52,548 nt of DNA from Pseudomonadota bacterium. Lineage in GTDB: Bacteria; Pseudomonadota; Gammaproteobacteria; JAADHS01. Made by a program: the position numbers and the translations under genes. The notes below the pieces were generated by a model that was given only the letters and a program-made list of their open reading frames with translations, made no database searches and was not told the origin of the DNA. Of the stretch, positions 1 to 52,548 are shown in pieces. Numbering within the stretch: the first letter of the stretch is position 1; every line of letters begins with the position of its first letter. The stretch covers positions 1-52,548 of the forward strand of contig JAKACW010000030.1 in assembly GCA_021821045.1 (NCBI GenBank), written 5' to 3'.

Positions 1-582
1 CCGGCGAGCGCGGCCTTTTAGGGCGGCGGGAATTTCGAGCCGCTCAGGTGGCAGGATGAAGAGCTTGATGGCGGGAAACCAGCGTTTGGCGGCGCCGTAC
101 TTGAGTTTGGAGAACGGCGTGAGCTGTGCGCCGTCGATGCGTATCGGCAGGATCGCGGCGCCGGCGTGATCGGCGATCATGCCAACGTGATCGTAAATCT
201 TCATTAGAGAGCCGGTGACCGTGACGCGACCCTCGGGAAATAAAACGACTTTGCGACCCTCCTGCAGAAGTCGGATCAGGGCCTTGGCGGACAGCGGGTC
301 GGTTGGTTCCAACGCAAAGGTGTCGACGAGAGAGAGTAGCGCCCGCAAGAAGGACTTGTCGAAAGTCCGCGCATTCAGTGCAAACGTGACTTTGTCGGGC
401 AAAAAGGCCGCCAACAGCAGGACATCGATCAGCGAGGTGTGGTTGGCGATGATCAGCACCCGCTCGCCAGCGTTGTGGTAATTGTTGATCCCCGTCACAT
501 TGACCTTGTAAATCCAGCGCAGCAGAAGTCGCACTAGCCCTTTCACGCTCTGCAGATTGATTGGGATCTTACCTACGATCAT
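1..582 (-). CDS. aas: Aas-like 2-acylglycerophosphoethanolamine acyltransferase (partial, N-terminal part)
   Basis: The first 194 residues are visible; the reading frame runs off the left edge. An acyltransferase signature NHTSLID (H48, D53) and the acceptor-site motif FPEGR (115-119), followed by VTVTGSLMKIYD, closely match the N-terminal half of E. coli Aas, the inner-membrane enzyme that re-acylates lysophosphatidylethanolamine using acyl-ACP. Whether the usual AMP-dependent acyl-ACP synthetase half follows cannot be seen. The ATG at 582 follows a GAGGTAG ribosome-binding site. A plain PlsC-type acyltransferase is the alternative, but the GSLMKIYD stretch favours Aas. The patatin phospholipase gene upstream on the same strand would generate the lyso-lipid substrate, a tempting but unproven link. 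Confidence 0.8.
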   Translation of the reverse strand, partial: MIVGKIPINLQSVKGLVRLLLRWIYKVNVTGINNYHNAGERVLIIANHTSLIDVLLLAAFLPDKVTFALNARTFDKSFLRALLSLVDTFALEPTDPLSAKALIRLLQEGRKVVLFPEGRVTVTGSLMKIYDHVGMIADHAGAAILPIRIDGAQLTPFSKLKYGAAKRWFPAIKLFILPPERLEIPAALKGRARR

Positions 583-610
583 GTCACGCTACCTCTGCCA
601 TCGTTTCCTG

Positions 611-690
611 GTGGGAGCGGTTTCCTACCGCGATTCGAAACGGTATGAATGATGAGTCAGGCCAAGAATCGCGGAAGAATCCGCTCCCAC
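611..690. repeat. REP-like inverted repeat pair
   Basis: Two facing arms: GTGGGAGCGGTTTCCTACCG at the left and AATCGCGGAAGAATCCGCTC then CCAC at the right. They can fold into a long hairpin. The element fills the gap between the patatin gene and the Aas-like gene and belongs to the family scattered over the first 46 kb of the window. Confidence 0.85.
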
Positions 691-716
691 GGTTGGAATT
701 GGTTGTCATCGTTACC

Positions 717-2579
717 TCAACCCCCGGCCTCGTTGGAAAGCGCGAACGAAGTTATATTTTTCAGTCCCTCCAACTTGCGCTCCGCCTCGCGCACGCCGAT
801 TTCATATAATTCATCAAAGTGATCGAAGTCGAGCATGCTGAACTCGTTGGTGTCGGGCTCGAGCAGAATGTCGGCGTGGCTGGCTTCCTTGGCCCCGTGC
901 CAATAGGCCTGCACTTCCCATGATCGCAGCCACACGTTTCTGAAGCCGAACTGGGCGTTGATTCTCTTGCGCACACTCTCCGCGGTGGAGCGCTTGTTGC
1001 CCGGAATCGGCGCGACGTTGACGGCGATCTTGGCGCCGCAGCGGTGCTGTTGTAGCAGATCGACCGGCACGCGACTCACCGATGCGCCGTCGAAGAGAAT
1101 CTTATCCTCAAAGGGCACCGGCGGGAAAAAGCCCGGTATGGCCGAGGTGCTCAGGGCCGCCAGCTTGAGCGAGCCGCTGTCGATGACGACGCGGTGGCCC
1201 GAGATCAGATCGGCGGACACGGTGGAGACGGGCCAATGCAAGTCGCCGATTTTCTTGTCGCCAAACACCCGTTCCGCCGTATTGCGAATTTTGTTGCCGC
1301 CGTAAATCGACGTCTTAAAGGTCGAGGCCAGATCCAGCACGTATTTGCGCCGGCCCAGGGTTTCCCGGATGCAATGGGCCGCTTCGTCGGCGGAGCCGAC
1401 CAGCGCATAGGTCAGACCGACGATGCCGCCGATGCTGGTGCCGCTGAAATAATCGATGGGGATATTGTTCTGCTCCAAGACTTTGAGAACCCCCAAATGG
1501 GCGAAGCCGCGGGCCGCGCCGGAGCCCAAGGCGATGCCGATGCCGCTGCGGGTAATCCAGCGCGCCAGCCAATGCAAACGCGCCTTTTGCGCAACCGTCA
1601 GTTCGCCGCGGTCCAGCGCTCCAAGGTCCGGAATCTCGATATCGTAGTGCCAGCGCTCTTTGCTCAATTGTGAGCCATGGTTGGCGCGCTTGATCTCGCA
1701 GAACAGAAAATCGGCGCGACCAAAGGTGTATCCGCTTGACTTCACTTCCGGCAGCGGCGCGTCCGGCAGCACCAGGGAAACGACCGCATCGCGATCGCAG
1801 AGGGAGAGTTCGAGTCCGGCCACCGCGGACCACGGCGCGACGACGATCAAGTGCTGTCCCGCGACACCTTCGGCGCGCCACCGGACGAGCAATTCCGACA
1901 GCGGAACCTTGTCCCGGTGGATGCCGAAACCCGGATACTCCCCGGCGCGAGTGCGTAAGTCGAATGGATGCAGCGCCTCGCTTAGGAACGGGTTCGCGGT
2001 GCCGCCGGCGAACCGGGTAGCCGGCGCGGATTCGTCGCCGTTGGGTCGACGCCATTCGCAATACAACGCCTCGGCGGCATAGCCGCGAATCGCTTGATAC
2101 AGCGCGCGGGCGAAAAACCAGCCTTCGTCGTGGCCGTCGGGCACCGCGATGATGCAGCACGCGGGACCGGCCCCAGACCGCTCCTGGGGCGATTGGCGCA
2201 AACGATTGACGACAAGGTCCGACACCGCGCGATGAAACACCGGGCAGGTGTCCATCAAGTTCAGAAACGCCTCTTTCGGCAGCGTATAGGCGCGGGTGGG
2301 TTTGGCGGCGAAGACGCTGACGGAGACGGGTTTGCTCGACAGCAAGGACAGTTCGCCCAGCGCTTCGCCGGGCCCGAGGAAATAGCCTTCGCTTTCCCCG
2401 AACATGACTTTGACGCCGCCGGCGCCAATGACAAACAGTTGCCGGCCTTCCTCGCCTTTGCGGCACAGTGTGGCGCCTGTTGGGTAATCAACCACGTTCG
2501 CGAGGCGCTCAACAGCGGCTCGCTCATCGGCGGTGAGGCCGGCGAAGAGGGGTATTTCCGATAACTCCAGCATTGCCAA
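717..2579 (-). CDS. Cyclic-nucleotide-binding / patatin-like phospholipase (NTE family)
   Basis: 620 residues. Residues about 10-125 form a cNMP-binding (Crp-type) beta-roll. A middle linker of about 200 residues follows, then a patatin domain with oxyanion loop GSGAARG (352-358), nucleophile elbow GTSIGG with S382, and the DGA motif with D497, so the Ser-Asp dyad is intact. The family (bacterial relatives of neuropathy target esterase and RssA) hydrolyses phospholipids or lysophospholipids, probably at the inner membrane and here perhaps gated by a nucleotide. There is no signal peptide, so it is cytoplasmic or membrane-associated. The start could be ATG 2579 or ATG 2573; both lack a strong ribosome-binding site. 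It lies in the same direction as the Aas-like gene. Confidence 0.88.
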   Translation of the reverse strand: MAMLELSEIPLFAGLTADERAAVERLANVVDYPTGATLCRKGEEGRQLFVIGAGGVKVMFGESEGYFLGPGEALGELSLLSSKPVSVSVFAAKPTRAYTLPKEAFLNLMDTCPVFHRAVSDLVVNRLRQSPQERSGAGPACCIIAVPDGHDEGWFFARALYQAIRGYAAEALYCEWRRPNGDESAPATRFAGGTANPFLSEALHPFDLRTRAGEYPGFGIHRDKVPLSELLVRWRAEGVAGQHLIVVAPWSAVAGLELSLCDRDAVVSLVLPDAPLPEVKSSGYTFGRADFLFCEIKRANHGSQLSKERWHYDIEIPDLGALDRGELTVAQKARLHWLARWITRSGIGIALGSGAARGFAHLGVLKVLEQNNIPIDYFSGTSIGGIVGLTYALVGSADEAAHCIRETLGRRKYVLDLASTFKTSIYGGNKIRNTAERVFGDKKIGDLHWPVSTVSADLISGHRVVIDSGSLKLAALSTSAIPGFFPPVPFEDKILFDGASVSRVPVDLLQQHRCGAKIAVNVAPIPGNKRSTAESVRKRINAQFGFRNVWLRSWEVQAYWHGAKEASHADILLEPDTNEFSMLDFDHFDELYEIGVREAERKLEGLKNITSFALSNEAGG

Positions 2580-2591
2580 ACTCTGGTTCTT

Positions 2592-2609
2592 TCGCGGTTC
2601 TAACCGCGA
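2592..2609. repeat. Short perfect hairpin upstream of the patatin gene
   Basis: TCGCGGTT-CT-AACCGCGA is an 8-bp perfect stem with a 2-base loop, just upstream of the patatin start. It resembles the inner part of the REP arms (TACCGCGAT) and may be an eroded REP copy. Confidence 0.6.
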
Positions 2610-2684
2610 TTTTTCGCCGATTCGTTACCCGGGCCTGACCTGGTCGCGCAACAGTCCACTCGCATGGCAAGGATCGGCCCCAAT

Positions 2685-2757
2685 GTGGGAGCGGTTTCCT
2701 ACCGCGATTCTTGCCGTAACTCCTGGTCAAACCATTCGCGGATAAATCCGCTCCTAC
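2685..2757. repeat. REP-like inverted repeat pair
   Basis: Left arm GTGGGAGCGGTTTCCTACCG, right arm ending GGATAAATCCGCTCCTAC. It lies between the ThiF-like gene (ending at 2763) and the patatin gene, both leftward. Confidence 0.85.
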
Positions 2758-2762
2758 AATCG

Positions 2763-3716
2763 TCAGCCCGCGGGCTGTTGCGTCTTAGCGGATTCCTCGG
2801 CGAAACGCTTCTTGAAATCGATGTAGAGCTTGATGAGTCCCACCACCCGTTTGACGTGGAGCGCCAAGCGCTGGGGCAGTGGACGCATGACATCATGTAC
2901 ATCGAAATGGACAAGGTGCTTCACCGGGCGAGACATGAGGATGTCGGCGCCCGCGCGCATGGCCATGGCTCCGAAAAGGTTGGCGGTGTAAACGACCTGC
3001 GGAAACCCGGCGCTCGGATTGCGAAACTGGTGGTGCAAAATCTCGATGATCTCGTAGGGCAGCAGCCACGTCGGCACAATCCGGTGGAGGAACGTCATGG
3101 GTTCCAACGCATCCAGTTCTTCCCGCCGCAGCTTGCCATTGAGCACGGGCATGGCGGGGTTTCTGTAGTCATACACCAGCAGCAACTGCAGGCCGGCGAT
3201 GTCGTAGCCGGAAATGACGGGCACCTTGAACTCCTTGGCCTGATGATGCAGCGCGTATTTAGCGTACAGCGGCGGTTTGTTGGTGACATCGACCCCATCG
3301 AGGATAAGGTCTGAGTTCTTTACAAGGGTCACCACGTTGTCATCGGTTATGCCGTGGGGTTCGACTTCAATCGTCGCGTAAGGGTTGACGTCCTTGAGCC
3401 GAGTTTGGAATGCCGCGGCTTTGTTCACCCCCATGTCCTGCAGGCGCACGCTCTGGCGGTTCATGTTGTGGAAGTCATAGCCGTCGGGTTCGGCCAGGGT
3501 GAGGTGCTCGGCGCCGAAACGAATCAGCGGCTCGATCACCGATCCGCCGATGGAGCCGCAGCCGGCGACCAAAATGCGCGCCTCGCGGATGCGTCTTTGC
3601 TCGTCCGGCGGAACGACGCCCGCGTTGCGGGTGACAAGCCTCTTGTAGTACTCCTCATGCGGTGGCAAGTCCACGGTTTGGCCGGTGGTGGTGGTGTATT
3701 GTTGTGTCGTGCTCAT
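2763..3716 (-). CDS. ThiF/MoeB/E1-like adenylating protein lacking zinc and catalytic cysteines
   Basis: 317 residues. It carries a Rossmann nucleotide loop AGCGSIGG (51-58), the adenylation signature DGYDFHNMNRQ and the DGVD motif, as in ubiquitin-activating-like E1 enzymes (ThiF, MoeB, MccB), which adenylate the C-terminus of a protein or peptide. The only cysteine is C53 inside the glycine loop, so the paired CxxC zinc site and the thioester cysteine of classical members are absent. The ATG at 3716 is chosen because GGGGA sits at good spacing; an in-frame ATG at 3740 would add eight residues with a badly placed site. It starts 36 bases past the end of the LolA-like gene and is probably co-transcribed with it. 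Substrate unknown; no obvious ubiquitin-like partner lies nearby. Confidence 0.8.
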   Translation of the reverse strand: MSTTQQYTTTTGQTVDLPPHEEYYKRLVTRNAGVVPPDEQRRIREARILVAGCGSIGGSVIEPLIRFGAEHLTLAEPDGYDFHNMNRQSVRLQDMGVNKAAAFQTRLKDVNPYATIEVEPHGITDDNVVTLVKNSDLILDGVDVTNKPPLYAKYALHHQAKEFKVPVISGYDIAGLQLLLVYDYRNPAMPVLNGKLRREELDALEPMTFLHRIVPTWLLPYEIIEILHHQFRNPSAGFPQVVYTANLFGAMAMRAGADILMSRPVKHLVHFDVHDVMRPLPQRLALHVKRVVGLIKLYIDFKKRFAEESAKTQQPAG

Positions 3717-3752
3717 TGTTTTCCCCAAGTAAGTAGCCATGCCCCCGATTCG

Positions 3753-4541
3753 TCACAAATCCTTCACCAGCTCCTGGGTGGAAAAGCTGCCGTCCGGCAC
3801 TTTGGTGTTGTACTCGATTTTCTGCAGGACCATGATGCTCTTCTTGTTGTTGGTGTGATTGGTCACAACGGTTTCCATTGCGGTGGCGTAGCCTTGAACG
3901 TCTTCGAGCTTGGTCACCTCGATGGTCTTGAGCAGTTTGTCCTTCACGTAACAGTCGACTTTCACGACAATGAAGGTGTCCTTGTCCACCCACGAGACCA
4001 GTTTGCTGTACGGATAGTCGCGCTCATTGGGAATGGATTCGATCACATGGGTTGCGTGATCTTTGTACTGCTCGTCGCGCAGGTAGGTGTGTTTGAATTT
4101 CTTGGCCTGACTCTCTTCAAAGTCGATGTAGTAAAACTCGCTGCCCAAGAATGCGCCGTCCTTTTTGGCGGCGGGGATCTGCCGCGGCTCTTGCTTGCCT
4201 GCCTCGCTGAGGTACAGCCATTGCAGGTTATCCTGTTCGGCAAAGGCGTGGATAAGCAGGCCGGAGTTCTTCAGTTGCTTGGGTGCGATGAATTTCAGCA
4301 GCAGCTTGGAGTCGTCGCCGTAGTCCTTGCGCAAGAACAGCAGCTCGCGGCTCTTGGTTTTGCCCGAGGCGGAAACGAGCACCATTTGCATCAAGGCGCG
4401 GAAATCCTCGCCGGCGTCGCGATGCTGGACTTTTTCCATCACGCCCATTGCGTCGACGTCCGCGGCGTTCGCCGGTTGGGCAGTTATAAGCAAGCTGCAC
4501 CCCAGGATGAGCATTGACGATAGGGCGGATCTCGGTAACAT
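3753..4541 (-). CDS. LolA-like periplasmic outer-membrane lipoprotein-sorting protein
   Basis: 262 residues with a Sec signal peptide (hydrophobic core SMLILGCSLLITA, cleavage after PANA). The rest is beta-rich and fits the LolA-like fold often annotated as outer membrane lipoprotein-sorting protein and encoded beside MMPL/RND exporters. Members are thought to carry a lipidic cargo across the periplasm; the cargo here is not known. ATG 4541 has GGGAG eight bases upstream; a GTG at 4547 is possible but less likely. It is divergent from the RND exporter at 5000, so the 458-base gap between them probably holds both promoters. Confidence 0.75.
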   Translation of the reverse strand: MLPRSALSSMLILGCSLLITAQPANAADVDAMGVMEKVQHRDAGEDFRALMQMVLVSASGKTKSRELLFLRKDYGDDSKLLLKFIAPKQLKNSGLLIHAFAEQDNLQWLYLSEAGKQEPRQIPAAKKDGAFLGSEFYYIDFEESQAKKFKHTYLRDEQYKDHATHVIESIPNERDYPYSKLVSWVDKDTFIVVKVDCYVKDKLLKTIEVTKLEDVQGYATAMETVVTNHTNNKKSIMVLQKIEYNTKVPDGSFSTQELVKDL

Positions 4542-4999
4542 CGGCACGGCTCCCAGCTTATTTTTTATACATTCGGTGAGGCGGCGATTTTCCCATAGGG
4601 CCTTGCCCTGCGCAACTTGGCGACGTCGACGGCAGTGATCCAGTCAACAATCACGCATTTATATTCATGCGCCGGTTCATCGATGCGGTCGTGGGAGCGG
4701 ATTATTCCGCGATGCGCTCCACGGCGCGTCACCGCTATCGATTTGGATCGCAGTCTGCGAGCGCGCGTAAGTAAATACCCGCGGCGAAATGCAAACGATC
4801 TATTGTTCAGATTGTTCATCGCGGCTACGAACGATGAAGCATATCAGGATGTTCTAATGTGTCATCCGCGGCAACTGATCGCCGTCGATTCCATGTAAAA
4901 TTCGCGGCAGTTCGTTTTCGGCGCGCCCCGGCCGGCTCAGTTCCTTCACTGCACGGAATGGTTCGGTGGTCGCCAGTAACACAACTCAGGGACAAGACA
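4542..4999. other. Divergent intergenic region between LolA-like and RND exporter genes
   Basis: 458 bases with no convincing gene. It contains one solitary REP arm (about 4691-4713, GTGGGAGCGGATTATTCCGC). A TTGTTC/TACGAA pair with a 17-base spacer (around 4805-4835) is a weak sigma-70 candidate for the rightward gene. A reading frame open from 4859 joins the exporter but lacks exporter-like sequence before residue 48, so I treat it as untranslated. Confidence 0.5.
4691..4713 (+). repeat. Solitary REP-like arm
   Basis: A single arm GTGGGAGCGGATTATTCCGC followed by GAT, without a facing partner within 150 bases. It lies in the divergent intergenic region. Confidence 0.75.
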
Positions 5000-7369
5000 A
5001 TGCACATCACCCAGTTTCCCGTGAACCATCCGCGCAAGACGATTGCAGTCTTTGCCCTGGTGACGCTCGCGTTCGCCATTTTCGCGGCCCAGATCAAGCA
5101 GTCCGCCGACGTGTCCGTCATCGTTGACGCGGGGCTGCCGCAGTTGGTCACCAAGAATCAGATGGAAGCGATTTATGGCGATACGAACTTTGCCATCATA
5201 TCCATTGAGGAAGACGCGTTCAGTCAGGAAAACCTCGCGGCCATGTTCGCGGTCACCCAGCAACTCGAAAGCGACGAGAAAGTACGCAAGGTCACCAGCG
5301 TCTTCAACACGCAGCACATCGAAGGAACATCCGAGTCATTCGAAGTGACGGATTTGTTGAGCGAGGTGCCGAAAACCGCCGCGGAAATCGCCGAGTTCAA
5401 GAAAAAAATTGCCGCGGTCGCCCTCTATCGCGGCAACCTGCTTTCATTGGACGGCAACGGCCTGGGCATGATGGTCGAGTTCGTGCCGGGCACCGCCGAT
5501 GACGTGATGTTCGCGACGATCCACGCCGCCTTGGAAGCGGCGGGCAAGGGGGGGATGTGGGCCGTCAGCGGACTGCCGATCATCAATACCCAGATCAAAG
5601 CCTACATGGACAGCGATTTCCAACTTCTCATGCCATTGTTCTTCCTGTTCATTATTATCGTGCTTTATCTGTCGTTCAGAACTGCGCGAGGTGTCATTGT
5701 CCCCCTGCTCAATATCATTTTTTCCATCGTGTTGACCACAGGCGCAATGGCCGCTTTGAACATACCCCTCAATGTGGTGACCAACGTCATTCCCATGGTG
5801 CTTATCGCCATCACGAGTTCCTATGGGATTCACTATCTCAGCCACTTTTTTGCCGAGAACCGTGTGCGGACGGACAAGCGAGACGTCATCGTTTACAGCA
5901 CTAAGCATGCCTTGGGCATCGTGATTCTCACTGGGCTGACGACGTTTCTGGCGTTCATGACCAATGCGCTGAGCGAAGTGAAAGCGGTGCGCGAGTTCGG
6001 CATCTTCGTGGCCATTGGCGTTGCGGCCTCCGTCGTCGCGACGCTGATATTGACGCCCGCGGTGTTGGCACTGATGAAGAAAGCCAAAATAACAGGACCC
6101 GCCGAGGCGGAGGATGGAGAACCTCATACGGCTCTGGAGCGCGCGCTGGCGTGGCTAGGTGAATTGATAATCACCCGTCCGAGCGCCACACTGGGCGTTG
6201 TGCTAGTCGTCTTGGTCGCCCTGGGCTACAAGATCAGCAGCGTTGAAGCGGACTACACGGCGCTCGGTTATTTCGAAGATGACTCCGCCATCGTCACCGA
6301 CGCCCGGGAAGTTTCTCGCCAGCTGGGCGGTATCAACGGATTTGAGTTCGATTTGGACACCGGGCGCGAAGAGGGCATCCTGCGCAGCGACGTGCTGCGG
6401 GTCATGGATGAGTTCAGCGTTTGGATGAAGCAGCAGTTCCCCAACGACGTGAAGGTGACGCTTTCGTTCGCCGACTACGTGAAAGAAATGAACAAGGCCT
6501 ACAACGGGGGCGACCCGGCGGCGTTCGCGATCCCCAATTCGGACAGCGAGATCTACCAATACGTGGAGATCTATTCGTGGTCCGGCGACGTGGAGGAGGA
6601 CTTTCGCAACGTGGTCACCCCCAATTATCGCCGGGCGCATATCCACGGGCGTTTCATGCTGCACGAGCATCCCGATGGAACCTACAACGAGTCCAGCATC
6701 ACCGATCTAAACAATATGATCCGAGCCGCGCGGGATTGGCTCGATCAGCATTTGCCTGACGATGTAACGGTCACCCCTTTCGGGGTGCTGCCAATGTGGA
6801 AGCAGGTGCAGGTAGATATCATCGACGGCCAGATTCAGGGCATTTACATGGCCTTGGCGGCGATCTTTGTGATCGTGGCCATAGCGTTTAGGTCGGCGGT
6901 GATTGGCGCCATCGGATTGATCCCCGTGGCGAGCGCGGTTGTTGCGGTGTTCGGGGTCATGGGGTGGACCGGCATCTATCTCGAAATCGGCACCAGTTTG
7001 GTCGCGGCCATGGCCATCGGTATCGGCATCGACGACACGATTTACTTCCTCATGATTTACAGATCGTGGCGTGCCAAGGTTGCGGACGCCAGTACAGCGA
7101 TGCGCAAGACGTTCGTTATCGCCGGCAAAGCCATCTTGTACACCAGTTTTGCGCTGATGGCGGGTTACGGCATTCTCACCCTTTCGAACTTTAAAGTGAT
7201 TCAGTACTTCGCAATATTGAACTTTGTGGCCATCGTGGCGACGACCCTGGGTGCGTTGGTGCTGTTGCCGCTGATAATGCAGCTCTCGGAGAAAAAACTG
7301 GCGGTAAAGTACGCGGGCCTCGCCGGTGAGGCCTCGCCGCTGATCGAACCGGAGCGACGATTGGATTAG
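5000..7369 (+). CDS. RND/MMPL-family exporter (COG1033 type)
   Basis: 789 residues. An N-terminal membrane helix (KTIAVFALVTLAFAIFAA) precedes a large periplasmic loop. A cluster of five or six helices follows (about 225-400), then a second helix and periplasmic loop, and a second membrane bundle near the C-terminus (about 605-770). This is the duplicated six-helix topology of RND proteins. The GTSLVAAMAIGIGIDDTIYF stretch (helix 10 region) carries the acidic residues expected for proton relay. COG1033-type members are predicted lipid or hydrophobic-solute exporters and often accompany LolA-like proteins, as here on the opposite strand. The start is set at ATG 5000 because an upstream extension to 4859 shows no membrane or signal character. 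Confidence 0.82.
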   Translation: MHITQFPVNHPRKTIAVFALVTLAFAIFAAQIKQSADVSVIVDAGLPQLVTKNQMEAIYGDTNFAIISIEEDAFSQENLAAMFAVTQQLESDEKVRKVTSVFNTQHIEGTSESFEVTDLLSEVPKTAAEIAEFKKKIAAVALYRGNLLSLDGNGLGMMVEFVPGTADDVMFATIHAALEAAGKGGMWAVSGLPIINTQIKAYMDSDFQLLMPLFFLFIIIVLYLSFRTARGVIVPLLNIIFSIVLTTGAMAALNIPLNVVTNVIPMVLIAITSSYGIHYLSHFFAENRVRTDKRDVIVYSTKHALGIVILTGLTTFLAFMTNALSEVKAVREFGIFVAIGVAASVVATLILTPAVLALMKKAKITGPAEAEDGEPHTALERALAWLGELIITRPSATLGVVLVVLVALGYKISSVEADYTALGYFEDDSAIVTDAREVSRQLGGINGFEFDLDTGREEGILRSDVLRVMDEFSVWMKQQFPNDVKVTLSFADYVKEMNKAYNGGDPAAFAIPNSDSEIYQYVEIYSWSGDVEEDFRNVVTPNYRRAHIHGRFMLHEHPDGTYNESSITDLNNMIRAARDWLDQHLPDDVTVTPFGVLPMWKQVQVDIIDGQIQGIYMALAAIFVIVAIAFRSAVIGAIGLIPVASAVVAVFGVMGWTGIYLEIGTSLVAAMAIGIGIDDTIYFLMIYRSWRAKVADASTAMRKTFVIAGKAILYTSFALMAGYGILTLSNFKVIQYFAILNFVAIVATTLGALVLLPLIMQLSEKKLAVKYAGLAGEASPLIEPERRLD

Positions 7370-7427
7370 TTACGGCCTCTCAGGTCGGTTCTCGATGATC
7401 GGAGCGGCTGTTGTCGGAGGCATGCTT

Positions 7428-7540
7428 GTGGGAGCGGATCATTCCGCGATTGACGCCATGAAGAATCGCGGGTCGCTTTCGGCATCCATGCCTTTCGCGA
7501 CACTAGCACGTCCATGTGCGTCGTAGGAAACCGCTCCCAC
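7428..7540. repeat. Long REP element with two internal hairpins (copy C)
   Basis: It starts with an arm GTGGGAGCGGATCATTCCGC and ends with GTAGGAAACCGCTCCCAC. Between them are two further hairpins: 7472-7501 (GTCGC paired with GCGAC, inner GGCAT with ATGCC) and 7506-7519 (GCAC with GTGC), separated by four bases. The same architecture with the same spacing recurs at 12000-12111 and 27728-27802. Confidence 0.85.
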
Positions 7541-7584
7541 AGCGAAGATTAAAGACTCGCGAATAACGAAAAGGGAGATGAACG

Positions 7585-8973
7585 ATGTTTGGTCGAGAAG
7601 CAGCGGAGGCCAAGTCACAGCGGTTTCCTCTTACCGCGTTTGAACACTTCTTTGTCGCGGAAGACAAGGTCGACTATCCCGGCGTGTTCTTCTTGCGAAT
7701 GACGTTCACGGGTACTTTCGACGAAGAACGACTCCGCCTTGCGTTCTATCGCACCGCGGCGCGTCATCCGCTTATGAACGCCCACTTGGAAGGCGATCCG
7801 AGTCAACGCACGATGGACTTGGCTTGGCGGGTCGCCGACGACGATCACCGACCGTACATCTACTTCGGGCCGCTCGATGCGCCCATTCAGTATCCGCGTG
7901 ATACCGGCAAGTTCATCGATCTGAAAAAAGAGACCGGCGTGCGCTTGTTCGTTACGCAGGGGAACGGCAAGGCCGTTCTCTTGCTGCAATTGCACCACTC
8001 CTGCGCCGACGGGATTGGTTCAGTGTTGTTCATGGAAGACGTGCTGGGCTTTTACCACATGCCGCGCGGTACGTCGGAGAGGGAGTTTGGTCGCTACGTG
8101 AGGGAGATCGATCCCTCCATCCTGCCGCGCCGCGGCACCTACCATTTAACGCCGGAGGACTTGGCCAAGCGGCGCAAAAAGGATCTACGCAATTGGGCGG
8201 GCTTTTTTACCTTTGTCCCCAAGTCCATTGCCATTAACCGAGCGAGTCACCGCCAGATCGACCGCGACAATGCGCCGTATCCCGCCACGTCGGTGGCGGA
8301 GTTCTCCGAAAGCGAAGTGAAGGACGTCATCCAGACGGCCAAGGGTCTGGGCGGATCGGTGAATGATCTGGCTTTGCGGGATTTGTTTTTGACCGTTGAC
8401 CAGTGGAACCGAGAGCACAACAGCAAGAGTCAAGCCATTCGCGTCGGTATTCCGGTGAATCTGCGCAAGGAAGCCGACAAAGCCATGCCCGTGACCAACG
8501 TGGTCAGCATGTATTTCATGGATCGGCCCGCCAGCCAACTGGTGGACGAGAATGCGCTGTTCAAGAGCATCCACGACGAAACCGCCTATCTCAAAGAGCA
8601 CAACATGGCGTTGGCGTTCGTGCGGTTTTTTTCTTTGGCCGGGCGGGCCAAGCGACTGGTCAGCCTGGTGACCGACACGCCGGTGCCCAAATGCGGCAAC
8701 ACCACGTCGCTGAGTAATCTCGGGTTGGTGCTCAAGGACACCAAACTGCCCAAGCAAGGCGACAAGGTGGCGTTCGACGGCGTTGTCCTAGAACGAGTCG
8801 AATTGCTACCGCCGGTACGCCGTCACACCTACGGCACATTTGGCGTGGCAACCTACAACAACAAAATGGCCGTGACCTTTCACTTCGACGCGAGGAATCT
8901 CAGTCAGAGTGATGCCGATCGCCTGATGGAGCTTTATAAGGCCCGGATTCTAGAAAGTACAAGAAAGCACTGA
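7585..8973 (+). CDS. Condensation-domain-like acyltransferase (HHxxxDG)
   Basis: 462 residues, full length for a stand-alone condensation/WS-DGAT-fold acyltransferase. The catalytic motif HHSCADG is at 137-143, and a TSLSNLG stretch near residue 375 fits the latch region of this fold. Such enzymes (wax-ester synthases, PapA5-like enzymes, free-standing NRPS condensation proteins) join an acyl thioester to an alcohol or amine. No carrier protein or adenylation domain is encoded nearby, so an acyl-CoA or acyl-ACP donor and a lipid acceptor are likely. The ribosome-binding site AGGGAG is well placed. It is 10 bases from the outer-membrane barrel gene, so the two are probably one operon with the RND exporter upstream. 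Confidence 0.75.
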   Translation: MFGREAAEAKSQRFPLTAFEHFFVAEDKVDYPGVFFLRMTFTGTFDEERLRLAFYRTAARHPLMNAHLEGDPSQRTMDLAWRVADDDHRPYIYFGPLDAPIQYPRDTGKFIDLKKETGVRLFVTQGNGKAVLLLQLHHSCADGIGSVLFMEDVLGFYHMPRGTSEREFGRYVREIDPSILPRRGTYHLTPEDLAKRRKKDLRNWAGFFTFVPKSIAINRASHRQIDRDNAPYPATSVAEFSESEVKDVIQTAKGLGGSVNDLALRDLFLTVDQWNREHNSKSQAIRVGIPVNLRKEADKAMPVTNVVSMYFMDRPASQLVDENALFKSIHDETAYLKEHNMALAFVRFFSLAGRAKRLVSLVTDTPVPKCGNTTSLSNLGLVLKDTKLPKQGDKVAFDGVVLERVELLPPVRRHTYGTFGVATYNNKMAVTFHFDARNLSQSDADRLMELYKARILESTRKH

Positions 8974-8983
8974 CGGAGCAATC

Positions 8984-10312
8984 ATGGATGGACGATTTAG
9001 AGGCAGCTTGCTGGCGGGATTGTGTTGCCTGGCGGCGGCTAACGGCGCTGTGGCGGAAACGGAGTTTTCGGGCACGGTTGAAGCACTCCTCAGAGCCGAC
9101 GACGACGGCAAATATATGAACCAACAACTGCGTCTGGATGCGGAGGCGGTTTACTCCCCCGAAGACGGAGAAAGCCTTGGGTTTAGCGACGAAGAAACAG
9201 ACGGCGGACGTTCACCTGAAGCACGGGTTCGCTTTTGGGCCATATCCGATCCGGCGGACGACGGCATTGAGCGGGACAACGTGGAGCTGCATACCGGCGG
9301 CGTGACCGTCTTTCCCTTCGAGAACAGCTCAGTGTTCCTGGGGCGAGACTACGTCATCTGGGGCCGGGCGGACAAAGTCAATCCGGTGGACGTGGTCAAT
9401 GGCGAGGACTTCACCCAGTTTCTGGTTCAGGATCAGCAACGGCGGAAGCTGCCCAACACCCTGGTCAATTACACCTATGCCCGCGAGGACACCAAGTTCG
9501 AGCTGATTTACGTTCCCAGTTACGAGGGTCATTTGCTGCCGATACGCGGCACGCGCTGGTGTCAGTACCGCTGCGAAGTGGCCAGCCCGGTCACCGGTAC
9601 CCAGTCGGGGTTTGATGTCACCGTTATGGATACCCTCGATGCCAATGACGTCGACAGTGGCGAACTTTCGGCGCGCTTCACCTCCCGGGCCGGGCGGTAT
9701 GATTACGGCCTGGTTTTACAGAGCGGTTTCGACAAGTTCCCGGTGTACAGCCGGACATTCACCGGGTTGACGTCGCTGACCTTGAATCGCGAGTTGGAGC
9801 GACGGGAGAAAGTCGGCGGCGACGTGGCCTTCACGGTTGGCGAGTTCGGCATCCGCGCCGAGGCGCTCTACCAGATCGACTCTGTCCTGCACTATCTGGT
9901 CGACACGCCGGAGTTCGTCACCGATGACGACGGATTGAAGGACGTCGACCAGTTGAACTGGATTGTCGGCGTGGACTGGCGCTCCAGCGGCGACCTTTAT
10001 ATCAACGTCCAATACGCCCAGAACAAGTTTCTCGATGTGCCGGAGGAGAAATTCTTCCGTTCCAGCTTCGAGACGTTGGCGACGTTCCAGATCTCGGACC
10101 TGTTTCTCGACAACGATCTGGAGTTGAAGCTGACGGTATTTTACGAAACCGCCGACGATTCTCACGCGGTGTCGCCGGAGGCCGGTTATCGCCTCAGCGA
10201 TGAGGCGCGCTGGGTGACGGGCATTTATTATTTCGAAGGCAACGAGCAAACATTCTTCGGCGAGCATGAGGACAACACCAATGTGTTCACCTATCTCGAA
10301 TATAAATTCTAG
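8984..10312 (+). CDS. Outer-membrane beta-barrel protein (DUF1302-like)
   Basis: 442 residues. Signal peptide (LLAGLCCLAAANGAVA), then alternating beta-strand sequence throughout, ending in YLEYKF; the terminal Phe is the usual BAM recognition signal. The stretch GRDYVIWGRADKVNPVDVVN resembles the conserved WG.AD...DVVN segment of DUF1302-type barrels, which are found with LolA-like proteins and RND exporters. It may form the outer-membrane exit of the system. Identity with DUF1302 is a judgement by eye; that it is an outer-membrane barrel is more secure. Confidence 0.75.
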   Translation: MDGRFRGSLLAGLCCLAAANGAVAETEFSGTVEALLRADDDGKYMNQQLRLDAEAVYSPEDGESLGFSDEETDGGRSPEARVRFWAISDPADDGIERDNVELHTGGVTVFPFENSSVFLGRDYVIWGRADKVNPVDVVNGEDFTQFLVQDQQRRKLPNTLVNYTYAREDTKFELIYVPSYEGHLLPIRGTRWCQYRCEVASPVTGTQSGFDVTVMDTLDANDVDSGELSARFTSRAGRYDYGLVLQSGFDKFPVYSRTFTGLTSLTLNRELERREKVGGDVAFTVGEFGIRAEALYQIDSVLHYLVDTPEFVTDDDGLKDVDQLNWIVGVDWRSSGDLYINVQYAQNKFLDVPEEKFFRSSFETLATFQISDLFLDNDLELKLTVFYETADDSHAVSPEAGYRLSDEARWVTGIYYFEGNEQTFFGEHEDNTNVFTYLEYKF

Positions 10313-10371
10313 TAGGAGCGGATTTATCCGTGATGGAATCTCGATTGCATCGCGGATAAATCCGCTCGTAC
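10312..10371. repeat. REP-like inverted repeat pair
   Basis: Facing arms GTAGGAGCGGATTTATCCGT and CGCGGATAAATCCGCTCGTA then C, within 60 bases. It starts at the stop codon of the barrel gene and precedes the propeller/cupredoxin gene, where it could act as a transcription or mRNA-stability boundary. Confidence 0.85.
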
Positions 10372-10406
10372 GATCTTTGATGGGATGAGAGGTTTTTAAA
10401 AAAGTC

Positions 10407-11981
10407 ATGCAACGATACAATCTACTCCGCCGCGCGCTCATGGTAATCCTGTTATGCCTCGGCGTGATTCCGCTGCTGCAAGCCAGCACCCAAACGACTT
10501 ACGAGATTTACGCTCAAGGGTTCATCAACCCCAAAGGCATGGCGATCGGGCCGGACGGTCTGCTCTACGTCACGGAATCGGGCAAGCCCGGCGATGTTTT
10601 CGTGCCGCTGCCCGCCGCCTATGGCAACGCCCCGCTGGGTGACACCGGCAGAATCTCCGTCGTCAAGAACGGCAAGCGCGAGGACTTCATCACCGGCATT
10701 CCCACGCTCGGGCTTTATGACGGCAAGGAAATGCTGGGCCCGACGGCGCTGACGGTTTTAGACGGCGAGATGTACTTCACCCGCGCGCTGCACATGACCG
10801 ATCCGCCCAAGTTGTACAAGATCGTCAACGGCAAACTGGAGGTGTTCGCCGATCTGGGCGCGTTCAACGCCAGCCATCCGCCGCCCTCGGACAACGGCGA
10901 TGCCGCCATCGGCAATCCCTTCGACATGCTGACCATCGGCAGCGATATCTATGTGTCGGACGGCAACTTCAATCGGGTGTTGAAAGTGGACCGGCAGGGC
11001 AATATCTCGATTTTTGTCGCGTATCAACGTTCCCCGGTAACGACCGGTCTTGCCGCCGACGCCCAAGGCAATCTGTACGTGGCGCAGTTCAGCCCGGCGC
11101 CGTATCACGAAGGCAGTAGTCGCATCGACAAGGTCGCTCCCGATGGCACGCTCACCGAAGGCTACGTGCCCAATCTTACCAACATTGTCGACATCGAGTT
11201 TGCCCCCGACGGCACGCTCTATGCCCTGCAATTCGCCGGCGGCTTCAATCACAACAAGCTGGAATACAAACCCTACAGCGGACGTCTTTTGAGAGTGCGC
11301 GAGGATCGCAGCGTGGAACCGGTGCTGACCAACTTGATGTTCCCCACCTTCATGCACTTCGCTAAGGATGGGGCACTGTACATCTCTAATTTCGGCAATC
11401 AAGCCAACGATGGGCAGGGGCAGATACTCAAAGTGGCTCTCGGCGACCTGCCCGCCGAAGGTCCGACCGTCGCCGCGCCCACCGGGGAGCCGTACGAAGA
11501 ACCCATTGCCGACGGCGGCGGAACGCCGCGGGGCGAGGGCGGCGCAGTGGTGATCGAAATCATCGAGAACGCCGATGCGACCCTGTGGGGCTACAACCCG
11601 AGCAGCGCGGAAGTGCCACCGGGCAGTGACATCATCTTCGTCAACCGCGGCAAAGCACCCCACACCGTGACGGCGGTGGAAGGCGCGTTCGATAGCGGCA
11701 TCATCAAGCCGGGGGATTCGTTTCGGTTTAACTTGGCGCAGTCGGGCACGTACTCGTTTTATTGTGTTCCTCATCCGTGGATGAAAGCCATGATTACGGT
11801 GACGGGCGCGATTGTGCCGGCCGCGGCGGCCGCCGGCGCGCCCGAGACGGTGCCCGTCGCGCCGAAGCGGGAGCTGGAGTTCGAAGGAACGCGCGGCGTG
11901 ATAATCGTCGTGTTGTTGGTGACGCTGGCGGTGGGCTTGTTTTTTGTGGTGCGGCTGTTTGGACAGAAGCGCGAGGCGTAA
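10407..11981 (+). CDS. Membrane-anchored beta-propeller / cupredoxin fusion (ScyD/NHL-like plus blue-copper domain)
   Basis: 524 residues. N-terminal signal sequence (ALMVILLCLGVIPLLQA). Residues about 35-345 contain repeated NHL/SMP-30-like blades (GMAIGPDGLLYVTESG, GLAADAQGNLYVAQF, IEFAPDGTLYALQF) as in ScyD/ScyE-family proteins. A linker is followed by a plastocyanin-like domain (380-468) with ligands H419, C453, H456 and M459 (YCVPHPWM), a complete type-1 copper site. A Pro/Ala linker and a C-terminal membrane helix (498-516) with a basic tail anchor it, so the body faces the periplasm. A role in copper-dependent electron transfer or ligand binding is inferred. The upstream start codon lacks a strong ribosome-binding site. 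Confidence 0.82.
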   Translation: MQRYNLLRRALMVILLCLGVIPLLQASTQTTYEIYAQGFINPKGMAIGPDGLLYVTESGKPGDVFVPLPAAYGNAPLGDTGRISVVKNGKREDFITGIPTLGLYDGKEMLGPTALTVLDGEMYFTRALHMTDPPKLYKIVNGKLEVFADLGAFNASHPPPSDNGDAAIGNPFDMLTIGSDIYVSDGNFNRVLKVDRQGNISIFVAYQRSPVTTGLAADAQGNLYVAQFSPAPYHEGSSRIDKVAPDGTLTEGYVPNLTNIVDIEFAPDGTLYALQFAGGFNHNKLEYKPYSGRLLRVREDRSVEPVLTNLMFPTFMHFAKDGALYISNFGNQANDGQGQILKVALGDLPAEGPTVAAPTGEPYEEPIADGGGTPRGEGGAVVIEIIENADATLWGYNPSSAEVPPGSDIIFVNRGKAPHTVTAVEGAFDSGIIKPGDSFRFNLAQSGTYSFYCVPHPWMKAMITVTGAIVPAAAAAGAPETVPVAPKRELEFEGTRGVIIVVLLVTLAVGLFFVVRLFGQKREA

Positions 11982-11999
11982 GATGAAAAGTCCCGGATT

Positions 12000-12111
12000 G
12001 TGGGAGCGGATCATTCCGCGATTGGCTCGGCGAGGAATCGCGGTAGTCGCTCCGGGCATCCTGCCCTCTCGCGACATTCGCACATCCGTGTGCATCAGAA
12101 ACCGCTCCCAC
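12000..12111. repeat. Long REP element with two internal hairpins (copy E1)
   Basis: Outer arms GTGGGAGCGGATCATTCCGC and AGAAACCGCTCCCAC. The internal hairpins are at 12046-12075 (GTCGC/GCGAC outer stem, GGGCA/TGCCC inner stem) and 12080-12093 (GCACA-TCCG-TGTGC). Spacing is identical to copies at 7428-7540 and 27728-27802. Confidence 0.88.
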
Positions 12112-12146
12112 GACTTGGCGGCGAACTCTGTGAACACGCGCTTGTT

Positions 12147-12207
12147 GTGGGAGCGGATCATTCCGCGATTGGCCCGGCAGAATATCGCAGTATGAAACCG
12201 CTCCCAC
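12147..12207. repeat. REP-like inverted repeat pair
   Basis: Facing arms GTGGGAGCGGATCATTCCGC and GAAACCGCTCCCAC, 61 bases long, the same length as the three tandem copies between prfB and lysS. It sits 52 bases before the MMPL exporter start. Confidence 0.85.
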
Positions 12208-12259
12208 AACTTTGCGGCGTCTTAAAGCGGGGAACAACTTCTGTGAGCGAGCAACAGCA

Positions 12260-14515
12260 ATGAAAACGCCATTCAGCCGTTTAGCCGCGATGGTGATCGA
12301 CAACCGCAAACGGGTCGGCTTGCTGTGGCTGGCCGTGCTGGTTGTTGCCGGCGCCTTGGCCGCGCAAGTGCAGGGTCTGGTCAAGGTCGGCGGCTACAGC
12401 CTGCCGGGCACGGAGTTTCACGAATCATCGGAGATCCTTAGAGAACGCCTCGACCAAACCGCCGCCAAGACTGCGTTGGCGGTTTACCGCTCCGACACCC
12501 TCAAGGTGTACGACAAGCAATTCGAGCAGGAAGTGTCGGCATCGTTCGAGCGCTTGCTCGGCCATTCCCTGGTGAAGCGCATCGAATCGTTTTACGAAAC
12601 CGGCATCCCGGATTTTGTCAGCAAGGACAACCGCACCTTGTATGCCATCGTATTTCTGGATGGCAGCGAAGAAGCCATCGAGCGGGCGACACCGGAGTTC
12701 CGCACCTTGGCTGCATCGGAAATCATCGAGGTGTCTATCACGGGGATTCAAGCCGCCAACTACGACATCGAACAGGCCACCGGCCAGGATATGGCGGCGG
12801 TCGAAGTCTATTCCTTTCCGTTGGTGTTGCTGCTGCTGTTTCTTTTCTTCCGCAGCGTGTTGCTGGGTGTGATCCCTATCGTAGTGGGCGTCGTCTCCAT
12901 CCTGATCACTTTGGGCATACTTGCTGTGCTGGCGTACAACACCGACGTGTCGATATTCGCCATCAACTGCGCCACCATGATCGGGTTGGGGCTCGCTATC
13001 GACTTCTCGCTGATTGCTCTGGATCGCTTCCGCCGCGAAGTGCAGTCGGTGCCTTACAAACAGGCCATAGAAACAATGCTCAACACATCCGGCCGCGCTA
13101 TCTTGCTGTCCGGCGTTACGCTTTTCATGACCATGATCGTGTGGGCGTTGTTTCCGATCATGATCATCAGCTCCATCGCCTTGGCGATCTCGCTGTCGGC
13201 CATCGTCGCCGTAGTCACCGCGCTGCTGTTGATGCCGCTGATCCTGTCGTTTCTCGGTCCGCGGCTGGAGAAAAAATATCGCAGTCGGCCGGTTATCAGC
13301 GAAACGGAAGGGCAGTTCTGGCGGCGTTTCTGCTACAAAGTCATGGGTTCGCCATGGGCCAGTGTGGGCATTGCGTGTGTAATTCTATTCGCGCTGGCCT
13401 ATCCGGCGCTGAACATGAACCGTACCGGCGTTACCCTCGATGTCGTGCCGCCCGTGGTGGAGTCTCGCTATGCCGCGGACATTCTCGCCGAGAATTATGG
13501 CAAAGGCGCCATCGGTCCCATTATGGTGGCGGTGGAAGCGGGCCGTGATGGCGGCATCTGGCAGCGTGAAATCATGGAAGGGCTGTTTGCGCTGCACGAA
13601 AAACTGCGCGCCGATCCGCGGGTGGAGAACGTCCGCTCGCTGATCAGTCTGCGGCCCAATCCGTCGGCGGAATGGGCGACGTCGCTGTCCCAACGGTCCG
13701 TCAAGTCGAATCAAGATTACTATCGCATCGCCAAGAACGTGGTGGATATCGACGGGGCGAATCGAGCCACGGTGATGTATGTGTTCTCCAAAGAAAACGA
13801 GGTGCATCCGTCGACAATTGCATTGCTGGAGGATATTCGCGCCAACGCCGAAATCTGGGCGCCCGGTCTGCGGGTGGCGCAGACCTTTGTCGGCGGCGCG
13901 CCCGCCATGCACTACGATTTCACCACGGTGCTGGACGATCAAGTGCCGTTGTACTTGGGGTTAAGTCTGCTGGTGAACTTCGTGACATTGATGATCGTGC
14001 TCAAGACGGTGATCATCCCGATCAAGGCCGTGCTGACCAATCTGCTGTCGCTGTTCGCCAGTTTCGGCGCGTTGGTCATCATCTTTCAATACGGCTTCGG
14101 CGCCTCGCTGTTTGGGGCGGAGACGATCGGGGCCATTATTCTCTATACCCCGGTGATCGGGTTCGCGATTCTCTATGGCCTGAGCACGGACTATGAGGTG
14201 TTCCTCATGACCCGCGTGCGCGAGCGCATGGCGGAAGGGCTCGGTAACGACGATGCGGTGGCGGCGGGCGTGCAGGATTCCGCCCGCGTCATCACCACGG
14301 CGGGTTTGATCATGATCGTGGTGTTCGGGTCGTTTGCGTTTACTCAGGTGCAAGTGACGCGGGAGATCGGTTTGGTGCTGGCTATCGCGATTTTGATCGA
14401 CATGACCATCGTGCGGCTGGTGCTGGTGCCGGCGACCATGAAGCTGATGGGCGCGCGCAACTGGTGGTTTCCCAAGCCGCTGGATCGGTGGATTCCCGAA
14501 ATCCGCGAGGCTTGA
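12260..14515 (+). CDS. MMPL-family RND exporter
   Basis: 751 residues with the duplicated MMPL plan: an N-terminal helix (GLLWLAVLVVAGALAA), a periplasmic loop, a membrane bundle (about 190-360), a second loop, and a second bundle (about 575-735). The first bundle carries GLGLAIDFSLIALDRFRRE and the second GLSTDYEVFLMTRVRE, both typical MmpL helix-4/10 signatures with acidic and aromatic residues for proton coupling. MMPL proteins export lipids such as mycolates, glycolipids or hopanoids. It differs clearly from the COG1033-type exporter at 5000, so the block has two distinct exporters. The start is placed at ATG 12260, where membrane-protein character begins; the extension back to 12212 includes REP-flanking sequence. 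Confidence 0.85.
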   Translation: MKTPFSRLAAMVIDNRKRVGLLWLAVLVVAGALAAQVQGLVKVGGYSLPGTEFHESSEILRERLDQTAAKTALAVYRSDTLKVYDKQFEQEVSASFERLLGHSLVKRIESFYETGIPDFVSKDNRTLYAIVFLDGSEEAIERATPEFRTLAASEIIEVSITGIQAANYDIEQATGQDMAAVEVYSFPLVLLLLFLFFRSVLLGVIPIVVGVVSILITLGILAVLAYNTDVSIFAINCATMIGLGLAIDFSLIALDRFRREVQSVPYKQAIETMLNTSGRAILLSGVTLFMTMIVWALFPIMIISSIALAISLSAIVAVVTALLLMPLILSFLGPRLEKKYRSRPVISETEGQFWRRFCYKVMGSPWASVGIACVILFALAYPALNMNRTGVTLDVVPPVVESRYAADILAENYGKGAIGPIMVAVEAGRDGGIWQREIMEGLFALHEKLRADPRVENVRSLISLRPNPSAEWATSLSQRSVKSNQDYYRIAKNVVDIDGANRATVMYVFSKENEVHPSTIALLEDIRANAEIWAPGLRVAQTFVGGAPAMHYDFTTVLDDQVPLYLGLSLLVNFVTLMIVLKTVIIPIKAVLTNLLSLFASFGALVIIFQYGFGASLFGAETIGAIILYTPVIGFAILYGLSTDYEVFLMTRVRERMAEGLGNDDAVAAGVQDSARVITTAGLIMIVVFGSFAFTQVQVTREIGLVLAIAILIDMTIVRLVLVPATMKLMGARNWWFPKPLDRWIPEIREA

Positions 14516-14536
14516 GGCCGCGGAAGCGAATCATTT

Positions 14537-14615
14537 GTGGGAGCGGATCATTCCGCGATATAGATCGGCTATGGCGGCGAGTCGGGCGAAGAATCGCGGA
14601 ATGATCCGCTCCCAC
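14537..14615. repeat. REP-like inverted repeat pair
   Basis: Facing arms GTGGGAGCGGATCATTCCGC and GCGGAATGATCCGCTCCCAC. These are exact inverse complements, so the pair can form a near-perfect long stem. It lies between the convergent MMPL exporter and nadA genes. Confidence 0.88.
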
Positions 14616-14643
14616 AGCCCGGCGTCGGCGATTCTTCTCTGAT

Positions 14644-14704
14644 GTGGGAGCGGTTTCATACCGCGATTGAGCCGGCGAAGAATCGCGGATCAATCCGCTC
14701 CTAC
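14644..14704. repeat. REP-like inverted repeat pair overlapping the nadA 3' end
   Basis: Facing arms GTGGGAGCGGTTTCATACCG and CGCGGATCAATCCGCTCCTA then C. The right arm overlaps the nadA stop codon region. Two adjacent pairs between convergent genes could serve as a bidirectional transcription end. Confidence 0.82.
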
Positions 14705-15777
14705 GCCCGGCCCTGACCGCGAACGTCCTTGTTGATCGTCGTCGCGAAGTCCAGCATGCGCTGCAACGGCAGCAGGGCGCGCTCCCGCGTCGCGGCGTCG
14801 ACCAAAATCTCATTGCCGCCGTGTTCCAGCGTATTGGCCAGGGTTTCCAGTTCATTCATCCCCATCCACGGGCAGGCGGCGCAACTGCGGCAGGTGGCGC
14901 CGGTGCCGCCAGTGGGCGCTTCGATGAAGCGTTTGTGGGGCGCCGCTTGGCGCATCTTGTAGAAGATGCCTTTGTCGGTGGCGACGATCAGTGTTTCGTT
15001 GGGCAGCGACTGCGCGGCCTTGATCAATTTAGTGGTGGAGCCGACCACGTCCGCCAGTTCAACCACCGGTTCCGGCGATTCCGGGTGCACCAGCACCGCC
15101 GCTTCCGGATGCAGCAATTTCAGCTTGCGCAGTTCGCGGGCCTTGAATTCGTCGTGGACGATGCACGCGGCATCCCATAGCAGCATGTCGGCGCCGGTTT
15201 CCCGTTGGATGTACGCGCCCAGATGTTTGTCCGGCGCCCACAGAATTTTCTTTCCCTCGGCGTGCAGATGTTCGGCCACATCCAATGCGATGGCGGAGGT
15301 GACGACCCAATCGGCGCGGGCTTTCACCGCGGCGCTGGTATTGGCGTAAACAACGACCTCCCGGTCGGGGTGTTCATCGCAAAACCGGCTGAATTCGTCC
15401 GCCGGGCAACCGATGTCGAGCGAGCAGGTGGCCTCCAAGGTCGGCATCACGATGCGTTTTTCAGGATTGAGAATCTTGGCGGTCTCGCCCATGAAGCGCA
15501 CGCCGGCCACGACGAGTGTGGTCGCAGAGTGGCGGGTGCCGAAGCGAGCCATTTCCAAGGAGTCGGAAATGAATCCACCGGTCTCGTCCGCGAGGGCTTG
15601 AATCGCCGGCGAGGTGTAATAGTGGGCGACGAGCACGGCGTCCTGCGCTTTGAGCAGGCTTTTGATTTTTTCCGTCAACTGATGGGCGGTTAGTTTGGGC
15701 GCCACGGCGGGTGCGCCCGCGCGCTCGAGGCGTATGACGAGTTTCGGCTGCGGCTGGGCGGTCGTGATCGGTGCCAT
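14701..15777 (-). CDS. nadA: Quinolinate synthase
   Basis: 358 residues. NadA condenses iminoaspartate (from NadB) with dihydroxyacetone phosphate to quinolinate in de novo NAD synthesis. The three-fold repeated sequence pattern of the family is clear ([39 protein letters not shown]-type [11 protein letters not shown]). Cysteines for the [4Fe-4S] cluster lie in TCSLDIGC, near [10 protein letters not shown], and in [11 protein letters not shown], where the family has its last ligand. The ATG at 15777 follows GAGAGGG. It lies 32 bases downstream of nrtR on the same strand, so it is likely under NrtR control; nadB is unlinked at 33853. Confidence 0.95.
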
Positions 15778-15809
15778 GGCGTTACCCTCTCCGGTGAAGC
15801 GTTATTTTT

Positions 15810-16484
15810 TTATTTGAAAAACTCAACTTTGTCGCGGCACTTGGCGCGATACAGCTTGGCCGGCCGGTGCTGCCCTTGACGTCTGAAATTGCCGGTTTCT
15901 TCCAGGCAATCTAACGCAAGTACCCACTTTCGAAAATTGCGCTTGTCGAGACTTTCCTGACGCAGCACTTCATATACCTGTTGCAACTCAGTCAATGTAA
16001 AGTGTTCGGGAAGAAATTGCAGCGCCACAGTCGAGTAGCGTGTTTTGGCCGATACCCGCTCCTGTGCCACGCGAATGATCTCGCGATGGTCGAATGCCAA
16101 CGCCGGCAGGTTATCAATCGGATGCCAGGCCAGGCGAGTCGCGTCCGAACCGGCGTGGGGAGCAACCAAGTGTCGCGGCACCAAGGCAAAGTAGGCCACG
16201 GTAATGACCCGCTCGCGCGGGTCCCGATTCTTGGCGCCGAAAGTAAAGAGTTGTTCGAGATAAACATTGTCGACGCCCGTCTCCTCGCGCAGCTCACGCA
16301 ATGCGCCCGTTTCCAAATCCTCGTCCATGTCAACAAAGCCGCCGGGTAACGCCCAGTGCCCCTTGAACGGATCGTTGCGCCGCTCGATCAACAGGGCGGA
16401 CAGGGTATGATCCACGATCGTAAACACCACAATGTCGGTGGTGACGGCGGGATGGGGCTGAGCATAACAATATTGCGTTTTCAT
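15810..16484 (-). CDS. nrtR: NrtR-type Nudix transcriptional regulator of NAD synthesis
   Basis: 224 residues. An N-terminal Nudix hydrolase domain has a complete Nudix box (49-71; GFVDMDE ... RELREETGV), followed by a winged-helix-like C-terminal part (about 150-224). This two-domain plan is that of NrtR, an ADP-ribose-sensing repressor of NAD biosynthesis genes. Every catalytic Glu and Arg of the box is present, so hydrolase activity may be retained, whereas some NrtR proteins have a degenerate box. The gene directly precedes nadA, and a perfect inverted repeat lies 9 bases before its start codon, which suggests autoregulation. An ADP-ribose pyrophosphatase without regulatory function is the alternative. 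Confidence 0.85.
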   Translation of the reverse strand: MKTQYCYAQPHPAVTTDIVVFTIVDHTLSALLIERRNDPFKGHWALPGGFVDMDEDLETGALRELREETGVDNVYLEQLFTFGAKNRDPRERVITVAYFALVPRHLVAPHAGSDATRLAWHPIDNLPALAFDHREIIRVAQERVSAKTRYSTVALQFLPEHFTLTELQQVYEVLRQESLDKRNFRKWVLALDCLEETGNFRRQGQHRPAKLYRAKCRDKVEFFK

Positions 16485-16492
16485 GACCCGGC

Positions 16493-16511
16493 TAGTGTAT
16501 GGAGTACACTA
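16493..16511. promoter_or_regulatory. Probable NrtR operator
   Basis: TAGTGTA-TGGAG-TACACTA, a perfect 7-bp inverted repeat with a 5-base centre, lies just upstream of the nrtR start. Its position would block transcription of nrtR-nadA. It has the size and symmetry expected of an NrtR site; no second copy was seen upstream of nadA itself or of nadB. Confidence 0.7.
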
Positions 16512-16616
16512 AAAGTACGCTGGCGACGGGGGCAGTGTCAATCAGGTAGCCGACAAATTCCAATGGTCAGGCACAACGTTATGATTAAATGAGCATTTTA
16601 GGATTGGAGCCGAACC

Positions 16617-17405
16617 ATGACTAAGCCCGTCCTGGGCCTGAGCGCCTGCCTCGTCGGCCAAGCGGTTCGTTACGATGGAGGCCACAAGGACCAACCTTGG
16701 CTGCACCTTGCGGTGTTGCCGTGGGTTAGTCCCGTCATCGTGTGCCCTGAGGCCGGTGCTGGATTGGGTGTGCCCCGTCCGCCCGTGCATCTGGTGGCCG
16801 GGCCGGCTGGGCCGCGCATGATCGGTGTGGCGGATGGTCGCTTGGATGTAACCGAGCACGTCACTGCGTATATCGGGAGATGGCTGGATTCACTTGCCGC
16901 GGTCGACGGTTTCATCGTCAAAGCGCGGAGTCCGAGTTGCGCGGCACATGACGCGCCGTTGGTGCTGGAATCGGGCGAGGTCGTGGCGGGGTCCGGTTTG
17001 TTTACCCGCCAGTTGCGCACCCATCTGCCGCTACTGCCCATCGACGACGAGGCAGCGCTAAGCGATGACCAAGCGCGACAGGCTTACTTTGATCGGGTTT
17101 TTTTGTATCGCGCCCTCCGCATAGCGCGCGCCACAGACGAGCGTGAAGCCTGGGATGCCTTTTTCAAGCTGGCGCTCGCCGTCGGGAATTTGCGGGAACT
17201 TTCGTCGGGATTTGGTGAAGTGGTTACGCACATCAGGCAACTGCGAGAGCATCCTCGCGCGGACACGCGGAGGTCGGTCGTGGATCAGATTTTTGATCTC
17301 GCACTTGCGCCGCGCGCGCCGCACAAAGCGCAGCATTGGCTGAGTGATGATGCCAATGTGCGCGAATTGTCCGCGGCCGAGCGCGCATTACGATTCGCGT
17401 TATAA
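16617..17405 (+). CDS. DUF523 (TudS-like) protein with an uncharacterised C-terminal extension
   Basis: 262 residues. Residues 1-150 match DUF523: LGLSACLVGQAVRYDG with C11, IVCPEAGAGLGVPR with C43, and KARSPSCA with C108. Three conserved cysteines are what the 2-thiouracil desulfidase TudS uses to hold a catalytic [4Fe-4S] cluster. The C-terminal 100 residues are helical and do not look like the DUF1722 (YbgA) domain that often follows DUF523; I do not recognise them. GGAG sits eight bases before the ATG. The stop codon overlaps a TATAAT at 17401 that may serve the next gene. Desulfidase activity is inferred from the domain only. Confidence 0.75.
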   Translation: MTKPVLGLSACLVGQAVRYDGGHKDQPWLHLAVLPWVSPVIVCPEAGAGLGVPRPPVHLVAGPAGPRMIGVADGRLDVTEHVTAYIGRWLDSLAAVDGFIVKARSPSCAAHDAPLVLESGEVVAGSGLFTRQLRTHLPLLPIDDEAALSDDQARQAYFDRVFLYRALRIARATDEREAWDAFFKLALAVGNLRELSSGFGEVVTHIRQLREHPRADTRRSVVDQIFDLALAPRAPHKAQHWLSDDANVRELSAAERALRFAL

Positions 17406-17406
17406 T
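17401..17406 (+). promoter_or_regulatory. Possible -10 box of the Sel1-repeat gene
   Basis: A consensus TATAAT overlaps the stop codon of the DUF523 gene, 43 bases before the next start. No good -35 element is seen at the right distance, so this is tentative. Confidence 0.4.
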
Positions 17407-17448
17407 GCGGGGCCCTAGCCACTAGCCACAAAAAGGACTCATATCACA

Positions 17449-18282
17449 ATGAACCGTAGAGGACTTCACTCGCTTCGTGCGGCGATCTTGGCTTCTGTTC
17501 TCGTGTCGGCCGGTGCGCCGGTTTACGCTCAGGATATGTTCGAGGTGCCGCCGGAAATTGAAGAACTGCAGCAAAAGGCCGAAGCGGGCAGCGTGGAGGC
17601 GGCGCGCGATTTGGGGTTCGAGTATCTGTTCGGACGGCGCATCATGCAGGACGGACTGAGCGCCGAAATGTGGCTGTTGCAGGCCGCCAAGAAAAACGAC
17701 GCCGCGGCCCAAGCCGGATTGGGCTATCTGTACGAAGAAGGCATCGGTTTGACCGCGAACATCAAGGAAGCCGTTAAATGGTATGAGAAAGCCGCTGAGG
17801 CCGACCATCCGGCGGCGCAAAGCCGCTTGGGCTATATCTTGAAGAGCGGCGGGGCAGGCAAACCGGACTATGTCGCGGCGGCCAAGTGGTTGGCCAAGGC
17901 TTCGGCGTGGGGCGATCCGCACGCCCAAGCAAATCTGGCGGACATGTATGAAAAGGGGCTGGGCGTTAAGCAGGATTATTCTTTGGCGGCCACCTGGTAC
18001 AGCGCGGCCTCCGCGCAAAATAATGTCAACGCGCAGTGGCGGCTCGGGCACCTTTATGAAAACGGCCTAGGGGTTCAAAAGGATCACATCAAGGCCTACA
18101 TGTGGTACAGCATCGCCGGTGTGTGGGATACCTTGGGCGAGGAGTTGCCGCCCAACGATCCGCGTGTCGGACTCAAAAAGAAAATGAGCGAGAAGGATTT
18201 GCTGCAAGCCGAGTCCATGGCGACGGACTGGTGGATCGAACACTTCCAGGCCCAGGATTCGGAACTGACCGTCGGGCCCTAG
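17449..18282 (+). CDS. Secreted Sel1-repeat (TPR-like) protein
   Basis: 277 residues. Signal peptide (LRAAILASVLVSAGAPVYA, cleavage before QDM), then about five Sel1-like repeats of 36-38 residues, recognisable from A..GLGYLYEEGIG, AAKWLAKAS..GDPHAQANLADMYEKGLGV and AQWRLGHLYENGLGV. Sel1 repeats make an alpha-solenoid that binds proteins or peptidoglycan-linked partners; the ligand is unknown. It is expected in the periplasm. It stands alone between a DUF523 gene and a REP cluster. Confidence 0.88.
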   Translation: MNRRGLHSLRAAILASVLVSAGAPVYAQDMFEVPPEIEELQQKAEAGSVEAARDLGFEYLFGRRIMQDGLSAEMWLLQAAKKNDAAAQAGLGYLYEEGIGLTANIKEAVKWYEKAAEADHPAAQSRLGYILKSGGAGKPDYVAAAKWLAKASAWGDPHAQANLADMYEKGLGVKQDYSLAATWYSAASAQNNVNAQWRLGHLYENGLGVQKDHIKAYMWYSIAGVWDTLGEELPPNDPRVGLKKKMSEKDLLQAESMATDWWIEHFQAQDSELTVGP

Positions 18283-18290
18283 GCACCAAG

Positions 18291-18442
18291 AATCGCGGAA
18301 TGATCCGCTCCCACAGCGTTGGTTTGGGGCGCCGTTGTGGGAACGGTTTCCCACAGCGATTCGTTCGATTAATCATCGCGGAATGATCCGCTCCCACCGC
18401 GTTAGTGTGGCGCACCGTTGTGGGAGCGGTTTCCTACCGCGA
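18291..18442. repeat. Cluster of four REP-like arms
   Basis: Arms in alternating orientation: 18291-18314 (right-type, ends CTCCCAC), 18336-18359 (left-type variant GTGGGAACGGTTTCCCAC), 18374-18397 (right-type) and 18420-18442 (left-type). The cluster fills the gap between the convergent Sel1 and PCuAC genes. Confidence 0.82.
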
Positions 18443-18459
18443 TCAGAAGCCAAACGCCG

Positions 18460-18924
18460 TCAATGCTTGTGATGATGCCCATCCCCAGCCGCCGGCCCCG
18501 GATCGGCCTCCCGCACGATGGCGTGGATCTGCGTCACACTGTCGTCCGAGAGTTTCAGATCGATCATCACGTGATCGCCGATCTTGAGCGGGCTTTTCGG
18601 TTTGATCAGCATGAAATGGTTGCCGCCGGGTTTGAATTCCACGCTCACGCCCGGGTCCAGCTTGTGTTCCTTGACCTGGAACATGCGCGCCATCCCTTTG
18701 TCGTCGATTTCCGTGCGGTGCATTTCGACGCGATCGAATTGGCTGCTGGACGCTTCGACAACGGAGACGGTTTCCGTCCCGGTGTTGGTCAGCGTCATGT
18801 AGCCGGCCAGCACCGATGCATTGGGCGGCGCGGCGCGCACCCACGGATCGACGACCGCCACGTCGGCCACGGCGTTTGCGGCGAATAGAGCAGAGGCGAG
18901 AAAAAGCGCGGCACGAGTATTCAT
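18460..18924 (-). CDS. PCu(A)C periplasmic copper chaperone
   Basis: 154 residues with a signal peptide (ALFLASALFAANAVA). Copper ligands follow the family spacing: H69, M81, H103 and M105 (M81-x21-H-x-M, in GNHFML). The tail GDGHHHKH adds a His-rich metal-binding end. PCuAC delivers Cu(I) to the CuA site of cytochrome c oxidase together with Sco. The start is set at ATG 18924 with AAGG upstream; ATG 18948 would add MLKKGQSA. The sco gene ends 26 bases upstream of this start, so the two are co-transcribed. Confidence 0.92.
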   Translation of the reverse strand: MNTRAALFLASALFAANAVADVAVVDPWVRAAPPNASVLAGYMTLTNTGTETVSVVEASSSQFDRVEMHRTEIDDKGMARMFQVKEHKLDPGVSVEFKPGGNHFMLIKPKSPLKIGDHVMIDLKLSDDSVTQIHAIVREADPGPAAGDGHHHKH

Positions 18925-18950
18925 AGCGGATTGACCTTTCTTGAGCATGA

Positions 18951-19631
18951 TCAGTCGTTGCTGAGGGTCGCGAAGACCTCGGTGACGCGGGCCACTTGAT
19001 AGGGCGGCAGGATGTCCGCCCGCACGCTCGCGTCCGGGCCCACCAAGAACAACGAACCGTAGTGGTTGACGATGTAAGGGAACTCGGGCGGCAGCGCGCG
19101 GGGATCGGTGATGCGCTCGCCGGTTTCCGGGTGCTCGTAATCGTAGCTGACGCCAAGCTGTTCGGTTAACTTGCGCACCGCCGTTTCGTCGTTCGCCGTG
19201 ACGCCGATGAATTCGGGATTGTAGAAGTAAATGTGCTCGGCCATAACCGATTGGGTGTCGCGAAACGGATCGACTGAGACATAGACGAACTGGACCGGGA
19301 CGTCCCGCGGCGTTTCCGCCAGCGCAGCGTAAATTCTTTTCATCGCCGCCAACGTGCTGGGGCAGAAATCCGGACAATGGGTGTAGCCGAAGAACAGAAA
19401 CGTCCAGTGATCGCGAAAGCGCTCGCGATCGAATTTCCCGCCCTTGTGGTCGATGAGTTCGAACGGTTGCAGGCGGTGCGGTTTTTCGAACACCATGACG
19501 CCGGGCCACTCCGGCGTTGGCGACTTCTCGAATAGGTCTCCGGCGAAAAGAGCCAGTGCGATGCCGAGCACCGCGGCGCCCAGCCAAGCATGGTGCGCTC
19601 GCAATCGTTTAGGTGAGGTCGAGTCGGACAT
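18951..19631 (-). CDS. SCO1/SenC copper-delivery thioredoxin-fold protein
   Basis: 226 residues. One N-terminal membrane helix (AWLGAAVLGIALALFAG) anchors a periplasmic thioredoxin-like domain. The copper-binding CxxxC is C86/C90 (THCPDFCPS), and the distal His is in VNHYGSLFLVGPD. Sco proteins mature the CuA centre of cytochrome oxidase by copper transfer or thiol reduction. Start taken at ATG 19631; an open frame extends upstream to 19736 but crosses the divergent promoter region and lacks protein-like sequence. No oxidase subunits are in the window. Confidence 0.92.
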   Translation of the reverse strand: MSDSTSPKRLRAHHAWLGAAVLGIALALFAGDLFEKSPTPEWPGVMVFEKPHRLQPFELIDHKGGKFDRERFRDHWTFLFFGYTHCPDFCPSTLAAMKRIYAALAETPRDVPVQFVYVSVDPFRDTQSVMAEHIYFYNPEFIGVTANDETAVRKLTEQLGVSYDYEHPETGERITDPRALPPEFPYIVNHYGSLFLVGPDASVRADILPPYQVARVTEVFATLSND

Positions 19632-19718
19632 GGTGACGTGCAGGAAAATTTGGGCTTGGCGAATGATAGCATAGTCGCCGAACGCGACGGGGCTGGCGCA
19701 AATGCAGAGCGAATTGCG

Positions 19719-20744
19719 GTGAAAACAACTGTTCACATCGTTTTATCCGGTATCGCCGAAATGATCGGCGGTTCAGGCGAAGATGCCATTGAGACGGCCA
19801 TGGCGTTTGTCCGTCTGCTGAGCCGTGGGACAAAACACACTGCTGGAAGTTGGGAGGAAGGATTGTGCCAGCTTGCCGGGTTCATCCAGGATGCCGCGCG
19901 CGACCCGCCGGTGGCGGCGCTGTCCCGCTTGGGGGAGACGGGACGCCGGGACGCGAATTGGTGGGTGCGCGCCGATCTGGTCCATAAGCGCGCCGACCGG
20001 GATCAACTCGTCTTGCTCGGTCGGGCCGCGGCGGCGTCCGATCCGCAATTCTCTGACGAAGTTGCTCGACGCGTGCGGCCGCTGGTCGAAGAGGAAGGGT
20101 TGATTTTCGAAGTCGCCACGCCCAATCGCTGGTACATCGGCGCCAAGGACGATCCGCAGCTGCGCACCTATCCGCCCAGCGAGGCGATGGGTCAACCGTT
20201 GAACGAGTTCCTGCCCAAGGGGAAGGGGCGGCAGTTGTGGCAGCGGTTAATGACGGAGATTCAAATGGTGATGCATCAAGTGCTCCAGGAATCGGACAAC
20301 GCCATGGTGCAGCAGCGTGGGCCGAACAGCGTGTGGTTTTGGGGCGTCGGCGTGCTGCCGCAGGGGCCGTCGTCGATTTGGGACGATGTCGCCGCCGACG
20401 ATCCTTTGGCCCTCGGCTTGGGGCGATTGATGGCGGCGAGCACTCGCCCGATGCCGCGAAATTTCGACGATTGGCAGGCTGGGGCAGCCGGAAATCGGCG
20501 CTTGCTGGTGTTGCCGATGCTGGAGGCGGCGGCCGAGCCGCTGGCTGAGCAAGCTCCCCCGGCGCAATTTGCGAGTATCGTTGACGATTGGCTGACGCCG
20601 TTGGCCCATTGGCTGTCCCGGGGTGGCGCGGCGCGGGCCAGTATTCATATCGGCGGTGGACTGCTGTTTGACTGCAAACCGGGCGATCGCTGGCGCGTGT
20701 GGCGATCCGCTGCGATCAAGCATGTGTTGGCGCGGCCGCAGTGA
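19719..20744 (+). CDS. RpfE-like protein (COG4255 type)
   Basis: 341 residues from a GTG start; an upstream ATG at 19638 would add 27 residues that overlap the sco promoter region. The sequence LPKGKGRQLWQRLMTEIQMV and the stretch NSVWFWGVGVLP resemble the family to which Xanthomonas RpfE belongs, sometimes described as phosphoglycerate-mutase-related. Biochemical function is not established. No membrane segments. The RpfE-recJ-prfB-lysS order is shared with Xanthomonas. Confidence 0.65.
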   Translation: MKTTVHIVLSGIAEMIGGSGEDAIETAMAFVRLLSRGTKHTAGSWEEGLCQLAGFIQDAARDPPVAALSRLGETGRRDANWWVRADLVHKRADRDQLVLLGRAAAASDPQFSDEVARRVRPLVEEEGLIFEVATPNRWYIGAKDDPQLRTYPPSEAMGQPLNEFLPKGKGRQLWQRLMTEIQMVMHQVLQESDNAMVQQRGPNSVWFWGVGVLPQGPSSIWDDVAADDPLALGLGRLMAASTRPMPRNFDDWQAGAAGNRRLLVLPMLEAAAEPLAEQAPPAQFASIVDDWLTPLAHWLSRGGAARASIHIGGGLLFDCKPGDRWRVWRSAAIKHVLARPQ

Positions 20745-20798
20745 TCTGAAGTAAACTCGCCGTTACTCTTCGCAATCGCAGGGACGCGGGTCAGGACT

Positions 20799-22520
20799 AT
20801 GGAAAAGGTTATTCGTCGCCGGCCGGTGAATTCGGCCGTACGCTTTCCCAACTCGGTGGATCCCATCCTGGCTCGGGTGTACAGCGCCCGCGGCGTGACC
20901 AGTCCCGAAGAAATCACCTGCTCGTTCCGGCAACTGCATCCGTTTCACGCCTTGCGCGGCATCGATGCCGCCGTCGACTTGTTGATGGAGGCCGTCACCC
21001 GGGACCGAATGATGGTCGTGGTCGCCGACTTCGACGCCGACGGCGCCACCAGTTGCGCCACGGCGGTGCGCGCGCTGCGCATGATGGGCGCGAAGCATGT
21101 TCAGTTCATCGTGCCTAACCGGTTTCAATTCGGTTACGGTTTGACGCCCGCCATCGTCGAGGTCGCGGCGCAGTTCAAGCCCCATTTGCTCATCACGGTC
21201 GATAACGGCATCTCGAGCATCGAGGGCGTGGAGACCGCGCGGGCGTTGGGCATCAAAGTGCTGGTGACGGATCACCATCTTCCCGGCGCCGAACTGCCCC
21301 GCGCCGATGCCATCGTGAATCCCAATCAGCCGGGCGATGAGTTTCCCTCGAAAGCGTTGGCCGGTGTCGGCGTGATTTTCTACGTCATGCTGGCGCTGCG
21401 AGCGCGGTTGCGCGAAATCAATTGGTTTCACCAGGGCCGACCGGAACCGAATCTGGCGCAGTTGCTGGACCTTGTTGCGCTGGGAACGGTGGCCGACGTG
21501 GTGCCGCTGGATCAGTGCAATCGGATTCTGGTGGCGCAAGGTTTGGAGCGCATTCGACGCGGGTTGAGTTGCCCCGGCGTTCAAGCGTTGGTCGCGGTGA
21601 GCGGGCGCGAGGTCAGTAAAATGGTTGCCGCTGACTTGGGATTCGCCGTCGGGCCGCGTCTCAACGCCGCCGGCCGCCTCGAAGACATGACCCTTGGCAT
21701 CGAGTGCTTGCTGACCGACGATCCGGCGCGCGCCCGCACCTTGGCGGTGACGCTCGACGAACTCAATCGCGAGCGCCGCGAAATCGAAGCCACCATGCGC
21801 GAACAGGCGATGGCCCATTTGGACCGAACGTGGGAGCGCTTGGGCGGTTCGCTGCCCGCGGGCTTGAGTTTGTTCGATGAGACTTGGCACCAAGGCGTGA
21901 TCGGATTGGTCGCCGGCCGGGTAAAAGAGCGCTTTCACCGTCCCGTGATCGCATTCGCGGGCGCCGACAACGATGAACTGAAAGGCTCGGCCCGCTCTGT
22001 GCCGGGATTGAACATCCGCGATTTGATCGACGCTATGGCGACCCAGCATCCGGGCTTGATCAAAAAATTCGGCGGTCATGCCATGGCGGCCGGACTGACG
22101 TTGGCGAAGCGCAACTTCGACGAGTTTTCGGCGCTGTTTGACGAGCATGTTCGCGCGGCGGTGGATGACGATACCCTGCGCGGCGTGATCTACAGCGACG
22201 GCGAGCTGGCGCCGGAGCAGATCAATCTGGACGTCGCCAGCGCGCTGCGGGAAGGCGGCCCTTGGGGTCAGGGATTTCCCGAGCCGGTTTTCGACGGTCT
22301 GTTCGACGTCGTCGAGAGTCGGGTCGTCGGTGAGCGTCACCTCAAATTGGCGTTGCGCCCGGCGCAGGGCAGCGGCTCCCTCGATGCCATCGCGTTCAAT
22401 GCCGTCGGCGAGGAATGGACGAAGAGTCCGCGCCAGCTGCGACTGGCCTACCGCTTGGATGTCAACGAATTCCGCGGGTCGCGCTCGCCGCAGCTGGTGA
22501 TCGAGCACGCGGAAAGGTAG
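20799..22520 (+). CDS. recJ: Single-stranded-DNA-specific exonuclease RecJ
   Basis: 573 residues, the usual length. DHH-superfamily motifs are intact: VVVADFDADGATS (motif I), LLITVDNGISS (motif II), VTDHHLPG (motif III, DHH) and the DHHA1-domain motif FGGHAMAAGLTL. RecJ degrades ssDNA 5' to 3' with Mn or Mg in recombination, mismatch and base-excision repair. It starts 54 bases after the RpfE-like gene on the same strand. Confidence 0.96.
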   Translation: MEKVIRRRPVNSAVRFPNSVDPILARVYSARGVTSPEEITCSFRQLHPFHALRGIDAAVDLLMEAVTRDRMMVVVADFDADGATSCATAVRALRMMGAKHVQFIVPNRFQFGYGLTPAIVEVAAQFKPHLLITVDNGISSIEGVETARALGIKVLVTDHHLPGAELPRADAIVNPNQPGDEFPSKALAGVGVIFYVMLALRARLREINWFHQGRPEPNLAQLLDLVALGTVADVVPLDQCNRILVAQGLERIRRGLSCPGVQALVAVSGREVSKMVAADLGFAVGPRLNAAGRLEDMTLGIECLLTDDPARARTLAVTLDELNRERREIEATMREQAMAHLDRTWERLGGSLPAGLSLFDETWHQGVIGLVAGRVKERFHRPVIAFAGADNDELKGSARSVPGLNIRDLIDAMATQHPGLIKKFGGHAMAAGLTLAKRNFDEFSALFDEHVRAAVDDDTLRGVIYSDGELAPEQINLDVASALREGGPWGQGFPEPVFDGLFDVVESRVVGERHLKLALRPAQGSGSLDAIAFNAVGEEWTKSPRQLRLAYRLDVNEFRGSRSPQLVIEHAER

Positions 22521-22546
22521 GGTGGCGCGAGCTTGCGTGTGCTGCT

Positions 22547-22608
22547 GTGGGAGCGGTTTCCTACCGCGATGGAATTGGCGAAGAATCGCGGTAGGAAACC
22601 GCTCCCAC
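22547..22608. repeat. REP-like inverted repeat pair
   Basis: Facing arms GTGGGAGCGGTTTCCTACCG and CGGTAGGAAACCGCTCCCAC, which are exact inverse complements of each other. It lies between recJ and prfB. Confidence 0.88.
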
Positions 22609-22698
22609 AGTTGAGGCGCCGATTCTAGACAATTAGCCAGGGGCTGCCTAAAATGGCGCGCTTATCCCATCCGCCTATCACACCAGGACGGCCAAACA

Positions 22699-23794
22699 GT
22701 GGAAATCAATCCGCTCTACGAACAGCTCAAAGATCTCGAGGAACGCGCCATCGTTCTGAGGGGGTATCTTTGACTATGACGTCAAACGCGAACGTCTCAT
22801 CGAAATCAACCGCGAGCTAGAAGACCCCGCCGTTTGGAATAAGCCCGAGCGCGCCCAGGAATTGGGAAAAGAGCGCGCCCAGCTGGAAGTCGTCGTCAAC
22901 ACCATGGAAACCCTCGCTCGCGGGTTGAAGGACAATCTCGAATTACTGGGCATGGCCGAGGAAGAGAAGGACGTCGCCATGGCCGATTCCATCAAGGGCG
23001 AGTTGGATCGCTTGGAGGCCAATCTGGCCGCGTTGGAGTTTCGGCGCATGTTCTCCAATCCCATGGATCCCAATAACGCGTTTCTGGAAATTCAAGCGGG
23101 CGCCGGCGGCACCGAGGCGCAAGATTGGGCCAGCATGATTCTGCGCATGTATTTGCGCTGGGGCGAGCGTCACGGCTACACGACGGAACTCATCGACGAA
23201 TCGCCCGGTGAAGTGGCGGGCATCAAAGGCGCCACGGTGCGCTTCGAAGGTGAATATGCCTACGGCTGGCTGCGCACGGAAACCGGCGTGCATCGCTTGG
23301 TGCGCAAGTCGCCGTTCGATTCCGGCAATCGCCGACATACGTCGTTCGCGTCGGTGTTCGTATCGCCGGAAGTGGATGACGACATCGCCATCGAAATCAA
23401 CCCCGCCGATTTGAAAGTCGATACCTATCGCGCCAGCGGCGCGGGCGGTCAGCACGTCAATCGAACGGAATCGGCGATCCGCATTACGCACATGCCCAGC
23501 GGTATCGTCGTGGCGTGCCAGAGCGACCGCTCCCAGCACAAGAACCGCGCCACGGCGATGAAGCAGTTGAAGGCCAAGCTGTACGAAATGGAAATGCAAA
23601 AGCGCAACGCCGAAGCGCAGGCGAAGGAAGATTCCAAAGCCGATGTGGGCTGGGGCAGCCAGATTCGTTCCTACGTGCTCGACCAGTCGCGCATCAAAGA
23701 TCTGCGCACCGGCGTGGAGACGGGCAACCCGCAAGCGGTGCTGGACGGGGATTTGGATGATTTCATTCAGGCCAGTTTGAAGGCGGGTTTGTAA
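22699..23794 (+). CDS. prfB: Peptide chain release factor 2, expressed by programmed +1 frameshift
   Basis: The GTG start at 22699 (AGGA upstream) opens 24 codons ending CTT-TGA at 22768-22773. A +1 shift at CTTTGAC joins the frame that continues to 23794, giving 364 residues (E. coli RF2 has 365). The internal Shine-Dalgarno-like AGGGGG just before TATCTTTGAC is the standard stimulator, so RF2 level regulates its own synthesis through UGA reading. The stop-codon recognition motif SPF (RKSPFDSG) and the peptidyl-hydrolysis motif GGQ (GAGGQHVNR) are present. It is followed by three tandem REP copies and lysS, as prfB-lysS are paired in many proteobacteria. Confidence 0.97.
22761..22774 (+). 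promoter_or_regulatory. prfB programmed +1 frameshift site
   Basis: The slippery CTT followed by the in-frame UGA (22771-22773) and C, preceded by AGGGGG (starting at 22759). When RF2 is scarce the ribosome slips forward one base and reads GAC at 22772. Confidence 0.97.
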
Positions 23795-23819
23795 TTGTGG
23801 CTAACCAAGGGCGCCTGTC

Positions 23820-24040
23820 GTGGGAGCGGATCATTCCGCGATGGACTCGGCGAAGAATCGCGGTAGGAAACCGCTCCCACAAATGATCGCCACCGTGTCG
23901 TGGGAGCGGATCATTCCGCGATGGACTCGGCGAAGAATCGCGGTAGGAAACCGCTCCCACAAATGATCGCCACCGTGTTGTGGGAGCGGATCATTCCGCG
24001 ATGGACTCGGCGAAGAATCGCGGTAAGAAACCGCTCCCAC
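23820..24040. repeat. Three tandem REP elements with an 80-base period
   Basis: Copies at 23820-23880, 23900-23960 and 23980-24040, each 61 bases, separated by 19-base spacers (AAATGATCGCCACCGTGT then C/T). Each copy has facing arms GTGGGAGCGGATCATTCCGC and AAACCGCTCCCAC. Copies differ by single bases only (GGTAAGAAA in the third; C to T in the second spacer), so the expansion is recent. It occupies the prfB-lysS gap. Confidence 0.95.
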
Positions 24041-24066
24041 ATCACGGCGCAATAGTAGGATGAACG

Positions 24067-25554
24067 ATGACTGACCAACTCGACGAAAACGCATTGATCG
24101 CCCAACGCCGCGCCAAGCTGGCGTCCCTGCGCGAGCGCGGCATCGCGTTTCCCAGCGATTTCCGCCGCAACAGCATGGCCGGCGAACTGCACGCCGAATA
24201 CGGCGACAAGGACAACGCCTACTTCGACGCAAACCCGCGCCGGGTCAGCGTCGCCGGGCGGCTGATGGCCAAGCGCATCATGGGCAAGGCGAGTTTCGCC
24301 CAAGTGCTCGACATGTCCGGTCGTATTCAATTGTTCCTGCAACGCGACAGTCTGCCGGAAGGCGTCTACGAGGATTTCAAGACCTGGGACGTGGGCGACA
24401 TCATCGGCGGCGAAGGCGTGTTGTTCAAGACGAAGACGGACGAGTTGTCAGTGAAGGTCGACACTTTGCGCCTGTTGACCAAATCCCTGCGCCCGTTGCC
24501 CGAGAAGTTCCACGGTCTGTCCGATCAAGAAACCCGTTACCGTCAACGCTATGTTGACTTGATCATGAACGACGTCACCCGCCAGACGTTTCGCACGCGC
24601 ACCGCCATCGTGGACTACATTCGCCGATTTCTGAATGCCCGGGATTTCCTCGAAGTCGAAACGCCGATGATGCACATCATCCCCGGCGGCGCCACGGCGC
24701 GTCCGTTCACTACCAAGCACAACGCTCTGGATATGGAATTGTTCCTGCGCATCGCGCCGGAGCTTTATCTCAAGCGCCTGGTTGTCGGCGGTTTCGAGCG
24801 GGTCTATGAGATCAATCGCAACTTTCGCAATGAAGGTTTGTCCACCCGGCACAATCCCGAATTCACCATGTTGGAGTTTTACCAGGCCTACGCCGACTAC
24901 CATGACTTGATGGATCTGACCGAAGAAATGCTGCGTGGCTGCGCCCAGGAGGTGTTGGGCACCACCACGGTCACCTATCAGGGCGAGACCTATGATTTTG
25001 CCAAACCGTTTCAACGGCTGACCGTCAAGGAGTCCATTCTTCAGTTCAACTCGACACTTACTGCGGCGGATATCGACACTGTCGAGTCCGCGCGGAAAGT
25101 CTGCGCACAGCTGGGCATTCCGGTGAAGAACAGCTATGGCTTGGGCAAGCTGCAGATCGAGATTTTCGAAAAAACCGTGGAAAGCCGGTTGAGCGATCCC
25201 ACGTTCATCACGGCCTATCCGACAGAAGTGTCCCCTTTGGCGCGGCGCAATGACCAGGATCCTACCGTCACCGACCGATTTGAATTCTTTGTTGGCGGTC
25301 GGGAAATCGCCAACGGCTTTTCCGAGCTCAACGATGCGGAGGACCAAGCCGAGCGCTTCCGCAAGCAAGTACAAGAAAAAGAAGCGGGGGATCTGGAAGC
25401 CATGCACTTCGATGCCGACTACATCCGCGCGCTGGAGCATGGCATGCCGCCGACCGCGGGCGAGGGTATCGGCATCGATCGGCTTGCCATGCTGCTGACC
25501 GATTCGCCGTCGATTCGCGACGTGTTGTTGTTCCCGCACATGCGGCCGGAGTGA
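24067..25554 (+). CDS. lysS: Lysyl-tRNA synthetase, class II
   Basis: 495 residues. An N-terminal OB-fold anticodon-binding domain (about 60-150) is followed by the class II catalytic core: motif 2 [20 protein letters not shown] and motif 3 [16 protein letters not shown] ending [11 protein letters not shown]. It charges tRNA-Lys in the cytoplasm. The ATG follows AGGATGAACG. It is downstream of prfB, separated by the REP triplet, which may partly uncouple the two genes. Confidence 0.97.
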
Positions 25555-25878
25555 CGTGCAGGATTTGCCGTCGCCGATAATTTTCTTGTCACCGTTCGGC
25601 GACGATCGCGCTGTTTGTAGATCGCAAGTACAACATCAAGCTCTGATTTTTTTCCGTCTTTGGGTAAATGCCTAGGGCGATATCCTAAGCGACCCGCTTG
25701 GTTTTTTGCCTTATGCTTTCCTCCCAAATTTGGCGCTGCTCTAAGAAGCGACCACGATGCTTCGCCCGCCAAATATCAAAACAGTTACCGCCCCGCACGA
25801 TAACAGCGCTTGACGTGCGCTGATCTTTTTCTCGCTCACCACGGCGGCGGCGTAACCATCCCAGAGGGGGAAGACAGG
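25555..25878 (+). other. Intergenic region and 5' leader before the cytochrome/PKD gene
   Basis: 324 bases with no convincing gene; more AT-rich than its surroundings by eye. It holds a 9-bp stem CGTCGCCGA/TCGGCGACG (25569-25604, 18-base loop, no T-run) just after lysS, a partial repeat CCTAGGGCGATATCCTA around 25671-25687, and a terminator-like hairpin at 25804-25830. No known riboswitch consensus was recognised. Confidence 0.5.
25804..25830 (+). terminator. Terminator-like hairpin in the leader of the cytochrome/PKD gene
   Basis: CAGCGC-TTGACGT-GCGCTG, a 6-bp perfect stem, followed by ATCTTTTT. It is only 49 bases before the next start codon and about 250 bases after lysS, so it could be a distant lysS terminator or an attenuator of the downstream gene. 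Confidence 0.5.
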
Positions 25879-27639
25879 ATGTCTCAGTCAACGACGAAAT
25901 TCATTCGCACAATGGTTCCCGGCGTGGCCTGGATCGGTTTGACGATCACCGCCGGAAACGCCTACGGGTTTTCGGGTGGAGTTGACGGCTATTCCGGCGC
26001 CCCGGGCGATGGACCCGATTGTACACAGGCGGCCTGTCACGTGATTGAAACGCCGCCCATTGCAGTGCCCATGGTGACCATCACCGGACCGATCGATGTT
26101 ATTGCCGGGTCGATGAACAATTATACAATTTCGGTGGAGGGCGGGCCCGGCATGACCGCGGGCATCGACGTTGCCGCGTCCGATGGGATGTTGGCTGTGC
26201 CGGCGGGAAACACCGATGTAAAGGACCTGAATGGCGAAATTGTTCATGCCGCGCCCATGACCATGACCGGCGGGGTTGCGACGTTTGCTTTCGATTGGAC
26301 CGCGCCAGCTGTGAACGGGACATATCACATTTACGGCGCCGGATTGTCATCGGATGACGGCGCGACTGCACCGGGCGTATCTAGCGATGGTACGGGGCTG
26401 GCCATGGTCACAATCAACGTCACTGGCGCGGCCAACCAGCCGCCTATGGCCAACATTACGGCGCCGGCCACGGCCGCCGAGGGCGTGAACGTGACGTTCG
26501 ACGGCAGCGGTTCGACGGATGCCGATGGAAGCATTGCGACCTATGAGTGGGATTTCGGCGACGGCACCACCGGCGCGGGAATGACGGTTTCGAATGCCTT
26601 CGCCGCCGGCACCTACACGGTGCAACTCACGGTGACGGATGACGCGGGCGCGACGGGCATGATCGGCGCCAACATAACAATCATACCGACCGGACAGCCT
26701 GTTCCCCCGACGGCGAACGCGGGCGGGCCGTACTCTGGGACGGTGGGGGCGCCGGTCAGCTTCGACGGATCCGCTTCATCCGATCCGGACGGAACCATCA
26801 TGTCTTACAGCTGGGACTTCGGCGATGGTAATACGGCGGCCGGCATGCAAGTGTCCAATACCTTCGCGAGTCCAGGACCCTATGCCGTTACTTTGACGGT
26901 GACCGACGATGCCGGCATGTCCGCCCAAGGAGTGACGACGGCGACCGTTACGCCCGCCGTTTCCGATCCCGCGCCCGGCGGCGGTGAAGCGTTATACGTT
27001 GCGTTGTGTGAGTCGTGCCACGGTCCCAACGGCGTCGGCGGACCCGATGGCGACGTGGTCGGCGCGTCTGCGACGGCGATTCTTGATGCCGGGGTCGCGT
27101 ACCCCGTGGAAATGGGTTTTGTGTCGGCCATGCCGGAGGCGGACATCATTGCAATTGCCGATTTTCTCAATCCGACGGCTGATGTTGGCGAGGGCGCGAC
27201 GCTCTATACCGCGATGTGCGAGTCATGCCACGGCCCCAACGGCGTCGGCGGGCCGGATGGAGATGTGGTGGGTGAATCGGCGGAGGACATTCTCGAGGCG
27301 GGCGAAGAGTATCCCGTCGAAATGGGTTTTGTCTTGACACTGCCGGAGGAGCAGGTGGCGGCAATGGGCGCTTTCCTGATTTCGCTGGCGGAGGTCGAAG
27401 AGGAAGAAGATGATGACGCGGCCCCAGCCGAGGTCGGCGGCAACCCCGCGCCGCGGCCCTCGTCGGGCGGCAACAACCGCGGCGGCAGTCGAGCCGGCGG
27501 AACCACGTCGACGACGTCCACGCCCGAGAAATCCTCAGCGGGCGGCGGTGCGGTGGATGCCGCGTTTCTCGTCCTCATTGGCGCGGCGGCGTGGATGGGA
27601 GCGGGATGCGGCCGACGGCGTCGACCAAGGATGGGTTAA
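25879..27639 (+). CDS. Secreted multidomain PKD / dihaem cytochrome c protein with GlyGly-CTERM-like tail
   Basis: 586 residues from ATG 25879 (GGGGGAAGACAGG upstream). Signal peptide to about residue 29. An N-terminal domain (30-185) begins GFSGGVDGYSGAPGDG and resembles the choice-of-anchor type domain that normally holds CxxCH; here it reads CTQAACH (C48-C53-H54, CX4CH). Two PKD domains follow (about 188-270 and 276-360, each with YxWDFGDG). Two near-identical mini cytochrome c domains come next, with CESCH at 377-381 and 447-451 and EMGF Met candidates at 412 and 482. After an acidic and then Ser/Gly/Thr-rich linker, the end is a hydrophobic helix (GGAVDAAFLVLIGAAAWMGA) with Arg-rich tail, like GlyGly-CTERM sorting signals processed by rhombosortase. 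Role in extracellular electron transfer is inferred. Confidence 0.8.
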   Translation: MSQSTTKFIRTMVPGVAWIGLTITAGNAYGFSGGVDGYSGAPGDGPDCTQAACHVIETPPIAVPMVTITGPIDVIAGSMNNYTISVEGGPGMTAGIDVAASDGMLAVPAGNTDVKDLNGEIVHAAPMTMTGGVATFAFDWTAPAVNGTYHIYGAGLSSDDGATAPGVSSDGTGLAMVTINVTGAANQPPMANITAPATAAEGVNVTFDGSGSTDADGSIATYEWDFGDGTTGAGMTVSNAFAAGTYTVQLTVTDDAGATGMIGANITIIPTGQPVPPTANAGGPYSGTVGAPVSFDGSASSDPDGTIMSYSWDFGDGNTAAGMQVSNTFASPGPYAVTLTVTDDAGMSAQGVTTATVTPAVSDPAPGGGEALYVALCESCHGPNGVGGPDGDVVGASATAILDAGVAYPVEMGFVSAMPEADIIAIADFLNPTADVGEGATLYTAMCESCHGPNGVGGPDGDVVGESAEDILEAGEEYPVEMGFVLTLPEEQVAAMGAFLISLAEVEEEEDDDAAPAEVGGNPAPRPSSGGNNRGGSRAGGTTSTTSTPEKSSAGGGAVDAAFLVLIGAAAWMGAGCGRRRRPRMG

Positions 27640-27644
27640 TCGTT

Positions 27645-27724
27645 GTGGGAGCGGATCATTCCGCGATTGAGTCGGGCGCTGACGAGGGTGCAGCCGAAGA
27701 ATCGCGGTAGGAAACCGCTCCCAC
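27645..27724. repeat. REP-like inverted repeat pair
   Basis: Facing arms GTGGGAGCGGATCATTCCGC and CGGTAGGAAACCGCTCCCAC with a longer centre than usual (80 bases total). It directly follows the cytochrome/PKD gene. Confidence 0.85.
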
Positions 27725-27727
27725 AAA

Positions 27728-27802
27728 ATCGCGGTAGTCGCTACGGGCATCCTGCCCTCGCGCGACTTTCGCACATTCATGTGCATCGGAAACCGCTCCC
27801 AC
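27728..27802. repeat. Long-form REP right half with two internal hairpins (copy J2)
   Basis: Begins ATCGCGGTAGTCGC and ends GAAACCGCTCCCAC. Internal hairpins at 27737-27766 (GTCGC/GCGAC, GGGCA/TGCCC) and 27771-27784 (GCACAT-TC-ATGTGC) have the same lengths and 4-base separation as in the copies at 7428 and 12000. Its left outer arm is shared with, or replaced by, the preceding pair. Confidence 0.85.
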
Positions 27803-27817
27803 AAATGGCGTTCGCTT

Positions 27818-27841
27818 GTGGGAGCGGATCATTCCGCGATC
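27818..27841 (+). repeat. Solitary REP-like arm
   Basis: GTGGGAGCGGATCATTCCGC then GATC, immediately before the 3' end of the HDOD gene, with no facing partner. Confidence 0.75.
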
Positions 27842-27869
27842 TGAATCGGCGACGACTCAGCCAGCCAGG

Positions 27870-28715
27870 TTAACTCGCCCCGCCAAGCAGCGCGTACACC
27901 GCTTTGATCTCGTGTTGAGCGTCTTTGAGGGCTTTAACGCTTTGCTGAGGCGTCAGTTGCAGCTTGTCGAAGATCGGCAAGTCGGTCCAATCCATTTTAC
28001 CCAGCCGATGTTCGGTTCCGAGGTGGCTGTGCAGATTGGCAACCATTACGACGTCGACGTAGTCGATATCGGACGCGAACCGATTCAAGTCCTCGTGTTC
28101 CGCGGCGACCACCGCCAGATTGGTCGGAAAATGCCAGGCTTCCATGATGAGCTTGCCGATCTCGCCATGCAGCCGGTCGATGACGCGCTGCAGCTTTTCC
28201 TTGTCTTGTACCAATTCGGGATGTTTCGCCGCGCGGGTCAGAATCGGCAGTGTCCCGATGTCGTGAATCAAGCCGGCCAGCATTGCTTCGTCGGAACGCA
28301 AATGGGGAAACAGTTTGGCCAGCGCGTGACTGAACGCCGCGACGCGAGTGCTGTGCTTCCAGACGTCCTGCAGCCAGGTTTTCATGACCGGGCTCATCTT
28401 AGGCTGATAGATGGTGCGCATGACCACGCAAGTCACCATGTTGCGCACTAAAGCCAAACCAAGGCGATTGACCGCCGCCCGAATATTGTCCACGGGCGCC
28501 ATGCCTGTGAACATGGCGCTATTGGCCACTTGCATCAAGCGCGAAGACAGGGCGGCGTCGGTGCTCAACACCTTGCCCACCTGGGTCATGGTGACGTCAG
28601 GGTCTTCAATCAGTTTGCGCACCCGCAACGCCACTTCCGGCAGCGTGGGGAACTCGAGTCTGTTCTTGGCAATGTCATCGATGAGCGAGTCGATGAACTG
28701 GGCTTCAGTGACCAT
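27870..28715 (-). CDS. HDOD domain signalling protein
   Basis: 281 residues, almost entirely an HDOD domain (about 18-215). Characteristic stretches include FPTLPEVALRVRKLIEDPD, LSSRLMQVANSAMF and the HD pair in AGLIHDIGTLPIL. HDOD proteins are cytoplasmic adaptors in bacterial signalling (motility, chemotaxis, virulence), usually without proven phosphodiesterase activity. No partner domain (GGDEF, EAL or receiver) is attached. It lies 34 bases downstream of ygfZ on the same strand and may be co-transcribed with it. Confidence 0.9.
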   Translation of the reverse strand: MVTEAQFIDSLIDDIAKNRLEFPTLPEVALRVRKLIEDPDVTMTQVGKVLSTDAALSSRLMQVANSAMFTGMAPVDNIRAAVNRLGLALVRNMVTCVVMRTIYQPKMSPVMKTWLQDVWKHSTRVAAFSHALAKLFPHLRSDEAMLAGLIHDIGTLPILTRAAKHPELVQDKEKLQRVIDRLHGEIGKLIMEAWHFPTNLAVVAAEHEDLNRFASDIDYVDVVMVANLHSHLGTEHRLGKMDWTDLPIFDKLQLTPQQSVKALKDAQHEIKAVYALLGGAS

Positions 28716-28749
28716 TACGGGGCTAAAACACCTTCGCGTGAGCGTTAGC

Positions 28750-29802
28750 CTAACTATCGACGGCGTAGGGCAAAGCCATGAGTTTTAACGGGGGACCGAT
28801 GGGGGCGGCGAGGGCCAGGGGTTCGTCGGCGCGGGCGATTTCCAGGACCGCGAGCATGGAAAACCCCTTGTCCTGTGCAGGGGCCGCGCAAACGATTTTG
28901 CCAACTTTCTGAGGCTCTTGGGCGTCGGTGGCCGTCCCGGCGGCGAGGAAAACGTCATCGCCCGGCGTTGGCCGTAACGACGTGTCGCTATGGGCGAGGT
29001 ACATGCGGCGTTTGAGTTTGCCCAGGTACTTGGTGCGGGCGACAATCTCCTGGCCCGGATAGCAGCCTTTGTTGAAGCTAATGCCACCGACGGATTGTAG
29101 GTTCAGCATTTGCGGGATGAATTCTTCCACCGTTGCGCCGGTGACGGTGGGCAAGCCGGCCAGGATATCAGTGAGCATCCAGGCATCCGCACCGACGGGC
29201 GTCGAATTCACGCTCAAACTGCTCCAGATCTTCTTGACGTCAGCGGCGTCCCCGACGATTTCAAAGCGCGGCGTCATGCCGGGCAGGCGAACGACCGTGA
29301 CATTCTGCGTTTGGGTGACCTGGTTGTCTGCTTCGGGAACGCTGCTTACGCGCGCGAGATCGCTCGCAATCTTGGGTCCGCCGACGCCGACTCTGACCAA
29401 GGTTTCGCTGGCGTCTTCGAGTGTCACTTTGGCGTTCAGGGCATACATTCGCAAGCGCTTGATGATCGGCTCGACACGATCCCGCGGCAACGACAGATAA
29501 TAAGTCTCGCCGCGCTTGAACAGGCGCAGAATAGCGAGAAGACGGCCTTGAGGCGTGCAGTATCCGTTCACTTGGCTGAGTTCGGGCGTGACCTTCAACA
29601 CATCGTTGGTGAACTGGCCCATCAAGTGTTTTTGCGCATCCGCGCCGTGAACTGCAATTAAACCTTCGTGGGACAGGTCGGCCAAAATCCCCCCGGCATT
29701 GACCACGCGGCGTTCTCGCGTCGGATTGCCGAAACTGACTACGTTGCCGTCTTCGATTACGGCACCTGCATCGGTGAGAAAGACGCGCCAATCATCACGC
29801 AT
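28750..29802 (-). CDS. ygfZ: YgfZ/CAF17 folate-binding Fe-S cluster maintenance protein
   Basis: 350 residues. A GcvT-like fold with the family signature KGCYPGQEIVAR (reactive Cys). YgfZ uses tetrahydrofolate and helps repair or assemble [4Fe-4S] enzymes such as MiaB and, in mitochondria, succinate dehydrogenase. The ATG at 29802 is chosen because GGAG lies at correct spacing; an upstream ATG at 29823 has none. It is divergent from sdhC, which fits a role in serving the Fe-S subunit SdhB. Confidence 0.93.
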   Translation of the reverse strand: MRDDWRVFLTDAGAVIEDGNVVSFGNPTRERRVVNAGGILADLSHEGLIAVHGADAQKHLMGQFTNDVLKVTPELSQVNGYCTPQGRLLAILRLFKRGETYYLSLPRDRVEPIIKRLRMYALNAKVTLEDASETLVRVGVGGPKIASDLARVSSVPEADNQVTQTQNVTVVRLPGMTPRFEIVGDAADVKKIWSSLSVNSTPVGADAWMLTDILAGLPTVTGATVEEFIPQMLNLQSVGGISFNKGCYPGQEIVARTKYLGKLKRRMYLAHSDTSLRPTPGDDVFLAAGTATDAQEPQKVGKIVCAAPAQDKGFSMLAVLEIARADEPLALAAPIGPPLKLMALPYAVDS

Positions 29803-29965
29803 TGTTGAACTCCATATCGCCATAAACGGGAAAGTCGTCGCCGGGGGATTTTACCAGAGCGCGCCGGGGCAAATTCCGCAATATTTCGTTCCGGCACTAT
29901 CGGGCGCGACAACGATGCGTTGCGCGACTGGACTAACCAGGCAAAATCGTTACACTTACTCACAT

Positions 29966-30346
29966 ATGGCATGGCGACAGGGACGTCCAGTCTTCCTCGA
30001 TCTGCGGCAAATCAAAATGCCGGTCACCGCCATCGTCTCCATCCTGCACCGGATCAGCGGCGTGCTGATGTTTCTGGCCTTGCCATGGTCCGTTTATCTG
30101 CTCGATCGTTCGCTGACCTCGCCGGCCGGTTTTGCCGAAGTCAGCGCGTTTTTTGATCGCCCGTTGGTCAAGCTGGCGGCTTTCGTGTTGTTGTGGTCGT
30201 TGCTGCATCATGCGGCGGCCGGCGTGCGTTATCTATTGATTGATTTCGATATCGGCATCGAGATCGAAGCCGCGCGGCGTAGTGCGCGGGCGGTGACGTG
30301 GTCCGCGGCCATTGCCGCCATTTTGGCCGGACTGGTGCTGCTATGA
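29966..30346 (+). CDS. sdhC: Succinate dehydrogenase cytochrome b556 subunit
   Basis: 126 residues with three membrane helices. The SILHRISG motif (25-32) supplies the quinone-site Ser25 and Arg29, and LLHHAAAGVRYLLID contains the haem b ligand (H81 or H82). It anchors SdhAB in the inner membrane with SdhD. A longer open frame extends upstream to 29699 but is not SdhC-like. Its TGA overlaps the ATG of sdhD. Confidence 0.93.
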   Translation: MAWRQGRPVFLDLRQIKMPVTAIVSILHRISGVLMFLALPWSVYLLDRSLTSPAGFAEVSAFFDRPLVKLAAFVLLWSLLHHAAAGVRYLLIDFDIGIEIEAARRSARAVTWSAAIAAILAGLVLL

Positions 30347-30681
30347 ACTGGCGCGCGCAAGGCTTTCGCGCGTGGCTGCTGCAGCGGTTGACCGCCGTTT
30401 ACATTCTGGCGTTCCTAGTGATCTTCTTGATCTTGCTGGCGGCCAACAATCCGGTCGGCTACGCGGCGTGGCGCAACATGATGGGCAACGCCATGACGGC
30501 GGTATTCACGGCGATCTTTTTTCTCGCCGTGATCTTTCACGGTTGGGTGGGCATTCGCGACGTGCTCATTGACTACGTGCATAACGTGGCGCTGCGTTTC
30601 TCGGCGTTGGTTTTGGTTGCCTTGGCGCTGTTGGTCATGGCCCTTTGGATGTTGCGCACACTGCTGGTGGTTGCACTATGA
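30343..30681 (+). CDS. sdhD: Succinate dehydrogenase membrane anchor subunit
   Basis: 112 residues, three membrane helices. AVIFHGWVGIRDVLIDYVH carries the second haem ligand (H66) and the conserved R-D-x4-D-Y pattern for quinone binding. ATGA overlaps link it with sdhC upstream and sdhA downstream, so the subunits are translationally coupled. Confidence 0.93.
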   Translation: MNWRAQGFRAWLLQRLTAVYILAFLVIFLILLAANNPVGYAAWRNMMGNAMTAVFTAIFFLAVIFHGWVGIRDVLIDYVHNVALRFSALVLVALALLVMALWMLRTLLVVAL

Positions 30682-32456
30682 GTTCAATTCGTAAGGGGCT
30701 CGCCAAACGCAAATTCGATGCCCTGGTGATCGGCGCGGGCGGCGGCGGATTGCGCGCGGCGCTGCAGTTGGCACGAGCGGAAGCCAACGTGGCGGTGGTG
30801 TCCAAGGTGTTCCCGACCCGGTCCCACACCGTGGCCGCGCAAGGCGGGATCAATGCCGCGCTGGCCAATGTATTGCCGGACAACTGGCATTGGCACATGT
30901 ACGACACCGTCAAGGGCAGCGACTTCCTCGGGGATCAAGATGCCATTGAATATATGTGCCGCGCCGCCGGGCATATCGTGGTGGAACTCGAACACATCGG
31001 CGTGCCGTTCTCGCGGCTCGACAACGGCAAGATTTACCAGCGACCTTTCGGCGGCCAAAGCCAAAACTTCGGTGGCGAACAGGCGGCGCGCACCTGCGCC
31101 GCGGCGGATCGCACCGGCCACGCGCTGCTGCACAGTTTGTATCAGCAGAATATTCGCGCCAAGACTCATTTCTTCGATGAATTCTTTGCCATTGATTTGG
31201 TTAAGGACGACGACGGCTACGTGCTCGGCGCCTTGGTGTTGGAGATCGAAACGGGCGAACCGCTGTTGATCGAAGCCAAGACCACCCTGCTGGCCACCGG
31301 CGGCGTGGGGCAGATTTACCGCACCAACACCAACGCGCGCATCAACACGGGCGACGGCATGGGCATGGCCCTGCGGGCGGGCATACCGCTTGAAGACATG
31401 GAATTCTTCCAGTTTCATCCGACCGGCATCGCCGGCAAGGGTATGTTGATCACCGAAGGTGCTCGTGGGGAAGGCGGCTATTTGGTTAATAAGGATGGCG
31501 AGCGTTTCATGGAGCGCTATGCGCCCAACGCCAAGGATCTGGCCAGCCGCGACGTCGTTTCCCGAGCCATTTATGAAGAAGTGCGCGATGGCCGCGGTTG
31601 CGGACCGAACGCGGACTACGTTTTTCTCAAGCTCGATCACTTGGGATCGGATGTGATCAAGAAGCGCCTGCCCGGCATTCGCGACACTATCATGACCTTT
31701 CTGGGCATCGATCCCATCGAATCGCCGGTGCCGGTGTATCCGACGGTGCATTACACCATGGGCGGCATTCCCACCAATCGCTACGGTCAGGTTGTGGTCC
31801 CGTTGGCTCAGAGTCCGGAAGAACCCATTCCCGGGCTGTACGCGGTGGGGGAATGCGCTTGCGTGTCCGTTCACGGTGCCAATCGGCTGGGCGGCAATTC
31901 ACTATTGGATATCGTTGTGTTCGGTCGCGCGGCGGGGAACCACATCATTGAGTTCTTGAAGGAGAATCGCTATCACCGCCCCATGCATCAAGCCGGCGTC
32001 GATCAGGCCATGGCGCGCTTAACCCGCTGGGAGCAGAAGGGTGACGGCGACACGGTGGATGGTTTGCGCCGCGACATGCAGACAACCATGGAGAAGTATT
32101 GCGGCGTGTTCCGAACGGAGGAATTGCTCAAGGAAGGGGTGGCGAAGATCATCGAGATTCAAAACCGCCTGCCCGACGTGCGACTGCGCGATCACAGCAA
32201 AGTGTTCAACACCGCCCGCATCGAAGCGCTAGAACTGGAAAATCTGATCGAGGTGAGCGTGGCGACGGTGTGTTCCGCCCTGGCGCGCCAGGAGAGTCGC
32301 GGCGCCCATTCCCGTATCGATTATCCCGACCGGGACGACGAGCATTGGATGAAGCACACGCTGTTTTTCCGGGAAGGTCGCCGCCTGGACTACAAGCCGG
32401 TGCGAACCAAGCCGCTAACGGTTGAGTCGTTTCCGCCGAAAAAGAGAGTGTACTAA
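30678..32456 (+). CDS. sdhA: Succinate dehydrogenase flavoprotein subunit
   Basis: 592 residues. Dinucleotide-binding [11 protein letters not shown], and [14 protein letters not shown] containing the His that covalently binds FAD. The active-site region [21 protein letters not shown] and the C-terminal [17 protein letters not shown] are intact. It oxidises succinate to fumarate in the TCA cycle and passes electrons to SdhB. Start at ATG 30678, overlapping the sdhD stop. Confidence 0.97.
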
Positions 32457-32473
32457 GGCGAGGGACCGCAGCC

Positions 32474-33169
32474 ATGCTATTTCGAATCTATCGCTACAAT
32501 CCTGAGACCGACAAAGCGCCGTACATGCAGGAGTACGACCTAAAGGACGCCCATCCCGAGATGCGTTTGCTCGATGCGTTGATTCGGATCAAGGCGCAAG
32601 ACGAATCCCTGTCGTTTCGCCGCTCCTGCGGCGAGGGCGTGTGCGGCTCCGACGGCATGAACATCAACGGCCGCAACGGACTGGCCTGCGTCACACCGCT
32701 GTCGGCGCTCAAGGAACCCATCGAAATTCGACCGCTGCCCGGCTTGCCCGTCATTCGCGATCTGGTGGTGGACATGGAGCAGTTCTATCATCAGTATCGT
32801 TCGGTCAAGCCGTATCTGATCGTGCACGATCCCGAGCCGGAAACCGAGTATCTGCAATCGCCTCAGGATCGGGACAAGCTGGATGGATTGTATGAATGCA
32901 TCCTGTGCGCCTGCTGTTCCACGGCATGTCCGTCGTTCTGGTGGAACCCGGATTATTTCCGCGGTCCGGCGGCGTTGTTGCAGGCTTGGCGTTTTCTCGT
33001 CGACAGTCGCGATCAAGCCACGGCCGAGCGGCTCGAGGGTCTGGAAGGTCCCTATCGACTGTTCCGCTGTCACACCATTATGAATTGCGCCGATGTTTGC
33101 CCGAAAGGTCTTAGCCCCACCAAGGCCATCGGCAACATCAAGAAAATGATGCTTGAGCAAATGACATGA
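32474..33169 (+). CDS. sdhB: Succinate dehydrogenase iron-sulfur subunit
   Basis: 231 residues. The three clusters are all accounted for: [2Fe-2S] in [21 protein letters not shown] (split here, about 55-76), [4Fe-4S] in [12 protein letters not shown] and [3Fe-4S] in [14 protein letters not shown]. It connects SdhA with the membrane quinone site. An 18-base gap follows sdhA, and its stop overlaps the sdhE start. Confidence 0.97.
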
Positions 33170-33453
33170 GCGGCCTGGAGCCAGCGAACTCGTCGGCGAA
33201 CTTGGCCGCGGGCGAAGCGCAGCGGCGTTTGCATTGGCGTTGCCGGCGGGGCATGCTCGAACTCGATTTGCTGCTGCAAGGGTTTCTCGACGGCGGCTAT
33301 GCCCGGCTGGACGAGCGCCGACGTGCCGGTTTCGTCGAGCTGCTGGAGTATCCGGATCAAATGCTGCTGGAGTATCTATTGGGCCGTATGGAGCCGGTCG
33401 ATCCCGTGATTGCCGATGTCGTGGCAGAAATACGCCGCTCCGCTCATTCTTGA
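33166..33453 (+). CDS. sdhE: SdhE FAD assembly factor
   Basis: 95 residues. RGMLELD (28-34) is the conserved RGxxE surface needed for binding SdhA and promoting covalent FAD attachment. Its ATGA overlaps the sdhB stop, so the assembly factor is made with its client. In E. coli it is separate from the sdh operon; here it is directly appended. Confidence 0.92.
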
Positions 33454-33856
33454 GGTTGAGCCTTCACGCAAAGTGCGCCGGTTGATGCTGGCCGCGCTCG
33501 TGGCGACGCTGCTGTTGATTCTATTCTTGCCCGTGCCGTGGTACCTGCAAGTCGCGTTGCTCGGCGCCGTTGCCGCTTATGGCGCGTACGAGTGGCGGCG
33601 AGTCGCGCGCGATGCTCGCCCCGATCGCGTTGCGCGAATCGTCTGGGATGCGGCTGACATTTGGCGGCTGCACTGCGCGGACGGCCACGAGGCGGATGCC
33701 ACGCTGCTGCCCGATACGTTTATTCAAACATTCGTCGTCATCCTGCAACTTCGCCGCGCCGATACGGGCCGGCGTTTTAGTCATGTTCTCACGGACGACA
33801 ACTGCGATCTGGAGACGCTAAGGCGTTTGCGCGTGCGTCTGAGGCACGCAGGTTAA
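33416..33856 (+). CDS. ygfX: YgfX/CptA family membrane protein
   Basis: 146 residues. Two N-terminal membrane helices ([16 protein letters not shown] and [17 protein letters not shown]) are followed by a small cytoplasmic beta domain. YgfX is the usual neighbour of SdhE; E. coli YgfX was reported as a membrane toxin acting on MreB/FtsZ with YgfY(SdhE) as partner, though that is disputed. The ATG at 33416 lies inside sdhE (38-base overlap); a TTG at 33410 is also possible. Its TAA overlaps the stop of the convergent nadB. Confidence 0.82.
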
Positions 33857-35514
33857 ACCACCCTCAACCGCGGCTCGCCGATTTGGATTTCGTCACTGGC
33901 CGCTTCGTGATGGTTGGGCGGAACAACAATTGTGTTGCTTGGCGCTGCGGAGTTATCCGGCTCGGGAAAGTCCCGCGTGAAATGCAGGCCGCGACTTTCC
34001 TTGCGCGATAACGCCGAACGTACAATGAGGTCGGCGACCAACGTGAGATTGCGCAGTTCGATGAGGTCGTTGGAAATCGTGTACGTCGCGTAATACTCTT
34101 CGGCTTCCTTGAGCAGCAGGTCGACACGACGTTGAGCTTTCAGCAAGCGCTTGGTCGTGCGCACGATGCCCACATAGTCCCACATTACCCGGCGCAGTTC
34201 GTCCCAGTTGTGGTGAACGACGATTTCCTCGCTGGGTTCGCTGACGCGGCTTTCGTCCCACAGCGGCAACGTCGGCGGCGGAGCCGTTTGCTCGAGGTAG
34301 GCGCTCATGTCCCGCGCCGCCGCCATGCCGAATACAAGACACTCCAGCAACGAGTTGCTCGCCATGCGGTTGGCGCCGTGAAAGCCGGTGCACGCCGTTT
34401 CGCCGATGGCCCACAGCCCGGGCAGATCGGTGCGGCCGCGCAAGTCCGTCATGATGCCGCCGCAGGTGTAATGGGCCGCCGGCACGACGGGAATGGGCTG
34501 CTGAGTCATGTCGAAGCCGAACTCGAGACAGCGCTGGTATACGGTTGGAAAGTGCTGGGTGATGAACGCCGCCGGCTTGTGGCTGATGTCGAGATAGACA
34601 CAAGCGATGCCCAGGCGCTTCATTTCGAAGTCGATGGCGCGGGCCACGATGTCCCGGGGCGCAAGCTCGGCGCGCGGATCGTACTTGGACATGAATCGAC
34701 TGCCATCGGGCAAGAGTAACTTGCCGCCTTCGCCGCGTACCGCCTCGGTAATCAAGAAGGACTTGGCTTCCGGGTGGTAGAGGCAGGTGGGATGGAACTG
34801 CACGAATTCCATGTTGGCGACGCGGCAGCCGGCCCGCCACGCCATGGCGATGCCATCGCCGGTGGCCACGTCGGGGTTGCTGGTGTAGAGATAGGTTTTC
34901 CCGGCGCCGCCGGTCGCCAGCACAACCGCCGCCGCGCGGAAGGTATCGACGACGGCTGTCTGCTTATTGAATACATAGGCGCCCAAGCAGCGGTTGGGCT
35001 GCATGCCGAGCTTTGCCCCGGTGATCAGATCGACCGCGATATGGTGTTCGAACACATCGATATTGGGATGCTCGTGAATGCGGTCCTCGAGTGTGCTTTC
35101 AATGGCCGAACCCGTGGCATCGGCGGCGTGAATAACCCGACGATGACTGTGTCCTCCCTCGCGAGTGAGGTGGTAGTCGAGGCGTCCGTCCGGTCGAGTC
35201 TCCTGGGTAAACGGCACACCGCAATCGATCAGCCATTGCACCGCATTGCGGCCATTCTCGACCACGAATCGCACTGTGTCCGGATTACACAAACCAGCCC
35301 CGGACGACAGCGTGTCGGCAATGTGGGACTCTTCCGAATCGCTTTTGTCCAGCACGGCCGAGACGCCGCCTTGAGCGTAACGCGTCGCGCCTTCACCCAG
35401 CGGTCCTTTTGTGATCAAGGCGATACGCTTGCTGGTTGCCAAGTGCAACGCCAGCGTCAATCCGGCGGCGCCGCCACCGATGACCAGCACATCATATTGG
35501 TATTGGGCTGACAC
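33853..35514 (-). CDS. nadB: L-aspartate oxidase
   Basis: 553 residues. An FAD-binding [14 protein letters not shown], the family sequence [11 protein letters not shown], active-site [18 protein letters not shown] and [17 protein letters not shown]. NadB oxidises aspartate to iminoaspartate for NadA. It is about 18 kb from nadA. The divergent arrangement with rpoE matches Pseudomonas. No NrtR-type palindrome was seen upstream. Confidence 0.96.
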
Positions 35515-35637
35515 GTTTCGAGTATAATGGACGCCGCGATGCGGTTTTAGACTTGGTCCAATTGAGCGCGTTCCGACTAAGACCGCTCACCCAGGAAAAT
35601 TTGATCACAGAATAGTAGCTTTTTTCAGACGAAATGC

Positions 35638-35663
35638 GAACTAATCCAACCATGGACGGTCTA
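35638..35663 (+). promoter_or_regulatory. Sigma-E-type promoter of the rpoE operon
   Basis: GAACTA (35638-35643), a 16-base spacer, and TCTA (35660-35663) fit the RpoE/AlgU consensus GAACTT-N16-TCTGA. It lies 53 bases before the rpoE start and implies positive autoregulation. A TATAAT at 35523-35528 could be part of a second, housekeeping promoter but lacks a clear -35. Confidence 0.72.
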
Positions 35664-35716
35664 TCCCAGCAACACTTGTTTGCCGGCTTCGCTCGCGCAC
35701 GAGGGGGCCGTTCCCA

Positions 35717-36319
35717 ATGAGCGAGCAAGCGGCTGATCTACAGCTGGTCGAGCGTGTCAAGCGCGGAGACAAACGCGCCTTCGATGCCCTGGTGTTGAAA
35801 TACGAACGCAAGGTTATCAAATTGGTATCTCGCTACGTACACGATTCTTCTGAAGCGCAGGATGTCGCGCAGGAAGCCTTTCTGAAGGCTTATCGCGCAC
35901 TGCCGAATTTTCGTGGCGACAGCGCCTTCTACACCTGGCTCTATCGTATCTCCATCAACACTGCTAAGAACTATCTGGTTTCCCAAGGGCGCCGTCCTCC
36001 GAGCGCCGACATCGAATTGTCCGATGCGGAACACTATGACAGCGGCGCGGATTTGCGCGATTATGCATCTCCCGAGGAGCATTTGCTCAAGGATGAGGTC
36101 GAACGAACCGTATTAGAAGCGTTGGACGCGTTGCCGGATGATCTTCGCACGGCCATCACCCTGCGGGAAATCGAGGGCATGAGCTACGAAGAGATCGCCG
36201 AAGCCATGGCCTGTCCGGTTGGCACCGTTCGATCGCGGATATTCCGGGCGCGCGAGGCGATCAATACTCGATTGAGTCAGCTGAGCGGAATGGAGCAGTT
36301 CGGAGGCGGCGGTGCTTAG
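35717..36319 (+). CDS. rpoE: Extracytoplasmic stress sigma factor RpoE/AlgU
   Basis: 200 residues with sigma region 2 (about 10-90; DVAQEAFLKAYRALPNFRG, FYTWLYRISINTAKN) and region 4 (about 130-185; REIEGMSYEEIAEAMACPVGTVRSRI). It directs transcription of envelope-stress genes and is held by RseA. GAGGGGG lies before the ATG. It heads rpoE-rseA-rseB-rseC-mucD. Confidence 0.97.
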   Translation: MSEQAADLQLVERVKRGDKRAFDALVLKYERKVIKLVSRYVHDSSEAQDVAQEAFLKAYRALPNFRGDSAFYTWLYRISINTAKNYLVSQGRRPPSADIELSDAEHYDSGADLRDYASPEEHLLKDEVERTVLEALDALPDDLRTAITLREIEGMSYEEIAEAMACPVGTVRSRIFRAREAINTRLSQLSGMEQFGGGGA

Positions 36320-36414
36320 CCGTCAAACGACAGTGCGGCGATTTTTTGTTGCGCAATCATTGCGTACAATTTGGGCAATCTGCAAACTAGCAAAACGTTA
36401 ACGGGATGTGACCT

Positions 36415-37044
36415 ATGACTGAGAAGAGGCTAGAACAACTGTCAGCGTTCATGGATGGTGAGCTGGATGCGGTGGTGTCGAAACCGGTCGTCGATAAAAT
36501 TATGGGTGATGGCGAACTGCGCCAATGTTGGCAACGCTATCATCTGATCGGCGATGTGATGCGAAATACCCTTCCCGGCCGATCCACCTCCAGTGTTGCT
36601 TCCCGCGTTTCCCAGTCCCTCAAGAATGAACCGACCATACTTTCCCCTGAGCCGATCGCCGAGAAAGCGCCGACCGGGACCAAGACCCATCGTCATCCCA
36701 TTGGTTATGCCGTCGCTGCATCGGTGGCGGTGGTTGGGTTTTTGACCGTGGGGCTGGTCTCCAAGCAGGTTGAGCAGGTGCCGGGGTCCGAACTGAGTGT
36801 GGCAAGTGCGCCCGCGGGAACGGTTAACGCGTCAGTGTTGCCCATGGTGGCCACACCGGCCAGCGTCCAGTTGGTCTCGACCGCGGAAGCGGATGCGCAG
36901 TCGGTTGCGCAAGCCCAGGTCTCCCCCAAGTTGCAAGAGTGGGTGTTGAACCACGAGTTTTCTTCCGCAAGCGCGTCGCGCCATGGTGTTCCTCCGAACG
37001 TACGGTTGGTGACGTTCACGGGTGGTGTGCAGACCGAGCGATAA
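36415..37044 (+). CDS. rseA: Anti-sigma-E factor RseA/MucA
   Basis: 209 residues. An N-terminal cytoplasmic sigma-binding domain (LEQLSAFMDGELD...CWQRYHLIGDVMR), one membrane helix (97-115) and a periplasmic C-terminal part that RseB protects and site-1 protease cleaves. The C-terminal SRHGVPPNVRLVTF resembles the periplasmic end of MucA. The 95-base gap before it contains an imperfect palindrome TGCGCAAT-C-ATTGCGTA at about 36352-36368. Confidence 0.93.
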   Translation: MTEKRLEQLSAFMDGELDAVVSKPVVDKIMGDGELRQCWQRYHLIGDVMRNTLPGRSTSSVASRVSQSLKNEPTILSPEPIAEKAPTGTKTHRHPIGYAVAASVAVVGFLTVGLVSKQVEQVPGSELSVASAPAGTVNASVLPMVATPASVQLVSTAEADAQSVAQAQVSPKLQEWVLNHEFSSASASRHGVPPNVRLVTFTGGVQTER

Positions 37045-37098
37045 GCGGCAATATAGTGAGTTTGATCGGCGTAACTCTAACCGTCAGGATGTCGTTGA

Positions 37099-38100
37099 GT
37101 GATTTTTAGGGAAAAAGATTGGGCCTGGGTGTTGCTATTGATTCCGGTCGTTGCGCTGGGGTCGGGGCAGCAGGATACGGTGTTGCGCGACTGGTTGAAC
37201 CGAGTTGCGCGTTCCAATCAGTCCAACAGCTATGAAGGCACGTTCGTTTATCGCTGTGTCGCTGACGTGGTTACGATGAAGATCGTTCACGCCGCCACAG
37301 ACGCGGGCGAGCGAGAACGGCTTGTCTCATTGAGCGGGCCGACCCAGCATATCGTTCATGACGGCGAAGTGATCACGTCCGTTTTTCCGAAAAAGACGAC
37401 CCGATTCCTTGGTCCGGGCGGTGGCGCGCTTTCGATCGGCGGCACCCCGAGCGTCACCGATGAATCGCTGGAGCGAAACTATCAACTCAAAAATGTCGGC
37501 GCCGATCGCATTGCCGGACGACCAACCCAAGTGGTCGAGATTAAACCCAAGGATAAGTACCGTTACGGCTTCAAGCTGTGGTTGGATGACGAAACGTTTT
37601 TAGCGTTGCGCTCCGACATGGTGGATGAAACAGGTCGCATTATCGAGCAGATATTGTTTACCGATATTCAGATGCTCGGAACCCAGGACGCGCTCGCGAA
37701 AGTCGATGCGGCCGAGTGGGGTGTGGCACCGACCGACGCGGCTCAGGTCGATCAACACATGACCCCGGAACGCCAGTTGGTCACTGACGGCGCCAGTCCG
37801 TGGGACGTCACTCAGTTGCCTGAGGGGTTCGCGCTGACGGAGCATGTTTATGCGCTAGATCATCAAGCGCGCACGCCCGAGGGCGAACATTTGCTCTTCA
37901 GTGACGGGCTGGCTTCGGTTTCCATTTTCATCGAGAAATTCGCCGACAATGAAACGCCGTTCAAAGGCGTATCTCGCATGGGTGCGGTCAATGCATTTGG
38001 CACAGTGGTAAATGGCCATCAGGTTACGGTGGTGGGGGACGTGCCGGAAGCGACTGTACGCATGATGGGGCAGTCGGTGACCTTCCGCGCAGCGCAGTAG
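37099..38100 (+). CDS. rseB: Sigma-E regulatory protein RseB/MucB
   Basis: 333 residues from GTG 37099 (AGGA nine bases upstream). Short signal peptide (WAWVLLLIPVVALGSG), a LolA-like N-terminal domain (NSYEGTFVYRC...) and a smaller C-terminal domain (about 220-330). It binds the periplasmic part of RseA and senses lipid or LPS intermediates. There is no lipobox. Confidence 0.93.
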   Translation: MIFREKDWAWVLLLIPVVALGSGQQDTVLRDWLNRVARSNQSNSYEGTFVYRCVADVVTMKIVHAATDAGERERLVSLSGPTQHIVHDGEVITSVFPKKTTRFLGPGGGALSIGGTPSVTDESLERNYQLKNVGADRIAGRPTQVVEIKPKDKYRYGFKLWLDDETFLALRSDMVDETGRIIEQILFTDIQMLGTQDALAKVDAAEWGVAPTDAAQVDQHMTPERQLVTDGASPWDVTQLPEGFALTEHVYALDHQARTPEGEHLLFSDGLASVSIFIEKFADNETPFKGVSRMGAVNAFGTVVNGHQVTVVGDVPEATVRMMGQSVTFRAAQ

Positions 38101-38163
38101 TTCTTTGGAATTTTTTGTGAGAGCAATGCGCCTCCCAGGTGGCGGGGCGCTACAGGTCGTTTT

Positions 38164-38670
38164 ATGGTCAAAGATTTCGTGGAAGAAACAGGAACCGTCG
38201 TGCGCTTGCATGGGGGTTACGCCTGGGTCGAAACCCAACGGCGCAGCACCTGTCAGAGTTGCGAGGTCAACGCGGCATGCGGTTCCGGCGTTCTGAGCCG
38301 CGTTCTCGGTGCGCGACGCTCGAAGGTTCGAGTCCGCAATTCGCTGGACGCCAAAGTGGGAGACCGAGTCGTGTTGGGACTGAACCAGAACGCCATGAGC
38401 CGCGGGGCGCAACTGGTCTATGGCGTGCCACTGCTGGCTATGATCCTGGGGGCTGTGGCGGGCGCGGAACTTGGCCATGCCGTCGATGGACTTAATTCCG
38501 ATTTCGTCGCCGTGACGTTTGCCGCGGCGGGTTTGATTCTGGGAATTAACGTTGTAAAGGCCTATTCGAGACGCTTGGGGCCTGGCTTTTTCGAGCCCGA
38601 GATGCTGCGGTTGGAGTATTCCGCCAGCGTGCGGGGTGGGATCGAGGTCGTCGTGTTGAACGGTCGGTAA
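38164..38670 (+). CDS. rseC: RseC/MucC membrane regulator
   Basis: 168 residues. Cysteines C30, C33 and C39 (CQSCEVNAAC) are in the N-terminal cytoplasmic part, followed by two membrane helices (around 81-100 and 107-127). RseC-like proteins modulate sigma-E and, through the Cys motif, are related to RsxC/SoxR-reducing function. Confidence 0.9.
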   Translation: MVKDFVEETGTVVRLHGGYAWVETQRRSTCQSCEVNAACGSGVLSRVLGARRSKVRVRNSLDAKVGDRVVLGLNQNAMSRGAQLVYGVPLLAMILGAVAGAELGHAVDGLNSDFVAVTFAAAGLILGINVVKAYSRRLGPGFFEPEMLRLEYSASVRGGIEVVVLNGR

Positions 38671-38730
38671 CCGCACCGGTCAAAACGCGAGGCGACGCAT
38701 AACAATCACGCGCATATGAGGATGTGGAGC

Positions 38731-40161
38731 ATGAAGCAGTTGAGTGGTAAGTCGTGGCAAGCATTTTGGGTGTTATTGGCATTGGCGGTGTTCGGCGCGC
38801 AGCAGGCGCATGCTCGTTCGCTGCCTGACTTCGTCGACGTTGTGGAAGCGGCCAAACCCATGGTGGTCAACATCAGCACCACGCAAAAAGTGAAACGCCA
38901 GGTGCCCGGGTTTCCCCATGGGCAACGGCCGCAGATTCCCGAAGGCACGCCCTTCGATGATTTTTTTCGCCGCTTTTTCGGCGACGAGGAGGGCGGCGGC
39001 GAGGAGTTCGATGCCAAGTCGCTGGGGTCCGGATTCATCATCTCCAAGGACGGCTACATCCTGACCAACTTCCATGTGATCAAGGATGCCGATCAGATCA
39101 TTGTGCGCTTGAGCGATCGACGCGAACTCGAGGCCAAGGTGATCGGCGGCGATCAGCGCAGCGATGTAGCGTTGTTGAAAATCGAAGCGGACGATCTGCC
39201 GGTGGCCACAATCGGCGATTCCGGCAAAGTGCGCGTCGGCGAGTGGGTGATTGCCATCGGGTCGCCGTTCGACTTCGAGCACACGGTGACGGCGGGCATT
39301 GTTAGCGCACTGGGACGAAGCCTGCCGAGTGAAAATTACGTGCCTTTCATTCAGACCGATGTGGCGATCAACCCCGGCAACTCCGGCGGCCCGCTCATCA
39401 ATATGGATGGCGAAGTGGTGGGCATTAATGCGCAGATCTTCAGCCGCACGGGCGGATTCATGGGATTGTCATTCACGATCCCGATTAATCTTGCTATGGA
39501 TGTCAAAGACCAGTTGCAGACCAAAGGCAAGGTTGCGCGCGGCTGGCTCGGCGTGTTCATTCAGGATGTGACGCGGGATTTGGCCGAATCGTTCGGCATG
39601 GACAAACCCCAGGGCGCTCTGGTGTCGCGGGTTATCGCGGGCAGCCCGGCCGAGAAAGCCGGCTATGCGGTGGGTGACGTGATCATCGAGTTTAACGGCC
39701 GCGAAGTCGTCAATTCGTCGACCTTGCCGCCGATGGTGGGTGTTACCGAAGTCGGCGCAAAGGTTCCGGTCGTGGTGCTGCGCGACGGCAAAAAGAAAAC
39801 GCTCACGACGACCATCGCCGAGCTGCCGCCGGACGATGAGATTACGGTTGCCGAAGCTGGCGAACCTGAGGAGCAAAAGGTCAACCGCATCGGCGTTACC
39901 GTGAGTGAGCTGACCGCCGAGAGGCGCAAGGAACTAGATATCGCGAAAAACGGCGTCGAAGTGATGTCGGTGGAGTCCGGACCGGCCATGTCGGCCGGGG
40001 TGCGCCGCGGGGATGTCATCCTCAAGATCGACAACAAAGACGTCAAGGACGCCAAACAGTTCGAGGAAATTGTGAAGAAGTTGCCGACCGGCAAGAACAT
40101 CGCCGTGCTGATTCACCGCGGTTCCGGCCCGACGTTTATCGCGATGAAGATTGAAAAGTAG
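38731..40161 (+). CDS. mucD: Periplasmic serine protease MucD (HtrA/DegP family)
   Basis: 476 residues from ATG 38731 (GAGG nine bases upstream); an in-frame ATG at 38716 would add five residues. Signal peptide ends AQQAHA. Trypsin-like domain with triad H115 (NFHVIKD), D145 (RSDVALL) and S218 (GNSGGPL), then two PDZ domains (about 255-345 and 375-470). It degrades misfolded envelope proteins and restrains sigma-E activation. The last gene of the operon, closed by a strong terminator. Confidence 0.95.
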   Translation: MKQLSGKSWQAFWVLLALAVFGAQQAHARSLPDFVDVVEAAKPMVVNISTTQKVKRQVPGFPHGQRPQIPEGTPFDDFFRRFFGDEEGGGEEFDAKSLGSGFIISKDGYILTNFHVIKDADQIIVRLSDRRELEAKVIGGDQRSDVALLKIEADDLPVATIGDSGKVRVGEWVIAIGSPFDFEHTVTAGIVSALGRSLPSENYVPFIQTDVAINPGNSGGPLINMDGEVVGINAQIFSRTGGFMGLSFTIPINLAMDVKDQLQTKGKVARGWLGVFIQDVTRDLAESFGMDKPQGALVSRVIAGSPAEKAGYAVGDVIIEFNGREVVNSSTLPPMVGVTEVGAKVPVVVLRDGKKKTLTTTIAELPPDDEITVAEAGEPEEQKVNRIGVTVSELTAERRKELDIAKNGVEVMSVESGPAMSAGVRRGDVILKIDNKDVKDAKQFEEIVKKLPTGKNIAVLIHRGSGPTFIAMKIEK

Positions 40162-40183
40162 GCAAGCCTATTCGTTCGACGTC

Positions 40184-40212
40184 GAACCCCCGCTGCGCGG
40201 GGGTTCTTTTTT
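40184..40212 (+). terminator. Rho-independent terminator of the rpoE-mucD operon
   Basis: A perfect 10-bp stem GAACCCCCGC/GCGGGGGTTC with loop TGC, followed by six T. It separates mucD from lepA. Confidence 0.95.
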
Positions 40213-40309
40213 GTTGGCACATCAATAGGTTCGTGCCGAAAAGTGCAATTTCGCGCTGGGCGAAAAATCCGCTAGAATTGCGCGTTCGTCGCGACGGCCA
40301 AAATAAACA

Positions 40310-42106
40310 ATGAAGCAAATACGAAATTTCTCGATCATCGCCCACATCGACCACGGCAAGTCCACATTGGCGGATCGATTCATCCAGACCTGTGGCGGCC
40401 TCAGTGAGCGCGAAATGGAAGCCCAGGTGTTGGACTCCATGGACCTTGAGCGGGAACGCGGCATCACCATCAAGGCCCAGAGCGTCACACTCGACTACCA
40501 AGCCTCGGACGGCCAAGTGTACCAGCTCAACTTTATCGACACGCCGGGCCACGTTGACTTCACCTATGAAGTGTCCCGTTCGCTGGCGGCCTGTGAAGGG
40601 GCGTTGCTGGTGGTGGATGCCTCCCAAGGCGTGGAAGCGCAGAGCGTCGCAAATTGTTACACGGCCATCGAGCAGGGTCTGGAAGTGATGCCCGTGCTCA
40701 ATAAGATCGATCTGCCGTCGGCCGAGCCGGAACGGGTGATCGCCGAAATCGAAGATATCATCGGCATCGAAGCCAAGGACGCCCTGCGCGTGAGCGCGAA
40801 AACCGGGGTGGGTGTCAAAGAGCTGCTCGATGAGTTGGTCAAGCGAATTCCCGCGCCCGAGGGCGATCCGAATGGTCCCTTGCAGGCGCTGATCATCGAC
40901 TCCTGGTTCGACAATTATCTGGGCGTCGTGTCGCTGGTGCGCGTCAAGCACGGCTCGCTGGCCGCCAAGGGCAAGATCAAGATCATGTCGACCGGGCGCG
41001 TGTTTCAAGTGGATAAGGTAGGCGTGTTCACGCCCAAGGCCAAGGATCAACCGGTGCTGGAGTGCGGCGAAGTCGGATTCGTCGTGGCAGGGATCAAGGA
41101 AATCGACGGCGCGCCCGTCGGCGATACGATCACCGGCGCGGACAATCCAGCGTCGGCGCCGCTGCCCGGCTTCAAGACCATCAAGCCGCAAGTCTATGCC
41201 GGATTGTTTCCCACCAATTCCGAAGACTACGAGAATTTGCGCGAGGCTTTGGCCAAGCTGCGTTTGAACGATGCCGCGCTGTTTTTCGAACCGGAAACCT
41301 CGCAGGCACTGGGTTTTGGATTCCGCTGCGGTTTTCTCGGCATGTTGCACATGGAGATCGTCCAGGAGCGTTTAGAGCGCGAGTACGATCTGGACCTGAT
41401 CACCACCGCGCCGACGGTCGTATACGAAATCGTGCAGCGCGGCGGCGAGATCATTTACGTCGACAACCCGGCCAAGCTGCCTGACCCGAGCAAGATCGAC
41501 GAAATGCGCGAACCGATAATCACGGCGCACATCATCGTGCCCCAGGCCTATCTGGGCAACGTCATCGGTTTGTGCGTCGAGAAGCGCGGCGCTCAGAAAG
41601 CGATGAAGTTTCACGGCAGCCAGGTGACGCTGGAATACGAGTTGCCGATGAGCGAAGTGGTGATGGATTTCTTCGATCGCCTGAAGTCGGTGAGCCGCGG
41701 GTTCGCCTCGCTGGACTACCAGTTCTCGCGGTTTCAGCCGGCCGACTTGGTGAAGCTCGACGTGCTGATCAACGGCGAGCGTGTCGACGCGCTGTCCGTT
41801 ATTGTGCATCGCGAAACGTCGTATCACCGCGGTCGCGATTTGGTGGAGCGGATGAAAGATCTCATTCCGCGCCAAATGTTCGAAGTGGCGATACAGGCGG
41901 CCATCGGCTCGCACATCATCGCCCGTTCCACCGTCAAGGCCCTGCGCAAGAACGTGCTGGCCAAGTGCTACGGCGGCGACGCCTCGCGCAAGCGCAAGCT
42001 GTTGGAGAAACAAAAGGCCGGCAAGAAACGCATGAAGCAGGTCGGTGCCGTGGAGATTCCGCAAGAGGCGTTCCTCGCCGTATTGGATACAGGAAAGAAG
42101 AAATGA
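40310..42106 (+). CDS. lepA: Elongation factor 4 (LepA)
   Basis: 598 residues, the family length. G-domain motifs: AHIDHGKST (P-loop), DTPGHVD and NKIDLP. The characteristic C-terminal domain ends in [20 protein letters not shown]. It back-translocates or assists ribosomes under stress and in assembly. ATGA overlap with lepB follows. Confidence 0.98.
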
Positions 42107-42885
42107 GTTTCGATTTCGCGACGATTATGTTTATCGCCACGCTGGTGACTGGCGGGATCTGGGCCCTCGACGCATGGCTGTGGGCGCCCAAGCGAGTGGC
42201 GGCGGAGGGCGATGAGCACAAGGAACCGCTGGTCGTGGAATACGCCAAGGCGTTTTTCCCCGTTATTCTGATCGTGCTGCTGTTGCGCTCGTTCTTGGTC
42301 GAACCGTTTCGCATTCCTTCAGGTTCCATGATGCCGACCTTGCTGGACGGCGATTTCATTTTGGTGAACAAGTTCTCCTATGGCATTCGGTTGCCGGTGA
42401 TCAACAAGAAGGTCATCGGCCTGGGTGAGCCCGAGCGCGGCGACGTCGTGGTGTTTCGCTTTCCGCGCGATCCCCGCGTCGACTACATCAAGCGCATCGT
42501 GGGCTTGCCGGGCGATATCGTGACCTATCGGGACAAAGCCGTGTACATCAACGGGGAGCCCGTGCAGCAGGAAGTGCAGGGAACCTATGTCGGTGAGGGC
42601 ACGGCATTTGCTGCGACCGGCGCCAGCCTGCGCACGGAAACCCTCGGCGACGTGAGGCATGAAATTCTAATAACGCCCGAAAAGCACGATGGGAATTACG
42701 AGGTGCGGGTTCCGGCCGGTCACTACTTCGTCATGGGCGATAATCGGGACAACAGCAACGACAGCCGGTTTTGGGGCTTTGTCCCGGACGAAAACCTTGT
42801 TGGCCGGGCGTTTATGATCTGGATGAACCTGGATATGGAAGACAAACGGGTGCGGTGGGACCGAATCGGCGACTCGATTGAGTAA
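42103..42885 (+). CDS. lepB: Signal peptidase I
   Basis: 260 residues. Two N-terminal membrane helices, then the catalytic Ser in PSGSMMPTL (S75) and Lys in [12 protein letters not shown] (K130), with [16 protein letters not shown] near the end. It cleaves Sec/Tat signal peptides at the inner membrane. Start overlaps the lepA stop; a long frame open upstream lies inside lepA and is not used. Confidence 0.97.
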
Positions 42886-42954
42886 TTGGACAATGAATCC
42901 GATAACTTAGGAGACTTTTTTGGGCGTTGCCCCGACCACGTAAAAAGGTGACCC

Positions 42955-43353
42955 ATGATTCGAGCCTACACATCACCGAAATATCAGCGCGGATTGACCA
43001 TCTGGGGTTGGATTCTCACGCTCGGCCTCATTGCCTTTTTCGCGAAAGTCGTGCTGGCCCTTTATCCGATGGTGTTCAATCATTTCAAAGTGAAATCCCA
43101 CCTGACGAATTTGGCGAAGCAGCAGGGCGCGGCGACCATGTCCAAGGCGGAAATCATCGATAATCTGCGCAAGCGTTTTGAGGTGGATAACGTTGAGTTC
43201 ATCGACGCCGCAAAGCAGATCAAGATCGAAGAGAAGCCGAAAGAGAAAAAACGTATAATCCGCATCGAGTACGAAGTGCGGCAGAATTTTCTAGGCAATT
43301 TTTTCATCGTGGGTGATTACACGGACACCCATGTCGAGGTGGCGACGGATTGA
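42955..43353 (+). CDS. DUF4845 membrane protein
   Basis: 132 residues. One N-terminal membrane helix (GWILTLGLIAFFAKVVLALY) with a short cytoplasmic tail and a periplasmic domain of about 90 residues. It matches DUF4845, always seen between lepB and rnc in many gammaproteobacteria; function unknown. Its stop overlaps the rnc start. Confidence 0.88.
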   Translation: MIRAYTSPKYQRGLTIWGWILTLGLIAFFAKVVLALYPMVFNHFKVKSHLTNLAKQQGAATMSKAEIIDNLRKRFEVDNVEFIDAAKQIKIEEKPKEKKRIIRIEYEVRQNFLGNFFIVGDYTDTHVEVATD

Positions 43354-44039
43354 AGCGCAAGACGGAAACATTACAACAGCAAATAAACTATCGCTTTCAG
43401 AAACCCGCCCTTGTCGAACGGGCGCTGACTCACCGCAGCGCCAACAGCAAACACAACGAACGCCTCGAATTTCTCGGCGATGCCGTGCTGGGTTTGGTTG
43501 TCGCCGCCGATCTGGTCGAGCGTTTCCCCAAAGCCACCGAAGGTCAACTCAGCCGCTTGCGCGCATCGCTGGTCAAGGGGCAGACCCTCGCCGCCGTGGC
43601 CAAGACGCTGGAACTCGGCGATATGCTGGCTCTCGGCTCGGGTGAGCTGAAAAGCGGCGGATTCCGTCGCGATTCCATTTTGGCCGGTGCGCTGGAAGCG
43701 GTGTTCGGCGCGGTGTATCTTGACGGCGGATTGGATGCGGTTCGCGACGTCATTCTGCGATTACTGCAGGACAAGATTCAAGGGATCTCTCCCGATGCGT
43801 TGGAGAAGGATCCCAAGACCCAACTGCAGGAGTACCTGCAAGCGCTGAAGCGGCCGCTGCCGATCTATACCTTGCTGGAGACCACCGGCGCCGCCCACAA
43901 GCAGACATTCAAGGTGGCATGCGAGGTGGATGGCATGGCCGAACCGACGGTCGGAACGGGTAACAGCCGCCGCGCCGCGGAGCAGGAAGCGGCCGCGCAG
44001 GCACTTGACGCATTGCACGAGGGTAATAGGAAAAAATGA
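43350..44039 (+). CDS. rnc: Ribonuclease III
   Basis: 229 residues from TTG 43350, which overlaps the previous stop. Signature ERLEFLGDAVL carries the metal-binding acidic residues; a C-terminal dsRNA-binding domain (about 150-225) ends in the NSRRAAEQEAAAQAL motif. It processes rRNA and double-stranded RNA. The rnc-era-recO order is standard, with 4-base overlaps throughout. Confidence 0.97.
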   Translation: MKRKTETLQQQINYRFQKPALVERALTHRSANSKHNERLEFLGDAVLGLVVAADLVERFPKATEGQLSRLRASLVKGQTLAAVAKTLELGDMLALGSGELKSGGFRRDSILAGALEAVFGAVYLDGGLDAVRDVILRLLQDKIQGISPDALEKDPKTQLQEYLQALKRPLPIYTLLETTGAAHKQTFKVACEVDGMAEPTVGTGNSRRAAEQEAAAQALDALHEGNRKK

Positions 44040-44950
44040 CCATGACTCCGCCTTTTCACTGTGGCAACGTCGCCCTCATCGGACGCCCGAACGTGGGGAA
44101 GTCGACGCTACTCAACCGTATTTTGGGGCAAAAGCTCAGCATTACGTCCAACAAACCGCAGACCACGCGCCTGCCGATACGTGGCATCAAAACGACGGCG
44201 ACCCACCAGGCGATTTTCGTCGACACGCCCGGCGTGCACCACTTGCGCGGCAAGCGAGCATTAAATCGCCTGATGAATCGGGCGGCGGTCAGTGCGCTGA
44301 TGGACGTCGACGTGATCGTCCTCGTGGTCGAAGCGGGGAAGTGGACCGATGAAGACGATCTTGTGTTGTCCTACATCGCGACGAACGAGGGCGTTCCAGT
44401 GGTGGTGGCCATCAACAAAGTCGACAAGCTGGAAGACAAATCGGCGTTGCTGCCGTTGATCGCCGAACTCAAGGACAAAGTCAAAACCGAGCATATCGTG
44501 CCCTTGTCGGCGCGCACCGGCAAAAACGTCGACCAGTTGGAGTCCGTCATTGCGTCGCTGCTGCCCGAAGGGCCGGCGGTCTTCGGCGAGGACGAGCTTA
44601 CCGATCACAACATGCGCTTCCTGGCGTCGGAAATCATTCGCGAGAAATTGACTCGCAACTTGGGTCAGGAGCTGCCCTATGCGGTGGCCGTCGAGATCGA
44701 GAAATTCAGTGAAGCCAACGGCGTGATGGATATTCACGGGCTGATTTGGGTCGAGCGCGATTCCCAAAAGGCCATCGTCATTGGCAAGGAAGGCGCGACG
44801 CTGAAGAAAGTCGGGACCGAAGCGCGGCAGGACATGGAGCGCTTGTTCGGCGGCAAGGTCATGCTGCACCTGTGGGTGAAAGTCAAAGAAGACTGGGCCA
44901 GCAACGAGCGGTTCTTGCAGGGGCTGGGGTTTAAAGAGGATGGCAAGTGA
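44036..44950 (+). CDS. era: Era GTPase
   Basis: 304 residues. GRPNVGKST (G1), DTPG (G3) and NKVD (G4) in the N-terminal GTPase domain, and a C-terminal KH domain (about 205-290; IVIGKEGATLKKVGTEARQ). It binds 16S rRNA near its 3' end during 30S maturation. Confidence 0.98.
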   Translation: MTMTPPFHCGNVALIGRPNVGKSTLLNRILGQKLSITSNKPQTTRLPIRGIKTTATHQAIFVDTPGVHHLRGKRALNRLMNRAAVSALMDVDVIVLVVEAGKWTDEDDLVLSYIATNEGVPVVVAINKVDKLEDKSALLPLIAELKDKVKTEHIVPLSARTGKNVDQLESVIASLLPEGPAVFGEDELTDHNMRFLASEIIREKLTRNLGQELPYAVAVEIEKFSEANGVMDIHGLIWVERDSQKAIVIGKEGATLKKVGTEARQDMERLFGGKVMLHLWVKVKEDWASNERFLQGLGFKEDGK

Positions 44951-45714
44951 GCGCGACCCGGCAGGTGTTGCAGGCCGGATTTATCTTGCACCATCGGCCT
45001 TATAGCGACACCAGCCTGCTGTTGGAAATCTGGACCCGCGACCACGGCCGGCGCGGTCTGATTGCCCGCGGCGCGCGGCGCGGCAAATCTCCCCTGGCCG
45101 GGTTGCTGCAGCCCTTCAAGGCGCTAAGTCTGTCTTGGACGGGGCGCGGCGACCTGGCGACCCTGACTGGCGCCGAGCCCCGCGGTTCTCTGCCGCCGAT
45201 TCCGGGCTCGCGTTTGATTTCCGGGCTCTATCTGAACGAGCTGCTCTATCGTTTGTGCCAACGCCACGATCCTCACCCGCAACTGTTTGATGCATACGAA
45301 CTCGCTTTGGCGGCGTTGGCAACGGATGCCGATGAAACCCCCGGGCTACGCCGGTTCGAAAAGACATTGTTGGCGGAAATCGGCTACGGCCTGGCGGTAG
45401 CTAGAGAATGCGACAGCGGCGGCCCGATCGAGCCGCAGCAGCAGTATGCCTATCTGCCGGACCGAGGGCCGCAGGCGGTACGCGGCCAGACCATCCCGCG
45501 GGATACGATTGTCGTGAGCGGGCGTACCTTGCTGGCCATCGAGCGGGACGCGTTCGACGATATCGCCGTGGCGGGCGAGATCAAGCGGCTCATGCGCGGC
45601 GTGCTCGATTACCACTTGGCGGGTCACGCCCTGGTGAGCCGCCGCTGGCGCGCGTCGCTGGCCCAATTGGAAAGCGACGATGCATCGCGGAAGGATCCGC
45701 TCCGACCGACATAG
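44947..45714 (+). CDS. recO: DNA repair protein RecO with a REP-derived C-terminus
   Basis: 255 residues from GTG 44947, overlapping the era stop. N-terminal OB-fold (AGFILHHRPYSDTSLLLEIWT), helical centre with YLNELLYRL. RecO helps RecR load RecA on SSB-coated gaps. The last ten or so residues (DASRKDPLRPT) are encoded by a REP arm (45684-45703), so the natural C-terminus seems to have been altered by insertion of a REP element. Confidence 0.95.
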   Translation: MSATRQVLQAGFILHHRPYSDTSLLLEIWTRDHGRRGLIARGARRGKSPLAGLLQPFKALSLSWTGRGDLATLTGAEPRGSLPPIPGSRLISGLYLNELLYRLCQRHDPHPQLFDAYELALAALATDADETPGLRRFEKTLLAEIGYGLAVARECDSGGPIEPQQQYAYLPDRGPQAVRGQTIPRDTIVVSGRTLLAIERDAFDDIAVAGEIKRLMRGVLDYHLAGHALVSRRWRASLAQLESDDASRKDPLRPT

Positions 45715-45747
45715 CGCCTGTATTGTGGGAGCGGATCCTTCCGCGAT
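45684..45747. repeat. REP pair overlapping the recO 3' end, 20-bp perfect inverted repeat
   Basis: ATCGCGGAAGGATCCGCTCC at 45684-45703 and its exact complement at 45728-45747, with a 24-base centre containing the recO stop codon. The first arm is coding. The arms face outward compared with most other pairs (CGCGAT ends at the outside). Confidence 0.88.
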
Positions 45748-45801
45748 TCCCCACCGCATTAACGCCGCCTGATCCGCGCCTACTGTGAACCGCACTGGGC
45801 T

Positions 45802-45826
45802 GTGGAAGCGGTTTCTTACCGCGATT
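45802..45826 (+). repeat. Solitary REP-like arm variant
   Basis: GTGGAAGCGGTTTCTTACCG followed by CGATT, between recO and pdxJ, without partner. It is the last REP copy seen in the window; none was found in the integrated element. Confidence 0.7.
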
Positions 45827-45873
45827 CCCCGCCCGCTCAATCGCGCAATGACGGGTCATTTTGGGTCCTGTGC

Positions 45874-45879
45874 TATACT
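45874..45879 (+). promoter_or_regulatory. Possible extended -10 promoter of pdxJ
   Basis: TG-TGC-TATACT (45869-45879) sits 36 bases before the pdxJ start. No recognisable -35 box; the upstream TG may compensate. Confidence 0.4.
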
Positions 45880-45914
45880 TTCGCTCCGTTTGACACTCCG
45901 CGGTATTCCCCACA

Positions 45915-46667
45915 ATGAGCAACGCTTCCGTTCCGGCGAATTCGATCCTATTGGGCGTCAACATCGACCACGTGGCGTCACTGCGTCAAGCGCGTCGCAC
46001 GCGCTATCCCGATCCTGCACAGGCGGCCTTTGAGTCGGAGATGGGCGGCGCCGACAGCATCACCATTCATTTGCGGGAGGACCGTCGACACATTCAGGAA
46101 CGCGACGTCGCGGTGCTCAAGGAAACGGTGCAGACCCGCATCAACCTCGAAATGGCCGTCACCGATGAGATGCTGGCCATCGCCGAGCGCTACCGTCCCG
46201 AAGACTGTTGCCTGGTTCCGGAGCGGCGCGAAGAACTCACCACCGAAGGCGGCCTCGACGTGGTCGGCCATGAATCGCGGGTGCGCGATGCCGTCGCGCG
46301 CATGAGCGCGGCGGGCATTCGCAGCTCGTTATTCATCAACGCCGACCGCGCCCAGGTAGATGCGGCGCTTCGTGTCGGCGCGCCGGCCATCGAGATTCAC
46401 ACCGGCCATTATGCCGACGCCGGGTCCAAATCCGAACGCGAGGCCGAATTGGCGCGCATCGTCGACGCGGCGAATTATGGCCATGCAAATGGCTTGAGCG
46501 TGCACGCCGGCCACGGCCTGCATTATTTCAACGTCAGACCGATCGCCGCCATCGCGCCGATTATCGAACTCAACATTGGCCACGCCATCGTGGCCCGCGC
46601 CTTGATCTGCGGTTTGCGCGAAGCGGTGCGCGAGATGAAACGCTTGATGGTGGAAGCGCGGACATAG
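45915..46667 (+). CDS. pdxJ: Pyridoxine 5'-phosphate synthase
   Basis: 250 residues. [23 protein letters not shown] and [16 protein letters not shown] at the N-terminus and [12 protein letters not shown] near the C-terminus hold the phosphate- and substrate-binding residues of the TIM barrel. It makes pyridoxine phosphate from deoxyxylulose phosphate and 3-amino-2-oxopropyl phosphate. Eleven bases separate it from acpS. Confidence 0.97.
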
Positions 46668-46678
46668 CCGACAACCCC

Positions 46679-47074
46679 ATGATCCTTGGCATCGGCACCG
46701 ACATCGTGAAAGTGGCGCGCATGCAAGCGGCGCTGGACCGTTACGGGGACCGCTTCGCCGCAAGGATTCTCACCGACGTGGAAATGACGGGATTTCGCGC
46801 CTCGGGCAAACCCGCTCACTTTCTCGCCAAGCGCTTCGCCGCCAAGGAGGCGTTCGTCAAAGCGCTCGGCACCGGATTTCGCGACGGTGTGACGCTGAAA
46901 GATCTCAGCGTCACCAACACCGACCATGGTCAACCGCGGTTCGAATTCACCGGGCCGATGCGGCGGCTGACCAATCGCTTTCAGGTCGGCGAGTCGTTTC
47001 TGAGTCTGGCCGATGAGGAGGACTACGCCATTGCCTTCGTGACGCTCCTACGCAAGCTGCCGGAGTCTCCGTAG
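46679..47074 (+). CDS. acpS: Holo-[acyl-carrier-protein] synthase
   Basis: 131 residues. IGTDIVKVARM with the Mg-binding Asp and FLAKRFAAKEAFVKALG with the conserved Glu and Lys. It transfers phosphopantetheine from CoA to ACP. It is the last gene of the host block before the tRNA. Confidence 0.96.
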   Translation: MILGIGTDIVKVARMQAALDRYGDRFAARILTDVEMTGFRASGKPAHFLAKRFAAKEAFVKALGTGFRDGVTLKDLSVTNTDHGQPRFEFTGPMRRLTNRFQVGESFLSLADEEDYAIAFVTLLRKLPESP

Positions 47075-47122
47075 ACGCCCGCGGTTAACGTAGAACGCGT
47101 TGATTTTTCGATCAAACCCCTG

Positions 47123-47151
47123 TTGTTTCCGCTCTTTGCCTGTGCTACTAT
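47123..47151 (+). promoter_or_regulatory. Sigma-70 promoter of tRNA-fMet
   Basis: TTGTTT (47123-47128), a 17-base spacer and TACTAT (47146-47151), followed by a GC-rich discriminator GCGTCCC typical of stringently controlled stable-RNA genes. It places the start point about ten bases before the mature tRNA. Confidence 0.8.
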
Positions 47152-47168
47152 GCGTCCCTCAAATCTGG

Positions 47169-48839
<1,671 letters not shown>

Positions 48840-48843
48840 GGAA

Positions 48844-48993
48844 TCAATCCCCCTTTGGATAACATTCGGCCAACACCACTTCGGCCCGCTCGCGAATATC
48901 GCTTTTGGCCGCGTTGCACATGGCATGACTGGCGAACTCAGCGGAAAACCCGCCGCCCAGCTTGAGCACAACGATTAGGATGTAGGTTTTCAT
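48844..48993 (-). CDS. Small hypothetical protein of the recombinase operon
   Basis: 49 residues, too short for most gene finders. N-terminus MKTYILIVVLKLGG is hydrophobic, followed by a helical, Cys-containing part (FASHAMCNAAKSDIRERAEV). It starts eight bases after the previous stop, where GGAG can serve as its binding site, and ends four bases before the recombinase ATG. Tight packing supports a real gene; function unknown. A recombination directionality factor is conceivable by position only. Confidence 0.55.
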   Translation of the reverse strand: MKTYILIVVLKLGGGFSAEFASHAMCNAAKSDIRERAEVVLAECYPKGD

Positions 48994-49001
48994 TGGCCGG
49001 A

Positions 49002-49313
49002 TCACTCCATCGAGGGTTCGAGCCGAACAACTCGGTCGTAAATAGCCAGGATTCGCTCGGCAAGCTTATTGAGACCCTCTTCATTCTCCCCGTCGATCGT
49101 GCGGGCGATCGCGCCCTCGATATCATGGCCGATTGCTTGGACCTTCGATAGATCGGCCATTAGGTCGGCGAACTCTTGTTGAAGTGACCTTGGGAAGTCG
49201 TCTCTGTTGAGAGTGGTCAGGGTAACTGCAGCGTCCTTGAGGCGGCTTCTCATGTCGCCGGAACCGATCAAGCACGAAACAGCGCCAAAGAACTTTTGCC
49301 ACGGGTAGGACAT
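49002..49313 (-). CDS. Hypothetical helical protein
   Basis: 103 residues, mostly helical and acidic, with SLQQEFADLMADLSKVQ suggesting a coiled coil. It starts directly after the TAA of the preceding gene (TAAATG), with GGAGG before it. No family recognised. Part of the leftward operon ending in the recombinase. Confidence 0.65.
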   Translation of the reverse strand: MSYPWQKFFGAVSCLIGSGDMRSRLKDAAVTLTTLNRDDFPRSLQQEFADLMADLSKVQAIGHDIEGAIARTIDGENEEGLNKLAERILAIYDRVVRLEPSME

Positions 49314-49490
49314 TTACGCCTCCAAAGTGCAATCTTGAATTGCTTCTCGGACCATCCGCCGTGCCATCCATCGAATACGCCAATAGCGAAGCGTGAACAG
49401 CCGTTGAACCCGTTGGTGCAGCGGTCGTCGGCGAAGCGCCGCGGTGTTTATGAGAACTCGAAGCTCGGCGGGTGTTGGCGTGCGGTTCAT
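49314..49490 (-). CDS. Small basic hypothetical protein
   Basis: 58 residues, strongly basic (RRRPLHQRVQRLFTLRYWRI), not an obvious toxin. Its ATG overlaps the TGA of the ribbon-helix-helix gene and its TAA touches the ATG of the next, so it belongs to the same operon. The charge suggests nucleic-acid contact; nothing else can be said. Confidence 0.55.
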   Translation of the reverse strand: MNRTPTPAELRVLINTAALRRRPLHQRVQRLFTLRYWRIRWMARRMVREAIQDCTLEA

Positions 49491-49660
49491 TTGCGGACCT
49501 CCTTGGCCATGCGTCGTTGGTACTTCCTAAGGACAAGATCGATCCCCTCGCGCAAAAACTCTTGCATAGGGCGCCCCGTTGCCTTGCTCAACGCTTCCAG
49601 TGCGTCCTTTTGATCCGGTCGCACGTAGGCGGGCATGGCTATTTGTCGTCCAATTTTCAT
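49487..49660 (-). CDS. Ribbon-helix-helix DNA-binding protein
   Basis: 57 residues. A short beta strand (GRQIAMPAYVR) followed by two helices (PDQKDALEALSKATGR, PMQEFLREGIDLVLRKYQRR) is the RHH pattern of Arc/CopG-type repressors. Its -10 box and a perfect 16-bp palindrome lie directly on its start, so it likely represses its own operon. With ATG 49660 the transcript would have almost no leader; an internal ATG at 49636 is the alternative. Confidence 0.72.
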   Translation of the reverse strand: MKIGRQIAMPAYVRPDQKDALEALSKATGRPMQEFLREGIDLVLRKYQRRMAKEVRK

Positions 49661-49674
49661 ATTAACGTTAATAT
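49659..49674. promoter_or_regulatory. Perfect palindromic operator of the RHH operon
   Basis: ATATTAACGTTAATAT is a perfect 16-bp palindrome that overlaps both the ATG at 49660 and the -10 box. It fits an autoregulatory operator for the RHH protein. Confidence 0.7.
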
Positions 49675-49700
49675 TAGGTTTGAGGCTTAAAAAAAGTCAA
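49671..49700 (-). promoter_or_regulatory. Leftward sigma-70 promoter of the RHH-recombinase operon
   Basis: On the minus strand TTGACT (49695-49700), 18-base spacer, TAATAT (49671-49676). The predicted start is near 49664, only a few bases from ATG 49660. Confidence 0.75.
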
Positions 49701-49731
49701 CCCCTGTCGTGGAGCGAGGAATTTAAGCCCG

Positions 49732-50316
49732 CTACTTCTGCCCAATTTTCTGCATCGACGCCTTGATAAGGCTTTCCGTCATTTGCTCCACTTCCCGCGT
49801 GTCAGGGAGCATCCCCCGCGCCGCCAAGCCCGGATGGCGAACGCTACGCCGAAATACCGGACCGTCTCGGCCGACGAACATCAACGACCCTCCATCGCGG
49901 GCGGAAATGGTGTAAGGCTTGGTGCCGAAATGATGGTAGGGAGCGACCTCGTTGGTCGTGCCCACCGTGACGCTATGGCCGAAGAGGCCCACGCGGTGCG
50001 TGAAGGAGGCGCGCAGTCGGCCGGTGTTCAGCAACGGACTGCCCGGCCGGCTCTTGATGCCCGGCCACGTACCATGCCCGCCGGTTTTGAAATGCTCGTC
50101 GATCCATCTCAACTGTCGCATACCGATGGCGCTCATCATGTTCTTGCTGCCAAGCTCCGCCTTGAGCGCGGCCATCTTCTTTTTCAGGTTGCGATCGTCA
50201 ATGTGGATACGGGGCCTGAGCGCCGCGGCGCCCGCTTGCGCCGCGTTGGACAAGTCATTTGCGCCACCACCGCGCAGCAACGCGCTACCAATTCGAAAAA
50301 ATACGGGAGCTACCAT
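49732..50316 (-). CDS. Phage virion morphogenesis / tail-completion protein
   Basis: 194 residues. The core GTWPGIKSRPGSPLLNTGRLRASFTHRV followed by APYHHFGTKPYTI is the recognisable pattern of Mu gpG / P2 gpS-like and HK97 gp10-like tail-completion proteins (phage virion morphogenesis family). (The motif runs over about residues 79-130.) It helps join head and tail. The ATG overlaps the stop of the preceding gene. Confidence 0.72.
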   Translation of the reverse strand: MVAPVFFRIGSALLRGGGANDLSNAAQAGAAALRPRIHIDDRNLKKKMAALKAELGSKNMMSAIGMRQLRWIDEHFKTGGHGTWPGIKSRPGSPLLNTGRLRASFTHRVGLFGHSVTVGTTNEVAPYHHFGTKPYTISARDGGSLMFVGRDGPVFRRSVRHPGLAARGMLPDTREVEQMTESLIKASMQKIGQK

Positions 50317-50513
50317 GTGTCGACACCTCTCAATGCTGGTTGTGTTGGGATTGGTTCAAATCGGATCACTCGCCCGCGCAACGCATGGGCATGTAACGCG
50401 GCAAGGGTCCGACTGTCGCATTCGGGAGGGATCAGTTTGGCTTGCAACAGATCCCACACTCGTTTTTCAGAGTACCCAGCCAATTGCGCCAATTGCGCCA
50501 CGCTATATTTCAT
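50310..50513 (-). CDS. Small HTH-like phage protein
   Basis: 67 residues from ATG 50513, which overlaps the stop of the Cys-rich protein gene; a longer form from 50597 lies inside that gene. YSVAQLAQLAGYSEKRVWDL has a MerR/excisionase-like helix-turn-helix look. A DNA-binding or portal-associated role cannot be distinguished. Confidence 0.6.
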   Translation of the reverse strand: MKYSVAQLAQLAGYSEKRVWDLLQAKLIPPECDSRTLAALHAHALRGRVIRFEPIPTQPALRGVDTW

Positions 50514-50674
50514 CGCTTCGGCTCTTTCTTGCTTACCGGCCGCAGCGGGTAGAGTGCACAGTTGGTTGACGTGCATCCTTCCACTTGCTGGCGCCAAGTG
50601 CCAAGCCCACTCTTGGGGTCATAGATGCAATCCTTGCACTTGGCATTGATCGCTTTTCGCATTGATAAAGCCAT
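50510..50674 (-). CDS. Small cysteine-rich (zinc-finger-like) phage protein
   Basis: 54 residues. C13, C16, C34 and C39 in MRKAINAKCKDCIYDP ... GTWRQQVEGCTSTNCALYPL form a probable zinc knuckle. Very similar small proteins (start RKAI.AKC..C, GTWRQQ) are common in phages of proteobacteria. GGAG sits nine bases before the ATG; M5 is an alternative start. Confidence 0.7.
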   Translation of the reverse strand: MALSMRKAINAKCKDCIYDPKSGLGTWRQQVEGCTSTNCALYPLRPVSKKEPKR

Positions 50675-50817
50675 TCGTTTTTACTCCAAATAAATGCGCA
50701 CGTAGCGGCGAGGTACCGTGGAGTGCGCCCGCTTGCGCGAAAAGTCGCAAGCCCTACTCGGGTCTCAACTCCCGAGACCCCAAGCCGACGACCGGAGGAG
50801 TCGCCAGCCTGGAATTC
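50675..50817. other. Short gap with nested inverted repeats in the phage cluster
   Basis: No gene is evident. Around 50756-50780 two overlapping inverted repeats occur: CTCGGG/CCCGAG and GGGTCTC/GAGACCC. They could form alternative hairpins; no T-run follows on either strand, so a terminator is doubtful. Confidence 0.4.
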
Positions 50818-51429
50818 TTACCCTTTGGCGATCACCTCTTCAATGCTTGGATCAGCCAGCACATGGGCGACAACCCGTTGCGGCCAATCCCGCGCGGGCG
50901 TCATTGACAAGCCCGGAAACCAGTGGAACCGCACGCCCTCGCGGTCGTCCACGAACACGTCGCGATGATCCCAACCCTCGCGAATCGCCTTGAGCGCCAA
51001 CTTGCGTTGCTCCAAAAGCTCGTCCACGCGCTCCAGAACATTCTCGCGGGAATCGGCTTCACCAAACCACGATGGGTCAGACTGACGCACGGCCAACGCA
51101 AAAAACTTCAGCGGTGAAATGCCCGTCTCACTGCCCGCCGCCTCCAGCCCATAAACCCCAAGGCGCGACCCGTCCTTGGGACAAGACGGAAACCGCCCGT
51201 CTCTGATAACGGACTTGATACGGCCTACGAAGCCCTTTGCGTGCGGCCACTTGTCCAAGCGCGACTCGAGCGCGTCCAGCTCCGCGTCGTCCACTTCCGC
51301 AAGCGCCATCGCATCGCGCAGAAACGCCTTTTTCGATAGCGCGCTGCCGCGAGAGGATTGCAAGCGGGCAAGCTCGCGTTCGAGTTCCAAGGCCTTGAGG
51401 ATGGCTTGGCCGAATGATTTTTTAGCCAC
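50818..51429 (-). CDS. Hypothetical phage protein
   Basis: 203 residues from GTG 51429, preceded by a perfect AGGAGG; this is preferred over a start at 51477. N-terminal half helical (SFGQAILKALELERELARLQ), a short DDAELDALESRLDKW segment, then a mixed domain. No family recognised. Eight bases separate it from the capsid-cement-like gene, so it belongs to the structural cluster. Confidence 0.65.
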   Translation of the reverse strand: MAKKSFGQAILKALELERELARLQSSRGSALSKKAFLRDAMALAEVDDAELDALESRLDKWPHAKGFVGRIKSVIRDGRFPSCPKDGSRLGVYGLEAAGSETGISPLKFFALAVRQSDPSWFGEADSRENVLERVDELLEQRKLALKAIREGWDHRDVFVDDREGVRFHWFPGLSMTPARDWPQRVVAHVLADPSIEEVIAKG

Positions 51430-51437
51430 GGTGCCTC

Positions 51438-51797
51438 CTAGTTGACGAAGGGCGAGAACAACAGGCACCGCACCCAATTACCATCCGCCGCCGCCGTCTC
51501 CAACACGCGACCGTAGATGACCTCACCAGACCCCGCGGCGATCGCTCGGCCCGATCCATTGCAGGTGAACAAAGTGTCCGCCGCGATTGCCGCACCCACG
51601 GTGACGAACGACTTCCCGCCGTATGCGACCGTCACCGCTTCGCCTGATCGGCTTACAGTCTGAATCACACCCGCGCCTTGATCCGTGGCGGCGTAGGATG
51701 AAATGTTCACGTAGCCCGCAGCGCTCCAGCGTGCAAGGTGAAATTGGCAGGCGGTCAAGTCGGTTGCCGCCAATGCTGAAAACGTTTTTTGCGTCAT
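51438..51797 (-). CDS. Capsid cement/decoration-like protein (DUF2190-like)
   Basis: 119 residues, small beta-rich protein with the repeated G/A/V pattern and ISSYAATDQGAGVIQ, SGEAVTVAYGG and GRVLETAAADGNWVRCLLF, reminiscent of DUF2190/Gp24-type capsid cement proteins that stabilise expanded heads. Its presence implies a capsid, but no major capsid gene is in view. Confidence 0.62.
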   Translation of the reverse strand: MTQKTFSALAATDLTACQFHLARWSAAGYVNISSYAATDQGAGVIQTVSRSGEAVTVAYGGKSFVTVGAAIAADTLFTCNGSGRAIAAGSGEVIYGRVLETAAADGNWVRCLLFSPFVN

Positions 51798-51809
51798 GGG
51801 AATCTCCGG

Positions 51810-52007
51810 TTATTTGGAAAGGGCGTATTGTTTCTTCAGCTCGGGATCGAGTCGGAACACGGCTTCAATCGCCTCTTTGTAGGTGCAGCGTTTGTCGTTC
51901 TGGTACGCCTGCGCCTTACGATGCACGTCCTCTTGAACGTCCGCGAATTTGCGAACGGTGCCGCGTAGTTCGCTGGTGTGTCGGTAGAGCATGTTTTCTG
52001 TAGTCAT
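51810..52007 (-). CDS. Small hypothetical phage protein
   Basis: 65 residues, helical and charged, with HRKAQAYQNDKRCTYKEAIEAV. The middle recalls the short repeats found at the ends of phage head proteases and scaffolds, but this is not a firm assignment. It lies between terminase and the cement-like gene, ten bases or so from each. Confidence 0.55.
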   Translation of the reverse strand: MTTENMLYRHTSELRGTVRKFADVQEDVHRKAQAYQNDKRCTYKEAIEAVFRLDPELKKQYALSK

Positions 52008-52017
52008 GTGTTACCTC

Positions 52018-52548
52018 TCAGTTGAGTGAAAAAAAGGGGTTGCCGTCGTTGGGGTTGGTGGCCGTGTAATAGTCGCCGGTCACGCATTCCTTCTCGTCCA
52101 AATCAATCTGCACGCGCCCGCGCGCAAGGACCAGTACACCGCACACCGCATTGGCCACATCGTCATGTCCGCCCGGCGGATGGTCCACGGTGTCCTTACC
52201 GCTCTTGCTTGTCCGTCTCTCAAGTCGGCGCAATTCGTTCAGCAAGGTCTTGTGATCGAGAACGCGGCATTTGCCCGTAGCGAACATGGGTTCTGCCTCC
52301 AAATAGATTTCGCTTTTTGATCGCTCGCTATGAACGTACTGGATGCCCGCTTTCTGGAACGCTTCGACGACCCACTGGCCCGCGTATCGGTCGCCCACTA
52401 CCTGGGTGATGCCATATCTCTGCATCAAGATCGAGAATTCAGCGACCACGCCGTCAGGGGAGAAGGGCGGCTTGCGAGCACGCACAAGATCGAGATGGGC
52501 AACACCTTTTTCGTTGTGGCCAATCGCCAGGGTGAACGAATCCTTGCC
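52018..52548 (-). CDS. Phage terminase large subunit, nuclease domain (partial)
   Basis: The C-terminal 176 residues are visible; the frame continues past the right edge. GKDSFTLAIGH, VVGDRYAGQWVVEAF, EAEPMFATGKCRVLDHKTL and HPPGGHDDVANAV contain the acidic residues of the RNase H-like nuclease of TerL. It cuts concatemeric DNA during packaging. The ATPase half is not in view. Confidence 0.85.
   Translation of the reverse strand, partial: GKDSFTLAIGHNEKGVAHLDLVRARKPPFSPDGVVAEFSILMQRYGITQVVGDRYAGQWVVEAFQKAGIQYVHSERSKSEIYLEAEPMFATGKCRVLDHKTLLNELRRLERRTSKSGKDTVDHPPGGHDDVANAVCGVLVLARGRVQIDLDEKECVTGDYYTATNPNDGNPFFSLN

What the first reader, a model, noticed from the sequence alone, without database searches (positions are those of the whole stretch)
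2763..14515. Candidate trans-envelope lipid synthesis and export system
A LolA-like carrier, a COG1033-type RND exporter, a condensation-fold acyltransferase, an outer-membrane barrel, an anchored propeller/cupredoxin and an MMPL exporter are adjacent, with a ThiF-like enzyme, a patatin lipase and an Aas-like acyltransferase beside them. Together they could make an acylated product, extract it from the inner membrane, ferry it through the periplasm and place it in the outer membrane. The combination with an E1-like protein and a copper-domain protein is not one I recognise.
Basis: inference. Interest (0 to 1): 0.72.

Follow-up and report, generated by a model that had tools for sequence, protein, structure and literature searches.

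The report
Lipid export locus with ThiF enzyme
A little-known gammaproteobacterium carries a gene set that probably makes a fatty-acid-modified small molecule and carries it from the inner to the outer membrane, and it looks like a diverged version of a gene neighbourhood that recurs across many bacteria beside genes for N-acyl amino acid and oxazolone lipids.

Summary
The genes are real and correctly placed. Four of them, a ThiF/E1-like enzyme, a LolA-like periplasmic carrier, an HAE3 (COG1033) RND transporter and a DUF1302-like outer-membrane barrel, form a recurrent neighbourhood. In 274 class genomes, ThiF genes of the FeeM/oxazolone-associated type lie within 3 kb of a LolA-like gene in 9 of 30 genomes (own included), against 0 of 118 MoeB/TcdA-type matches. 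Full loci carry N-acyl amino acid synthase, ThiF, LolA, barrel and RND in a row, for example in Thioalkalivibrio and Thauera. A second form uses a LolCE-like ABC transporter. The window locus is a diverged member at best: its ThiF is a long branch without firm placement, its LolA groups moderately with the ThiF-associated clade, and its RND and barrel do not. Its N-acyl amino acid synthase homologue is on another contig. The condensation-fold enzyme has no relative found outside NRPS domains. The propeller/cupredoxin, MmpL exporter, patatin and Aas genes show no recurrent link and are separated by REP-like repeats. The lipid synthesis and export reading is partly supported.

The parts
3753..4547 (-). 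LolA-like periplasmic carrier (PF17131), signal peptide; core
   Evidence: PF17131 E=1.5e-45; PDB relatives 3bk5, 9tp6; groups with ThiF-associated LolA proteins, support 82/90 and 83/80
2763..3740 (-). ThiF/E1-like adenylating enzyme, no zinc or catalytic cysteines; core (start 3716 or 3740)
   Evidence: PF00899 E=5e-27; best NCBIfam PRK08223, below cut-off; residues G51, G56, D77, R86, K98, D142 kept in all aligned ThiF proteins
5000..7369 (+). HAE3 (COG1033) RND transporter; core
   Evidence: TIGR00921, PF03176; groups with RND of RND-LolA-barrel modules without ThiF, 97/90
7585..8973 (+). Stand-alone condensation-fold acyltransferase; probable core, by position only
   Evidence: HHSCADG motif aligned with NRPS condensation domains; 10 bp before the barrel gene; no other relative found
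8984..10312 (+). Outer-membrane beta-barrel of the DUF1302-like set; core
   Evidence: Aligns with RND- and LolA-linked barrels, some of which hit DUF1302; model and Foldseek
10407..11981 (+). ScyD/ScyE-type propeller, cupredoxin domain and C-terminal TM; neighbour, link unproven
   Evidence: NF033206 E=2e-54; found in no other of 274 class genomes
12260..14515 (+). HAE2/MmpL-type RND exporter; neighbour, link unproven
   Evidence: PF03176 E=5e-77, best NCBIfam MmpL3 and actII, below cut-off; one distant relative in 114 genomes
717..2579 (-). cNMP-binding plus patatin protein; neighbour, link unproven
   Evidence: PF01734, PF00027; REP-like repeats between it and ThiF
1..582 (-). Aas-like acyltransferase, cut by contig end; neighbour
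   Evidence: PRK06814/Aas E=9e-65, partial

Best explanation
The core is five genes: LolA-like and ThiF on the minus strand, and RND, condensation-fold acyltransferase and barrel on the plus strand. Proposed mechanism: a cytoplasmic acyltransferase (this one, or the TIGR03694/FeeM-type N-acyl amino acid synthase on another contig) makes an acylated amino acid or similar amphiphile. The ThiF protein spends ATP to adenylate its carboxylate, for cyclisation to an oxazolone or another condensation. The HAE3 RND pump extracts the product from the inner membrane using the proton gradient, the LolA-like protein carries it across the periplasm, and the DUF1302-like barrel inserts or releases it at the outer membrane. 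Shown: gene identities, the recurrent ThiF-LolA-barrel-RND neighbourhood, and its association with N-acyl amino acid synthase genes elsewhere. Inferred: the product, the order of steps, that the window's diverged ThiF keeps this role, and the role of the condensation-fold enzyme.
For: RND-LolA-barrel is a contiguous module in unrelated genomes. The ThiF group lies within 3 kb of LolA in 9 of 30 genomes including the own one, against 0 of 118 MoeB/TcdA-type matches within 10 kb. In stretches around the 29 other group genes, 16 hold LolA, 11 an HAE3 RND, 17 a nitroreductase-type oxidase and 21 a FeeM-fold acyltransferase. FeeM-ThiF-LolA-barrel-RND runs on one strand occur in Thioalkalivibrio and Thauera. 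Characterised ThiF relatives TyzB, OxzB and TrzS cyclise N-acyl amino acids, and the tyz cluster lies beside mmpL9. The window LolA groups with ThiF-associated LolA proteins. The own genome has a TIGR03694 acyltransferase above cut-off.
Against: A profile built without P0002 scores P0002 108 bits, the same as the genome's own TcdA at 110, and in the tree P0002 is a long branch of uncertain place (55/66). The window RND and barrel do not fall in the main ThiF-associated clades. No FeeM gene was seen in the window, and no flavin oxidase was found in the genome (no positive control in that search). No expression or chemistry.
Confidence: 0.45

Rival explanations
1. An Ame-like hydrophobe efflux module (DUF1302-like barrel, LolA-like protein, HAE3 RND) that expels or handles apolar compounds; the ThiF and condensation-fold genes are loosely linked neighbours.
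For: Same three protein families as AmeA, AmeB and AmeD; the window RND and barrel group with modules that lack ThiF; P0002 cannot be placed firmly.
Against: No YCF48-type AmeC gene in the locus; LolA and ThiF are 12 bp apart; the same ThiF-LolA neighbourhood recurs in many families; the window LolA groups with the ThiF-associated ones.
Confidence: 0.25
2. A biosynthesis and export cluster for a product of the stand-alone condensation-fold enzyme that is not an N-acyl amino acid (ester or polyketide-type lipid), with ThiF activating another carboxylate, as RND-LolA modules also sit beside type I polyketide synthases.
For: RND-LolA modules next to type I PKS in L045 and L061; the condensation-fold gene lies between RND and barrel; no FeeM gene in the locus.
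Against: No PKS, adenylation or carrier protein gene was seen in the region; ThiF neighbours elsewhere are mostly N-acyl amino acid synthases.
Confidence: 0.15
3. All nine genes, propeller/cupredoxin, MmpL, patatin and Aas included, form one pathway.
For: Adjacency and shared strand from RND to MmpL; even GC content of 55-62% across the genes.
Against: No other genome examined shows the combination; gaps with REP-like repeats between barrel, propeller and MmpL.
Confidence: 0.08

Closest known systems
AmeABCD apolar monoterpene efflux system (Castellaniella defragrans, PMC6394551)
   Same: DUF1302 barrel, LolA-fold protein and HAE3 RND encoded together
   Different: Ame has a DUF1329-type LolA, a YCF48-type AmeC and monoterpene catabolism neighbours; the window has PF17131 LolA, ThiF and a condensation-fold enzyme, and no AmeC
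Tyz/Oxz/Trz N-acyl oxazolone biosynthesis (M. tuberculosis, Pseudoalteromonas rubra; PMC10404671, PMC12856293)
   Same: ThiF-type enzyme with adenylation residues kept; in Mtb an RND-type mmpL gene flanks the cluster
   Different: In the window no acyltransferase of the FeeM/OxzA type and no nitroreductase-type oxidase; ThiF only distantly related
Recurrent TIGR03694 acyltransferase-ThiF-LolA-barrel-RND neighbourhood (e.g. Thioalkalivibrio versutus L163, Thauera propionica L213; found here)
   Same: ThiF, LolA-like, DUF1302-like barrel and HAE3 RND adjacent
   Different: Window lacks the acyltransferase beside it, has a condensation-fold gene, and its RND and barrel are from other branches
LolABCDE lipoprotein sorting
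   Same: LolA-fold carrier between an inner-membrane extractor and the outer membrane; some ThiF loci use LolCE-like permeases
   Different: RND pump instead of ABC transporter in the window; beta-barrel instead of the LolB lipoprotein; substrate presumably a small lipid

Membership tests
AmeABCD-like HAE3 export module | HAE3 (COG1033) RND transporter | tested here: met
   TIGR00921 E=2e-58, below its cut-off
AmeABCD-like HAE3 export module | LolA-superfamily periplasmic protein (DUF1329 in Ame) | tested here: inconclusive
   PF17131 E=1.5e-45 with a weak DUF1329 match at E=4e-7
AmeABCD-like HAE3 export module | DUF1302 outer-membrane barrel | tested here: inconclusive
   P0006 itself has no DUF1302 hit, but it clusters with linked barrels, some of which do
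AmeABCD-like HAE3 export module | YCF48-type AmeC protein | tested here: not met
   No such gene among the scanned frames of the locus
Oxazolone-type ThiF (TyzB/OxzB/PRK08223 group) | Adenylation site residues conserved | tested here: met
   G51, G56, D77, N83, R86, K98, D142 invariant across aligned ThiF proteins, MoeB-type included
Oxazolone-type ThiF (TyzB/OxzB/PRK08223 group) | Falls in the group by profile or tree | tested here: inconclusive
   108 bits against 110 for own TcdA; long branch, 55/66; outside MoeB and TcdA clades
Oxazolone-type ThiF (TyzB/OxzB/PRK08223 group) | FeeM/OxzA-type acyltransferase beside ThiF | tested here: not met
   None beside ThiF; a TIGR03694 acyltransferase lies on contig C108
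Oxazolone-type ThiF (TyzB/OxzB/PRK08223 group) | Flavin oxidase (nitroreductase superfamily) partner | tested here: inconclusive
   None found in the own genome, but without a positive control in that search; MAG-like assembly in 140 contigs
Condensation-fold acyltransferases (C domain, PapA5, WS/DGAT) | HHxxxDG active-site motif | tested here: met
   HHSCADG, aligned with NRPS condensation domains
Condensation-fold acyltransferases (C domain, PapA5, WS/DGAT) | Match above curated cut-off to a known subfamily | tested here: not met
   PF00668 23.2 of 30.6 bits, WS/DGAT 40 of 310 bits

The most novel reading that the evidence does not exclude
N-acyl amino acid and oxazolone lipids of proteobacteria and others are outer-membrane or surface lipids delivered by a dedicated Lol-like pathway that comes in two exchangeable forms, RND-driven or LolCE-like ABC-driven, each with a LolA-like carrier and a DUF1302-like barrel. 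The window is a diverged form in which a condensation-fold enzyme takes part in making the product.
Probability: 0.3. Interest if true: 0.75.

Novelty: new variant of a known kind. Interest (0 to 1): 0.58.

Why it matters
How small lipids other than lipoproteins, LPS and phospholipids reach the outer membrane is largely open, and HAE3 pumps and LolA-like proteins are common but mostly without known substrates. The recurrent coupling to N-acyl amino acid/ThiF genes names a candidate substrate class and a testable pathway in culturable genera. The two held papers searched for it do not mention LolA or RND genes, and two targeted text searches did not bring up a report of this link.

Tried and rejected
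Close relatives of the condensation-fold protein: none among 85k genomes by peptide patterns, several hundred genomes by whole-genome search, or plasmids, apart from NRPS-type domains and one weak partial match. AlphaFold2 of that protein: mean pLDDT 39, discarded. The first ThiF profile (A2) contained the window protein, so its high score for the window is circular; the non-circular test and the larger tree removed the claim that P0002 is a proven member. Idea that P0007 and P0008 travel with the module: no support. Foreign origin by base composition: no signal. Promoter and terminator scans: no excess over shuffles. Organism name: not established; the class is inferred to be Gammaproteobacteria. 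PDB entries 9egb/9egc resemble P0002, but no paper on them was found.

Full report
Observation. The window is a whole contig (C100) of a 4.5 Mb genome in 140 contigs. The RND gene most likely starts at 5000, and ThiF at 3716 or 3740. Two pairs are tight: LolA/ThiF (12 bp to the upstream start) and acyltransferase/barrel (10 bp). The other gaps in the region (583-716, 2580-2762, 4548-4999, 7370-7584, 10313-10406, 11982-12259, 14516-14700) hold copies of a REP-like palindrome family, which has 40 matches in the window against 2 expected. Co-transcription of the whole set is therefore not evident.

The export part. With the RND, LolA-like and barrel proteins as queries, contiguous RND-LolA-barrel modules appear in several unrelated genomes of the class (L040, L043, L044, L045, L047, L056, L059). 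Some of these barrels hit DUF1302. The same three families make up AmeA, AmeB and AmeD of the monoterpene efflux system AmeABCD, which in addition has AmeC (PMC6394551). Two RND-LolA modules lie beside type I polyketide synthases (L045; L061). The model of the window barrel is of middling confidence, but Foldseek matches AlgE and porins with probability 1.0. The mechanism of RND extraction, LolA-like carriage and barrel delivery is inferred from these families; no step has been shown experimentally here.

The ThiF part. One of the two closest ThiF matches in the class sits in a locus with a FeeM-cNMP acyltransferase, LolA, barrel and RND (L059). A FeeM-ThiF-nitroreductase fusion exists (L062). 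The characterised members TyzB, OxzB and TrzS cyclise N-acyl amino acids to oxazolones with ATP, and the tyz cluster is flanked by mmpL9. A profile search of 274 class genomes separates this ThiF group from MoeB/ThiF/TcdA by score. Comparing positions with a LolA search of the same genomes, 9 of 30 group-bearing genomes (own included) have both genes within 3 kb, against 0 of 118 MoeB/TcdA-type matches within 10 kb (only the matches listed in the two tables were compared). In the stretches fetched around the 29 other group genes, 16 hold LolA and 11 an HAE3 RND, and 21 hold a FeeM-fold acyltransferase. Three of four tested with NCBIfam pass the cut-off of TIGR03694, the exosortase-associated acyltransferase family, as does the own genome's unlinked copy; the fourth, a cNMP fusion, does not. 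Six loci hold LolA-like and FtsX/LolCE-type permease genes instead of the RND, five of them with a detected barrel. A scan of named genomes gave runs of acyltransferase, ThiF, LolA, barrel and RND on one strand in Thioalkalivibrio (L163, L203, L215) and Thauera propionica (L213), and related arrangements in Ectothiorhodospira, Burkholderiales, Desulfovibrionales and Omnitrophota.

How far the window belongs to it. For: the same four families are adjacent; the best curated model for the window ThiF is PRK08223, though by one bit and below cut-off, which is the family of the Thioalkalivibrio ThiF; the adenylation residues are kept; the window LolA groups with ThiF-associated LolA proteins (82/90 and 83/80); and the genome encodes a TIGR03694 acyltransferase on another contig. 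Against: in a profile built without the window protein its score equals that of the genome's own TcdA. In a 71-row tree it is a long unplaced branch, although outside the MoeB and TcdA clades. Its RND and barrel fall outside the main ThiF-associated clades (the comparison RNDs had been picked as its best matches, which favours that result). No flavin oxidase was found in the genome (no positive control). I therefore call it a diverged or composite variant, not a proven member.

The extra genes. The condensation-fold enzyme has the HHxxxDG motif, but no relative was found other than condensation-type domains at about 25-31% identity, and its model failed. Its place between RND and barrel, 10 bp before the barrel gene, is the only reason to include it. 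The propeller/cupredoxin was found in no other of 274 genomes, and the MmpL protein in one of 114 genomes searched, at 30% identity. They and the patatin and Aas genes stay neighbours.

Verdict. Gene content confirmed; interpretation partly supported. The literature checked does not describe it as an export route for N-acyl amino acid lipids, but only an open-access library was searched.

Noticed in passing
window 583-716, 2684-2757, 4689-4713, 7427-7541, 10312-10371, 11993-12208, 14535-14709, 18294-18391, 23825-24000, 27650-27838, 45687-45744: REP/REPIN-like palindromes (GTGGGAGCGG...CCGCGATT) in many intergenic gaps; 40 matches against 2 expected in shuffles.
   Followed up: partly
L109, L110, L112, L115, L122, L125; L207 and others: A second form of the ThiF neighbourhood with LolCE-like permeases and LolA-like protein instead of the RND pump, mostly with a barrel.
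   Followed up: partly
L058:7540-9283 and L127:2220-4037: Tandem pair of ThiF genes, with an HMGL-type synthase gene nearby, in two genomes of the class; no LolA or RND beside them.
   Followed up: no
L067:3818-8351 and L067:15707-16555 (own genome contig C65): The same genome holds another HAE3 RND next to a DUF1302 barrel, and a second LolA-like gene 7 kb away.
   Followed up: no
own genome contigs C120, C134 and C108: Exosortase genes on C120 and C134, and a TIGR03694 acyltransferase on C108, none near the window locus in this assembly.
   Followed up: partly
window 25810-27639: Protein with PKD domains followed by cbb3-type cytochrome c domains, an uncommon-looking combination.
   Followed up: no
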